Source: Xestospongia bergquistia (taxonomy: Eukaryota; Porifera; Demospongiae; Haplosclerida; Petrosiidae). From it: a stretch of 64,000 nucleotides of DNA. This document shows, piece after piece, positions 1 to 64,000 of the stretch. Within the stretch, counting starts at the first letter, position 1. Each line of letters opens with the position of its first letter. Both the position numbers and the translations under genes were made by a program. The stretch covers positions 12,044,501 through 12,108,500 of the forward strand of contig OZ014411.1 of the NCBI GenBank assembly GCA_963965975.1, given 5' to 3'. The notes below the pieces were generated by a model that ran no database searches, was not told the DNA's origin, and was given only the letters and a program-made list of their open reading frames with translations.

Positions 1-5
1 TTTAG

Positions 6-1683
6 GAGGGATTGACTCCAGTTATGTTAGCTGCAGACAATGGCCACAAAGATGTGATTTCAATTTTAATACAGAGAGGAGCTAATCTAAACATTGTTGA
101 TCTAGTAAGTGTTTATGTGCATATGTTATATTGTAAATCCAGAGCTTCACCATTATCAGCCTAATCAGGTTATTTAAAAAATCTTCTATTTACTCCATTA
201 AAACTTATGTTATGTATCCATGTTATTGCTAAGGTAATAATAATTATCCAGCATTGATTATTCAATGTTTATTTTATATATCGGCTCCGTGGATGCTTTT
301 TACTATTAATTTTATTTAGTGGTCTAGTTTGACAGTTGAAGATTTGTGTTTTATTGTAATAGGATGGAGTGATGGCTCTTCATTATGCAAGTAATAATGG
401 ACATACTGATGTTGTTGAAATATTGCTTAACGATACTACTAATATTGACATTGTTACTAAGGTAATTCAGATGATAAGAATGAGTGTGTAATCTAAGTAA
501 AATTATTTTTTCTATTTGAATTTTTAAGTCAAAATATTTACTATTAGAAGGAGTTATAAAATAAATTTGTAACAAGTAATACAGCAGATTTTGCATTTAA
601 AGACTGTTGTATATAAAAAATAATGCTTCTGAAAGTTTTAAGTAACAATGACTGAGATTTAGGTATGAAATTGATGAATGATGATGGTGAATTACAATGT
701 TAGTCTAATATTTGTATTGATAAGATTATAGTAAGATTTGTTGCGAATAGTTTGGTTAATGTAAGAGTAGTTGATATCACTGATACTTTTTTAATTAGAG
801 TTAATGTTTTGTAAGTTTGTAATGTGCTAGTGTAGTCATGTAATACATTTACAATAGTGTTAGCAGAGATAATTTAAAATCATCATAATATATTTGATTA
901 GTTGATGTTAATGGTGTTACTGTAATATACTTAGGAGGGATTGACTTCAGTTATGTTAGCTGCAGACAATGGCCACAAAGATGTGATTTCAATTTTAATA
1001 CAGAGAGGAGCTAATCTAAACATTGTTGATCTAGTAAGTGTTTATGTACATATGTTATGTTATAAATCCAGAGCTTCATCATTATCAGCCTAATCTGGTT
1101 ATTTAAAAAATCTTCTATTTATTCCATTAAAACTTATATTATGTATCCATGTTATTGTTAAGGTAATAATAGTTATCCAGTATTGATTAATCAATGTTTA
1201 TTTTATATCGGGACTGTGGATGTTTTTTACTATTAATTTTATTTATTGGTCTAATTTGACAGTTGAAGATGTGTGTTTTATTGTAATAGGATGGCTGGCT
1301 GGCTCTTCATTATGCAAGCAATAATGGACATACTGATGTTGTTGAAATATTGCTTAACCATACTACTAATATCGACATTGTTACTGAGGTAATTCACATC
1401 ATGAGAATGAGTGTGCAAAGTATGGCTGTATGAAACTTGTATCATACTATACCTACATAACTTACATTAACATTCATTCAGTGATACATTAGTAATAGGC
1501 AACCTTTTTGTCATAGTAAACCAGTACAGTCTATATCGATGTATTACTTTGTATGGTATTATTTATCTTGCCTATATTATTTAGGACAAAAGGACTCCTT
1601 TGCACTATGCTGCAAACAATGGCAGAACTGATGTTGTCACACTTTTGATTAACAGTGGAGCTAATCTAGATGCAGCTGATAAT
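6..1683 (+). CDS. Ankyrin exon block 1 (A-B-A-B-C)
   Basis: Five 99-nt, phase-0 exons, each one 33-residue ankyrin repeat: A 6-104, B 363-461, A 935-1033, B 1290-1388, C 1585-1683. Type A reads EGLTPVMLAA-NGHKDV and then a leucine-rich helix ending GANLN. Type B reads DGWLALHYASNNGHTDVVEI (or DGVMALH). Type C reads DKRTPLHYAANNGRTDVV. All keep the ankyrin TPL/ALH, GH and V--LL signature. Each acceptor is TTAG or ATAG and each donor GTAAGT, GTAATT or GTTAGT. All five are open with no stop. The exon that precedes base 6 is not in the window. Confidence 0.88.
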
Positions 1684-1756
1684 GTTAGTGCTATGTAAAT
1701 TTACTTTATTCATCATATGAGGCAACTAATCTAGTGGTGTAGAAAAAAGTTACCTA

Positions 1757-1835
<79 letters not shown>

Positions 1836-2339
1836 AAGTAACTTTTTGCTGCACTGCTAGATTAAATATATATATATATTCATATATAGACCAGAATTAA
1901 AGGACAAAAGAACAGTGCTCTCAATTTGTTGCTGACAGCAGCAAAGCAAGAGCTCTGTTCTTTTGTCCTTCAATTCTGGTCTAACCTGCTCTGTCTAAAT
2001 GATATTGAGCACTCTTCAACAGACCTAGATATTCTAGCATATATACATATATATATGTGTATATATAGTCACACTTAGGAATGCAACAAATGCTTTACTA
2101 AACCCGGATACACAAGCATGCAAAAACACTTGTCAAGTAATACTCACAGCAAAAATGTTTACTCAATATCTAGTGATACAATAAACTTGAAGAAAGAAAA
2201 CAAAACAGACATATGTAAAACAGCAGTGTGAAAGTGAATAAGATGAAAAACAAAGTTAGAATATATGTATACAGAAATTTTACTACAAATGCTAAAGTTT
2301 ACTATTATTCCGGTGAGACTAGAGATCAAAGCCCATTTC

Positions 2340-2378
<39 letters not shown>

Positions 2379-5300
2379 CACACACACAAGTGCTGATCCA
2401 GGTGGGGGGGAGGGTGATAAGGGTGGATTTCCACCCCCCTTTCCTCATGAATTACTTAATATAAATAATTTTAATAAAGCCAACAATTAATCAATTGAAA
2501 AGAACTGAATCACAAGTCATTTTTCTAGGGTTTCTTAATTTAAATTGTTCACAACATTTTTCTATACTAATTTCATAATTAAATCCTTGCATCCCTATTA
2601 AACCTAAATTGCCAAGTCTGTCAGAAGTCATTGTTGTTCGCAACCATGTGTGAATCTGCCTTAAACATGAAAATGATCTTTCTGCTTCTGTACTACCTAT
2701 TGGAAGAACTGCCAGGATACATAAAAGTTCCCTGACATTTGGATAAAAAATGGAATCAGCATCTAATTTAAGTAGACTCGTTACTGATCTTGGTTCTTTG
2801 ATACTTTCACAGTGTACTTTCCATCGTCTAAGTTCACTTTCAAAGTTATCTGGTGATGGCATCAGATGGGTCCACTTTGAAGCTAGGAGATCAGCTGTGT
2901 CACTAATATCACTTTCATCCTTTTTAGTGATGATTTCAGGAATTAAGGAGCAAAGCTCATAATGTGCCTGTTTTTCTGGTGCAAACCTACACTTTAACTC
3001 AGAAACAATTGAGTCAAGGAAGGGAATTGTAACTGTTACTTTCCACTAATCCTTTGGAGATGTAACATCTGATTTGATCTCATTGTTTGCCTTCCCTTCA
3101 GTATGCATGGCATGCCCTCATTACTCCCTATATCATCTGCCAGCTTGAGAGCTTTAGATTAAACAGAATTGTGCTGAGTAGATACATCTTCCCTTATTCT
3201 CTTGTAGACCTCTTTTACTTCATCAACCTTTTAAAGTCAAAGTAAACTTCCTGTAGTCTTCCTTAAAGGCATTCAGCAATTGGACGAATTTGTTCCAAAA
3301 GTTCTTTTGCAATCAAGAAGACGACTATGTGCTCAAATTTACAGAAAGTGTGTCGAAGTCCATTTGCATAATTGCGAGACTCAGAATCCCAGTTCCAATG
3401 ATTACCTTCTGGATATAACTGTTCCTCATCACTTGGATGGCATATTTCATTCCAAGTTTGAACAAGATATGGATACAATTAAAAAATACCTGTAAAAAGG
3501 GTATTTGGTTCAATCCATCTGGTTTTGCATAGGCCATTTATTTTAACTTTCTTTGCCTGATTAGGACAAAAACATTTGATTACCATTTCAAGAAATTGTT
3601 GGCGCTTTGGGGAGTTATCAAAGAACAAAATACTTGATGGCAGTTGTCTATCATATTTCTAATAGATGAAATTTTTGAGGAGTTGCATATTACAAGGTTT
3701 AAGGTATGTAATATGCATCCTTGGTAAATCGCATCAGGAGTAAATTTCTGAATATGGGCTTTTACAGCTGATCTTGAAGAACTCATAGAGGCTGTAGTGT
3801 CATATGCTTGCCCATGAGATTTTGTTACATCGATTTCATGACATTCAAGTACTTTTAGGATAGCCTCAGCTATCTTTTCCCCTGTGATTCTTTCTAAGAA
3901 GTGAAAATCCAAGAGGACCTCGTGTTTCTTGGCAACAAATTCAGTGTTAGTCCTAACTTCTAGAAAGCGTAAGCAAACTGATAAGATCTCATTACCATGA
4001 GAAGTTACTTCAGCTGCTATCACTGAAACGTGATGACAAATCATCAAGCAATCTCGATAAAATTGACGAATTTGTGTGGCAGCTACTTCTAGGATCTCAT
4101 TTTGGATTGTTTTGCTAATATACTTTGCATTTTTTTCGACCAGAAACTAGATGCGCCTGCAAAATGCTGTTTGTTTTGGCAAGCAGTCTTAAAATAGCTA
4201 TGAAATTACCTTCATTGAAACATGGAGGCTTGGAGAAATCTATCTTGTCTTGTTTATGTCCTTGCAGGGCCACTTTCTGGCTGGCACAAGTTAAAACTGC
4301 TTCTACTAAGACAGGTAAAATTTCAGAATTGAACAAAAATTTTTCTGATTAGTATCTGTGAGTCTACTGTCAATTCTGATTTCTGGATTGGAATAGCTAG
4401 CTTTGAAGGTGTACGATCTCTGAACTGCATGCAAGTGATAAACATTTTTGCAGTGTCTAGCAAGAATCTCGGTGGATTTGTTGTAATTGACAAAAGGGGT
4501 GTTAACAAAACTTTTGAGCTGTGCCTTCTCACTATCTGTTAAGAAAATTATGCACGGTAAGTACCAACCTCCTTTCTCCAACATCCACCATAGAAAAGTC
4601 ATGCATGCTGTTCCAACCATTTCCTTTGAAAGGATATCTTTCACTGCTGACTACCCCTTTTATAAGGAAAATATCTGTAATCCAAGCTTAAGGTTTGATT
4701 GTGTGGAATTTTTTCATTCGGTGATGTAGTAAGAACTTTGTACTTTTCAGACTCTGGTTTTTTTAATTGCTACCTCTATTAGGTTTAATGGATGATTGTG
4801 GCAAGGTGGAACAATTACACTGCTTGAATTTTCCTCACATGAGTTGGAACATTGTGCCATTCCTGATCCTGATGCAGTAATAACATCATTATCACCCGTG
4901 ATCATAGGTGTACCAAGATCATCCTCACTGGTATCTTGTTGGGGAATTTGGGATGTACTGTCTCCTGTATTCCTATGTTGCTGGGGACTCTGAGGTATAG
5001 TGGTACCAATACTGATATCTTCATCTTGTAAATTGTCATGTGGAAACTCTTGTGACAGTGAGTTACTGGTACTAGATAAGTCATTATTAATAGTAGACTG
5101 AGATGAGTGCAACTCTGAATCATGGGCCTGTGAAGATCATTGACTATAATAATCAATTCGTAACTATTATTATTACACCTTGTACTGATGTTGAGCTTGA
5201 CTGGTAAATAAAGACCTGATGTCTTTAGTACCATTGCTGCTTTTCTTTTTCCACTTTCCCATGACACAATGACATGAACTGAGGACACTTAGTCACAGCT

Positions 5301-5516
5301 GCACAGTTAAAGTTTCACCTCAAGTGTAAATACATGATCATGTTTGAAGTTAACAGTAAACTTGACAACTGCAGTGCATGATCAAAAGTGTAGTGCTACA
5401 TGTAATTTTTTGTCATGGAGTTTCAGAGTTTTACTTTAATTCCACCCCCCTTGGGAATTTCTAGATCAGCCACCCACTGATATATAAACTAAGGTAACTT
5501 TTTGCTACACTGCTAG

Positions 5517-5605
<89 letters not shown>

Positions 5606-8600
5606 ATAAATATTCATATATAGACCACAATTGAAGGACAAAAGAACAGGACTCTCACTTTGTTGCTGACAGCAGCAAAGCAAGAGCTCTGTTCTTCTGT
5701 CCTTCAATTCTGGTCTAACCTACTCTGTCTAAACAATATCGAGCACTCTTCAACAGACCTAGATATTCTAGCATATATCCATATATATATGTGTATATAT
5801 AGTCACACTTAGGAATGCAAAAAATGCTTTACTAAACCTGGATCCACAAGCATACAAAACACTTGTCAAGTAATACTCAAAAATGTTTACTCGATATCTA
5901 GTGATACAATAAACTTGAAGAAAGAAAACAAAACAGACATATGTAAAACAGCAGTGTGAAAGTGAATAAGATGAAAAACAAAGTTAGAATATATGTATAC
6001 AGAAATTTTACTACAAATGCTAAAGTTTACTATTATTCCGGAGAGACTAGAGATCAAAGCCCATTTCTCACTAAATCTAACCTATCACTTTGTGAGGCAA
6101 ACCCTGCATATCCATATATTGTTTAGTATAATAGTAATAAAAATAGTATAATAATAATAATAATATTTGTACCTCAATAGGAAATACTACATTGTGTAAC
6201 ATCAATTTAAATTCTTGCTGAAATTTATTATATTTAAATAATAACTTTGCATGCATACTTTAAGCTCTACATTGGCAGTATTATATCAAATTATCACTTA
6301 GTTTCCTTCTAATTACTCTGCACATTATAAGGGTTTACTTTTTACTCTCATAGTAAGTAGACCATTGAATTTATATTTACAGTAATTCATGCATTAGTTT
6401 CTTGTTGTAGAATGTTATTATTTTTGTCCAAAAATAATAAAAATTATTGATTTCTATATGAATTTTTATATTGTTTAAATTGTTGTCTCCCATTAGTACA
6501 TGTACTGCATAAAAAGTAATGTATATTACATGTTATAAAAGACTCATTTTATTTTTATTCAAATCATTGCTGTTAGTCACAATAGTTAAACATTTATGTG
6601 TGTCTTTAGTAACTGACAAACCATTTTTGTATCATCTCTTTGTTTTTTGAAATACATCATTGATGTTTATATAGTGACTGCAATGTTAGTCTAGAGAGAT
6701 TCATTTTAAATATCTTTGCTTGAGGACTCCTCTTTCTAAATCTCTATAGATAGCTGTTTTTATATTAATAAATGGTAATATAATATAATACTATACTGTG
6801 TTACAGTATAACTGTAGTGGAATTGTCTAATAGAACAATGTACATTGTGTTAGAACAAATATATGATTGTCTAGATAATGTGTTATCAGTTTTAGTATAT
6901 TCTCTGTTCTTGATATACAAGTAACTTTGGCTATATGTGTGTGGTACTTGTTGTTATCCTTGATTAACAAATGTTCACATGTGGGATCTGAGAGAAGATA
7001 GATTCATTAGTTGAACTTAATGGTGTTACTGTAATATATTTAGGAGAGATTGACTCCAATCATGTTAGCTGCAAGAAATGGCCACAAAGATGTGATTTCA
7101 ATTTTAATACAGAGAGGAGCTAATCTAAACTTTGTTGATTCAGTAAGTGTTTATGTACATATGTTATATTATAAATCCAGAGCTTCATCATTATCAACCT
7201 AATCTGGTTATTTAAAAAAATCTTCTATTTACTCCATTAAAACTTATGTTATGTATCCATGTTATTGTTAAGGTAATAATAGTTATCCAGTATTGATTAA
7301 TCAATGTTTATTTTATATCGGGTCCATGGATGCTTTTTACTATTAATTTTATTTAGTGGTCTAATTTGACAGATGAAGATTTGTGTTTTATTGTAATAGG
7401 ATGGCTGGCTAGCTCTTCATTATGCAAGTAATGATGGACATACTGATGTTGTTGAAATATTGCTTAACTATACTACTAATATTGACATTGTTACTGAGGT
7501 AATTCAGATGATAAGAATGAGTGTGCAATCTAACTAAAATTATTTTTTATGTTTGAATTTTTAAGTCAAAATATTTACTATTAGAAGGAGTTAAAAAATA
7601 AATTTGTAACAAATAATACAGCAGTTTTTGCAAGTAAAGTCTGTTGTATATAAAAAATAATGCTACTTAAAGTTTTAAGTAACAATGACTGAGATTTAGG
7701 TATGAAATTGATGAATGGTGATGGTGAATTACAATGTTAGTCTAATATTTGTATTGATAAGATTATAGTAAGAGTTGTTGAGAATAGGTTTGTTATTGTA
7801 AGAGTAGTTGATATCACTGATACTTTTTAAGTAGAGTTAATGTTTTGTAAGGTTGTAATGTGCTAGTGTAGTCATGTAATACATTTACAATAGTGTTAGC
7901 AGAGATAGTTTAAAATCATTATAATATATTTCATTAGTTGATGTTAATGATGATAGTGTAATATATTTAGGAGGGATTGACTCCAGTTATGTTAGCTGCA
8001 TGTAATGGCCACAAAGATGTGATTTCAATTTTAATACAGAGAGGAGCTAATCTAAACTTTGTTGATCCAGTAAGTGTTTATGTGCATATGTTATATTATA
8101 AATCCAGAGCTTCATTATTATCAGCCAAATCTAGTTATTTTAAAAAATCTTCTATTTACTCCACTAAAACTTATGTTATGTATCCATGTTATTGTTAAGG
8201 TAATAATAGTTATCCAGTATTGATTAAGCAATGTTTATTTTATATCAGGCCCGTGGACAATTTTTACTATTTATTTAGCATGTTAGCTGTCTCATTTGAC
8301 AGTTGAAAATTTGTCTTTTATTCTAATAGTATGGCTGGCTTGCTCTTCATTATGCAAGTAATAATGAACATACTGTTGTTGTTAAAATATTGCTTAACTA
8401 TACTACTAATATTGACATTGTTACTGAGGTAATTCAGATGATAAGAATGAGTGTGCAATCTAACTAAAATTATTTTTTATGTTTGAATTTTTAAGTCAAA
8501 ATATTTACTATTAGAAGGAGTTAAAAAATAAATTTGTAACAAATAATACAGCAGTTTTTGCAAGTAAAGTCTGTTGTATATAAAAAATAATGCTTCTGAA

Positions 8601-11600
8601 AGTTTTAAGTAACAATGACTAAGATTTAGGTATGAAATTGATGAATGGTGATGGTGAATTACAATGTTAGTCTAATATTTGTATTAATAAGATTATAGTA
8701 AGAGTTGTTGCGAATAGTTTGGTTAATGTAAGAGTAGTTGATATCACTGATACTTTTTTAAGTAGAGTTAATGTTTTGTAAGTTTGTAATGTCCTAGTGT
8801 AGTCATGTAATACATTTACAATAGTGTTAGCAGAGATAATTTAAAATCATCATAATATATTTGATTAGTTGATGTTAATGGTGTTACTGTAATATATTTA
8901 GGAGGGATTGACTCCAGTTATGTTAGCTGCAAGAAATGGCCACAAAGATGTGATTTCAATTTTAATACAGAGAGGAGCTAATCTAAACATTGTTGATCTA
9001 GTAAGTGTTTATGTACATATGTTATATTATAAATCCTGAGCTTCATCATTATCAGCCTAATCAGGTTATTTAAAAAATCTTCTATTTACTCCATTAAAAC
9101 TTATGTTACGTATCCATGTTATTGTTAAGGTAATAATAGTTATCCAGTATTGATTAAGCAATGTTTATTTTATATTGGGCACGTGGACACTTTTTACTAT
9201 TTGTTTAGCATGTTAGCTGTCTCATTTGACAGTTGAAGATTTGTCTTTTATTCTAATAGTATGGAGTGATGGCTCTTCATTATGCAAGTAATAATGGACA
9301 TACTGATGTTGTTGAAATATTGCTTAATCATACTACTAATATTGACGTTCTTATTAAGGTAATTCAGATGATAAAAATGAGTGTGCAACCTAAGTAAAAT
9401 TATTTTTTTATATTTGAATTTTTTAAGTCAAAATATTTACTATTAGAAGGAGCTATAAATTGAATTTGTAACAACTAATTCAGCAGACTTTGTAAATAAA
9501 GACTGTTGTATATAAAATAATGAGATTATAATAAAAGTTGTTACGAATAGTTTGGTTAATGTAAGAGTAGTTGATATCACTGATACTTTTTTAATCAGAG
9601 TTAATGTTTTGTAAGTTTGTAATGTCCTAGTGTAGTCATGTCATACATTTACAATAGTGTTAGCAGAGATAATTTACAATAATCATAATATATTTGATTA
9701 GTTGATGTTAATGGTGTTACTGTAATATATTTAGGCGGGATTGACTCCAGTTATGTTAGCTGCAAGAAATGGCCACAAAGATGTGATTTCAATTTTAATA
9801 CAGAGAGGAGCTAATCTAAACTTTGTTGATCCAGTAAGTGTTTATGTGCATATGTTATATTATAAATCCAGAGCTTCATCATTATCAGCCTAATCTGGTT
9901 ATTTAAAAATCTTCTATTTACTCCATTAAAACTTATGTTATGTATTCATGTTATTCTTAAGGTAATAATAGTTATCCAGTATTGATTAATCAATGTTTTT
10001 TTTATATGGGGTTTGTGGATGTTTTTTACTATTAATTTTATTTATTGGTCTAATTTGACAGTTGAAGATCTGTCTTTTATTTTAATAGTATGGAGTGATG
10101 GCTCTTCATTATGCAAGTAATAATGGACATACTGATGTTGTTGAAATATTGCTTCAACATACTACTAATATTAACATTGTTACTAAGGTAATTAATTCAG
10201 ATGATAAGAATGAGTGTGCAATCTAATTAAAATTAATTTTTATGTTTGAATTTTTAAGTCAAAATATTTACTATTAGAAGGAGTTAAAAAATAAATTTGT
10301 AACAAATAATACAGCAGTTTTTGCAAGTAAAGACTGTTGTATATAAAAAATAATGCTTCTGAAAGTTTTAAGTAACAATGACTGAGATTAGGTAGGTATG
10401 AAATTGATGAATGGTGATGGTGAATTACAATGTTAGTCTAATATTTGTATTAATAAGATTATAGTAAGATTTCTTTTGAATAATTTTGTTAATGTAAGAG
10501 TAGTTGATATCACTGATACTTTTTTAAGTAGAGTTAATGTTTTGTAAGTTTGTAATGTCCTAGTGTAGTCATGTAATACATTTACAATAGTGTTAGCAGA
10601 GATAATTTAAAATCATCATAATATATTTGATTAGTTGATGTTAATGGTGTTACTGTAATATATTTAGGAGGGATTGACTCCAGTTATGTTAGGTGCAAGA
10701 AATGGCCACAAAGATGTGATTTCAATTTTAATACAGAGAGGAGCTAATCTAAACGTTGTTGATTCAGTAAGTGTTTATGTACATATGTTATGTTATAAAT
10801 CCAGAGCTTCATCATTATCAGCCTAATCTGGTTATTTAAAAAAAATCTTCTATTTACTCCATTAAAACTTACGTATCCATGTTATTGTTAAGGTTATAAT
10901 AGTTATTCAGTATTGATTAATCAATGTTTAATTTATATCGGGACTGTGGATGTTTTTTACTATTAATTTTATTTATTGGTCTAATTTGACAGTTGAAGAT
11001 TTGTGTTTTATTGTAATAGGATGGCTGGCTGGCTCTTCATTATGCAAGTTATAATGGACATACTGATGTTGTTGAAATATTGCTTAATGATACTACTAAT
11101 ATTGACATTGTTACTAAGGTAATTCAGATGATAAGAATGAGTATGCAATCAAAGTAATTTTTTTTTCTATTTGAATTTTTTAAGTCAAAGTATTTACTAT
11201 TAGAAAGAGTTATAAAATACATTTGTAACAAATAATACAGCAGTTTTTGCAAGTAAAGACTGTTGTATATAAAAAGTAATGCTTCTTGAAGTTTTAATTA
11301 AAAATGACTGAGATTTAGGTATGAAATTGATGAGTGGTGATGGTGAATTACAATGTTAGTCTAATATTTGTATTAATAAGATTATAGTAAGATTTGTTTC
11401 CAATAGTTTGGTTAATGTAAGAGTAGTTGATATCACTGATACTTTTTTAAGTAGAGTTAATGTTTTGTAAGTTTGTAAAGTCCTAGTGTAGTCATGTAAT
11501 ACATTTACAATAGTGTTAGCAGAGATAATTTAAAATCATCATAATATATTTGATTAGTTGATGTTAATGGTTTTACTGTAATATATTTAGGCGGGATTGA

Positions 11601-14600
11601 CTCCAGTTATGTTAGGTGCAAGAAATGGCCACAAAGATGTGATTTCAATTTTAATACAGAGAGGAGCTAATCTAAACTTTGTTGATCCAGTAAGTGTTTA
11701 TGTGCATATGTTATATTATAAATCCAGAGCTTCATCATTATCAGCCTAATCTGGTTATTTAAAAAAATCTTCTATTTACTCCATTAAAACTTATGTTATA
11801 TATTCATGTTATTGTTAAGGTAATAATAGTTATCCAGTATTGATTAATCAATGTTTATTTTATATCGGGTTTGTGGATGTTTTTTACTATTAATTTTATT
11901 TATTGGTCTAATTTGACAGTTGAAGATTTGTGTTTTATTGTAATAGGATGGCTGGCTAGCTCTTCATTATGCAAGTAATAATGGACATACTGATGTTGTT
12001 GAAATATTGCTTAATGATACTACTAATATTGACATTGTTACTAAGGTAATTCAGATGATAAGAATGAGTGTGCAATCAAAGTAATTTTTTTTTTTCTATT
12101 TGAATTTTTTAAGTCAAAATATTTACTATTAGAAGGAGTTATAAAATAAATTTGTAACAAATAATACAGCAGTTTTTGCAAGTAAAGACTGTTGTATATA
12201 AAAAGTAATGCTTCTTGAAGTTTTAATTAAAAATGACTGAGATTTAGGTATGAAATTGATGAGTGGTGATGGTGAATTACAATGTTAGTCTAATATTTGT
12301 ATTAATAAGATTATAGTAAGATTTGTTTCGAATAGTTGGTTAATGTAAGAGGTGTTAAAATCACTGATACTTTTTAAAGTAGAGTTAATGTTTTGTAAGT
12401 TTGTAATGTCCTATTGTAGTCATGTAATACATTTACAATAGTGTTAGCAAAGATAATTTAAAATCATCATAATATATTCCATTAGTTAATGTTAATGATG
12501 TTACTGTAATATATTTAGGAGGGATTGACTCCAGTTATGTTAGGTGCAAGAAATGGCCACAAAGATGTGATTTCAATTTTAATACAGAGAGGAGCTAATC
12601 TAAACTTTGTTGATTCAGTAAGTGTTTATGTGCATATGTTATATAATAAATCCAGAGCTTCATCATTATCAGCCTAATCTGGTTATTTAAAAAAATCTTC
12701 TATTTACTCCATTAAAACTTATGTATCTATGTCAATGTTAAGGTTATAATAGTTATTCAGTATTGATTAATCAATGTTTATTTTATATCGGGACTGTGGA
12801 TGTTTTTTACTATTAATTTTATTTATTGGTCTAATTTGACAGTTGAAGATTTGTGTTTTATTGTAATAGGATGGCTGGCTAGCTCTTCATGATGCAAGTA
12901 ATAATGGATATTCTGATGTTGTTGAAATATTGCTTAACCATACTACTAATATTGACATTGTTACTAAGGTAATTCAGATGATAAGAATGAGTGTGCAATC
13001 TAACTAAAATTATTTTTTCTATTTGAATTTTTAAGTCAAAATATTTACTGTTAGAAGGAGTTATAAAATAAATTTGTAACAAGTAATACAGCAGTTTTTG
13101 CAAGTAAATACTGTAAAAATAATGCTTCTGAAAGTTTTAAGTAACAATGACTGAGATTTAGGTATGAAATTGATGAATGATGATAGTGAATTACAATGTT
13201 AGTCTAATATTTGTATGGATAAGATTATAGTAAGATTTGTTGAGAATAGTTTTGTTAATGTAAGAGTAGTTAATATCACTGATACTTTTTTAATTAGAGT
13301 TAATGTTTTGTAAGTTTGTAATGTCCTAGTGTAGTCATGTAATACATTTACAATAGTGTTAGCAGAGATAATTTTAAATCATCATAATATATTCCATTAG
13401 TTGATGTTAATGGTGTTACTGTAATATATTTAGGAGGGATTGACTCCAGTTATGTTAGCTGCAAGAAATGGCCACAAAGATGTGATTTCAATTTTAATAC
13501 AGAGAGGAGCTAATCTAAACGTTGTTGATCCAGTAAGTGTTTATGTGCATATGTTATATAATAAATCCTGAGCTTCATCATTATCAGCCTAATCTGGTTA
13601 TTTTAAAAAATCTTCTATTTACTCCATTAAAACTTATGTTATGTATCCATGTTATTGTTAAGGTAATAATAGTTATCCAGTATTGATTAAGCAATGTTTA
13701 TTTTATATTGGGCACGTGGACACTTTTTACTATTTGTTTAGCATGTTAGCTGTCTCATTTGACAGTTGAAGATTTGTCTTTTATTCTAATAGTATGGAGT
13801 GATGGCTCTTCATTATGCAAGTAATAATGGACATACTGATGTTGTTGAAATATTGCTTAATCATACTACTAATATTGACGTTCTTATTAAGGTAATTCAG
13901 ATGATAAGAATGAGTGTGCAATCTAAGTAATTTTTTTTTTTGATTTGAATTTTTAATATATAAGTCAAAGTATTTACTATTAGAAGGAGTTAAAAAATAA
14001 ATTTGTAACAAATAATACAGCAGTTTTTGTAAGTAAAGACTGTTGTATATAAAAATAATGCTTCTTAAAGTTTTAAGTAACAATGACTGAGATTTAGGTA
14101 TGAAATTGATGAATGGTGATGGTGAATTACAATGTTTGTCTAATATTTGTATTGATAAGATTATAGTAAGATATGTTGAGAATAGTTTTGTTAATGTAAG
14201 AGTAGTTGATATCACTGATACCTTTTAAAGTAGATTTAATCTTTTCTAAGTTTGTAATGTCCTAGTGTAGTCATGTAATACATTTACAATAGTGTTAGTA
14301 GAGATAATTTACAATCATCATAATATATTCCATTAGTTGATGTTAATGGTGTTACTGTAATATATTTAGAAGGGATTGACTCCAGTTATGTTAGCTGCAT
14401 GTAATGGCCACAAAGATATGATTTCAATTTTAATACAGAGAGGAGCTAATCTAAACCTTGTTAATCCAGTAAGTGTTTATGTACATATGTTATGTTATAA
14501 ATCCAGAGCTTCATCATTATCAGCCTAATCTGGTTATGTAAAAAAATCATCTATTTACTCCATTAAAACTTATGTTATGTATCCATGTTATTGTTAAGGT

Positions 14601-15191
14601 AATAATAGTTATCCAGTATTGATTAATCAATGTTTATTTTTTTATCGGGTCTGTGGATGTTTTTACTATTTAATTAGTGTGTTAGTTGTGTAATTTGACA
14701 GATGAAGATTTGTGTTTTATTGTAATAGGATGGCTGGCTGGCTCTTCATTATGCAAGTAATAATGGACATACTGATGTTGTTGAAATATTGCTTAACCAT
14801 ACTACTAATATTGACATTGTTACTGAGGTAATTCAGATGATGAGAATGAGTGTGCAAAGTATGGCTATATAAAACTTGTATCATACTATATAACATACAT
14901 TAACATTTATTCAGTGATACATTATTAATAGGCAACCTTTTTGTCATAGTAAACCAGTACAGTTTATATAGATGTATTACTTTGTATGGTATTATTTATC
15001 TTGCCTATATTATTTAGGACAAAAGGACTCCTTTGCACTATGCTGCAAACAATGGCAGAACTGATGTTGTCACACTTTTGATTAACAGTGGAGCTAATCT
15101 AGATGCAGCTGATAATGTTAGTGCTATGTAAATTTACTTTATTCATCATATGAGGCAACTAATCTAGTGGTGTAGAAAAAAGTTACCTTAG

Positions 15192-15261
<70 letters not shown>

Positions 15262-18200
15262 AGGTAACTTTTTGCTGCATGCTAGATTAAATATATATAT
15301 ATATTATATATATATTCATATATAGACCAGAATTAAAGGACAAAAGAACAGCACTCTCAATTTGTTGCTGACAGCAGCAAAGCAAGAGCTCTGTTCTTTT
15401 GTCCTTCAATTTTGGTCTAACCTGCTCTGTCTAAACAATATCAAGCACTCTTAAACAGACCTAGATATTCTAGCATATATACATATATGTATGTGTATAT
15501 ATAGTCACACTTAAGAATGCAACAAATGCTTTACTAAACCCAGATACACAAGCATGCAAAAACACTTGTCAAGTAATACTCACAGCAAAAATGTTTACTC
15601 GATATCTAGTGATACAATAAACTTGAAGAAAGAAAACAAAACAGACATATGTAAAACAGCAGTGTGAAAGTGAATAAGATCAAAAACAAAGTTAGAATAT
15701 ATGTATACAGAAATTTTACTACAAATGCTAAAGTTTACTATTATTCCGGAGAGACTAGAGATCAAAGCCCATTTCTCACTAAATCTAACCTATCACTTTG
15801 TGAGGCAACCCTGCATATCCATATATTGTTTAGTATAATAGTAATAAAAATAGTATAATAATAATAGTATTATTTGTACCTATGATTAATACACTTAGTT
15901 AACATTGATATACCCTTTATTCAATAGTCTTTGATTTCAAGAGATAAGGCAAATTACCTCTTTCCATGTTAATGTTAAAATAGTCCTTGATTTGCAAAAA
16001 AAATAGTACAATCTCTATCCAAAACTGTATAATGGATTTTGACCTTTTTAGAGCCTACTGTGTCACAAAGTTATTGTCACTATTATGATGATTATACAAA
16101 ACTTTTTAATGAAGTACTGCTCAATAGGAAATACCACATTGTATCATATCAGATTATCACTTAGTTTCCTTCTAATTACTCTGCACATTATAAGGGTTTA
16201 CTTTTTACTCTCATAGTAAGTAGACCATTGAATTTATATTTACAGTAATTCATGCATTAGTTTCTTGTTGTAGAATGTTATTATTTTTGTCCAAAAATAA
16301 TAAAAATTATTGATTTCTATATGAATTTTTATATTGTTTAAATTGTTGTCTCCCATTAGTACATGTACTGCATAAAAAGTAATGTATATTACATCTTATA
16401 AGACACTCATTTTATTTTTATTCGAATCATTGCTGTTAGTTACAATAGTTAAACATTTATGTGCGACTTTAGTAACTGACAAACCATTTTTGTGTCATTT
16501 CTTTGTTTTTTGAAATACATCATTGATGTTTATATTGTGACTGCAATGTTAGTCTAGAGAGATTCATTTTAAATATCTTTGCTTGAGGACTCCTCTTTCT
16601 ATATCTCTATAGATAGCTTTTTTTATATTAATAAATGGTAATATAATATAATTACTATACTGTGTTACAGTATAACTGTAGTGGAATTGTCTAATAGAAC
16701 AATGTACATTGTGTTAGAACAAATATATGATTGTCTAGATAATGTGTTATCAGTTTTAGTATATTCTCTGTTCTTGATATACAAGTAACTTTGACTATAT
16801 GTGTGTGGTACTTGTTGTTATCCTTGATTGATAAATGTTACTTGGTGTCAGAGGTTGGATCTGAGAGAAAATGGATTGTTAAAGACTCCAACCTCCAGGT
16901 CCTTTTAACTTCAAGAACCCAGATGAATGGCCTTGTTGGAAAAGTTGATTCGAACAGTTTTGACAAGTAACCAGTCTCTCAGATCAGGCTGGAGAAAGAC
17001 AAGTCAGTACCCTCCTTTATTGCCTATGTGAAGAAGGAGAGAACATTTTGCTTTCTACGAGTATCACTGCCAACGCTTGAAGGGATTTCAACAAAGTACT
17101 TGCCAAATTCAACAAGTTTTTCAATGTTAACAGAAACGTCATATTTGAAAGAGCTAGGTTTAACCAAAGGTATCAACAACAGTATGAAAGTGCCAAGGAA
17201 TACATCGCAGTTCTCTACAATCTAGCGGGAAATTGCAAATACGGAGATCAAGATGATACAATTCAAGTTAGATGCAGGGGATGAGGTCACTGCTATCTCT
17301 GAAAAGACTTACAGATGTCTACCATGAGTTCCTTTGCAGAAAACCTTGTTAGGTCTTAATTAGAAACTACTAAGAGTTTTAGGTCAATTTATGATGACAA
17401 TTGGGCACAAGGAGAAATCCTCACCACAAATTATTTTCGTGATAAAAGATCTCAAAAACAACTTGTTGGACTTACCAACCATTATTTCTCTTTGTCTGGT
17501 GGCCAAGACTGACTCCATAACTCACAATGAGTACACATCGAAAGTTTATACTACATCCCTAACTTGTTCAAAGGACTTGGTAATTTAGGAGAAGAATACA
17601 AAATTGTTATAAAGGCAGATGCTACACACTTTGCTCTCTATACTCTTCAAAAAATAACATTTCTGGTTTGAGATGAAGTCCAAGAGGAACTGAGACAAAT
17701 AGAGGAACTTGGTGTTATCTCCAAGATTAATAAACCTTCTCAATGGTGTGCAGGAATGGTAGTAGTTCCAAAGAAAAATGGTACAATAAGAATATGTGTG
17801 GACTTGAAACCACTTAATGAAAATGTTTTACAAGAAACATATTCTCTACATGGAGTGGACGAGACATTGGCTCAGCTCACAGGAATGACAATTCTCAGCA
17901 AGCTCAATGCTAATAGTGGTTCTGGCAGATACCCTTAGCTGAATTTTCCAGACCACTCACTACTTTTATTATGCTGTTTGAACACTACCATTTTAACAAA
18001 CTCCCATTTGGAATCTTCAGTGCACCTGAGCATTTTCAAAGAAGATTGACCAAGATCTTGGAAGGGCTAGAAGGTGTTCTATGTCACGTGAATGACATCC
18101 TGGTGTTTGGTCGCAATGAAGAGAAGCATGATGGAAGCTACATTAAAAAGAATTGAAGATGCGGGTATAACTCCTAATTCAGAGAAGTGCATATTCCATC

Positions 18201-21200
18201 AGAATCAACTGAAATTTCTAGGTCATATTATAGACAAGGATGGAGTTCATGTTAACCAAGAGAAAGTCAAATCAGTTGTAAACATGAAAGCATCTACCAA
18301 CATATCTGAATTTTGTTGCTTCATGGGAATAGTAAACCAACTGGCAAAATTTTCCGCTAACGTAGCTGAATTAACACAGCCATTAAGAGAATTATTGAGT
18401 AAGAAAAACACCTATTTATGGAGCCCCAATCAAGAGGAAGATTTCGAGAAAATCAAACAAAAACTCTCAAATCCTACAATACTTGCCTTGTATGACCCTA
18501 CCTCAGATACAAAGATATCAGCTGATGCCTCAACCTTTGGTCTAGGATCTGTACTATTGCATAAACATGGATTAGATGGAGACCAATTGCATATGCTTCT
18601 TGTGAAATGACAGAAACAGAAAGATGATATGCTCAGATTGAAAGAGAAGCACTAGTGGCTACTTGGACATGTAGAAAGTTTTTGGACTACATCATTGGTA
18701 AAACGTTTCACTTAGAAATCAACCTTAAGCCTCTGGTTTCCTTGTTAAGTACAAAACATCTAGACAACCTCCCACCACAAGTTGTGAGATTTTGGCTACA
18801 GTTAATGACATTTGACTACTCTATTAGCCATGTACCAGGGAAGTATATGTATCGTGATCCTACTATCATTACACACTTTTTAGGAGATGATAACGTAAAT
18901 GATATTGAACAGTTTGTTGAGGTCCAAGTGGAAAGTCTACTAGCTAGCAAGGACAGATCGTCAAACTGAATTGAACGACCCACTCTGCTCACAAGTTATC
19001 AAGTATTGTCAATCTAGTTGGCCAGAGAAACATATGATTCAATCCTCTCTAAAACCATATCGGACTGTTAGAGGTGAGCTAATAGTATGCAATAATCTAC
19101 TCTTTTTTAATAAACACATTGTTGTGCCTGAGTCTCTAAAGAAACACTTGACAAAATCCATGAGGGACATCAGGGAATTCAGAAAAGTCACTTAGAGCAA
19201 CATCATCTGTCTTGTGGCCAGGTCTCTTAAAAGAGATAGTTCAAACTGTACAGAAGTGTGCAAATTTGTGCCAGGAAGACCACCTAACCAAGTAAGTCAC
19301 TAATACCTTCAAAACTACGAGACTATCCTTGGCAAACATTGGATCAGATTTATTTGAGTTGGAAGGAGTTACCTACCTGTTAGTAGTTGATTACTTTTCA
19401 AGATACCTTGAAGTTATAAGATTGGACACGACCAATTCTCAAGCCATCATATCTTGCTTCAAGTCTACCTGTAATCATTATGGCTTCCTGAAGTACTTAC
19501 TAAGGACAATGGTCTACAATATATTTCACAAGAAATGAAAGGTTTTACAACATCTTATGGATTTGAACATGTTATTTGAAGTCCTTATTTACCACAAAGC
19601 AATTGTCAAGCTGAACTCACAGTCAAAATGGTGAAAATACTACTACTTAACAATAAAGACCAATATATCACTCTCCTAAACTATAGTGCAACACCTTTTC
19701 CATGGTGTGGACGTAGTCCAGCTGAGCTCCTGATGGGAAGACAAATTCGTACAAAGCTAACCCAAACTAAGGAGAATTTAATTCCAACATGGCATTACCT
19801 TGATATTTTCCAAAGGAAAAATGATAGAGAAAAGATCAAACAGAATTTTGATTGTCGACATAGAGTTCATTCACTACCAGTATTAACAGAGACACTCCTG
19901 TCTGGGTCACTTCAAGTACAAGACAAATTCCTGGCAATACAATCATCAAGCTGAAACACCAAGATCTTATGTGGTCAACACACCGTCAGGTCAAGTTTGT
20001 AGAAATCACCATCATCTAACTAACAGTCAGGACTGATGATAGTACTGAGACCTCTCAAAATGAAAATACTGCAGGAGACAGAGATTCAAGTAGTCTAACA
20101 GAAACATTAGTCGAGTTGACAGTCGTAGTCCAATCATTACTAGATCTCGCACAGGTGTAGTTGTGAACCCACCTAAATGACTGACTTTCTGAGAAAGGGA
20201 GATGAAGTGGAATTGTCTAATAGAACAATGTACATTGTGTTAGAACAAATATATGCTTGTCTAGATATTGAATTATTAGTTTATAGTATACTCTCTGTTA
20301 TTGCTATATAAGTACCTTTGGCTGTATGTGTGTGATACTTGTTGTTATTCTTGATTCATAAATGTTACAATAACTAAATGGAATTGGTAGCCATAACAGA
20401 AGAAATGTCATCATCAAAATTTTAAGTTCAAAATTTGTATAATTTTCTAGGATGGCAATACTCCATTAATATTAGCATGTCAGGAAGGACACCAGTCAGT
20501 AGCAATGATTCTATTAGAGAAAGGAGCTGACAGGCAATTACTTAATAAAGTTAGTAAATATATATTACTGCTTTATTATGAAAAAAATCTATTAATCAAT
20601 TTATAAATTTGGATCACAGTAATAGGAATATTACAAATGTGATTAAGATCAATGCAATTGTTATATTTGTAGAAGTGTTAATGGATCCATGAGATTTTAT
20701 AAAAATAAAACACACTAGCTTATTATCTATAAGCATTGATTTCCCATAAATTGGAAAAGGTTACTTAGCTCAATTAAATTTACAAAACTTTTACCATATA
20801 TTCCATCTTTTATATAAAATAATAATAAAAGACTTACAATTGAAATTTCACTAAATTATAACTAACTAACTTAACTAACTCATTCACTAACTTATTACTA
20901 GAATGGGGAAACAGCGTTGACACTGGCGGATAAAAAGGCTAAAGATTTTCATCAAAAGCTTGTACAGCAAATTGATCACATCAGTAAGTAGAAAGTGTCT
21001 TCGATAACAAAATGATTAGCAATATATTTTTGTTTTAGATAAGAGAATTTTATTGCAAGCGCTAGAAGAGGGTTACGTCATACTTTCTATTATAAAATTG
21101 CTTTTGGCTGGTCCTCCAGCTGTTGGTAAGACCTCCTTCAAACATCTTCTCTTTGACTGGAAACCACCACATTGTCATCATAGTACACCCATTGCTGATC

Positions 21201-23945
21201 GGCCTATTAGAGCTGTTGAAAGGGTAGCTACACGTGATGGTGCAAAAAGTTGGGAAATAGTTGATACAAAGGTGCTGATGCAAATGCTAGCTGAAGATAT
21301 TCATGTCCAAGCAAGTATAAATACCATGGAAACCACTAACCATTCTCAACATTCTATCATAAAAAAGGAAGCACCTTCATCAATCATTAAGAATGTCAAT
21401 GAAAAAGAAACACCACACCGAGATGGCCCCAGCCACACAATGTCTTCAAAGCCTTCTTTGGTGATGTCAGATGAAAAAGGATGTATGACACCCTTAGCAG
21501 TTCCTTCTAAGAATGACAAAGAATCAACTACTAAATCAAAAATAAAAGAGCAAAGTGAAGATGCTCTGTCTCAACAATCACATCACTCATCACTGAGAAG
21601 AGAGAACGTAGTTGATGTAGTAGATAGTTCTGTGAAACCATCAAATGATTCTCAATCTTTTGAAAGTGATACACTTGTTGAAAAAACGGCCAAAGAGGAA
21701 AGTGTTCTACAACTCTCTAAGAATATTCTTGCTGCAATGAAAACTGTAGCTTCTCGACAACTCTCACAGTCAACTTGGATATATGTACTTGATAGTGGTG
21801 GTCAACCGCAATTTGCTGATGTATCTAGAGCATTTGTACGTGGCAATACAGTCATTGTCCTTGTACATAAGTTGACAGATCAACTGTCAAGTAAGCCAAT
21901 CTTTCAATATTCTATTGATGGTAAGCCATTAACCCAACCTAAAGAGCTTAGGATGACCAATCTTCAGCTCATTACAACATATGTGCGTTCTATCTCATCA
22001 GCTAAGATAGCAGCTGTTGATGGTGGTGACAGTAAGTCGTCATTGCCTACATTCCTCATCATTGGTACCTATGAAGACAAAGTGAGAGGTCTGGGAAAGC
22101 TTTTACATGAATCGTTAAAGAAGAAGAATGCACAACTTATAGCAGCTTTACAGCAATACAAAGATCAATTGATATTTTATAATGAATCTGAGCAAGAGCT
22201 TATCTTTCCTGTTAATAATATGTGCATAAAAAATCGTCAAAAACTCTCATCTCTTGTTAGAACATATGTTTTTGGTCATGAGAAAGCAGTTATTAATAAA
22301 AAAGTTCCCATTCGTTGGTATGTTTTTGAGTCTAATATCAAAGAAGAAGGAGAGAAAAATGACCATGGAATTGTATCTCAAAGTCAATGTCAAGACATTG
22401 GCCAGACACTAGGAATGACTGAAGCACAAATACAAGGAGCTATCGCATTTTTCAAGTCTCTTTCAGTTTTCTTGCACTTCAATACTTGCTCTCACCTCAT
22501 TTTTACAAATCCACAATACTTCTTGGATGCCCTTTCTAATATAATTCGCATATCATTTGTTGATTTCCCTCAAGAACTACTACAGAAAGGAAAGATTTTG
22601 CCACCAAATGCTCACCGCCAACTTCAAGAAGAAGGCTTGTTCACAATAGATCTCCTAGATCTCGTATCTATTCAATTTGCTCCAGGTCTTTTCGAAAAAA
22701 ATGACCTGCTACGGTTACTATGTGACCTCTGTATTGTATCTGAAGTACATCACAAGGAGTCCACATATTACTTTATTCCAACGGCTTTATCTCCTAAACA
22801 TCTTACTTCAAACGAAAAGGAAACATTTGCCGAAATACTTGAGCCATTGGTTTTATCTTTTGAACAAGGAGTTGTTCCTCAGGTAAGAACAATCAGAAAT
22901 AATCGTTGCTATTATTCTTATTTCTTAGGGTTTATTTCCAGCCACCGTTGTGGCATTGTTAAATCGTAAAGAGCCTCCATTTTTCACACTTGATTGTCTC
23001 AATGCACAATTTCCTTGTCAACTCAGATTTGCTGTTAAAATGCAGTCATCTGAACCTCGTGGAGCATTACTTTTAGTTGACACAATGCTTTGGATGGAAA
23101 TCTATTGGACTGGTGATCCAGCTGAATGCTCTACTCTACATTCTCTAGTCACTACTGCCATTAACTCCTGTGCTGAACCTCTAGCTTATGATTCATCTGC
23201 TCTTAAGTGTAAACCTGGTACAATCTGTAATATGAAACATCGTTTTCAGCAAGAAATGCTTCCTGTTCATATAGCACTTGTTACTGTTAACAAAAGAAAG
23301 AAAGTTAAATTGTCTTGTACTAAACAAGACTTGCCACCAGTGGAATTGAGTAAAAAATTTCAGCCTTGGATGGAAGGATTTGGTTAGTATTTATCACTTA
23401 TTTTAGTTATATTAGTTATCATGACACTTTTCTTTATTGTATGTTTTAATTTGGAACATAGTCACTTGAACTCACTTCATTGCATTGATATTTGTTTTTT
23501 ACGTCACAGACAGCAAACTAGAGAAACATATTGTACTTAGGTTCCTTTCTTCTATCAGTGCAAAATGGCAAGAGATAGGAAATCTACTTGGAGTTGACTC
23601 TAATACTATTGAGGGGTTGTGTCATTCATGTTACTCTGATCAAGTGAAGATGTCCAATATGTTGCAAAGCTGGTTTGACAATGAGCCTACTCCAGTGACA
23701 TGGGGTAACATCGTCAGTATTCTGAATGGTCCTCTTCAGAAGAAATCACTTGCCATTGAAATCTGCCAATTCCTTGTCAATGAATCAGGTAAGTCATTAA
23801 ATATTACTATAAAAATTATACATGCTACATTGACATTTTGTATGAAACTAATCAGTTGTGTAGTAGGATCATTGCACTTTACTTAGTAAGTTATAATTGC
23901 TAATATTATTATATTATAGATATTCCTCACAGCAGTACTTTGTAA
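6..23945 (+). CDS. Ankyrin array - GTPase - COR-like - death-domain protein (5' end outside window)
   Basis: Spliced gene with 30 exons visible: 25 full ankyrin exons (blocks 6-1683, 7044-15116 and 20451-20549), a partial ankyrin exon 20902-20983, then 21039-22882, 22929-23382, 23510-23788 and 23920-23945 (TAA stop 23943-23945). All chosen junctions are GT/AG and the phases agree throughout, giving about 1,720 visible residues. The order is ankyrin repeats, GTP-binding domain with a P-loop, winged-helix/COR-like region, death domain. By analogy with Roco/DAPK and NLR-like proteins it would be a cytoplasmic signalling switch: ankyrin repeats bind a partner, the G domain switches, the death domain recruits adaptors. 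The ligand is unknown. The last residues (SSTL) fit a class I PDZ-binding tail, which is weak evidence. The start codon lies before base 1. Exons and splice sites were read directly; the function is inference. Confidence 0.85.
1731..1860. repeat. Palindromic TA-core element, copy 1
   Basis: About 31-bp imperfect inverted arms (starting CTAGTGGTGTAG and ending its mirror form, arms sharing AAAAAGTTAC and AGTTTATATA) flank about 70 bp of TA repeats. It lies 47 bp after the donor of ankyrin exon C. Together the arms can fold into a long cruciform. It looks like a short non-autonomous foldback element. A second full copy is at 15164-15285, also 47 bp after the paralogous exon C, and a right arm alone is at 5480-5516. 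Confidence 0.6.
1888..1982. repeat. 95-bp hairpin repeat, copy 1
   Basis: Arms of about 33 bp, starting AGACCAGAATT-AAGGACAAAA and ending in the reverse complement, surround a GC-richer loop that contains TTGCTGACAGCAGCAA. Copies at 5622-5716 and 15324-15418 are nearly identical. A single arm with a different continuation is at 49701-49732, so the sequence is a dispersed element and not only a product of the local duplication. Confidence 0.6.
1983..2340. repeat. Block downstream of hairpin, truncated copy
   Basis: About 360 bp (starts AACCTGCTCTGTCTAAATGA, ends at AAAGCCCATTT) that also follows the hairpin at 5717-6067 and at 15419-15777. This copy stops at 2340 and runs into TA repeats, while the other two continue (CTCACTAAATCTAACC). 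It holds no convincing coding sequence. Confidence 0.55.
2387..5479 (-). mobile_element. Decayed hAT transposon (ZMYM1 / P52rIPK-like transposase)
   Basis: A 3.1-kb element inside the intron, with hAT-like imperfect terminal inverted repeats: left CAAGTGCTGATCCAGG followed by G-run, right (reverse) CAGTGGGTGGCTGATCTAG. The minus-strand transposase is broken by stops and frameshifts. From the N side one sees a Ser/Gln-rich leader (about 5110-4750), a TTF-type zinc-finger segment with GWYLP and FVNTPFVNYNKS (4640-4310), ASQKVALQGHKQD (about 4280), the DDE/RNase-H-like core with SHGQAYDTTASMSS and ILHTLNLVICNSS (4047-3580), and the C-terminal hAT dimerisation segment with IGSTEAERSFSCLRQIHTWL (2700-2600). 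No clear 8-bp target duplication is visible because both flanks are TA repeats. It is not active. Confidence 0.8.
2491..5288 (-). pseudogene. hAT transposase pseudogene
   Basis: Open segments at 2491-2862, 3263-3478, 3580-4047, 4115-4336, 4306-4644 and 4747-5112 are consecutive parts of one transposase, in changing frames. Family knowledge: DUF4371/RNase-H-like core plus Dimer_Tnp_hAT. Every domain junction has at least one frame break, so no functional enzyme is made. The gene lies antisense to the ankyrin gene, within its intron. Confidence 0.75.
5480..6990. repeat. Second copy of the palindrome/hairpin intron block
   Basis: This block begins with the right arm of the TA palindrome (5480-5516), then TA and TG microsatellites (5520-5605), the hairpin (5622-5716), the downstream block, and about 900 bp that match 15778-16842 in the other long intron. 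The two differ near 6170-6270, where the copy at 15870-16130 has a further stretch of roughly 260 bp. No gene is seen in 5720-6800 apart from this. Confidence 0.6.
6813..7005 (+). mobile_element. LTR copy with ~30 bp of leader, rest deleted
   Basis: 6813-6977 matches the LTR at 16677-16842 (starts TGTAGTGGAATTG, ends near ATGTTCA), with the same upstream bases (ACAGTATAAC). It is followed by a damaged leader (GGGATCTGAGAGAAGATAGA) that matches the region just after the primer-binding site of the full element. At about 7005 it switches to ankyrin-intron sequence. So this is the 5' LTR of a duplicated element whose interior and 3' LTR were deleted. Confidence 0.75.
7044..14827 (+). repeat. Tandem array of ~0.93-kb A-exon/intron/B-exon/intron units
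   Basis: Nine head-to-tail units, each an A exon, an intron of about 260 bp, a B exon and an intron of about 480 bp. The introns share long near-identical stretches, for example the segment after each B donor and the one that leads into each A acceptor (TGTAATATATTTAG). The unit starting at 8902 is about 100 bp short because of a deletion in its second intron (near 9520). Two more units of the same type lie at 6-461 and 935-1388. Length changes occur only in introns, never in exons, which suggests selection on the reading frame. Confidence 0.9.
7044..15116 (+). CDS. Ankyrin exon block 2 (nine A-B pairs, then C)
   Basis: Nineteen 99-nt, phase-0 ankyrin exons. A type: 7044-7142, 7971-8069, 8902-9000, 9735-9833, 10668-10766, 11591-11689, 12519-12617, 13434-13532, 14370-14468. 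B type: 7400-7498, 8330-8428, 9260-9358, 10089-10187, 11020-11118, 11947-12045, 12870-12968, 13793-13891, 14729-14827. C type: 15018-15116. Every exon is open and exactly 99 nt. Most variation sits at a few positions: ARN/ACN/GARN in type A, and in type B the first residues (DGWL or YGVM) and the LN[HDY]T stretch, where position-specific binding differences could arise. The A-to-A spacing is 833-936 bp, usually about 930. Introns are nearly identical between units, so the array amplified or was homogenised recently. Confidence 0.9.
15164..15785. repeat. Third copy of palindrome + hairpin block
   Basis: TA palindrome 15164-15285, hairpin 15324-15418 and downstream block 15419-15777, in the same order as at 1731-2340. 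It sits 47 bp after the donor of the second type-C ankyrin exon, the position of copy 1. The shared position shows that exon C and its following intron were duplicated together. Confidence 0.6.
15786..16676. other. Intron sequence paralogous to 6090-6812
   Basis: Non-coding intron DNA. It matches 6090-6812 closely except for about 260 bp near 15870-16130 that replaces a different short stretch in the other copy. I see no coding sequence or RNA gene in it. It ends at the target site ATAAC (16672-16676) of the LTR element. Confidence 0.5.
16677..16842 (+). repeat. 5' LTR
   Basis: 166 bp, begins TGTAGTGGAATTG and ends ATGTTACT. It pairs with 20203-20369, from which it differs at a modest number of positions. 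The matching copy at 6813-6977 is closer to this LTR than to the 3' LTR (both read ATATATGATTGTCTAGATAA). Confidence 0.85.
16870..19960 (+). pseudogene. gag-pol relic of the LTR element
   Basis: The gag part (about 16895-17300) shows FNFKNPDEWP, with stops and frame changes. Reverse transcriptase starts at about 17756 with VVVPKKNGTIRICVDLKPLN and continues with FNKLPFGIFSAPEHFQRRL. The active-site box reads VNDILVFG, with Asn in place of the first Asp. The RT thumb and RNase H follow at 18140-18610 (GHIIDKDGVHVN, ISADASTFGLGSVLL), then the RNase H end 18655-18960, and integrase zinc-binding and core pieces (SDLFELEGVTYLLVVDYFSR, about 19335-19400). At least seven frame breaks separate these blocks, so no working polyprotein is possible. 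Confidence 0.8.
20203..20369 (+). repeat. 3' LTR
   Basis: 167 bp, begins TGAAGTGGAATTG right after a polypurine tract and ends TGTTACA. The base run ATAAC that follows equals the bases before the 5' LTR. Visible differences from the 5' LTR imply an old insertion. Confidence 0.85.
20451..20983 (+). CDS. Last ankyrin repeat exon and partial repeat/linker exon
   Basis: Exon 20451-20549 (99 nt, phase 0) encodes DGNTPLILACQEGHQSVAMI and ends in a GAD-type loop. It belongs to neither the A nor the B type and is not part of the homogenised array. Exon 20902-20983 (82 nt) starts NGETALTLADKKAKDF, a half ankyrin repeat that caps the array, and ends in phase 1 at GTAAGT. It joins in frame to the G-domain exon at 21039. 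These exons would form the C-terminal cap of the ankyrin solenoid and the linker to the GTPase. Confidence 0.85.
21039..22882 (+). CDS. GTPase (Roc-like) and COR-like exon
   Basis: An 1,844-nt exon, phase 1 in and phase 0 out. Near its start it carries a hydrophobic strand and the P-loop GPPAVGKTS (G1). About 190 residues later comes the G3 motif DSGGQPQF, then a G4-like IGTYEDK (in place of NKxD). Between G1 and G3 lies a long Ser/Lys/Glu-rich, low-complexity insertion, where ordinary small GTPases have a short switch I loop. After the G domain (from about 22310, IRWYVFES) comes a helical winged-helix region with SQCQDIGQTLGMTEAQIQ and FTNPQYFLDALSNII, as in COR-A type domains of Roco and related proteins. 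It would act as the nucleotide-dependent switch. The G motifs are seen; the COR assignment is inference. Confidence 0.82.
22929..23382 (+). CDS. COR-like region, second exon
   Basis: A 454-nt exon that begins GLFPATVVALLNRKEPPFFT right after the acceptor TTCTTAG. It ends in phase 1 at GGATTTG before GTTAGT. Its frame joins the previous exon (ends CAG, phase 0) and the death-domain exon. The content (WMEIYWTGDPAECSTL, a Cys-containing stretch, then a Lys-rich turn) continues the COR-like part. A decayed copy of this exon lies about 1.3 kb downstream. No catalytic motif is recognised in it. Confidence 0.82.
23510..23788 (+). CDS. Death-domain exon
   Basis: A 279-nt exon, phase 1 in and out. 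It reads DSKLEKHIVLRFLSSISAKW, then QEIGNLLGVDSNTIE, a Cys-containing turn, MLQSWFDNEPTPVTWGNIVS and a final helix. The spaced W, IG--LGV, L--W and TWGNIV pattern is the classic six-helix death domain, which makes homotypic contacts with adaptors in death and innate-immune signalling. The domain lies at the very C terminus, as in DAPK and many sponge and cnidarian GTPase receptors. It joins in phase to the terminal exon at 23920. Confidence 0.85.
23920..23945 (+). CDS. Terminal exon with stop codon
   Basis: A short exon after the acceptor TATTATAG. It completes the split codon and adds DIPHSSTL before TAA (23943-23945). An AATAAA lies downstream at 24278-24283 and could serve as a poly(A) signal; no further sequence support is visible. 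Confidence 0.7.
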
Positions 23946-24409
23946 TAGCTACTACAACTAAATATGCAAAGGTATGAATAGAAATTTTAGTATGTAAACA
24001 AAATAATATATTTAAATTGATAATAGATCATAGAAAGTTTCACTTAAAACTTATAAGCAATCATAATGTAATTGTCAATACAAAGTACATTCTGTATTGT
24101 CTTTTATGAAACTAAGTAATTAATTATTGTTTTAGTATGAAATGATTTATTGAAGTCAAAGAATGTTTTTGATATCAAGCAACATTCAGACCACTAATCA
24201 TTTTTTTTTCTCTTTTGTAGATACACATGGACCGGAGCTACTTCCTTTTTTATTATTTAAGTATTAGTGACTTTGATAATAAATTGAGAATGTTGTTTTT
24301 GACTTTTAATATATTTATAATTTTGTAGGTATGTTATTAGTTAAGTTAGCAATAATAAATTATTTTTTAAATTTAATTGGAAAGTCCAAATTTAGTAAAA
24401 CTATATACT
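23946..24409. other. 3' flank of the receptor gene
   Basis: AT-rich sequence after the stop. AATAAA occurs at 24278-24283. I see no other coding or structural feature here. Confidence 0.35.
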
Positions 24410-24665
24410 TCCTGTTCATGCTGTGGATACAAAGTATTGTGCCACTATAGCTTATTTATCATTTCCCTGCTCTGAAGTGCAATCCTGGTGTTTTCTGTAA
24501 CTGAAACATCATGTTCAGTGAGTGTCTCTGGTTAATGTACCAGCTTGTACTGCTAAAAATAAAAAGAAAAGGAAGTTAAAGTGTTTTATACTATACAGGA
24601 TTTGCCACAGGTGGAGTTGGGTAAAATGTTTTTTAATGGATAGAAGGATAATATTATAGGTGAAT
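24410..24665 (+). pseudogene. Decayed duplicate of the receptor's second COR-like exon
   Basis: This stretch follows the order of 23090-23382: CTTCCTGTTCATGC, TGTGCC-CTATAGCTTAT, TCTGAAGTGCAATCCTGGT, CTGTAACTGAAACATCATGT, a Lys-rich AAAGAAAAGGAAGTTAAAGT, GGATTTGCCAC-GGTGGA and GGATAGAAGGATAA match successive pieces of that exon with substitutions and small gaps. The reading frame is lost (for example TGA in CTGTAACTGAAACATC and TAG in the final helix). No matching death-domain exon is seen after it. Confidence 0.7.
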
Positions 24666-27231
24666 CACTGTATTAATATATACTTTGATGAATATATACA
24701 GAAATGAAGATTATAAGAAAATATTTATTATGACTTTGCAAGAGCTATGCCATTTTATGTTCTAGTATTGTCCAAAATCATACATATATAACTTGTAAAA
24801 ATTTGAAAAATGTTATTACTAATCAACCTCAATTTTACTTATAGAAAACAAGTTGTATCTCCTGTGTCTGCTATTCATAGTTAAATAAGTAAATGGAGAT
24901 AAAATGTAGATCTAGAAATATACTTAGTGAAAAGTAGTTACAATGCTAGAAAGTTCTCAAATGTTATTCCAAATATAATTGACAAACAACACTGTGAGTT
25001 TGGAGAAATTTGAGGATATTGTTGTTAATAAATGAGACACACATACATGCAATTAGGATAATGTCTCTACTCTCTACTAAGTCACTTAAGTTTTAAAATT
25101 AGTGAATACTGCCTTAACAAGCTGACTTATCCACTTGACTCTTTGATGTCTCTATGAACCTGGTACATAAACGTTTTTTTTTTAACTTAAACTCGCTTAA
25201 TTATCAACTTACTTAAAATGATATAATATTGGTTTATGACCATAAATGTTGATGGTGTGTTTTAATGATCTGCTTCTGTAAGTGTCAGAAAACAAATCTT
25301 ACATGCATAGGTCATCATAAGCTAACATTTACTTATAGGATGTCCAAGCAATGGGGCATTCTAGTCCTAAATAAAAAAAACAGTGAGAATAGATCTGAAA
25401 GACAGCAAAGTGATTTAACTTTTTCTCGACTTGGCTAAGTAGATGTTTCTCAATGTTGTGATCCTATAGTAAGTATATTTAAGCACCATTTCAAGGAGTG
25501 TTAGCTAGGATCTTTGATACTTAAAAACTAAAGTGATGTAATTTATCTTTTTAGGCAACATCCCTAGGGTTACTATCAACGTGATTGACAGTCAAAATTT
25601 AGGGCAGGCAAATAAAGATTTTTGCCATCTCCTGTGATATTTTGTACTTGGTTGAGATACTCACTTTCTTAAAGACTGTCAGATTTGAATATTTCACAAA
25701 ATTGACACAGGAACTTCGTATATTTAGGATTGTCTCTATAGATTTCTGATTCAGTTTCCTGTAAGAAATTACATTTCATCAAACAAAATCAAATACCCCT
25801 GACTATAAAACACATTACTTACTGTACATTAAACAATAATGTAGTACAGTAATTCCTAGTAACCAAATAATAAGATTGGGTATGCATATGAAGAAAAGAG
25901 ACTTTATGCATTTAAACACAGGAAAATCATTGAGCTCAAGGTTATCTATAACAGAATTGCTTAATTTACATTGTTAGTATTTTTATAGTAGTAAATTTTC
26001 AATTTACCCAACATTTGCACACTTCAATTGCTAATCATTGTACCCTACATATAATTATTAAAGAGACTATTATTCTTTAGATTAAATGTTTTATTTTGGC
26101 TCTACATGATGCTGTTATAGATGTAAAAAAGTAGTAGCAAGATAAGAGTTAATAAATGGATTTAAAATATGTTACAAACACTATAATGTGATTCAATGGG
26201 CAAATAAATAGCAGAGTTTCTTGCGAACAAGTTAGTACTAACAATTTTGTAATAGGTAATGATTTTGAGGAACAACCTCTTTACCTTCAACAGATTTTAC
26301 ATTTAAAGAACACAACATATTATTATAAATATGACTTGTGTGTCATTTTAATGAACAATGTTTACACAAAAATTTCTTATATAATTAAAAAGTTCAAAAC
26401 CCCTTTATTAGATAAGGGTTGCAAACAGGAACAAAAGCTAAATGTGGTCTCATATAAGAAATATATCGCTATACATATATATATAAAGTACACCAAAATA
26501 CTTGATGTTACTGACTTCTTCTAAGACAGTTTTATTTAAGTAGAGGCTGAGTGAAATGTTTAAGGACAATTATCGTATATTTAGATAAATTAAGTTAATT
26601 TTCTGGCATCCAATTCATTGACATGTCTAAAGTAATAGCTAATACATTATATATGATCTAGGAACACTTCAACAATTATTGTTTTACTTTCACATAAATT
26701 CAATAAAGAAATATTGATCTTTAGCTAAATGACTTAATTTAGAACGAGTAACTATGACAAATAATGTTGCTTGTTTCAATGTTTTCTTATTAGTTGTGCC
26801 AAGTTCATTGGTTGATTATTTACAGTATTTAAAGGAGCTATCTTTCAAAATTAACAATAGTCAAAATATTGATCAATTATGACAGTTGTGATAATGTGTA
26901 TAATAGTGTTAGGTTGTGATATAATTCTAACGAAATGAAGTATATTGAATGATGTAAATACATATTAATTTATATATAATTTGAAACACTAACTCTAAAT
27001 TTTAAATTCTATAATTGACATAAATCTTGTAATCTTAGAATTTTGAATAATAAATACAACATGCTTTTTAATAGTAGCTGATTTCATGGCATTGACTTAA
27101 TCAGAGTTGACTTTAGTCATGAAATCATTCATTTTGTTCAAGTTAATAATAGTTAAGGAAACAGGAGATGTACAATTCAAGAATTTAATGATGTTTTCTT
27201 TTTCACTATCTATCGCTACAGTTATCTTAGG
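24666..27231. other. No gene recognised
   Basis: AT-rich unique sequence without a convincing open frame, splice-paired exon, RNA gene or repeat family that I can recognise. The short open frames here have low-complexity composition and no known motif. Confidence 0.4.
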
Positions 27232-28440
27232 CAAGTGCTTAATCACGATTTAATGAATTTTTGTTTTTGTTTTTAATTTTGTTGTAAAAGCTTGTAGATT
27301 GTCTTCATTCTCACAATCAACTTGTGTTTTATAGAAATTATAAAAAAATCACCAATAATTTCTTACAAGTATTTACTATTATTTAATTGATAACTAAGTA
27401 AAATGTCACATACTACAGACTATATGTAAAATGAATATCTTAGTAAAATAACTACAAACACTTTATTACAAATCAATAACAATAACTAATTATAACAAAA
27501 TGTTATTTTTATAAGTTTTACTTTGATTGACAAGCAAATAATAAGTGCATAAACATTTTCTTAATAATAAGTAAAATACAAAAATCACTTGAAATGAAGA
27601 TTTCATTAAAATCATTTCTAGTATCCTATTACTATATCACTAAGAGATGATGACTCTTTTCAGTCTGAAGAATATTCTTCAGACTGAAAAGATTGAAGAA
27701 CAGCAATGACAACATAGACAAGAGACAACACTAGTAACCTTAAACTAAAAAGGCATCTTTGGTTAATCAGTAATGTCCATAAATAGTAGCAATAAATGGA
27801 CATAAATATTTGTCAATAAAATGATTCCTCAACGTCTTAACTCTAAACCATCCATGCAATGTAAAGGGACAATGAAGAAAGAAGAACAGCAATACTCACA
27901 TATAATAAAACAATGTGGAAAGGATTTTAATCATAAAGTATACTGTCATCACTAAACCAAACCAGTAATTCACCAGAATTATTACTGTTATTACAATGAA
28001 TGTGTGCTGGTGTGAGAACACATAATGAGATGGATAAAAGATCTGAGTAGGATAACTACATCAATGTTACAAGTACTTGTATGAAGGATCAACAACAAGG
28101 TTAACAATCCTGGTTAAACATTGACTTAAAAGGAGAATGGCAGCAACTATTGTTCAGAAATAAAGTGGGAAAAAGTACAAAAAATAGTCATTTCAAGCTC
28201 ATTAGATTATTTGTTATACACACAAGTATATTCCATTTAATTTTATGAATGTAAGCAAATGTAGCATATATTGCAAAGGTTTGCCCACTTCAGAAGGTGG
28301 TGCAGTATATTGCCATATGTTGTTTACTCAAAATATAAATCCTCCAAATGCACCCAAGTCAATTGTCAATCTCAAACTAAACAACAGTAATAGATACACT
28401 ATATCACCTAGTATACCAAATTATAAAGTAAGTGTAGTAT
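27232..28440 (-). pseudogene. Multi-membrane-span protein pseudogene, copy 1 (C-terminal part)
   Basis: Minus-strand reading from 28440 downwards gives SFGILGDIVYLLLLFSLRLT, IDLGAFGGFIF and NNIWQYTAPPSEVGKPLQYM, then hydrophobic segments broken by many stops. The same order occurs in copy 2 (29571-31176), with high DNA identity. The pattern (Cys-rich end, hydrophobic segment, LT--LG---G-IFY-N, then several membrane spans) matches a sponge-expanded family of large proteins with a repeat-rich ectodomain and a C-terminal membrane module. I recall this family but cannot name its function. Clearly non-functional. Confidence 0.5.
27656..27691. repeat. 36-bp perfect palindrome
   Basis: CTTTTCAGTCTGAAGAAT followed at once by its exact reverse complement, no spacer. 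The paralogous place near 29955-29975 has only one half (ATTCTTCATACTGAAAAGAG) with one change, so the palindrome arose, or was lost, after the local duplication. Confidence 0.75.
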
Positions 28441-29470
28441 GCAGGGTTGTTATGATTACAAGATAAAAGTAATGATTATAACTACTGATTACTTTCACTA
28501 GATAGTAAAAGTAATGACTAAACTACTGACTACTTTCATTTTGCAGCAAAAGTAATGATTAATTTACTGATTTTTTTGAAGTAATGATTACAATTACAAT
28601 TACACTTTGACTTTTTGGTTAATCAATAATATTTCTAAGTTTATTTCAGTCAAAAGTCTTCAGAATTGTATGCATTGTTTACTTTCAAAAATACTAATTG
28701 TTCAAAATTTTTAGACAATATCTTGCATCGATCAACTCTAAGAATTCGTCTAGCCTGACTAAAAACTCTTTCAACAGGACCTGATGTTGCTGGAACAGCT
28801 AATATTTTTTTTCACAACTTTGGATAACTTTGGATAGTTGGCTTCCTTTTTTCCCCAGAATAATAGTGCACTTTTGTGTTTTGAACCATCTTTATCACTT
28901 AGATACTGAGTCACTTCATCTTTAATTTCTGTCTGACTTTCAGACTCAGTTTCCATGAAATCAAAAAGCTGCTTTCTCTTGCTTGGCTTTTTTCCTGTCA
29001 TCATTGTTACTGCTTTCAGCACGTTCATTTGACTGAGCAGTCTGAGGTGTATTTCGGGATGTATGTACCTTATGTACTTCTTCACGAACTAACTATTTCC
29101 CTCACCATTTTTAGCTGTAAGTTCCAACGTGTCTCATTTTTTGAAGAAAGAGTGAGTCCACTTTGCTTTTCAAGTTCTTCAGTGGCAGTTGTTGACTTCT
29201 TAACATGACCAATTATCTTCCCAACTTTTTTTAATAACGAATTCATCTGCTTGGCTTGTTATAAGCCATTTGAAATTGTTAGCTGTAAGGTGTGTCCAAA
29301 ACAACTGATTCGATTAATGTATAATTCATCTTCATCAGAATCAATACTTTGATTGTCGTCGACATTGTTGTTGCTGTCTTCCTCTTCACTTGGTGGTTCC
29401 AACAGGTCTATGCCTTGTATATCATCACTACACTCATGTACATCATCATACAGGTAATTGTCTTTCTATA
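28441..29470 (-). mobile_element. hAT-type transposon remnant (BED/Tip100-like C-terminal part)
   Basis: Minus strand: an acidic stretch SDDIQGIDLLEPPSEEEDSN (about 29430-29375), YINRISCFGHTLQLTISNGL (29320-29260), then helices with TATEELEKQ and SSKNETRWNLQLKMV (to about 29105), and lastly the hAT dimerisation segment with VPATSGPVERVFSQARRIL (28800-28740) and NNAYNSEDF before a stop (about 28665). There is a stop after ISNGL and a frameshift in an A-run at 28806-28813. The element starts where copy 1 of the membrane-protein duplication ends (CAGGGTTG at about 28441). Confidence 0.7.
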
Positions 29471-29570
29471 ATTAAACTATAATTAAACTGTGTTTTTAAT
29501 TATTTAGTTGTTTAAAAACATTAAAGATAGGTATACTATTATTGTAGGTAAGTGATAACTAGCAGTTTCA

Positions 29571-32500
29571 AGTGCTTAATCACGATTTAATGATTTTATG
29601 TTTTTGTTTTTAATTTTGTTGTGAAAGGTTGTAGATTTTCTTCAGTCACACAATCAATTTGTGTTTTATAGAAATTATAAAAAAATTCACCAATATTTCT
29701 TATAAGTATTTGCTATTTTTTAATTGATAATTAAATAAAATATCACATACTACAAACTATGTATAAAATGAATATCTTATTAAAACAACTATAAACACAA
29801 ATCAATAACAATAAATAATTTAACTAAATGTTATTTTATAAGTTTTACATTGATTGATAATAAGTGCATAAACACTTTCTTAATAATAAGTAAAATACAA
29901 ATATTGCTTGAAATGAAGATTTCACTGAAATCATTTCTAGTATCCTGTTAAAATTCTTCATACTGAAAAGAGTCATCATCTCTTAACATTGATTAACATG
30001 ATATTTGATTACCATGGGATCTAACTCTACTCTTTCTAACTATTTTCTTGATCTTTTTGCAGTTAATAAAAGATGTTGTACACACTTTCTGATGCAATGA
30101 AAATGACTCATTGATACATAACAAAGATATAATGGATGACCAAAAAAGTGACAAAGCTACGAACAGTTATAATTGTTGTTGCATTATTAAAGTAGTAGTA
30201 GTCTCTGATGAGCTGTAAGCAAGATTCATAAGAATATTGAACAATAAAAGTACCACAAACTCCAAGTTTAATGTATCAAGATTTGACTCTTAAAAATTAA
30301 GAACACACCCCAAAAGATCCCAATATAAAAAATGACAGTGCAAGCTGTAGTGTAATGCTGGTACCTTGAAGAACATTAATGACGACATAGACAAGTCAAA
30401 ACTGTTAACCTTAAACTAAACCAGTATATTAGTGTCAATAAATAGACCTAAGTATTTGGCAATAAAATGGTTCCTCAACATCTTAAATCCAAATAATTCA
30501 ACCAATGTAAAAGGGACAATGAAGAAAGATAGAACAGCAATACTAACACATAATAAAACAATGTGGAAAGTATTTTAACCACAAAGTACACTGTCATCAC
30601 TAAACCAAGCCAGTAATTTGCCAGAATTGTCAGTGCTATTATAATAAATTTGTAAGAACACATATAATGATATGGATAAACGATTAGAGTAAGAGATGTA
30701 CATTAATGTTAAAAGTACTTGTACAGAGGATCCAACAATAAGGTTAGGAATTCTGGTGGAGCATTGACTTAAAAGGAAAGTGGTAGTCCAGAAGTAAAGT
30801 GGGAAAAAGTACAATAACATAGTCATCTCAAGCTCATTAGATTGTTTGTTATACACACAGGTATATTCCATTGATATTTTATGAATGTAAACAAATGTAC
30901 CATATATTGCAAAGGTTTGTCCACTTCAGAAAGTGGTGCAGTATATAGCCATATGTTATTTAGTCAAAAAATATAGGCTCCAGATGCACCCAAGTCAATT
31001 ATTAATTTCAAACTAAACAACACTAATACATACACTATACCACCTAGTATACCAAATGATATAGCAAGTGCAGAATGTACTGTATTAGAACACTGGTAAC
31101 AATCAGTGCTCCCTAAGACAATACATTTCCTTCTATACACTGACCATATAGCCATCCCATATGATTCCTTGTACACATACTGTCAGGTTATATTATATTA
31201 ATAGTTGTATTTCATAGACAGTAATGAGGAGGACAGTGTTCAGTAAAATCAATGATAGTTCTGCTATCTGCAACACCAAGTTAGGAATGAGATGAAACAT
31301 TAATTGCTGATGTATATTACATTGTGTAATCCTAAGCCATTTTAGAAATGAACCACTTACATAAGCTTTAGTCTCACTACTGTATATAAATCCTAATCGA
31401 CAGTTATGCTGAATAGTTCAACTTTTTTGTAAGGATATATCTCAAGGCTTTAGAGTGTAAATACATAATACCACTAATACTTTCTGAAAGTAAAATTTAA
31501 AGATGTACAACCATTGCAGTAGACAGTTTCAGTCTGTTGTGTAACAGGTAGCAGATATATGAAGTCTACTGAGTATGTATGAGTGTGATGATATTTACAA
31601 TACCAATGTTTCTTAAATTTAGTAAATTTGGTAAACATTTGTGTATAAGTGCTTGATATATATAACTGAAATTTATATTAGCATTTAATTAAGAGATGTT
31701 CTGACAATTTATTCAAATAGCACAGATTGGATTGGTTGTTGGGAGATATCAATACATATTTGAGTATATATATTATTTATATACTTATATATTATATATA
31801 TATTATACTGTTACATTATATATATTATTATTATATATATATATATATAATATGTAAGTATATAAATATATATTGCACCACCAAAAAAAAGTGTTAATGA
31901 AACACATATTTGTTGATCAGATAATGAATTGAGTTGAATAGCAGCTTCGTTACTAGCTTTATTACTACAAAATTTATAGAACCACTCATAATATTGCTGT
32001 TTCATAATTCTATTATTGAGCCTGATATCTGAATGAAATTGTTATTTTCTCCATTAACATAATTAGACTTAATTAACCATTTTGTCAGAATTAAGAGCTG
32101 TCTTTATTGTATTTTTCTGATGAAATGATATAAAAGAATAGATTTAAAATAATTTGCAAATTTTTCTGCCTGTTTGTTGATTCTGAGAGAATACATAGAT
32201 TCCAAAATCCAATATAACCTTGCCTATATTCTAAGTGATTTAAGTGAATTTTGAGTTTAACTGACGGAATAGTTGAAGTAATAATTTGAATAATTGAGTG
32301 ATTATATTGATTTGAAGTGACAACATAGGTGGCATCATAATAATTATTAATGATACTATTTGTAATGGTTAATATATTCAACGGTGCACAATAATTACTT
32401 TTATCATTAAGGTTTATAGTGACTAAATAACCTATTCTAAATGTGTCAACTTTTCCTGAAAGTATAGTGTAGATAAAGAAAGAGCTAGTTACTGTAACAG

Positions 32501-33115
32501 AAGTATCTCTAAGTGGTGCATCACTGAATATAATTCCTAGACCATCAAAGACACCACCTTTATCTTCATTCCAATATCAATATAACAATAGTACATTAGT
32601 ACTATCATTTCCTAGGCTGAAGATAACTATTAAACCATCTAGAAATGCACTAATAGCTTTTAGCTCTTCGCCAATCACTTGAGTTGCATTGTTAATGTTA
32701 TGTGGTACAACGTTGTAATTATGCTCTATAATTGTCTTGTTTTCAATCATATGTGCTTCTAATACTCCACTTCTATTTCATAAATTACTAAAGTACAATA
32801 TAACTCCAGATCCACTACAACTATGAAGCACTTTTTCAAAACATTGAGCCCTCCCAGACTTAAAAGTGATGTTGACATTTTTAAGGTAATATTGTTGTTG
32901 ATAGTAATTAAAATAATAGTAAAACCATAATAGTTATTAATGCTAACTCCAAATGGCATGATATAAGAGGAAAAACTCACGCACAATGTCACCGACTGAC
33001 CATCATGAAAATAGAAAGTTGTATCATTAGGATATAGAGTACTATAATTGATGGCATGGGTCATCCACAATGTGTTATATGTAGATTTTCAATTATCAAT
33101 CCACTAATATTATAA
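29571..33115 (-). pseudogene. Multi-membrane-span protein pseudogene, copy 2 with ectodomain
   Basis: Read on the minus strand. The ectodomain part (33110-31900) has segments such as FYFHDGQSVTLCVSFSSYI, ITINNNITL, GSGVILYFSN, GGVFDGLGIIFSDAPLRDTS and SVTVTSSFF, which look like beta-helix type repeats. A Cys-rich turn follows (CIVLGSTDCYQCSN, 31130-31080), then a hydrophobic segment ISFGILGGIVYVLVLFSLKL, IDLGASGAYIF and MTMLLYFFPLYFWTTTFLLS (30820-30760), and further spans to about 30475. Frameshifts and stops interrupt it (for example TGA near 32585). The order is that of a secreted-ectodomain membrane protein. Identity with 27232-28440 shows tandem duplication. Function unknown. Confidence 0.5.
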
Positions 33116-33720
33116 CAACCAATGCCAACAGATTCATAACTATATTATTATAATGTCTGCAAATGATAATAGCAGGAGTTATTAATATATCATGATAAGA
33201 GTTATTGATGTACTACATAAAGTAATATTTGATATGTTACTCACCAAACAAAGTGTTTGGTAAAAGATGATGCTCTTTATCACAGAGGTATTGTAGAAAT
33301 AACAAGGTTTTTAATGATTGAACATGAGAAACATTTATGGTTGAACTGGACACTAGCGAGAGAAACAATCATAGTATTATTTGTATTTGAATAGATGTAT
33401 GAAGTTGATTGGATTCTGAAAGTCTTGTCTTGTGCCTGTCTGTTTAGATGTAAGCAATATCATCTAGATATATATATTGGATGCTACGACAAAAGACCTA
33501 TGACCTGATTTTTCAAACACTAGTCAATTATGACATTATTTTAAGCAACTTTTGATCTCATTTCTTATTGGAGATATAAGTATTAACAGCTGTCAACAGG
33601 ATATTTTGATAGTGTAATAACATAAAAACCAATTTAATAATAATATTATAAGGGTATGGAGAATATAGTCAATATGTGTATTATTTAAGGAATTATGCCC
33701 CTTTAAAATATATAAGGTCA
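33116..33720. other. No gene recognised
   Basis: AT-rich spacer between the membrane-protein relic and the gypsy gag fragments. I see no open frame with a motif. Confidence 0.35.
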
Positions 33721-33724
33721 ATTA

Positions 33725-33938
33725 TTGCAAGGTCAAGCAGAGAAATATATTTCAATCCAAAAGTCAAAAAAAAAATCAATTCTGTTGTCGTGCAGCGGAA
33801 CAGCTATCTACGATTTATTGAAGAATCTTCTGCAACCGAATGATAAATCTTACGATGAACTAGTCAAAGTCCTGTCCGACTACTTCAATCCTAAACCAAG
33901 CACTATTGTGGAGCGTTTTAAATTAAATACTGAGAATG
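33725..33938 (+). pseudogene. gag fragment of a gypsy-type element (+ strand)
   Basis: Reads AIYDLLKNLLQPNDKSYDEL and VKVLSDYFNPKPSTIVERF, a pattern typical of the middle of gypsy gag in invertebrate elements. It ends near 33938, where the sequence joins the N-terminal gag part in the opposite orientation. Confidence 0.6.
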
Positions 33939-34060
33939 GCTTCGTCTGTAATATCGTTAGCCGTAAAGTAGTATCAAAATCTTTCGGAATATGAAGTCCA
34001 AGATTCGCTATTGCTGATCGAAGGTTGAAAGTTTGCCATGAGCATCTGGTAAGTCAACGT
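33935..34060 (-). pseudogene. gag N-terminal fragment in inverted orientation
   Basis: Minus strand reads MANFQPSISNSESWTSYSER, a stop, then YYFTANDITDEA. This is the usual start of the same gag type whose middle part lies at 33725-33938 on the plus strand. The two halves are therefore head to head, as after a small inversion inside the element. Confidence 0.6.
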
Positions 34061-35079
34061 ATCTTCAACTGTTTGACCGTCCTCGTCAAATGAAATAACC
34101 AAGATGTAAGCAGTCGCAAAAAATGTCAAAGTTAACAAGGAAACTATGGTAAATAAAATCAGATGAAAACACAAATGACTCAAAGAGCAGTATAATAATT
34201 AACAAAACTCACTCACTAACTGACTGAAATACAGAAACAAAAACAAAACAAACTTATGAATATTAATAAGTTACTAACAGGCAGGATATGACACATTCAT
34301 CTTCTATATTATAGTTATCAGACAATGTTTGAAGTATTTTTGTATGGATTTGAGTGTACAACATATTATGAATATTTTGCCTCCATACCTTAAGTATTGT
34401 CATCCACTTTCATTTCTTAAAGATGCTTTTTATTACTTGTAGATATTGGAGATCATTTTATTTGCCTAGCTATTATTAATTGCAATGACAAGCAACTTTA
34501 TATACTTTTAGATTGACATTCTAAACAATAATTAACAGAGAAAGATTGACATGTTTAGTGGATTATTATATGAACTATTCCATCCTTCACAAAAAGTTTT
34601 AACACTTGTACAAATACTAAATACAATTTAATACGTTAGATATATTATATCCAAAACCTGTTTAACTGGTATTTTTAACTTTGTGCTAATAACTTATTAT
34701 TTACCTGGCTTCTCTTCATGTACTATATTTTTATGTTGCACTTTTTTAAAAAGCCTAAAGTTATGACATCACTTCTTATAAAATTGAGACATAAAAAAGT
34801 ATGAATGTCCATTTTTGTATTAACTTTTATATAAACAGTCTTAGTTTGACCCTCTATAATTTGCTAATCATAACAACAACAAGGTAAGTTAACAGCCTTT
34901 AGCTGGAGAAAGTTTGGATCCAAAGCTGAAACACTAAAGGAGCTGCTATAAATTTAGATATAACGAACAAAAGAAGAGTGTTTAGGTGATGATTTTTATT
35001 TTATAAGCCCCTATAAAAATAAAATATGATAAAAATTATTATAACTAGTAGTGCTGTTCTAGTTTTCTTAAGTAGGACT
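34061..35079. other. No gene recognised
   Basis: AT-rich spacer between gag and RNase H relics of gypsy-type elements. It may be decayed element interior or a later insertion, but I cannot read any domain in it. Confidence 0.35.
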
Positions 35080-35875
35080 AGTTTTATTCTTGCCCCTTAA
35101 AAGTATAGCTTTAGTTTCAAGACCTATAGTACTGACTCATGATCCTTCACCATATGAAATAGGTCCCATCCTATCACTCATAATGGAAAATTGAACTGCT
35201 TTACGAATTTTAACTGTTGCTGATAAGAAATATTCTCAGCTAGAGAAGAAGGATTGGCCATTATTTTTAGTACTAAGAAATTTTTATAACTATGTATTTG
35301 GCAGACATTTCACTATCGAGTTTGACCATAAACTTTTATCATTTTGTTTAGGAAGAACAAACAAATTCCTCAAATGGCTTCATCTAGAATACTGAGACAG
35401 GTACATACCTTAAGTGCCTACCACTACTCTATTCCCTAAAAATCTGGAAAAGATACAATATTTTATTCATAAGGTTGATTACCTAGATCAGTTACATCAT
35501 CTCTGATTGTGTACCAGATCATGTTATTAATTTGTTAGCCCATTTATCAACCACAACATCTTTAAGTGCTGTAAACATCAAGGAACTAACAGATAAGGAT
35601 GCAGTTCTGTCAAAGGTCTGCTGATATGTCCAGTCTGATTGGCTAGCTAGCATTACAAGTAAGAAATATGACCATTTGTCTCTAGATGAAATGAATTAAG
35701 TATTCATCATAGTTGTGTGCTATTGCGGTTAATGCAGACTTGTACCTAAACCATGTCAAAAGGAAGTATTGCAAGAACTACACAAAGCTCATCCAGGATC
35801 AAATAAAATGAAAGCATTAGCTCAACATAAATATGGTGGCCAAAGATGGATAGTGAAATATCCCCTTACTTCATG
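35080..35875 (+). pseudogene. Gypsy-type RNase H / integrase N-terminal relic
   Basis: RNase H part: TVADKKYSQLEKK, NFYNYVFGRHFTIEFDHKLL (about 35210-35340). Then KELTDKDAVLSKVC (35580-35620) and the integrase zinc-binding segment VLQELHKAHPGSNKMKALAQ (35768-35827). Stops and frame changes run throughout. It may be the pol part of the element whose gag lies at 33725-34060. Confidence 0.6.
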
Positions 35876-36030
35876 GTGTTTGATATACAATGAAATACAT
35901 TTATTAAATCAGCCAATCTATTTTACAATAATATAATAGTAAAAATTACATACTATCTTGGAAAGTAAAAGTAATAACTACAAAAACACACAAAAAACAT
36001 TCAAGCCAAAAGCTTTACTACAACAGACAC

Positions 36031-37053
36031 TTAACGAATGTATAATTCAATGATATCAATTGGTGTAGCTTCATTAGGATATCCTTCACTGCTACACATT
36101 CTTAGTTCAATATCATCAGTGGTCCAGTAATTGAGGGACTTTATGAACCATGGCATGTTTGGAGGTGTACAACAATTAGATTCTAAGTACCCACATTGTT
36201 CACCATCCCATAATGGATCATCATAATGGAATAAAATGTCACTATTCCCAATCCATTCACGAACACCAGACTCACAATAATAGTCATTACCAACATATTG
36301 TGGTGTACGCTCAGAGCTGCCACTATTACATGGACAATCTTCCCAAGCATTGTCATTTTCATCTTGACCTACGACAAATGTCCAAATGTGATGACGTGGG
36401 TTACTACCATGAGTAATAGATATCCCATCAACATAGGGTCCTTCAAGTGAAAGACTTCCACCATTATTTTGATAGATTCCGTCTACACCATTATATTGAT
36501 ATCCTCTTACTCGCCCACATACTTGAGAATATTTGAGGCCAAATGTAGAGAAATAGGTTGAACTACAACCAAAACCTGATGGATGAGGTCTATCACAAAG
36601 TGGATAGTTAATGTTAGGAAAGTAGTAAGAATTCAGTCCTCTTGGACAGTTATTTGAACCAGAATCACTCATGTTCATGTAAACTACTCTTGTCCAACCT
36701 CCTTTACCATCACAATCGTTATCGTTCATATTACAGTAGACTGTTTCACTACTGCCATTATTGAGCGTAATATTGTAGTACCCTGAAGTAGTAGTTGGAA
36801 ATGTTTGCAAACTATTGCAAAAAAATTTTGAACACCTGTGAGATGAAAATGTAGGACAAAGTATAAATGTACTGGTATTTTGATTTGTCACTTTAAACTT
36901 CTTGCCACTGTTACTCGGAACACAGCAGTATTGTTCAAAGACTGAAGGAGAATGTGAAAGATCAGCACAGTTAGCCATATGAGTAGAGGAACCCTCACTG
37001 ATGTCAGATAAAACTATACTTATAAACAGTCCTAATTGAAGGAAAGTCTCCAT
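36031..37053 (-). CDS. Secreted Cys-rich protein, single exon
   Basis: An intact minus-strand frame. I take Met at 37053 (METFLQLGLFISIVLS) because it starts a signal peptide directly; an in-frame Met lies 7 codons upstream (37074). The mature protein of about 320 residues has many Cys. Its motifs include NGSSETVYCNMNDNDCDGKG, GWTRVVYMNMSDSGSNNCPR, YSQVCGRVRGYQY, YVDGISITHGSNPRHHIWTF, VGNDYYCESG, DPLWDGEQCG and TTDDIELRMCSSEG. This is a family expanded in sponges and also found in cnidarians and molluscs, distantly like fibrinogen-related or intelectin-like secreted proteins (weak). It probably acts outside the cell, perhaps in recognition. A minus-strand AATAAA lies at 35900-35905. No introns, and no frame damage although it is surrounded by transposon relics. 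Confidence 0.85.
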   Translation of the reverse strand: METFLQLGLFISIVLSDISEGSSTHMANCADLSHSPSVFEQYCCVPSNSGKKFKVTNQNTSTFILCPTFSSHRCSKFFCNSLQTFPTTTSGYYNITLNNGSSETVYCNMNDNDCDGKGGWTRVVYMNMSDSGSNNCPRGLNSYYFPNINYPLCDRPHPSGFGCSSTYFSTFGLKYSQVCGRVRGYQYNGVDGIYQNNGGSLSLEGPYVDGISITHGSNPRHHIWTFVVGQDENDNAWEDCPCNSGSSERTPQYVGNDYYCESGVREWIGNSDILFHYDDPLWDGEQCGYLESNCCTPPNMPWFIKSLNYWTTDDIELRMCSSEGYPNEATPIDIIELYIR

Positions 37054-37140
37054 TTTTAAGTCATAAGCATACAACTCAACAGCTTAACTTTGTTTGCTCC
37101 AATGATATTAGACACTACAGTCTTAAAGTGCTAAAGTAAA

Positions 37141-38625
37141 CTATTGATATTCGGACACCATGTATATTCGGACGTCTTCCCTCTTCAGTAGAAAAGAGAA
37201 GCAGTAAAACTGGTATATATAAATGTAGGTCATAGATAGGTAAAACACTAGATGTGGAGAGCCGCCGTTTTCAACTTTGATCTTAGCCACAACGATCAGA
37301 AAACAAAGAATTTCGGACCAGTCTAAGTTCGGATAAAATATTCTATTGTCGTACACTTGGCTCTTTTCATTGAAGATGAAACGAAACCGTTGGCGACTAA
37401 TAGTAAACAAATGTCTTACTAAACATTTACAGATTCTGCTACAGTAAGTTTAAATTTATTAGTGGCTTTGGCAGTGTTCTATGATCCAAAAGTAGGAGGC
37501 GTGGCATGTATATTCGTCCGTGTTTAAACACGAGTTGGCACATGCTGAGTGAAAACGTCGAGATAGTCTTAGCTTAGTTGTGTTGTTAGAGTTCTCTATT
37601 TCAACTTACAGTACGAAGTCGACAAATTTTACAACTATTCAACTACTCTTATTGTTTTTTTGTTATTTCAGCCATCATTCAAAGTGTTGTCCACCAAAAA
37701 GGCATCCATAATTATCTCTTAGAAATCCTGAACAACTTTCCCATGTTAGAGCCGTGTGTACCTCACCTGAAGCACTTGATCATTATTTTGATATTCTTGA
37801 AGAAACATTAGATCAAAATGACTTGTCCAGTAAACCTTGCCAAATATACAACTGTGATTACATCATTATGCTTTGAATTAATCACAAGTTGACAGTGTCT
37901 TCAAAACCAGCACAATGTCCTTCATCACATCATTATGAACATACAGACATACCACCCAAAACTGCTTCATTACAAATTACTTCAATTTACACTCAATTTA
38001 AGGAGTTAACTGTGATGAAACTGGTATGCCACTAGACCCAGCACCTCCCAAAGTCATTGCTCGGAAAGGGCAAAAACATACTCAATCCATTACTACTGGT
38101 AACAAAACTCAAATTACTGTTTTGTCTTGTTGTAGTGCAAGTGGCCATGCCTTGCCACCTATGATAGTGTTTGACCAAAAGACATTAAAGGCTGAAACGA
38201 CTGTAGTAGAGGTCCCAGGGTCAATGTATGGCTTGTCAGAGAGTGGCTGGGTTGATGGTGAACTGTTTGATCTGTGGTTCAGGCATCATTTTCTGTCTCA
38301 TACTCCACCACTTCGTCCATTGCTTTTATTGTTAGACGGATTCATTTCATTATACTCCATCTTTTATTAATAAAGCTGCAGAGGAAGGATAATTGTTTTG
38401 TTTACCACCTCATTCTACACATTTGACTCAGCCCCTTAATAAGGGATGTTTTTCAATTTTAAAGAGATTTTGGCGAGAGTAGTGTCATAATTACTTAAGC
38501 TCAAACACTGGAAAGAAGCATGACAATAGAATATGTTATAAGTGGTTTTTGTACCACTGGAGGTTATCCTATTAACAAAGCAGGTGCTTTTATTAAAACA
38601 CCAGATGTTTATTAAGTTCTGAATC
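37141..38625 (+). mobile_element. Tigger/pogo-like DNA transposon relic, copy 1
   Basis: Plus-strand copy. The 5' flank (from about 37311) matches, in reverse, the flank of copy 2 up to 41995. The CENP-B/HTH part is mostly deleted (after KGI at 37705). There follow RNPEQLSHVRAVCTSPEALD (about 37727), the first catalytic motif around NCDETG (split by an insertion), MPLDPAPPKVIARKGQKHTQ, ITVLSCCSASGHALPPMIVF, YGLSESGWVDGELFDLWFRH and LLLLLDG, then HSTHLTQPL (about 38420). DDE_1-type (Jerky/Tigger) transposase by family knowledge. Frameshifts after LLLLLDG and before the third catalytic region inactivate it. Confidence 0.78.
37859..38007. mobile_element. 149-bp insertion inside the transposase catalytic motif
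   Basis: The 9-bp sequence AACTGTGAT occurs at 37850-37858 and again at 38008-38016. Removing 37859-38007 and one repeat restores continuity with copy 2 at the same place. The insertion splits the codons of the first catalytic Asp motif. It has no obvious terminal inverted repeats and encodes nothing recognisable. Confidence 0.7.
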
Positions 38626-38960
38626 ATGTTAAATTACTAATAAGTCTTCTTGTATAGGTAATTTTTGTTTTATCCATTTTTATTATTGATTGACGTATTT
38701 ATAGTAGTCTCATAATCTAATTATATTGTCTACAACCAAAACCCATGGCCATTCTTATCAAGTAATGAGTGAACCATAAAAATTGTACAATTAAGCTTTA
38801 TTATCTGAAAACAAATCATTGTTCAGAAACTCAGCTGGATGGGTGTGGCTATAGTTATTTGCTAACACTTATAGGTGTACATTATAAACTGACAAGGTGT
38901 TACATTATGCAAACATTGAAACATGTACTCAGTTTTTTAGGTGCTCAATTAAAAGTTTCA

Positions 38961-39126
38961 TTAAATGACATTCAAGAGTTTGGTGCATCTATCACATGTA
39001 GGACAACACCAAGTCCCTCTTGGTTTTCTCTTAAGATTAGCACATTCAAAATGGCACCAGATAATTGAGCAATTTGCATTGTCACAATAAATCATTCTGC
39101 CAAACTGCCCCTGCCTACAAATGCAG
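38961..39126 (-). CDS. PHD finger exon with stop codon
   Basis: Minus strand reads YCICRQGQFGRMIYCDNANC, then SIIWCHFECANLKRKPRGTW and CCPTCDRCTKLLNVI before TAA (38961-38963). The spacing C-x-C-x10-C-x4-C-x5-H-x2-C...C-x2-C is the C4HC3 pattern of a PHD finger, which usually reads histone H3 tails. The acceptor lies just upstream in a pyrimidine-poor context, so the exact start is uncertain by a few bases. It is intact, unlike the DDE part about 1.5 kb upstream. Confidence 0.75.
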
Positions 39127-39180
39127 TACTTTTCTATAGAAAATATTATTGCAAGTAAACAATATATGTGTTATACATAC

Positions 39181-39585
39181 CAATTGGAGACTCAACAATG
39201 GTTTTCTTTTGACATTGAGAACGTGTCTGAGACTGAGTACTAGAGGCTAGATCATTATTACAATGAATAATACAAAATAACAGATAAACTGACCTATTGG
39301 AAACTTGACAGTGGTTGCCTTTTGAGACTGAGAATGTGTCCAAGATTGAGTACTAGAGGCTAGATTATCATCACAATAATATAAAAGATGACAGACAAAC
39401 TGACCTATTGGAGATTTAACAGTGGTTGCCTTTTGAGATTGAGAACATGTCCGTAACATAGTACTAGAGGCTAGATTATTATAACAATGAATAATACAGA
39501 TGATATCAGACAAACTGACCTATTGGAGACTTGACAGTGGTTGCCTTTTGAGACTGAGAACGTGTCCGAGATTGAGTAGTAGAGG
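39181..39585 (-). repeat. Four tandem 66-nt micro-exons with ~45-nt introns
   Basis: Exons at 39181-39246, 39294-39359, 39405-39470 and 39520-39585 (minus strand), each exactly 66 nt and bounded by AG and GT. Each encodes a variant of SSTQSQTRSQSQKATTVKSP. The phase is the same for all, so any number of them keeps the frame. A shortened fifth copy starts at about 39630. The unit repeats every 111-115 bp, exon and intron together. They lie between the K/E-rich segment and the PHD exon. Confidence 0.7.
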
Positions 39586-40156
39586 CTAGATTATTATAAT
39601 GAATAATTAAAATATACCAGACAAACTCACCTATTGGAGACTTGTAGATACCTGTAGCACCTGATGTGGTATGTATACTAATTCAATAAATTAACACTAT
39701 AGTGACTATACCTTCATTTAAACTGTCCTCTAGTTCTTCAGGTATTGTAAACAATGAGCAACCTAATTGCAGTATAATATAAGAATACCTTCATTGATAC
39801 TGGTTAGAAAGGTGCTAGACTTAAGATGAATTATGTATATACCTACCTTCAGTGGGATTGTTTGATGTAGATTGAGAACTGCCAATAGGGGCTGAACCAG
39901 TACAGGACTTTTTAGAGCGAGTACTTTCTATAATAATATTGAGGAATCAAAATTTAATAGTGTGTCATTCTCACTTTTTTTAAACTGAGCAATCCTAGCT
40001 TGATCTAATCAAAGGAGAATGTGTAAGTTGCAGTGTCTATAATTTATATATACTTACTTCTTTCTTTTTTCTATTCCTTCTCTCTCATTTCTTCTAATTT
40101 TGTTTTCTCTTCTTCTTCAATTGTCATATGATTCTCTGCATGTAGTAAATACAAAG

Positions 40157-40195
40157 ATGAATACTTAATCAATTATTAATTGATTAAGTATTCAT
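40157..40195. repeat. 39-bp perfect hairpin
   Basis: 18-bp arms (ATGAATACTTAATCAATT and its exact reverse complement) with a 3-base loop ATT. It lies at the end of the K/E-rich segment of the Tigger-like gene. Confidence 0.7.
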
Positions 40196-40490
40196 TATAT
40201 TAATGCAATTACTTTCTCTTGCAAGTCTCTTAAGTTCAGCTTCTTTTTTCTTCCTATTTTTCTCTTCTATGCCCTTTTTTTTCTTTTCCTTTTCTTCCAA
40301 AGCTTCCTTTTTCTTCGTCTCTTTTTCTTCAAGCATCTTACGATTTTCGTTGCTTGTCAAAACACGAGCAGATGTCTTTGCTTCTTTTCTTGGAAATTTT
40401 GTATTTGGCATTTCATTTAAAAATTTGGAAAGAGTGGTGACTGAGGTAAGTTGACAACTTTGAATTCCATGACATTTTTCTTCTTCAGGT
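40184..40490 (-). CDS. Lys/Glu-rich coiled-coil segment of the Tigger-like gene
   Basis: Minus-strand frame with FRPEEEKCHGIQS near its start, then LTSNENRKMLEEKETKKKEA and a long K/E run ending LKRLARE. Such a charged tail is usual after the DDE domain of Tigger/Jerky-like proteins. It is probably spliced at a donor near 40216 to the exons with EEEEKTKLEEMRE (about 40115-40075). It is part of the partly broken gene 38961-41720. Confidence 0.5.
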
Positions 40491-41720
40491 CTAGAAGTAT
40501 CAGGGGAACATGAAACAGAAAAAAGGAAAAAGCTCCCCACCATGTGGTGATAAAGGCTGTCGTGTACCTTGAGGATGATACATTTCAACCCACTTGTTAT
40601 ATCGTACATTAGTCTCTAAATCATAGCCTTCCTCATAATGTCGTTGAAAATGTAATATCTCTTCAGTAGTGAAGGTAGTATTATGTACTGGAGATGTATT
40701 ATGTCTTGATAGAGATGGGCTCTAAAGGGGAAGTTAATGGACTTTCTTGACTTCTAAATTTGCCATTCTAGATTTTACTGGTGTTTTAATAAAACAGCTG
40801 CTCTGTTAATAGGGTAAACTCCAGTTGTACAAAAACCACTTATAACATTTTCCATTGTCATGCTTTAGTCCATGCATGTTGAAAAACCTGACAAAATGTA
40901 AACCTGGTGATAACCTTTCCAGGGTTTGATCTTAAGTAATTATGGCACTCCTCTCGCCAATATCTCTTTAAAATCAAAAAACATCCCTTATCAAGGTGCT
41001 GAGCCAAGTGTGTAGAATGAGGTGGTAAACAAAACAATTATTCCTTCCTCTGCAGCTTTATTAATAAAAGATGGAGTATAATGAGGTGAATGTCCGTCTA
41101 ACAATAAAAGCAATGGACAAAGTGGTGGAGTATGAGACAGAAAATGATGTCTGAACCAAGATCAAACAGTTCACCATCAACCCAGCCACTCTCTGACAAG
41201 CCATATATTGACCCTGGGACCTCTCCTACAGTCATTTCAGTCTTTAATGTCTTTTGGTCAAGACATGGCCACTTACACTACAACAAGACAACACAGTAAT
41301 TTGAGTTTTGTTACCAGTAGTAATGGATTCAGTATGTTTTTGCCCTTTCTGAGCAATGACTTTGGGAGGAGCTGGGTCTAGTGGCATACCAGTTTCATCA
41401 CAGTTATATATTTGGCAAGGTTTGCTAGACAAGTCATTTTGATCTAATGTTTCTTCAAGAATATCAAAATAATGATCAAGTGCTTCAGGTGAGGTACACA
41501 CGGCTCTAACATGGGAAAGTTGTTCAGGATTTCTAAGAGATAATGATGGATGCCTTTTTCTAAAAGAGTCCCACCAACCATTTGTAACAGTAACATTTAT
41601 GCCTTTTTGGTGGACAACATTTTGAATGATGGCTAAAATGACAAAAAATAGGTGTAGTTGAATAGTTGTAAAATTTATTGACTTCGTACTGTAAGTTGAA
41701 ATAAAGAACTCTAACAACAC

Positions 41721-41995
41721 AACTGAGCCAAGACTATCTCGACGTTTTCACTCAGCATGTGCCAACTCGTGTTTAAATACAGACGAATATACATGCCACG
41801 CCTCCTACTTTTGGATCATAGAACACTGCCAAAGCCACTAATAAATTTAAACGTACTGTAGCAGAATCTGTAAATGTTTAGTAAGACATTTGTTTACTAT
41901 TAGTTGCCAACGGTATCGTTTCATCTTCAATGAAAAGAGCCAAGTGTACGACAATAGAATATTTTATCCGAACTTAGACTGGTCCGAAATTCTTC
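41721..41995. mobile_element. 5' flank of Tigger copy 2
   Basis: Non-coding sequence that matches 37311-37660 in inverted orientation (for example GTCTTACTAAACATTTACAG and its complement). Homology stops at about 41995 (GGTCCGAAATTCTT), where homeobox-gene sequence begins. This gives one edge of the inverted-repeat arrangement. Confidence 0.65.
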
Positions 41996-41999
41996 GAAA

Positions 42000-42256
42000 A
42001 TTACTGCTCAACAATGTCCACATCTACCAACAGTTCTGGTAAAGAAAATCTCAGACTCCCGATTGTCTACACTACCACTAAACAATATTCTGAACCTCCA
42101 TATTTCCCATTGAGGTGTTTCACATCACAGCCAATCACAGCCACTAGAACTTTCCAATTAACCACCACACCTACTGGTCATCCTGTCTTACCTTTGATCA
42201 ACTTTTCTATTAGCAAAATTACTTACCTCATATCAAAGATACAACCAATTAACTAA
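42000..42256 (+). pseudogene. Truncated copy of the homeobox gene's last exon
   Basis: Reads SSGKENLRLPIVYTTTKQYS and EPPYFPLRCFTSQP, the same as the C-terminal part of the exon at 49935-50144 with substitutions. It then continues past the place where the other copy stops, ending TAA at 42254-42256. The homeodomain-coding bases (WFQNRR) are missing. The left edge is the Tigger copy at 41995. Confidence 0.75.
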
Positions 42257-42418
42257 TTTACTATTAATATTATTAGAATTCAAATTATTTTTTAACTTAT
42301 TATTGTGGATTACAAAGTTAAAAGCACAACATGTTAAGACAATATATACAATATATTGATTTTATTATATTATACTATCTTCTCAGATTTTGCATATATT
42401 AACACAACAATATCAACA

Positions 42419-42652
42419 TTATTGATTGGTCTTCCATTTCTCAGAAGCTTCTTTCTTTGCTTCTGGAACAAATTGATTCTTTACTCCACCCAACACATGT
42501 CGAGTTGCTTCTGAAGCAAAGATGATAGGACACACTATCTGTATGTTACCTAGTAAATGACGAAGGACTCCACCTACAGCTCCTGTTACACCATACTCTT
42601 CATGATCAGTAGCAACTGCTTGATACAAGTCCCAAGCAGTGTCACTTAAACC
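42419..42652 (-). pseudogene. ATG2-like last exon, isolated copy
   Basis: Minus strand, acceptor TTTCTTAG before GLSDTAWDLYQAVATDHEEY, then GVTGAVGGVLRHLLGN, EATRHVLGGVKNQFVPEAKK and EKWKTNQ with TAA at 42419-42421. It matches the C-terminal end of the autophagy lipid-transfer protein ATG2 (DTA..YE-A--EHE--G-TGA-GGV-R, ATSNVLGGMRNQ--P). No other ATG2 exon lies upstream; homology with the second copy ends at about 42820. It is an orphan exon, although still open. Confidence 0.7.
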
Positions 42653-42799
42653 CTAAGAAATGTTATAATAACATTGAGAGATGGTAATGATACAGAATAG
42701 TTAGACTATCCTAAATAGATCATTAATTTTTTATGTTATTTGTAATTATGTGACATACTAAACAATATCACACATAACAATGACAAATATGAACGTTCA

Positions 42800-43275
42800 G
42801 TGGGACAGCTGACCTTAAGGAAGAAATCATCTCAAAATTGGTAAGGGACTCTGAACTTGATGAAGTTGTTACTGAACTCAAACAGAGTCTTAGAGATTCA
42901 TTATTAAGTTGAAAAACTAATCTCAGGAAAATGAAACAAGAGATCAAGGAATCTTAGGATAGTTATGACAAATCCAGGAAGCCTCATATTGGTGGTAATG
43001 TCGTCTCTATAGCAGGATCTCAGTATTGGTATTTTTCTCAGCTTTGTGACATTAGGAGCTAGCTTATGCTTATCTATACCTGATAATGCCTTGGCAGCAG
43101 GTGGAGAAGTAATTATAGTTGGTACTGACATAAGGTATTATATAGTTTCAAAGACTACTCTTAAGAATGCTTGAAATGCATGCAATGTTGATCAAGATTT
43201 GATGAAGGTAGTTGAGAACAACAGAAAGAAATTTAGTTCTCATATAGAATCACTTACAAAAAAACATAGTACTTG
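42800..43275 (+). pseudogene. Apolipoprotein L-like remnant
   Basis: Plus strand reads LKEEIISKLVRDSELDEVV, then GGNVVSIAGS, a frameshift, then IGIFLSFVTLGASLCLSIPD and AAGGEVIIVGTDI. Then come LMKVVENNRKKFSSHIESL. The Gly/Ala-rich hydrophobic pair after a helical region resembles the ApoL-like membrane-associated domain. Stops (for example TGA after SLLS) and the frameshift make it inactive. It begins exactly where the homeobox/ATG2 duplicate ends. Confidence 0.5.
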
Positions 43276-44229
43276 ATGATGTTATATTACATTCTAATAG
43301 ATCTTGCTGTAATGATGAGGTCTGCCTATGATGTTCACAAGTACAGAAATAGACAGGGGTCAAATTCAGATGTTGCTTTTTCATAATTTTGTCATTTTGT
43401 GTACTTGTTTTAATTAAATTGCTAGTTTCCTACTCAATTTAATTATATATTGAATAGCTAAAACTAATTAACTTATTCATAACTACTGGAAGTATTTAGA
43501 CACACCCACTTGAAGAAATGGCTGCTAAGAATGAGACTATTTCTCAGGTCTCACAGCATCATACTAGTAATTGTAATTTTTTAAAATTTGAAAATCACTT
43601 GTTTTTTGTTTCATTATTTCTCTGATTATAATAGTATGTTCAGATAGTGACAGTTGTTGGTTATCAAGACTATTTTGTCTCCTCATGGTGTGTGAAACAG
43701 CACAAGATGTAGTTGAAGAATTAAATGGATTACCATTAGGTAGACTTGGACCAAGTATACAATATAATTTATGGTAATATATATATATTGTAATATAGAC
43801 TATAGTGGAACCTTTCATAAAAGATGCTCAAATTTGAGGATATGATCTATGCAGTTGATCTACTCCCATATTAATACTATAGAATAGCTATATGTTATAT
43901 GACATTGGTATATACATACCTTTCTACTGTGTCCTAATGTAACTGTCCCATCTACTGTCATGTCTACTATGTCCTAATATAACTGTCCCGTCTAATGTGT
44001 CCTAATATAATTGTCCCATCTATAGTGCTTGGATTTATACAATGATGAAGATACTCTTTTCAGTGGTAATTATTATGTTACTGTTTGTGCTGTCAAGATA
44101 GTAAGATGTACTGTCAAGTACATACTACAAGAACTGGTAAACTGCCCCTCATGACCATCTTTTGATTTATTCATTTAATTTATAAATTTAATTTAGTAAT
44201 ATTTACAAGAGAACTTAATATTTTTTTAG
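43276..44229. other. Intergenic stretch with a short tandem repeat
   Basis: An open minus-strand stretch (43564-43818, with LPNGNPFNSSTTSCAVSHTM and RRQNSLDNQQLSLSEH) has coding-like composition but no family I recognise. At 43923-44025 there are three to four copies of a unit like TGTCCTAATATAACTGTCCC. Otherwise I see no gene. Confidence 0.35.
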
Positions 44230-45083
44230 TTGGTTACTATGGAAAGTAACGCTCGACAACTTAAAATAGAGGAAGGTCGGAAGGATCTACAAAATCTGAG
44301 AGTTAAAATGGAAACTGATCTGTCTGGTCTGAGATCAGAGAGAACACAGACATTGGAACATAATGCTCAATTATTAGAAGCTTGTGATCTTGAAAATATA
44401 CAAAATTATAGAAAGAGGTAATTATTTGTTTCTCCTTTTAATCATCTATTTGTACACTACATGCATTCATCTATCTTAGTACTCATCCATCCATTCATCC
44501 TTCTATCTATCCATCCATTTATTTATTCATCCATCCACATACCAATCAGCTACTCATCATTCTATTCGCTAATTGATTTATTCACCTATCTGTCCATTAA
44601 TTTACGTATCTATCCATTTATTAATACACCCGTCCATTCAACCATGTGGGTTCTTTTAGCAACAAACTTGAGGAGAAGGACATATAGATCTCAAAACTTC
44701 AAGAATCCCTATAATTCCATACTGAGGGTAGCAGAGAACTCCAACAACATCTTGATATAGTACTAAATGAGAAAACTCTTCAACAAATTGAATCAAGAAT
44801 TGATAAATACAAAAATGGAAAGAGACACTGAAAAAGAGAACTTGAAACAACTCAAAATAAGTTATGAAGCATTTACAAATAGAACATGATCCAGCTATGA
44901 CCAAACTCCAAACTAGTTTGATGCAAAAGGAAGAAGATTTTGTAGCATTGATGACAAAAGCTGAAGAATACAAGTCTAAAAGACAAAAATATCGTGAATT
45001 GAATCGAAAGTTTAGAACAAGAGAGAGATGACTTAGGTTTGGAACTCCATCATAACGATGACATTATTGATAGTCTACACCGG
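44230..45083 (+). pseudogene. Coiled-coil protein pseudogene
   Basis: Exon 44230-44417 is open: ESNARQLKIEEGRKDLQNLR and then heptad-like helix ending NYRKR at GTAATT. It would join 44660 (SNKLEEKDI), but that stretch has in-frame stops and frame changes: IVLNEKTLQQIESRIDKYK, SLMQKEEDFVALMTKAEEY, then ERDDLGLELHHNDDIIDSLH before GTGAGT (45084). Heptads indicate a long coiled coil, perhaps a centrosomal or ciliary type. I cannot name the family. Confidence 0.45.
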
Positions 45084-45161
45084 TGAGTCCAGTATTTAAA
45101 AGGCAACGAAGACCATGCCCACAATGAGGGATATATAGGTGGTTATTCTGAATAAGATCAT

Positions 45162-45584
45162 TTGAATGACGACGATAAACAGGGGAGTGGCTCCAATGAC
45201 AGAGAGGTGGAGCTACATGTGCCATATGTATTATCTGACTCACTCACTTGTACAACATTTAGCCATTTTTCCATGGGATCGATGCATTCTTTACCTACAA
45301 TAATAGTCAAAATTTCGACTGCTCAAGATAATAGTGAAGTGTTACCCTTGTTTGATGGCTCCATTTTGCCAAGCATCAGTCACATGAATTCAATACTTAG
45401 TTTATCATCAGATAAACCACACCTCAAATTCTTAATGCATTATTTTACTGTAAGAATGCTAGACTATGCAAAGCCGTTCCCCACACCCTTTACAAATAGA
45501 GGGCTTCCCTCCAAGCTACTATATAGCACTGGCAGATCTGAGTTCATACAACTAGTTGTATACACTATGATAGCTGTCTACTAG
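45162..45584 (+). CDS. Hypothetical 140-residue frame
   Basis: A single open frame from ATG 45162 to TAG 45582-45584, beginning MNDDDKQGSGSNDREVELHV and ending near LLYSTGRSEFIQLVVYTMIA. I do not recognise it; no signal peptide or domain is evident. Its base composition is less AT-rich than its flanks, which gives slight support. It could be part of the preceding relic or of an element. Confidence 0.25.
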   Translation: MNDDDKQGSGSNDREVELHVPYVLSDSLTCTTFSHFSMGSMHSLPTIIVKISTAQDNSEVLPLFDGSILPSISHMNSILSLSSDKPHLKFLMHYFTVRMLDYAKPFPTPFTNRGLPSKLLYSTGRSEFIQLVVYTMIAVY

Positions 45585-45769
45585 TTTCACTAATTCATAA
45601 TATCATATTGTAACAGAAAATGATTTTGAGACCTTTAAACTGACTAGTTTGGAATTTTCTGACAGAAATATTGTTCCCTATATCACATACGGACATTGTA
45701 TTACAAATAGTTGAAGTACTGTTGAAGACTTTTAATTAATTGTTAATTAGATCAATTAAAAATCAATTA

Positions 45770-45880
45770 ATGTTGGTCACGCGAGTAGTGGAGGAGGTGA
45801 CAAATTTTTCACGCGTTTTCTTGACTGGTTGTCAAATTGAAGCGTGAGAAAGACCTCTTGATTATATAAAAGGTACTCCA
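45770..45880 (+). promoter_or_regulatory. Promoter-like tract with TATA box
   Basis: A GC-richer stretch with two CACGCG motifs (45779 and 45812 areas), followed by TATATAAAAGG at 45863-45873. The pyrimidine-rich run about 25 bp later could hold a start site. The ATG at 45887 is too close to be a normal start. Suggestive only. Confidence 0.3.
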
Positions 45881-45908
45881 TTTTTCATGCCTCTATCTAT
45901 CTTCTCTA

Positions 45909-46017
45909 CGACTCGCCTCGTCGCTGGATCATTACGTCACTTCGTTGGATCGACTCGCCTCATCGTTGAATCATCTCGTCACTTCGTTGGATCGACTCGT
46001 CTCGTCGCTGGATCATC
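45909..46017 (+). repeat. 42-bp tandem repeat, 2.6 copies
   Basis: Units start at 45909, 45951 and 45993 (CGACTCGCCTCGTCGCTGGA then CACTTCGTTGG). 42 bp is 14 codons, and the plus-strand frame is open (STRLVAGSLRHFVG repeated), followed by a low-complexity Phe-rich run. Probably not coding. Confidence 0.6.
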
Positions 46018-46150
46018 TTTTTCTTTTAGTTATGTCATCTTTATTTATTTCTTTTCTTTTTTTATTTCTTTTCTTTTTTTATTTTATTTTTTAATTCTTT
46101 GTTTATGTAAGGATTTTTATTTTCACCCTTAGGATTCAACTTGAAAGTTC

Positions 46151-46345
46151 TTACTGTGATTGGCCTGATGTTCTCTGATGTTCTTGACTGTTCTTCTTTG
46201 ATGTTCTTGTCTGTTCTTCTTTGATGTTCTTGACATGTTCTCTGATGTTCTTGACTGTTCTTCTCTGATGTTCTTGACTGTTATTCTCTGATGTTCTTGA
46301 CTGTTCTGATGTTCTTGACTGTTCTCTGATGTTCTCTAGATGCAA
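46151..46345. repeat. Short-unit minisatellite
   Basis: Variable copies of units built from GATGTTCTTGACTGTTCT and TCTGATG. The translated minus strand gives EQSRTSENN-type repeats, which I take as an artefact of the satellite. Confidence 0.6.
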
Positions 46346-46489
46346 AAGATGAGTCGCTCTCCTGCTCACTCTTTCCTGTCTTCCTTCAAGTCTTCTTTCC
46401 TTTCTTTTAATTTTTTATTTTATTTTCTTTGGGCTATCTAGCCTATCTACACCATACACACACTCATACAATCTCTAAAAATCATATTC

Positions 46490-46553
46490 CCCCCTGCCAC
46501 CTGGTGGCCAAAAAATTTTTTTTTTAATATCCAAGGCCGCCAGGTGGCGGGGG
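46490..46553. repeat. GC-rich inverted repeat with A/T spacer
   Basis: CCCCCTGCCACCTGGTGGCC and, after about 23 bases of A/T-rich spacer, GGCCGCCAGGTGGCGGGGG. Arms of about 20 bp with few mismatches. It is the most GC-rich spot of the window. Confidence 0.65.
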
Positions 46554-46947
46554 GAACCTCTGATCTTCTAGGGTGCGTGTGTGTGCGTGGTGTGTGTGTG
46601 TGTAGGTTGGTAGTCCTTTTTCACTTCCTCTGTCTCTCTTCACTCTCTATCAATTCATTGTCACCATCAGTTCAGTTATGACTACTCTTTCTTTCTTTCC
46701 CTACAGGAGCAGCACTGTTGAAAGGTGAGCTACCTCTCCATCCATCCATTCTGTAGTAATCCAATTGTTCCAGATAACTTTCTTTTTCTTCCTCTATGTT
46801 CTCTACTTGTGGACTGACTGGAAGACTCTTGGGGACTGACTGGAAGACTACTGACTGGAGGACTTCAACTTTTTATTTTAATTTTTTATTTTTTTTGTAA
46901 TTTTCAATGTTTTTCTTTATAGTTTGTTTGTATATTGTTTTGAAGTT

Positions 46948-47172
46948 CTCAAAAACTTTTTTTAATCTTAACTTTGTCAAAAGTCAATCTTTAGTTTAAA
47001 TTATTTATTAATCTTCATATCTTAATTATTCTATATTTTTTTAACTTTGAATTTGTTTAATGAAAATTGATTTAGTTATTCTAAAAACTTTTTTTAATCT
47101 TAACTTTGTCAAAAGTCAATCTTCAGTTTAAATTATTTATTAATCTTCATATCTTAATTATTCTATATTTTT
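46948..47172. repeat. Direct duplication of ~90 bp
   Basis: 46948-47036 and 47079-47172 are near-identical (AATCTTAACTTTGTCAAAAG, then TTTAAATTATTTATTAATCT). AT-rich, non-coding. Confidence 0.6.
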
Positions 47173-47427
47173 TTTGCAATTATTTAGTTAAGAATTGAAT
47201 TTTTTACAACTACAATAGACACTGAATAATGTATTATACCAATATAGATCATTTTTTTATTATTGTTAATTGTTTTTTAAAAGAACTTTATTAATAATAA
47301 TTTCTATCACATTATCATTAATGTTTTTAGCAAAAACTATACCAGTTAATTAATAATCTTTTTTTAATAATAATAGTTATTAATTAATTAAAAATCTATT
47401 AATATCTTGCTGTTCTCTTTACGAGTA

Positions 47428-47564
47428 TTTCCCGCCAAAATACTTGTGGTCACGCGTTTGCTGTTCCTTCCTAGGAGTGTGCTCGTGATATTTTCCCGCC
47501 AAAATACTGGTGGTCACGCGTTTGCTGTTCCTTCCTAGGAGTGTGCTCGTGATATTTTCCCGCC
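47428..47564. promoter_or_regulatory. Three E2F-like sites in a 64-bp tandem repeat
   Basis: TTTCCCGCC starts at 47428, 47492 and 47556, the first two followed by AAAATACT. ACGCGT occurs twice between them, in GTCACGCGTTTG. A further TTTCCCG is near 47641. E2F/DP sites have the core TTTCCCGC, and ACGCGT is a cell-cycle-box-like motif in fungi. The repeats lie 200-330 bp before the ATG at 47760, consistent with a promoter. Function is inference. Confidence 0.4.
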
Positions 47565-47759
47565 TAGCCAACGTGTGAATGCTGATTGGCTGGAGACCTT
47601 TGATCCTTTGACTGGACTCTCTCCCTCCTCTGACTGACTCTTTCCCGTTTTAGTGTTCCACTATACTCACTTACTTAATCATAGAATGTGCTAAGAACAA
47701 GAGTACTGAGAGGGAGTTTCAAAAGAACTCTTCATATTTATGGATGTTATGTAGCTACA

Positions 47760-49105
47760 ATGGATGAACAAAACAATAATTTGAGGTAATATGTTAGAAA
47801 CTTAACATTTGACTATAATTTGACTATATTTCTCCAATCAGTTATTTCAATCAACTAATTTTTAAATTTTTATTTTATTTTGGTTTTTAATTGTTAAAAT
47901 TAAAGTTTATCTATTAGTTGCAGTAGATTTACATTTAATACAGCAAAATGTGTAAATGGCTAATGTATAACTTTATTAATGACAAATTAGAACTGAATTG
48001 AGTGCATGAAATAGTACATTTCAAAATCCAAATTTTTATGAAAGCTGGCACTGGCTGATTCAAGTCCAGTAGGATAGTCATGTTACCACAAATAGCAAGC
48101 ATGTACATGTATTATAGTAATAAAGGTATGGAAGCTACCCTCAATAGGTACACATGCACATGTAATATGGTAATAATGGTATGGAGCTACCCTTAATAGG
48201 TACACAAATACACGTACATGTAATATGGTAATAATGGTATGGAGCTATCCTTAATAGGTACACATATACACGTAGATGTAACATGGTAATAATGGTATGG
48301 AGCTACCCTTAATAGGTACACATGTACATGTACATGTACTATAGTAATAATGGTATGGAGCTACCCTCAGTAGGTACATATGTACATGTACATGTAACAT
48401 GGTAATAATGGTATAGAGCTACCCTTAATAGGTACACATATACACGTAGATGTAACATGGTAATAATGGTATAGAGCTACCCTTAATAGGCACACATGTA
48501 CATGTACATGTACTATGGTAATAATGGCATGGAGCTACCCTCAGTAGGTACATATGTACACGTACATGTAATATGGTAATAATGGTATGGAAGTTGCCTT
48601 CAATAGGTACACATACACATACATATAATATGGTATGTAGCTACCCTCAATAGGTACACATACACACGTGAATTAATTAGTTAATATGTTAAGGCATCAT
48701 ATGTAAGATAAAAGAAAACTATGATAGTTCTTTTTGTTGCTCTCCACTCTTTACAACTACTATATATAGCAGAAATAATTAGCATGAGAATGAGACTTTT
48801 GTAATGAAGCGTCATTCCCATATCATAAATTGATTCTCATACCAAAGTTGCTGATAAGTTAAACTGATCTCATTAAAGACATTATTGCTAGTAGTAACAT
48901 CACTATTTTAGTGCCATTCCAAGCCATGACTGGTTAATCTACAAAACTTACAATCTTAATTATCTTAATTAATCTTTATTAATCTTACTATAATTATAGT
49001 TTTATTAATTTTTAATAATATTTTATGTATATTTATTTTTGTTCTTTGTCGGTTTATCAGTTTTCATTATATAGAAGTGTCAACGAGCTCAGCAAACTCA
49101 ACAAA
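47760..49105 (+). CDS. Putative 5' exons of the homeobox gene
   Basis: ATG at 47760 gives MDEQNNNL and ends in phase 2 at 47785 before GTAATA. An exon 49075-49105 after ATATAG completes the codon and reads RSVNELSKLNK, ending in phase 0 at GTAATA. An acceptor at 49200 (GAGCAG) then enters the homeobox frame in phase 0. The phases fit, and the E2F-like promoter tract lies just upstream, but these short exons carry no domain. An alternative start is ATG 49177. Confidence 0.35.
48100..48665. repeat. Minisatellite, ~60-bp unit, ~10 copies
   Basis: Units of 52-62 bp, each with ATGGTAATAATGGTATGG, AGCTACCCTTAATAGGTACA and a CATGTACATGTACATGTA-like purine/pyrimidine-alternating end. It lies in the intron between the two putative 5' exons of the homeobox gene. 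Confidence 0.8.
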
Positions 49106-49176
49106 GTAATACCAGTCATATTTTAAAGAGTAATCTAACAGAATGTTACTTTTCATAGTACAAACATTAAGAACTG

Positions 49177-49664
49177 ATGTATGAGTATAAAATAGAGCAG
49201 AAGTGTTGTCATATTAGTCTGTTTCGCTTAGAGAAGAAAGAAAGTGTGGTGATAACAATCACGACTCGGAAAAAGAAGAGTTCTAACTTTGATTTTGCTT
49301 TTAAAAATCATGGAAAACAAAGTCAGCCTGCAAGACGAAACCACTGCCCAACTGTCTATGAAGAGAGGTATGACCTAGTTAGTTTCTGGATGGAATGCTT
49401 AGGCCAAAGGTGGAGTAAAGCACTTAATAATTTTGATGTTGCTTTATTAGGATTGAAAAGAAAAGCCGAGGAGAACAAAGAACCAGATAGGGATAACAAA
49501 ATTGAACAGAAAAAAAGGACCAGGATATCCTATACAAAAGAACAATTACTCCATTTAGAGTCACTATTTGGTGAAAACAACTGTCCTGATCTGTTTAAAA
49601 GAGAAGAAATTGCTGAGTTGAGTTAAATATCAAAGAAAAGAAAGTACATGTAAGTCTAGATTAC

Positions 49665-49701
<37 letters not shown>

Positions 49702-50144
49702 GAACAGAATTAAAGGACAAAAGAACAGAGCTCTCGCTGTGTTGCTGTTACTCCGAGTTTCACGCGTTATGCGATCGTCAGACAGCTGGATACTACTCTA
49801 TTTACAGGCTGGTTATATAGCATCGAGGTGTTAACTATGTCTTATCCCTAGAGAAATGTGCTAAATAGTACTTGTTTTCGTGTCGGCATAACTAAACTAG
49901 TGTGGTAAATATATTTTCTTTTGTTTTCATACAGAATTGGTTCCAAAATAGACGTGTCAAGAAAAGGAAAATTGTCGCCCAACATTGTCCACATGTACCT
50001 CTTGTTTGTGGCTCAAATACCAGCAGTTCTGGTAAAGAAAATCTCAGTCTCCCTATTATCTATATGACCACTAAACAATTTTCTGAACCTTCATATTTCC
50101 CATTGAGCTGTTTCACATCACATCCACTAGAACTTTCCCATTAA
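49177..50144 (+). CDS. Paired-like homeobox gene, frameshifted in the homeodomain
   Basis: The first large exon runs from ATG 49177 (or acceptor 49200) to 49649 (donor GTAAGT); the second is 49935-50144 (acceptor CATACAG, TAA 50142-50144). The homeodomain starts at about 49510: KKRTRISYTKEQLLHLESLF, CPDLFKREEIAEL, then after a frame break NIKEKKVH, the intron, NWFQNRRVKKRK. R5, L16, F20, P26-D27, W48, F49, Q50 and N51 are all in place. P26-D27 and an intron at 46/47 resemble PRD-class homeobox genes. In the given sequence TAA follows AELS (49624-49626). Homeodomain spacing suggests two extra bases near 49621-49625 as the cause. It may be a sequencing error, a strain variant or a dead gene. 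The product would be a DNA-binding transcription factor. The intron contains TA repeats and a hairpin-element arm. Confidence 0.72.
49664..49735. repeat. TA microsatellite plus single arm of the hairpin element
   Basis: TA repeats (49664-49700), then AGAACAGAATTAAAGGACAA and AAGAACAGAGCTCTC, equal to one arm of the 95-bp hairpin at 1888, 5622 and 15324. After it the sequence differs (GC-richer, with CACGCG), so the element is truncated or recombined here. Confidence 0.6.
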
Positions 50145-50403
50145 CCACCACACCTACTGCTCATCCTGTTTTACCTTCGTTTGATCAAATTTTCTATTAA
50201 CCAAACTACTTACCTCATATTGAAGATACAACCAATTAACTAATTTACCTATTAATAATATTAGAATTAAAATTATTTTTTGACTTATTATTGTGGATTA
50301 CAAAGTTAAAAGCACAACATGTTAAAACAATATATACAATATATTGATTTTATTATATTATATTATACTATCTTCTCAGATTTTGCATATAACAATATAA
50401 ACA

Positions 50404-51620
50404 TTATTGATTGGTCTTCCATTTCTCAGAAGCTTCTTTCTTTGCTTCTGGAACAAATTGATTCTTTACTCCAACCAACACATGTTGAGTTACTTCTGAA
50501 GCAAAGATGATGGGACACACTATATTACCTGGTAAATGATGCAGGAGTCCACCCACAGTTCCTGTTACACCATACTCTTCATGATCGGTAGCAGCTGCTT
50601 GATACACGTCCCAAGCAGTGTCAACTAAACCCTAAGAAATGTTATATACAATAACACTGAGAGATGGTGAATAACTGGACTATCCTAAATAGATCATTAA
50701 TTTATTTATAACTATGCCACAATAGCCACATACTGAACATTGACAATACGAAAGTCCAGTGGGACAGCTGACCTTAGGGCAAGCCCTATTAGGACAGTCT
50801 TATCTTTGGTCACACACTTTAATACATAATGTTTAGGGCCTACTCTGAGGGACTTGACCATTGATAATCTGAGTGGAGGATCGTCTCTCTTTTGGACTAA
50901 TCATATCAAATACTGTCTGAGCTAAAGACTAAAGATGGAAGAGAGGGTAAGAAAGATATATTACAAAGATATATATACTTTGAAGAACATACCTGGACAG
51001 AATACAGTGCCCTGTTAGTTAATTCAACTACAGCTATGCCAGTAGAACTAGTAAATGAGGTAGTTCCTCTTTGAAGTCCCCAAACGACATGTCCATCTTT
51101 TTGATATTGTTGTACTGGTAACCACAACAAATCTACTACACCTTGAACTGAGAGAAAAGAGAAAAAGAGAGATGATAGTGTTCATCATATTACTTTCTCA
51201 TACATAATTAGGTGACATGATACAAGGGACCAACTCCTTGAAGTACGTGTGGCAACTGATAAGTTTTAATATCCTCTAACCACTCTGCAACAACCTAATC
51301 CAGTAATTGATTCAATCCTAATATCCTGAGGCAAAGAACAAAATGAGTACCTTCATCATTAGCTATTGTTAATATTGTACATACAATAATAGCTACTAAC
51401 TGACCCTTGTTTATATGTAATAGCTTTCAATGTAATCTCATAGTTATCCAAATGACTTAATCCTAGGGGTATCCCTGCTAGAGTGCCCTATCATACATGT
51501 ATAAATCTAACCACTTGTTCAGAGTATAATCTCTTAGCTTCATAGTCAATGCATATTGGTACATCAGGATAGAAGACAAATGATTTGATGAAAATAACTG
51601 CTGGAGTATTAACTTGATCT
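50404..51620 (-). CDS. ATG2-like autophagy protein, 3' exons
   Basis: Minus strand. Readable exons: about 51617-51540 (IFIKSFVFYPDVPICIDYEA), about 51507-51416 (GTLAGIPLGLSHLDNYEITL), about 51300-51212 (VVAEWLEDIKTYQLPHVLQG), 51147-50993 (QGVVDLLWLPVQQYQKDGHV, ALYSVQ) and 50631-50404 (GLSDTAWDVYQAAATDHEEY, NQFVPEAKKEASEKW, stop). The order and motifs match the C terminus of ATG2, the rod-like lipid-transfer protein of autophagosome growth. Some splice sites between the first three are not clear and one exon runs into TAA, so the gene could be decaying. It is convergent with the homeobox gene; the two stops are 259 bp apart. Confidence 0.65.
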
Positions 51621-51814
51621 TTTTGTTAGCTTTGGGTGTAACAGTGACATGATGTAATTGATTGGTGTTCTCTGTTGATGAATTTGTTGCTCCTGTTGTT
51701 AGAAATTAATATTAAGATAATATGATGTGTAAGTTACTTACCTTCTTTTTTGGAAGAGGATTGAGAGGATGGTATTAGTTGTTGAAAGAATTCATATAGA
51801 AAGAAAAAAGTGTT

Positions 51815-51818
<4 letters not shown>

Positions 51819-51876
<58 letters not shown>

Positions 51877-51900
51877 GAGAGACAGAGAGAGAGAGACAGA

Positions 51901-51932
<32 letters not shown>

Positions 51933-51948
51933 CAGAGAGAGAGAGAAA

Positions 51949-52000
<52 letters not shown>

Positions 52001-52011
52001 CTGAGAGAGAT
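51819..52011. repeat. GA/GACA microsatellite
   Basis: About 190 bp of GAGA with regularly placed GACA. Open frames over it on both strands are low complexity and not genes. Confidence 0.9.
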
Positions 52012-52279
52012 TAACTTAATCAAATAAACAACCGTTAATTGTTATTTATATTAATCACAAACATTATACATTTGTCATCCTATCCTGAGTGTATTCCTCA
52101 GGGACTTATTACATCTAATTGCCTCCTGTAACAGTTGATCAAACTCATTGTTCTTCCACATCATCATATGCCTCTCCAATACAACATAGTGATGGCAAAC
52201 AGCCCTCCAGGGAGATAATAGTCCTTAAGCTAAAGGTTAACTATCTTCTGCCAGTGCTGAAACCAAACATCAGTAACCT

Positions 52280-52663
52280 TCACAAAACAAGAATGAATGA
52301 CTTCCCAAAGGCTCTTTGCGTAAGATGATCAACATCAATGTCATCCTCACAAGCCAATCCCAAATAATGCCCAACACCTTTGCTCCTAGGTGACCCATCG
52401 CCACTGGATTCCCCAGAATAATGTGAAGAACTTAGTGATTTCTTGATGGTTGGGGCAGTATGATCTGACCCCAAAGAATCATTCAATTCCGAATCTGATG
52501 ATGGAGACAAAGTTGATGATTGACACGACATTGATTTAGAACACATGGTTTTACTACAGTTTTTCTGTCTACAGCTCAGCAAGTTTTGAGAGTTGTTTGA
52601 TTTACCTAATAGACATGATACACAGGGACTTTTCATCTTGGCACACACATACACATAATACAT
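52280..52663 (-). CDS. Ser-rich frame, possibly an upstream exon of the ATG2-like gene
   Basis: Open minus-strand frame with SSTLSPSSDSELNDSLGSDH, SLSSSHYSGESSGDGSPRSK and ACEDDIDVDHLTQRAFGKSF. It resembles a disordered phosphorylatable linker. It lies upstream of and in the same orientation as the ATG2-like exons, which have such linkers in other animals, but I cannot align it. Confidence 0.3.
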   Translation of the reverse strand: MYYVYVCAKMKSPCVSCLLGKSNNSQNLLSCRQKNCSKTMCSKSMSCQSSTLSPSSDSELNDSLGSDHTAPTIKKSLSSSHYSGESSGDGSPRSKGVGHYLGLACEDDIDVDHLTQRAFGKSFILVL

Positions 52664-52687
52664 TTGGCATTATGCAGCTATTAATAA

Positions 52688-52770
52688 TGATAATTATAAT
52701 AATATTAATATTATTAATATTATTAATATTATTATTATTGTTGTTATTATTACCGTTATTTTCATTAATA
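52688..52770. repeat. AAT/ATT microsatellite
   Basis: Repeats of TAATAT and TTATTA. No coding content. Confidence 0.75.
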
Positions 52771-52857
52771 TTATTACCAGATGAACCTTTCTGGATCTGA
52801 TACTAATACGTCATCCATTGATGGTACAACTGTAGGCTTGTCATGACAAATTTGTTC

Positions 52858-53045
52858 CTAGTTAAAATTGGACCTAGGTCCAATTTTTGCATACCAAATT
52901 TGGACCTAGGTCCAATTTATGCAAGTTAAATTTGGACCTAGGACCAAATTTTGCTGCCTAATTTGGACCTATACTGCAAAATTTGTTTCTAGAGATAGGT
53001 CCATTTTTGGCAGCAAAATTTGGTCCTAGGTCTACGTTAGGCAGG
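52858..53045. repeat. Cluster of CCTAGG-centred palindromes
   Basis: At least five copies of a unit centred on TTGGACCTAGGTCCAA, exact or with one or two changes, separated by TTTTGCA-like spacers. A further exact copy, AAATTTGGACCTAGGTCCAA, lies at 53837-53857, followed by a half site. Confidence 0.75.
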
Positions 53046-53825
53046 TCCTATAGCTATTTTGATCTGATTATAATAAGATTTAGTATTTAATCTAAATAAA
53101 GACGATACATGTTATATAATTATAGATTATATGATATAGGTAATGCTAAAATTAATTAAGAGTCTTTAAACAAGTGTGACATAATATGTGCCTCTTGGTC
53201 TGCCAAAAAGCACTTGGGACTTCACCACAATCTTCATAATATCAGTCTTTGCAGCCTTCACACTCAATTATTCTACCTCCTTCTGCTTGATGACACTTGT
53301 AGTATATACTCTGAATTACTTTTAATAACAGCAACACATTGTTTTCCTTCCTTTTTTACTGCTGGCAGGAGAATGGGTTGATTGTCTTATTTTCAAGACA
53401 GTGATATCATATATATATAACACTATTATAAATTATTGTAAGATAGTAATAAGAAATTTAAAAAATATATTACAAACTTGTCCTGGTTTGTTCTCATAGT
53501 ACACTTTTCCTCCTCTTAATGCTAGTTTGCCAGCCTTTTTCCAAATGCTTCTCTTCCTGTTAGCAGGACAATCTGAGGCATAAGTTCCATTTCTATTTAT
53601 ATCAGTTAATTACTTAATCAGTTAGGTTCACATCTCTCTGCTATGACATTGCTTTTTGACACTTTGAAACTTCCACAAGTGATTAAAACTCTCCATTTAA
53701 GTACACACAACCTAAGAAGTGATAAAAAGATTTATATAGGACGAATTCCATTTCTCTTTGCCAAATTATTACAGTCTCACACCCTTGGGTCCAAATATTG
53801 CAAGACGGAATTAATTTTGCAGCCT
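53046..53825. other. Sequence enclosed by the CCTAGG palindromes, no gene recognised
   Basis: About 780 bp between the palindrome cluster and the distal copy. No convincing frame. It could be the interior of a foldback-type element. Confidence 0.3.
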
Positions 53826-53971
53826 TTTCGTTGCAAAATTTGGACCTAGGTCCAAATTTTGCAACTGGACCAAATTTTTCGTTCATACATTATCCTAGTT
53901 GATCCAATGCAGGTCAATTCAGAGATTTGTTAAAGGACTAGATTGGAACTTCTAAAACGTGTAACGTCATA

Positions 53972-54235
53972 CTAATATTTCATGTAGGTGGCCAATTGAG
54001 TAATTTTCGCAAACTTGCTGAGCACCTTGGTCTTAAATTTTTGTCTTGTTTCTCGTTTGAAAAGAGCTGAATGGTAAGTGTTGTCCTCATAATCATAAGA
54101 TGTATTAAAAACAAATTGTACTTTCTGTGTCATACTTTTAAGAAAGTCACTCAAATTGGTGGTATAGTTTAATATATCATAAAAGTTATTGTAATAGCTA
54201 AATCCTGTGCCTTTAAGTAAAGTCACTGTTATCAT
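53972..54235 (-). CDS. Hypothetical 87-residue frame
   Basis: Minus strand, includes KVQFVFNTSYDYEDNTYHSA and QKFKTKVLSKFAKITQLATY. The middle has coding-like composition, but I recognise no family. It may be an exon fragment. Confidence 0.25.
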   Translation of the reverse strand: MITVTLLKGTGFSYYNNFYDILNYTTNLSDFLKSMTQKVQFVFNTSYDYEDNTYHSALFKRETRQKFKTKVLSKFAKITQLATYMKY

Positions 54236-54633
54236 TGTTTTATCATTGACTACATTGAGTTGAGATATATATATATTAAAGATACATATAATATATGAAA
54301 ATGAATGTAATTTACATAACTTGTCATATATATGGCATAAAGTGTAGATACTGTATTGTGATAGATGACCTTAAAATATGATATTTTTAAAGCTCTGTCC
54401 ATCACATTAATAAGATATGATTTTTAGTTAAAAATAGTTTATATGTTAGTACATATTTTAGATATTTTGACATCTTATTGTAGTATATTATTGTGTTTAC
54501 TTTTTTTTTTATATTATTAAGTGACATCATTAAGAGTGTAGTAAAGCAGTATTTAACAAAGTAAATTGAGTCAGCTTGTAACCTTGCGTGTTTAATCTAT
54601 CTAAGTAGTGTGGACCTCGAAATACCATGTGCA

Positions 54634-54757
54634 ATGGATCAATGGCAATTGGTGAGTTAACTTGTAACAGATATTGTTTGCAATAACAATAAATTATTCA
54701 ATAAATAAAAATTTTATGATCTAACAAATCCACATATAGTATTTTGGTTTTAGACAC

Positions 54758-54825
<68 letters not shown>

Positions 54826-57372
54826 CACTAAAAAAACTGGTTGGTTGATTTAAACAATATATGGTTAGACAGGTTTTAAGTAACAAACTGAAAGTAAACA
54901 AATCATGTTTTTAGTATATATAATTGATGTATTGAATTGAAAGTTTATGTAAATGAATGTTAAAACTAATAGTGAATTTTAAAAAAATAAAATCATTAAA
55001 TTGTCAATTCCATAGGACAATATTAATAAAAATGCAATATGTTTACTTTTATTTAAATTATGTAATCTGTATAACTATATATATTTTGGTAAAAACAACC
55101 AGTGAGTTATTACAGTATGAGATTCTGCAATGTTGAAAACATATCACTATGATCATCACTCATTAACAATTGCATAGTTAATTTTCAGAACCAATTGAAT
55201 ATCTTGTCAATTAGACAGATGCAGTAACAACTCTCATAAATGTAATTATGTGATAGGTATTATATGCTGTGTTTTATATGATCTTGTTAATATGTAATAT
55301 TACATTTATTAAATTTGATATCTTTATTAGGATAACTTACTGATAAAATCTGCTATAAGAGGACATCTAGATGAAGTGAAACAAGCTTTACAACAAGGAG
55401 CAAATGTTAATGCTAAAGATTGGGTGCGTAAATGTGTCACAATATAGTACTATTCAGAGATGATATTGTCTTATCATTAAGACCTCTTGTCATTATCAAA
55501 TCATTGTGATTATTTATATATATAATATGCAGTTCTTATGGTTATTATAATAATGATTGCAATATATATCCTTTTCATGAGTGTAACATTAATTGATCAA
55601 TTGATTAATAGAACATAGCATAATTAGGACATGTGTATTATTGGTCATATTATAATTACATTTATATGTACTTAATCAAATGAGAGGGTTATACTGACTT
55701 GTACTACCGTACAAGTTAAAAAACTTTATAAAAGACTTTTTAGGATACTGTATAAAAAGACAGAACATCATACCATGCCTGCATCTCTACATATGCTATA
55801 CAAGTATCTTCCTTTTAAGATATGTGAGTGAATGAATGTAACATGTATTATAAATAGCACTCTATTAGTAACAGCCTCTGCTAGAGTGTTTTCTAACTTT
55901 GCAAAATGATCACCGAAAGTCAGTGTGTCAGTATGAGTGGCACTTTTTGTCTGGGACTTTCATTTGTCTTGCCATTTCATTTCTCTACAAAATTGACTTT
56001 CATGATAGAATAAATTTTGAACAGTCCATATAATCTGGTTTTTAAAGCGAAATAAAATAGTAAAGTTATTGTTTGTGTGAGTTGAGAAGAAGCCTCTGTT
56101 TAAAATTCAATTATGATATTCTGGAGTATGTCATGAGAAATCATTCACTTTAATATGCACTGCAATTCTTTTTAATAATATTCATTGTTTTATTCACATC
56201 ATGTATTATAATGACTAATTTGTTCACGTAATTAGTGTGTGATTTGAAATTGTTCACATAGTAAATGGCTGCTTGACCAAGTTGAAAATAGTTGTTAATT
56301 AAATCAATTAGTAGTAGTTATTATAGTTCTACAGCAATACTACCATATGATGTCTTAATGATGTTACCACTATATAAAAAGAGCCCATAATGTTGTTAAG
56401 GAGGATTTTATTGTGCAACTCTCAATTGAAACTGGTCATAGGGATTTTAGTGCTTCCAGGTTCAAAAGTTAATCCTAGAGGGATCAAATTTTTAATCCTA
56501 CATTTCCTAATTTATCATCTCTGTAACATTTAGTTTACTTTTACCTTAATCTTTAGTTTACACTGTCACAACGTCTAGTCAAACATAAATAATTTACTCT
56601 GATGTCAGCATACGACTATATTTTGTACTTCACTATATTATGACTATAATTAACTATGCAATAATTTGGAATATGGTCATTCTAAAAATGATGGTATAGT
56701 ATACCACATCAGGATCATTACATTCTCCTGACCACATATGTTGTTAATATAGCAAATCTTTGTTCAAATATTTTTAAAAGCATTATCTTGTGGTCCTCCA
56801 GATTACATTTTCTGTAAACATTAAAGAAAAATGAATTGGATTACCATTTTAATGTTTTGATGAGCTGTGAATAATTTGTTCACAAGATTATAACAATTGA
56901 AAAAAATCTTATGATTGATTTTTAAGATACTGACTTTACAGTAAAATCATTCTAGCTCTAGTCAGTAAAACACTGACTAATGCTAGAATAATTGTATAAA
57001 TTACAACAGTGTCAGTAATGACTATATAATATCAAAAATATAGAAGATTAAGCATGCAGGGAACTTAGAGCATTGCAGTGAAACTCACTGCACATGGAGT
57101 AAAGATCAATGAAGTTCATTGATTGCTGTATGTATCAACTGTTAAATTGTACAGTTTAGTTTCATTCATTGCTCTTGAAAGTTGCATACCACAATGTATT
57201 AAAATGAAAACGTATATATACAAATATACTTGAGATATATGTAATATAAGCAAGATTTTTCACTGAGAGTTTAGTCAATACAGTTTTAACATGTTTTATA
57301 AACATTTGATGTTGATGTGTTACTGTCACTGTCAATAGTTTCAACAAAACCTTAAGTCATTTGACCAAACCA

Positions 57373-57435
<63 letters not shown>

Positions 57436-59449
57436 TGTAAGTGCATATATATCAGTGTATGCATGTATACAATAATAGTACCATTCATATAATAATAAAT
57501 GATTGCACTATTACCTTTTTCATTATATTTAGAACAATGAGACAGTTCTATTCAAGGCTTCAGAAAGAGGATACACTGACATAGTTCAATATTTACTGGA
57601 AGTAAAAGCAGATCCTGATATACCTGACATAGTAAGTATACTATTACATTGATGTATACTGTTAACTCTCAAAATCTAACAATTTATATAATCTATTGTC
57701 CATAGCATAAAAATGTTCTCAATTTAGTGATGTATTAATATGCTATAATATTAACATCATTAAGTATCTTCTTTTATTCTCTTTTAAGAGTGGTTTCACT
57801 ATGATGTGATTGTAATAATTAGTACTTTATTTAGTTTTTTCTTTTGTTATAATTCATAGCTATGATATGACAATTATGTCATTTGGTTCATTAGTTATTA
57901 GTAACTACTTCCATATTATTATACATTGATATGTAAATATGACAACTATATACCAATATACAATCTATATATCTATATATCTATATATAGAGAGAGAGTG
58001 TGTACTATGTGGAACTATAGATATAATTGTGTACCTGTTATATATTGAGATACATTTCTGATCATACCCCCTTCAGACTGCAGTACATCAAATCTATATT
58101 TTATTTGTCTATGGTATGTTTACATACTATAGACAAATAAAACAGGCAAATAGAACTGTCTCATTGCTTTTGGTTTATAGTTTGTGAATTCTATGTACAG
58201 CTTTGCCACCAATGTATCCATAAACCAATCTGAGCACTTTAAATTGGTTGTTAATTTTCTGAGTTCAGTGACTCAAAAAAACATAGCATTTTCCAATCTT
58301 TTAATTTAGTTATAATCCAGCCAGTTACATCTGCAACAGAGTCTTCAAAAGAGTCTTAGGAGGATTTATAAAATAATTTTTTGCTTTTGTTTGCTATTAG
58401 TGTTACATTGTATATAATGATATCTATGCACTAATGTATTATACTGGAAGTGTACTACTAATACTTTGGTAAGTCAAGGACAAAGTCAAAAAAATGTGTC
58501 TCACTTTTATAATATAACCATTACTATTATTAAGTCTAATTTATTAAGACTAGTTATTATTTGAACATTATGAAATAGTAACATCGTTATTGCAGTTTTA
58601 TGACATCACAAAGTCATCATATGACAATTTGAACTCAAAAGATGGCTGCGTTTTTGATAATGCACAGTTTAAAAATAAGCCTGCATTTCTTATGGAGGTT
58701 TTTAATGAGGCTTAGATGTCATATTGCATTAACCTGGCAACTTATATTTGATTGGAGGAAATTGAAGTCACTTATAGTTGCCAATGTATGTCCATGTAAG
58801 TGAATGATGTATAATTGGCAAAAGCAAAATTTACCTATATCCTTCTCAATCAGAGCCAACAGGTAACACTGTTTACTTTCTTTAATATTATATATTGTTG
58901 ATCTTGACAATACTTATAATAAATGGGGAAAAAGCTTTTAGAATTAAAATTTTAAATTCTTTAAAACTTTAAAACATGAGCATCCATAGTCCTTTATTAA
59001 GTAGTATATTAAGTACATGTACATAATAATATGTTATTTAAAATTAATACCTAATATATGTCTATAATTACAATTTGTTCTTACTAATTATAGTATGGAT
59101 CTACTCCACTGATAACAGCTGCAGCAAGTGGCCAATCAGATGTCATAGATTTCTTGCTTAAATATGGTGTCAATATCCACCATACTACTATGGTTAGTAT
59201 ATATATATGTATATTGATGTAGGCTCTATTTATAATCTGTTCTATTTAATGTATATAAAAAGAACAATACGTCTCTAGCACATTTTATGTAAAGGATAAA
59301 ATTGTCATCAAATGTTCACTCTTGATCTTACTTTTCAAAAGCAATACTCCTATCATTTCTTCGTTATGTGATAAACATGTTGTAATAACACTTTGTTGTT
59401 ACATTGTGGTTATAAAAAGATATACAAACTGCCGTTGCTAAGTAAATAT

Positions 59450-59526
<77 letters not shown>

Positions 59527-62500
59527 GTATGTAGGTATATGTATATATGAGTACATATGAAATGCCAAATAAAATTTAATAGTGGCTTGGCCAGAGAAAT
59601 AAAGGTACAACAATAAAGTTAATAATGATGTTAGTACTTAGTTGAACTTCATAAAATGAAGCTATTTGTTAAAGACTCACAGGCTATCATATTAGATGAA
59701 ATAAACATTCAAATCTAAGAAAAGTGAGGAGACAGATTCAAACTATATGAGATTCCATTGTAAACACAGTCTCTCAATTGAATGTTATGTCTAGCTGCAG
59801 TCCACTGCTACTAAGAATAAACAAGACTACAATTAATGCAGTGTGCAAGTATTCTACAGTGGAGGATGGATTTACACAAGTACAATGAAAATGATATCTC
59901 ATCTTCATTGTACTTGAAGGTTACTTAGTAGCTCTGTGTTTTCTTAGTAAAAACAGTGTTCAGATTTATGGTGAACCTTAAATAAATAGACTAAAAGGAA
60001 CACTACAAGCTAGAATGAAGTAATGTTTCAGATGTGTCTTTCCATGTAATGTAAAGGGACATTCATGTAGAATTTCCAAAGTAAATAATGACTAAAATAA
60101 CACAGGGGTCCATTTAACTTTAAACGTTTAACTTTTCCTGTAGACCAATTGAAGCATTAAAATAATTATTCCAATAATAGATACAGACATCAATATTTGT
60201 GTATATCCATTGTGTAAGTCATTGTTACTATCTTGTTTAATTAATGTCAGTCCTGAATCTAACATTTATTATATAAGTCCAGTTCATACCAGACAGTAAT
60301 GAAATTTCTTGAAATGGATTTCATCTTAGATTAAAAATAACTGTTAAGAATTAAGAAAATGAAAAAAAACCGAAATGACAATGATGTTTGTAGACATGTG
60401 TGTTTATCTATTAACTGACATATTGAAGCATTGGCAGATGTTTTTTGGTAATTTAAGCAATTGAAGCAGACCAATCAGATTTCTCTGTTTCTTCAAAATT
60501 TTATTGTAAAGTGTACTGCTGTGAAAATTACCTCAAAATTGGATACTTGAAATTTGTACAACAAACCTATTCCTTGTAATATCAGTACTCCATTTATATT
60601 ATTGTTTCATATTTTTTTATCATTATAGGGAGGTAACAATGCACTACATGTCTCATCAGCACAGGGTCATATAGAAGTAGTGAAAGTGCTCCTGAAACAT
60701 CAGGAAAATATTGAGGCTGTCAATGCAGTAAGTATAATTGATTGTATCACACAAAATAATATAAATGTGACCTCACAGAGTGCAGTTCTTAGAAATTATT
60801 GAATGTAATTTAAATATACAGATAGAATTTTGTTCTTTGTAAATATTAATTGATTGATTATAAATTTAATCAATGTGTTCATTGACAATTAGGTTATATA
60901 TAATACATGTTGAACATGTGAGTTTTTATAAAGTTCACTTACTTTACACAAGAATGCAGAGTACCTACTGCTTTTTAATTAACCAGACGAAGTCTCTACT
61001 ATAGCCAAATGCATCTCAATTTTCATATACAGTTTGTATGAAAACTTTTCTTCCCATAGATAAATATTGTCCAAAACTGCTTTATTTTCAATAATTGACA
61101 ATGATAAGTATAGTTTTCGTGCCTTTATTTTAACATTAGGGAATATAACTCAAATGACTTTTGTAAGAAATGTTGTGTATGTTCTTTCAATTATACCACA
61201 GTGAACTGATTACACTATAAATAACAACATTTTCCTCTCTGCAATTACTGAAAGCACATAAACCTACACAAACAGAAATGTATGATGTCACAAAGCACAA
61301 CATAATTAGTGCAGCAGTAAAGGAAGCAATTAAACATATTAATAAAAGAAATCTTTCAAGTTTATGTCCTGACACTTTTGACTGACTTAAGCTAAATTAA
61401 AGTCCTCTGAATCTTTTGCAATTCATTACTAACTATCTCTTACATTTAATAAACATGATAAGTTTCAATAACCTGTCAAAGTTACTTAAAACCAGCAAGT
61501 GAGTAGAATCAAAGGAGTAAAATTGAAGTGAGAGTTGGACAGAGATTTTTGAGTGGTAACCAGAAATGTAGCGAAGATGATTAGTTAAGGTGTACATTAT
61601 GTTTACATAATACTTGTTTGCATGGATAAAATGTGTTGCTTTAAAAATGCTCTTTTCTTTACAGAAATTCAACAACTATATTCTATATTCCTTGACACAC
61701 ATTTTTTAAAAACTTTAATGTAAAATTCATTGCTAATGTTGTATCATGATATTCATTTCTTTTAGAAACAATCATGCACTTATGATAATATAATATCTGA
61801 CTAAAACACACAAATTATTAGTGTTAAGACATCTGTTATTATGTAATTAATTAACATTTAATTCTTTTAGAAGTTTATGATAAGTAATTGCTTGTTTATC
61901 AATGCTTATTAACCAGTACTGTAGCAGTACTGGTTAATAAAAATCTTAAGACTTAATAGTGCTTTCGTCCTTCTATCTTATTTTTTGCCTTGTAATTGTT
62001 GCTCTGTTTTCAGTTTAACTTATAGGTATTCCAGATCATATATCACGGGGAAAATTCTCCACAGGCCTATTATACTTTTCTAAGTGTTAATGACTATGCC
62101 TCCTGATCAATTAAAAATAGCCATTACTGCAGCATTATACTACTTACACTGTACTAACAAGTTTTGATAGACATGCAGTCTAATTATATTGATTAAGCTC
62201 ATATCTGTGTGCAATATTGCTAGTATTGATTAAAATTTATTTTATCTAAAACAAGCTATTTCAAATCTATTATTCTGTGTCAAATTAAAATGTTTTCCTT
62301 TCCAGTTATGCCTAAGGTCAAATGTGCATAGTTCTATTGCATAAACTACTTCTTAAGTACTATAATTATGAAATTTATGATTTTTAGGATGGAAATACTC
62401 CATTAATGTTAGCATGTAAGAGAGGATCCTTCGAAGTGGTTAATCTTCTATTAGACAAAGGAGCAAATCCATCTGTAATTAATAATGTGAGTTAATATAT

Positions 62501-63132
62501 TATGCTTATGCTACCTATTACAAAATGTAATAGATATGTCGTTAAATTCATGAATACAGAAGTTGTTTCTTTCATCTTATTGTTATTAAAGAGCTTCAAT
62601 CAATAATATTATGTCTTTCTTTTCAATAACCATTATACTCTAGTGCTATTTGTTTTTTTCTTTTAATATTAGCTGAACAGACAATTATTAAATTTTTTGC
62701 TTTGTGCATATACAATTTCCTCAGTTACTCACTGTGTTTGGACAGATTGCTTTGTTAGGTACTGTCTTGGTATAGTGGGATCTTCATGATAATTTAGTAA
62801 TGCAGTATACTATAATGCACCATCTAAAGTACATTATATGTAGTAGCTGTATAAGAACATAACTGTACAACAATGTTCTAACATGTTATGACAGATACAC
62901 AAATAAGTCATTACAAAACATAACTACTAAAAGTTACCATTACAGTTAATATGCTAAACAATAATCTGTATAATCTGCATAGTGTCACTGAATAGTTTGC
63001 ATTGTTAATATAATACTTGTTTTATTACTACAGTTTGGCTGGACTGCATTACACTTTGCAGCCTCCAATAATCATCAAGAACTCTTAGAAGTGTTAAATA
63101 GTAATGGTGCTGACATCAATGCTGTTACTAAG
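54634..63132 (+). CDS. Second ankyrin-repeat gene (5' part; continues beyond window)
   Basis: Exons: 54634-54651 (ATG start, MDQWQL), 55331-55423 (93 nt, DNLLIKSAIRGHLDEVKQAL), 57533-57631, 59094-59192, 60629-60727, 62388-62486 and 63034-63132, the last five 99 nt each and phase 0. All have GT/AG ends. They encode NNETVLFKASERGYTDIV, YGSTPLITAAASGQSDVI, GGNNALHVSSAQGHIEVV, DGNTPLMLACKRGSFEVV and FGWTALHFAASNNHQELL, with the GAN/GAD loop of ankyrin repeats. The last two resemble types A and B of gene 1 and the exon at 20451, so the genes are paralogues in the same orientation. Here the introns are 1.5-2 kb, unrelated to each other and not homogenised. Later exons lie outside the window; a GTPase/death-domain end as in gene 1 is a guess. 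Confidence 0.87.
54758..54830. repeat. TA microsatellite
   Basis: Pure TA run in the first intron of the second ankyrin gene. Confidence 0.85.
55424..57532. other. Intron of the second ankyrin gene
   Basis: 2.1-kb intron with a TA run at 57374-57428 and a small imperfect hairpin at about 56950-56990. No nested gene recognised. Confidence 0.5.
58099..58142. repeat. Hairpin with 20-bp arms
   Basis: TTTTATTTGTCTATGGTATG, a 4-base spacer, then its reverse complement with one mismatch. It lies in the intron 57632-59093. Confidence 0.65.
59449..59535. repeat. Palindromic CATA/TA/TATG microsatellite
   Basis: A run of ACAT units, then TA units, then ATGT units, so that the whole tract is its own reverse complement. 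Lies in the intron 59193-60628. Confidence 0.8.
59877..59916. repeat. Hairpin with 18-bp arms
   Basis: CAAGTACAATGAAAATGA, spacer TATC, then the reverse complement with one mismatch. Lies in the intron 59193-60628. Confidence 0.65.
61906..61940. repeat. 35-bp perfect hairpin
   Basis: 16-bp arms (TTATTAACCAGTACTG and its exact complement) with loop TAG. Lies in the intron 60728-62387. Confidence 0.75.
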
Positions 63133-64000
63133 GTAAGACCATTGTATGATTGTATCAAGTAGTCAAAGATCAATTTTACTAACAAAAGTATTAATTCTTT
63201 TATTATAAACAGTCAAAATAATTTGTAATATTATTTGTCATTGTCTTAAATGTGTAATTGTACATAATGACTACATTCATGTATCTGGAATGTGCAGTGT
63301 ACCAGATCAACCTAACAATGTTTTAATTATATCTTAAATACTGTATATGTATAGTTTCACATGACTTACAAAAACAAATACTCAAGTGACATTTTACACT
63401 TTAACTGTTTAATGTTTTGTAGCTATTTTTATGTAACAATCGCACAATATATTCCATCCACAAGTACAATAATGCAAGTTTCTACTAAGAATATTTAGAA
63501 TTTTGATATAAAATGGCTGTGCATTGGCTAGCAATTTTTTATTTTGAAATGGGCCTTTTCAAAATCCATTCATATGTTTTTTCATATATATGATGTACAA
63601 ATTAAAGAACATTTTGTTTATAGTAGCTTATTTTTATTTATATGGTTGACTTTTAGGAGCAACAAATACACTCATTCTACATAAAGTTACTCTCAATACA
63701 TACAGCTCATGAAGTTTATAAATTTACTTTTAACAGCTCAAAAGCATTTGAAACTCTTCAGTGTTCAAAGTTATGAAGATTTCAATTCCAAATTTTTATA
63801 TAAAAATGTTTTAGTTTATTTGTATACTATAATCTTGTTTCTTTTTGGACACTTCTGCAAAATTACATCTTCTATCTAATATGTTTTTCTTTGGACAAAG
63901 TTATTATTCACATTTTACTTTTATCTGTCTGATTCATAAATATGTATGAATCTATTCTTACATTTGTATATGCATGACTTGAAGGTTTTACCAATAAATT

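Follow-up and report, generated by a model that had tools for sequence, protein, structure and literature searches.

An array of near-identical ankyrin exons was identified in the sponge Xestospongia bergquistia (GenBank assembly GCA_963965975.1, contig OZ014411.1), which seems to be the ligand-binding part of a large receptor-like gene. Here, the window denotes the whole stretch of DNA analysed (64,000 nucleotides, positions 12,044,501 to 12,108,500). Together with the DNA upstream of it, the locus revealed 38 A-B cassettes (29 in block 1 and nine in block 2), corresponding to 76 ankyrin exons. Judging from the sequence, the gene probably belongs to a family of intracellular, Death-tailed, receptor-like proteins whose ligand surface would diversify by unequal exchange combined with diversifying selection.

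Each cassette is about 0.93 kb long, consists of an A exon, an intron, a B exon, and a second intron, and adds two ankyrin repeats. Border scan and alignment revealed that all 76 A/B exons are 99 nt long, in phase 0, and free of stop codons and indels. Each block ends with one C exon of 99 nt, the two copies being identical (full-length 100% blastn match), and A, B, and C exons alike are symmetric (99 nt, phase 0). While the scan required AG and GT borders, a separate blastn search without this requirement recovered the same set of A and B copies, so that no A/B copy was lost through a missing splice site. The preliminary description had reported eleven A-B pairs of this type in a fixed order in two blocks, and both scan and blastn confirmed them (22 A/B exons without stops; two pairs at 6-1388 and nine at 7044-14827). 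The extent it gave for the array (6..15116) has to be revised, since the window cuts through the array and 27 further pairs span 25 kb more upstream. Against a Pfam Ank cut-off of 21.1 bits, one A exon, one B exon, and the C exon scored 30.3, 35.8, and 43.5 bits, respectively, with a unit of 33 residues. The joined translation of two units aligned with ankyrins and a DARPin, the displayed DARPin stretches being gap-free. In contrast, five ankyrin exons near the right end of the window (57533-63132) average only 27% amino-acid identity.

The DNA of the break between the blocks resembles that behind block 2 (1385-2340 vs 14824-15790, 97.2% over 942 aligned positions), and the break carries an insert (about 2400-5470) as well as LTR-like sequence near 6757-7008. 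Upstream of block 1, one A-B pair stands alone at about -42.1 kb, and B-like exons occur singly at about -42.7, -36.3, and -30.1 kb; all of these are left out of the count of 38. The coordinates of all features are given in Table 1.

Table 1. Features of the ankyrin gene in window coordinates (negative values lie upstream of the window)
Feature	Position	Strand	Evidence or remark
Block 1, other 27 units	upstream of window, from -24905	+	blastn, border scan, unit alignment
Block 1 end, units 28-29	A 6-104, B 363-461, A 935-1033, B 1290-1388	+	blastn, border scan, unit alignment
C exon (ankyrin repeat), block 1 end	1585..1683	+	border scan; blastn match to second C exon
Between-block break	1684..7043	.	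other DNA, ~1.7-7.0 kb
Block 2, units 30-38 (nine A-B pairs)	7044..14827	+	exons each 99 nt
Block 2, A exon starts	7044, 7971, 8902, 9735, 10668, 11591, 12519, 13434, 14370	+	border scan
Block 2, B exon starts	7400, 8330, 9260, 10089, 11020, 11947, 12870, 13793, 14729	+	border scan
C exon, block 2 end	15018..15116	+	border scan; Pfam Ank
Decayed LTR-retrotransposon-like sequence in intron	16619..20400	+	RT_RNaseH_2 E 1e-12 for 18092-18607
Final canonical ankyrin exon	20451..20549	+	Pfam Ank 8.4e-9
Short linker exon	20902..20983	+	by-eye reading of sequence
Roc-COR-like GTPase exon	21039..22882	+	COR-A 1.1e-5, Roc 0.0054, under curated Pfam cut-offs
Exon after Roc-COR-like exon	22929..23383	+	by-eye reading
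Death-domain-like exon	23510..23788	+	23509-23787: Pfam Death 3.2e-4, 21.2 bits vs cut-off 22.6

Among the 38 units, the mean pairwise difference amounted to 0.046 for exon A and 0.065 for exon B, compared with 0.058 and 0.051 for introns 1 and 2. Thus, the earlier observation that introns are nearly as conserved as exons holds for the complete array, as does the restriction of indels to introns, where 31 distinct gap runs were counted vs none in the exons (Poisson estimate for zero exon indels of ~2e-4). Amino-acid differences among the eleven units of the window fall on 10 of 33 codons in A and 18 of 33 in B; the preliminary description had placed exon differences on few codons.

For the location of this variation, the randomised DARPin positions 2, 3, 5, 13, 14, 26, and 33 were taken as a presumed contact set, and the DARPin alignment served to check their register. 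In DARPins, the randomised positions are described as forming the binding surface. The set was chosen after the variable positions of this array had already been seen, and it was fixed before the other arrays were tested. Overall dN/dS was dropped as the main argument, as the value of 4.4 for exon A (pN/pS codon bootstrap 1.8-27.7) derives from few synonymous sites and exon B revealed 0.8 (0.36-3.63); the main selection test instead refers contact codons to introns. Diversity at the contact codons (positions 1 and 2) was 0.159, i.e., about three times that of the introns (0.053-0.054), compared with 0.039 at other codons, the latter being not significantly lower than in introns (P 0.11). The excess resulted in P-values of 0.0001-0.0008 across the variants tried, rank 1 of 33 in a rotation control, and P 0.001 by label permutation, all P-values being approximate since variants are common to copies. 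It persisted in each block separately and with 29 of the 38 units after near-identical ones were dropped, and the eleven units of the window alone showed 0.203 vs 0.066 in introns. In line with this, pN was 0.149 and pS 0.033 at contact codons, vs 0.039 and 0.046 at the remaining codons, and in an exon-by-exon test exon A stood out (P 0.024). Variable columns make up no greater fraction of exons (0.21 and 0.30) than of introns (0.32 and 0.27); the excess diversity consists of variants of intermediate frequency at the contact codons.

Of five other arrays tested, four showed the same excess over introns, namely P0 (0 of 20,000 draws), P1 (P=0.0013), P2 (P=0.0087), and P3 (P=0.0103; four units, with intron 1 as the sole reference). 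This test covered complete pairs in five of the ten other regions (P0-P4), P5 being left out as too small, and the exon finder used there (AG/GT borders, open frame, and ankyrin-core score) may favour low core variation and is blind to broken copies. No excess was detected in P4, the most diverged array tested (contact codons 0.226 vs introns 0.214, P 0.42), and exon B of P1 (0.157), exon B of P2 (0.099), and exon A of P3 (0.169) did not stand out exon by exon. These results bear on neutral concerted evolution, according to which tandem duplication produced the array as a side effect, with purifying selection on the core and an unconstrained surface, without a recognition role and maybe serving as a scaffold or long spring. 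Introns homogenised as much as exons, the fraction of variable columns, and array P4 agree with such a neutral course, but relaxed constraint predicts contact codons at or below the level of introns, and the threefold value here and the higher values in four of the five other arrays make it unlikely.

At the level of the genome, the DNA search for the array represents a lower bound, block 1's 29 units being absent among the matches listed. Between-array distances exceeded within-array distances for this array, P0, P1, P2, P3, P6, and P8, while in P4 and P5 the within-array distances (0.191 and 0.198) were not below the between-array value of 0.189. Free exchange among all arrays was ruled out, as units largely cluster by array. 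Exceptions are P2, which is paraphyletic to P1, P3, which groups with P8, P4 and P5, which are not monophyletic, and the single P9 unit, which falls within the array described here (support 0.60). To find other individuals or relatives, viral_contigs and genome_contigs were each searched with one exact 32-base pattern, which resulted in no matches.

Traces of exchange within the locus are found in block 1, where the 18 longest out of 91 exact repeats (299-1,443 bp) are displaced by a whole number of units. Those of 1,443, 1,293, 1,007, and 992 bp occur at offsets of 3, 2, 6, and 1 units, and offsets of 5 and 8 units were found as well. Units 12/15, 13/16/18, 14/20/22, 17/19, and 21/23/24 are 0.0-0.5% apart, compared with mostly ~3-9% for other pairs of units. 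Among 105 two-allele sites, mean r2 was 0.167 at <50 bp and 0.04-0.10 beyond, with four-gamete violations of 28-50% at >50 bp. We read the exact repeats at whole-cassette offsets as the footprint of recent unequal exchange. In addition, the closest gene-level paralog P0, which shares matching DNA on both sides of the array, harbors only seven complete A-B pairs, with a further B and a further A at the flanks, compared with 38 complete pairs here. Together with the excess at contact codons, this supports the former proposal of unequal crossing-over or conversion as a means of altering repeat number and binding surface.

Since all A, B, and C exons have 99 nt and phase 0, diversity might also arise by splicing, with many isoforms produced through skipping of cassettes, and splice variants are described for brown-algal LRR-ROCO genes with single-repeat exons (PMC11378527). 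Such a mechanism would be compatible with our main reading, but splicing alone leaves the exchange footprints unexplained, and we give it a low probability as the source of diversity. The exact copies of up to 1,443 bp within units 12-24 could moreover be false duplicates, created where the assembler mixed haplotypes or expanded repeats, in which case the array would be inflated. As most units are several per cent apart and arrays with private variants exist elsewhere in the genome, such an artefact seems very improbable; the unit count may be wrong, the structure hardly.

Behind the array, the gene appears to continue into a signalling tail. The Roc-COR-like exon is open and shows the motifs GPPAVGKT and DSGGQ, presumably GTPase motifs, and its COR-A and Roc matches occur in the expected order at 25.8 bits (cut-off 35.3) and 17.4 bits (cut-off 27), respectively. 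Comparison of this gene with P0 resulted in a dN/dS of 0.45 for Roc-COR, indicating that the tail is constrained. A PDB sequence search gave Rab-1A as its sole match (E 0.062). For the exon that follows (22929-23383), the nearly coincident stretch 22938-23384 showed only a weak match (PAAT-like, E 0.15). No STAND NTPase (NACHT/NB-ARC) was found in the 638-residue ORF behind the array, which gave COR-A, Ras, and Roc only (E up to 1). For the first exon, DNA upstream of the array was compared with P0 (84% alike over 4.4 kb), and no convincing coding exon was found in it. Pieces of the intronic LTR-retrotransposon-like DNA recur in P0. Roc-COR relatives occur at ~68 loci in the genome (102 matches), some of them with stop codons within the match, and behind some related arrays ZU5 takes the place of Roc-COR. 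Altogether, we favour a multi-exon, receptor-like gene of the type ANK(79 or more)-Roc-COR-like-Death-like as a member of an expanded family, in which one transcript would use all exons (79 = 76 A/B + 2 C + 1). That the gene is instead decaying while its array expands freely, as transposon-like DNA between and behind the blocks, the missing 5' end in the comparison with P0, and the stops in some relatives might indicate, is the least probable reading, given that all 76 A/B exons are open and indel-free and the Roc-COR exon is open and constrained.

According to the receptor-like reading, repeat pairs could be gained, lost, or swapped without harm to the reading frame, since each cassette is frame-neutral and its introns are homogenised with the exons. 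Misaligned recombination or conversion would thus add, remove, or swap whole repeat pairs, while selection would keep the ankyrin core and favour differences at exposed ligand-contacting residues. The array would then act as an internal library for assembling new binding surfaces, read out by the Roc-COR-like GTPase and a Death-type adaptor. Individuals may differ in their arrays, and the gene may serve immune or non-self recognition. More tentatively, with the balance leaning against it, hypervariable ankyrin receptors may be spread over the whole genome of this animal as a set that recombines by the intron-carrying two-exon cassette. Arrays of one kind would feed two or more signalling tails (Roc-COR-Death and ZU5-Death), and unit number and order would differ between individuals, giving each a private binding repertoire for microbes or non-self. 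How animals without antibodies make enough variety to recognise many microbes is an open question, and the single genome analysed here displays a candidate mechanism, in which the cassette recombines, the scaffold is constrained, the contact residues vary, and the readout would be of a cell-death type. It looks like a route to fast evolution of new recognition surfaces.

Among known systems, the locus comes closest to the LRR-ROCO exon arrays of brown algae, the repeats of fungal NLRs, and human LPA kringle IV type 2 (KIV-2); an animal ankyrin example of such an exon array was not found in the literature searched. In fungal NLR genes, the repeats are part of continuous coding sequence and are not known to be separated one by one by introns, and KIV-2 is not known to form a recognition surface shaped by diversifying selection. 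The order of ankyrin repeats, ROC-COR, and Death domain in DAPK1 resembles the one read here; DAPK1 is described as having eight ankyrin repeats preceded by a kinase domain (PMC12408332), compared with 79 or more repeats here, a 5' end that was not found, and a tail read from matches below cut-off.

With KIV-2, the locus has a tandem unit of two exons in common, though the KIV-2 unit is given as 5.5 kb and encodes a kringle domain, compared with ~0.93 kb and ankyrin here; its copy number is reported as 1 to >40, and duplication or conversion spreads variants between copies (PMC4378929). Fungal NLR repeats, e.g., the WD repeats of het-d/het-e (PMC1805685) and the ANK and TPR repeats of Podospora NLRs (PMC4986451), likewise consist of near-identical copies that evolve in concert, with positive selection acting on the concave binding face, and polymorphism of repeat number is documented for them. 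They belong to NACHT/NB-ARC proteins. Here, the homogenised unit takes in introns.

In brown algae, each exon of the LRR-ROCO arrays encodes one LRR (Teng et al. 2024, PMC11378527). These genes resemble the present one in a ROCO-type GTPase (here Roc-COR-like, from matches below cut-off), an N-terminal array with one repeat per symmetric exon, as also found here, diversifying selection on the ligand face, a proposed function as immune receptor, and many genes per genome. Selection on the ligand face was detected there with PAML site models and here by comparison with introns. Differences from the algal genes as described are ankyrin repeats in 99-nt phase-0 exons arranged as an A-B dyad instead of LRRs in 72-nt phase-2 exons; further features noted here are introns homogenised with the exons, footprints of whole-unit exchange, and a Death-like tail. 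If the receptor-like reading is true, animals would join fungi and brown algae in building recognition libraries from recombining internal repeats.

The array extended beyond the window, which spans G000:C1:12044501-12108500 and whose boundary cuts through it: 40 kb of upstream sequence revealed 27 additional A-B pairs, so that block 1 comprises 29 units (A, intron 1, B, intron 2) and the whole array 38. Within the window, reading of the sequence and a scan with the exon sequences agreed with the preliminary description of eleven A-B pairs of 99-nt, phase 0 ankyrin exons in two blocks (2 + 9 pairs), with an identical C exon closing each block. All 76 A and B exons displayed an open frame. The scan demanded AG and GT borders; blastn without this demand recovered the same copies.

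Mean pairwise differences among the 38 units were 0.046 for A, 0.065 for B, 0.058 for intron 1, and 0.051 for intron 2. Exons are thus no more alike than introns, and the earlier claim that introns are nearly as conserved as exons was borne out. Several units were nearly identical, namely 12/15 (0.1% difference), 13/16/18 (0.0–0.5%), 17/19 (0.3%), 14/20/22 (0.1–0.3%), and 21/23/24 (0.3–0.4%). Among 91 exact repeats of at least 150 bp, the 18 longest (299–1,443 bp) were all confined to block 1, with copies spaced roughly 1, 2, 3, 5, 6, or 8 units apart; some shorter ones among the 40 listed, mainly block-to-block, were not spaced by whole units. Within units, variable sites showed weak linkage beyond 50 bp, and four-gamete violations were common. 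At the sequence level, near-identical units, exact repeats, and weak linkage point to repeated unequal exchange together with short-tract conversion. The block ends including C were 97.2% alike over 942 aligned positions, indicating that one arose by copying of the other.

For the contact surface we adopted an external definition, namely the positions randomised in designed ankyrin repeat proteins (DARPins), 2, 3, 5, 13, 14, 26, and 33; a gap-free alignment with a DARPin chain set the register (exon codon + 2). Binding via randomised surface positions is described in two DARPin papers. Amino-acid variation (minor count of at least 3) was detected in 10 of 14 contact codons vs. 9 of 52 others (Fisher, 0.0002; 0.0007–0.008 at alternative cut-offs). 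Nucleotide diversity at codon positions 1 and 2 was 0.159 in contact codons, 0.039 in other codons (not significantly lower than introns, P 0.11), and 0.053–0.054 in introns. The same spaced mask, applied to introns, reached the observed contact diversity with P 0.0001–0.0008 across the variants tried, and the true register ranked first among 33 mask rotations. The excess persisted in 29 dereplicated units, in each block, among the 11 units of the window, and when positions 26 and 33 were dropped. Contact codons had a pN/pS of 0.149/0.033, the remaining codons 0.039/0.046. An elevation of contact codons above introns is not what relaxed constraint by itself would predict. Against selection on contact codons count the exon-wide dN/dS, 4.4 for A but 0.8 for B, and the variable columns, which were no more numerous in exons than in introns.

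When the same genome (146 Mb, 21 contigs) was searched with DNA of unit length, at least 166 matches were obtained, and ten regions (P0–P9) were fetched as 19 stretches. A-like exons were found in all ten, B-like exons in nine, and at least one A-B pair in nine (P0 7, P1 9, P2 12, P3 4, P4 13, P5 2, P6 2, P7 none, P8 3, P9 1). The unit period was about 0.92 kb in P0 and about 0.8 kb in P1 and P2, the remaining regions being irregular. Unit distances within arrays were 0.042–0.077 for the window gene, P0, P1, P2, P3, and P8, 0.116 for P6, and about 0.19–0.20 for P4 and P5; between arrays they ranged from 0.065 to 0.278. Of P0–P4, all but P4 revealed the contact-codon excess over introns (P3 with 4 units), P1 and P2 being closely related and thus not fully independent. 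P0, the closest paralog, matched the window gene on both sides, at 84% over 4.4 kb upstream and at 90.5% over 3.3 kb downstream, yet harbored 7 complete A-B pairs vs. 38. Two other contigs (G000:C14 and G000:C3; stretches L001–L004) displayed a contrasting architecture of intronless, very long ankyrin open frames of up to 2,968 codons.

Behind block 2 followed an intron containing decayed LTR-element-like sequence, one further ankyrin exon, a linker exon, and exons that matched Pfam COR-A (1.1e-5), Roc (0.0054), and Death (3.2e-4) without reaching the curated cut-offs. The Roc-COR exon had at least 102 genome matches, merged by eye into at least about 68 loci, of which some contain stop codons; both counts are lower bounds since only 69 of 594 candidates were scored. 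Between the window gene and P0, the dN/dS of the Roc-COR exon was 0.45 over 613 codons, excluding one stop codon in the P0 stretch as cut. ZU5 was identified behind P1, P2, and P3 (over the cut-off) and P8 (under it). In P2 a Death domain scoring above its threshold came next, and no Pfam match was obtained for the equivalent stretches of P1 and P8. The Death and ZU5 domains point to an animal genome, perhaps that of a sponge. P4 and P6 carried an open frame similar to that behind the ZU5 arrays. The same kind of putative binding array thus precedes a second kind of tail. For all tails, the connection with the array is drawn from position and strand, not from a transcript. In stretches L019–L020, L021–L022, L023–L025, and L034, related A-B arrays were followed by ZU5 (in P2 also Death), not Roc-COR.

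Parts of the LTR-like sequence in the window gene also occur in P0 and therefore probably predate that gene duplication.

Features neighbouring the array (window positions unless a contig handle is given)
Feature	Position	Strand	Remarks
Insert between blocks	about 2400-5470		contains the open frame below
Open frame	3580-4047	-	looks like a remnant of a DNA transposon, resembling hAT types; without Pfam match (E up to 0.01)
LTR-like piece between blocks	about 6757-7008		
LTR-retrotransposon-like, decayed	about 16619-20400		in gene intron
Open frame, 347 residues	36031-37074	-	cysteine- and glycine-rich; without Pfam match (E up to 1)
Open frame	41244-41720	-	by eye similar to a pogo/Tigger-type transposase; without Pfam match (E up to 0.01)
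Five 99-nt ankyrin exons	57533-63132	+	mean amino-acid identity 27%; probably the family's next gene
Roc-COR match of next gene	G000:C1:12113714-12115603		just past window end; internal stop codons

Altogether, the best-supported reading is that of a recombining cassette library, which would diversify an ankyrin recognition surface with a GTPase and Death-type readout. The open-licence PMC papers listed in the literature searches included no account of homogenised exon-intron arrays of ankyrin repeats from an animal, and a term search for 'ankyrin' gave no hit in the main text of a sponge NLR repertoire paper (PMC12909245). Such a library would work like the LRR-ROCO exon arrays of brown algae (PMC11378527) and the fungal NLR repeats (PMC1805685, PMC4986451), and would resemble LPA KIV-2 as to the genomic unit (PMC4378929).
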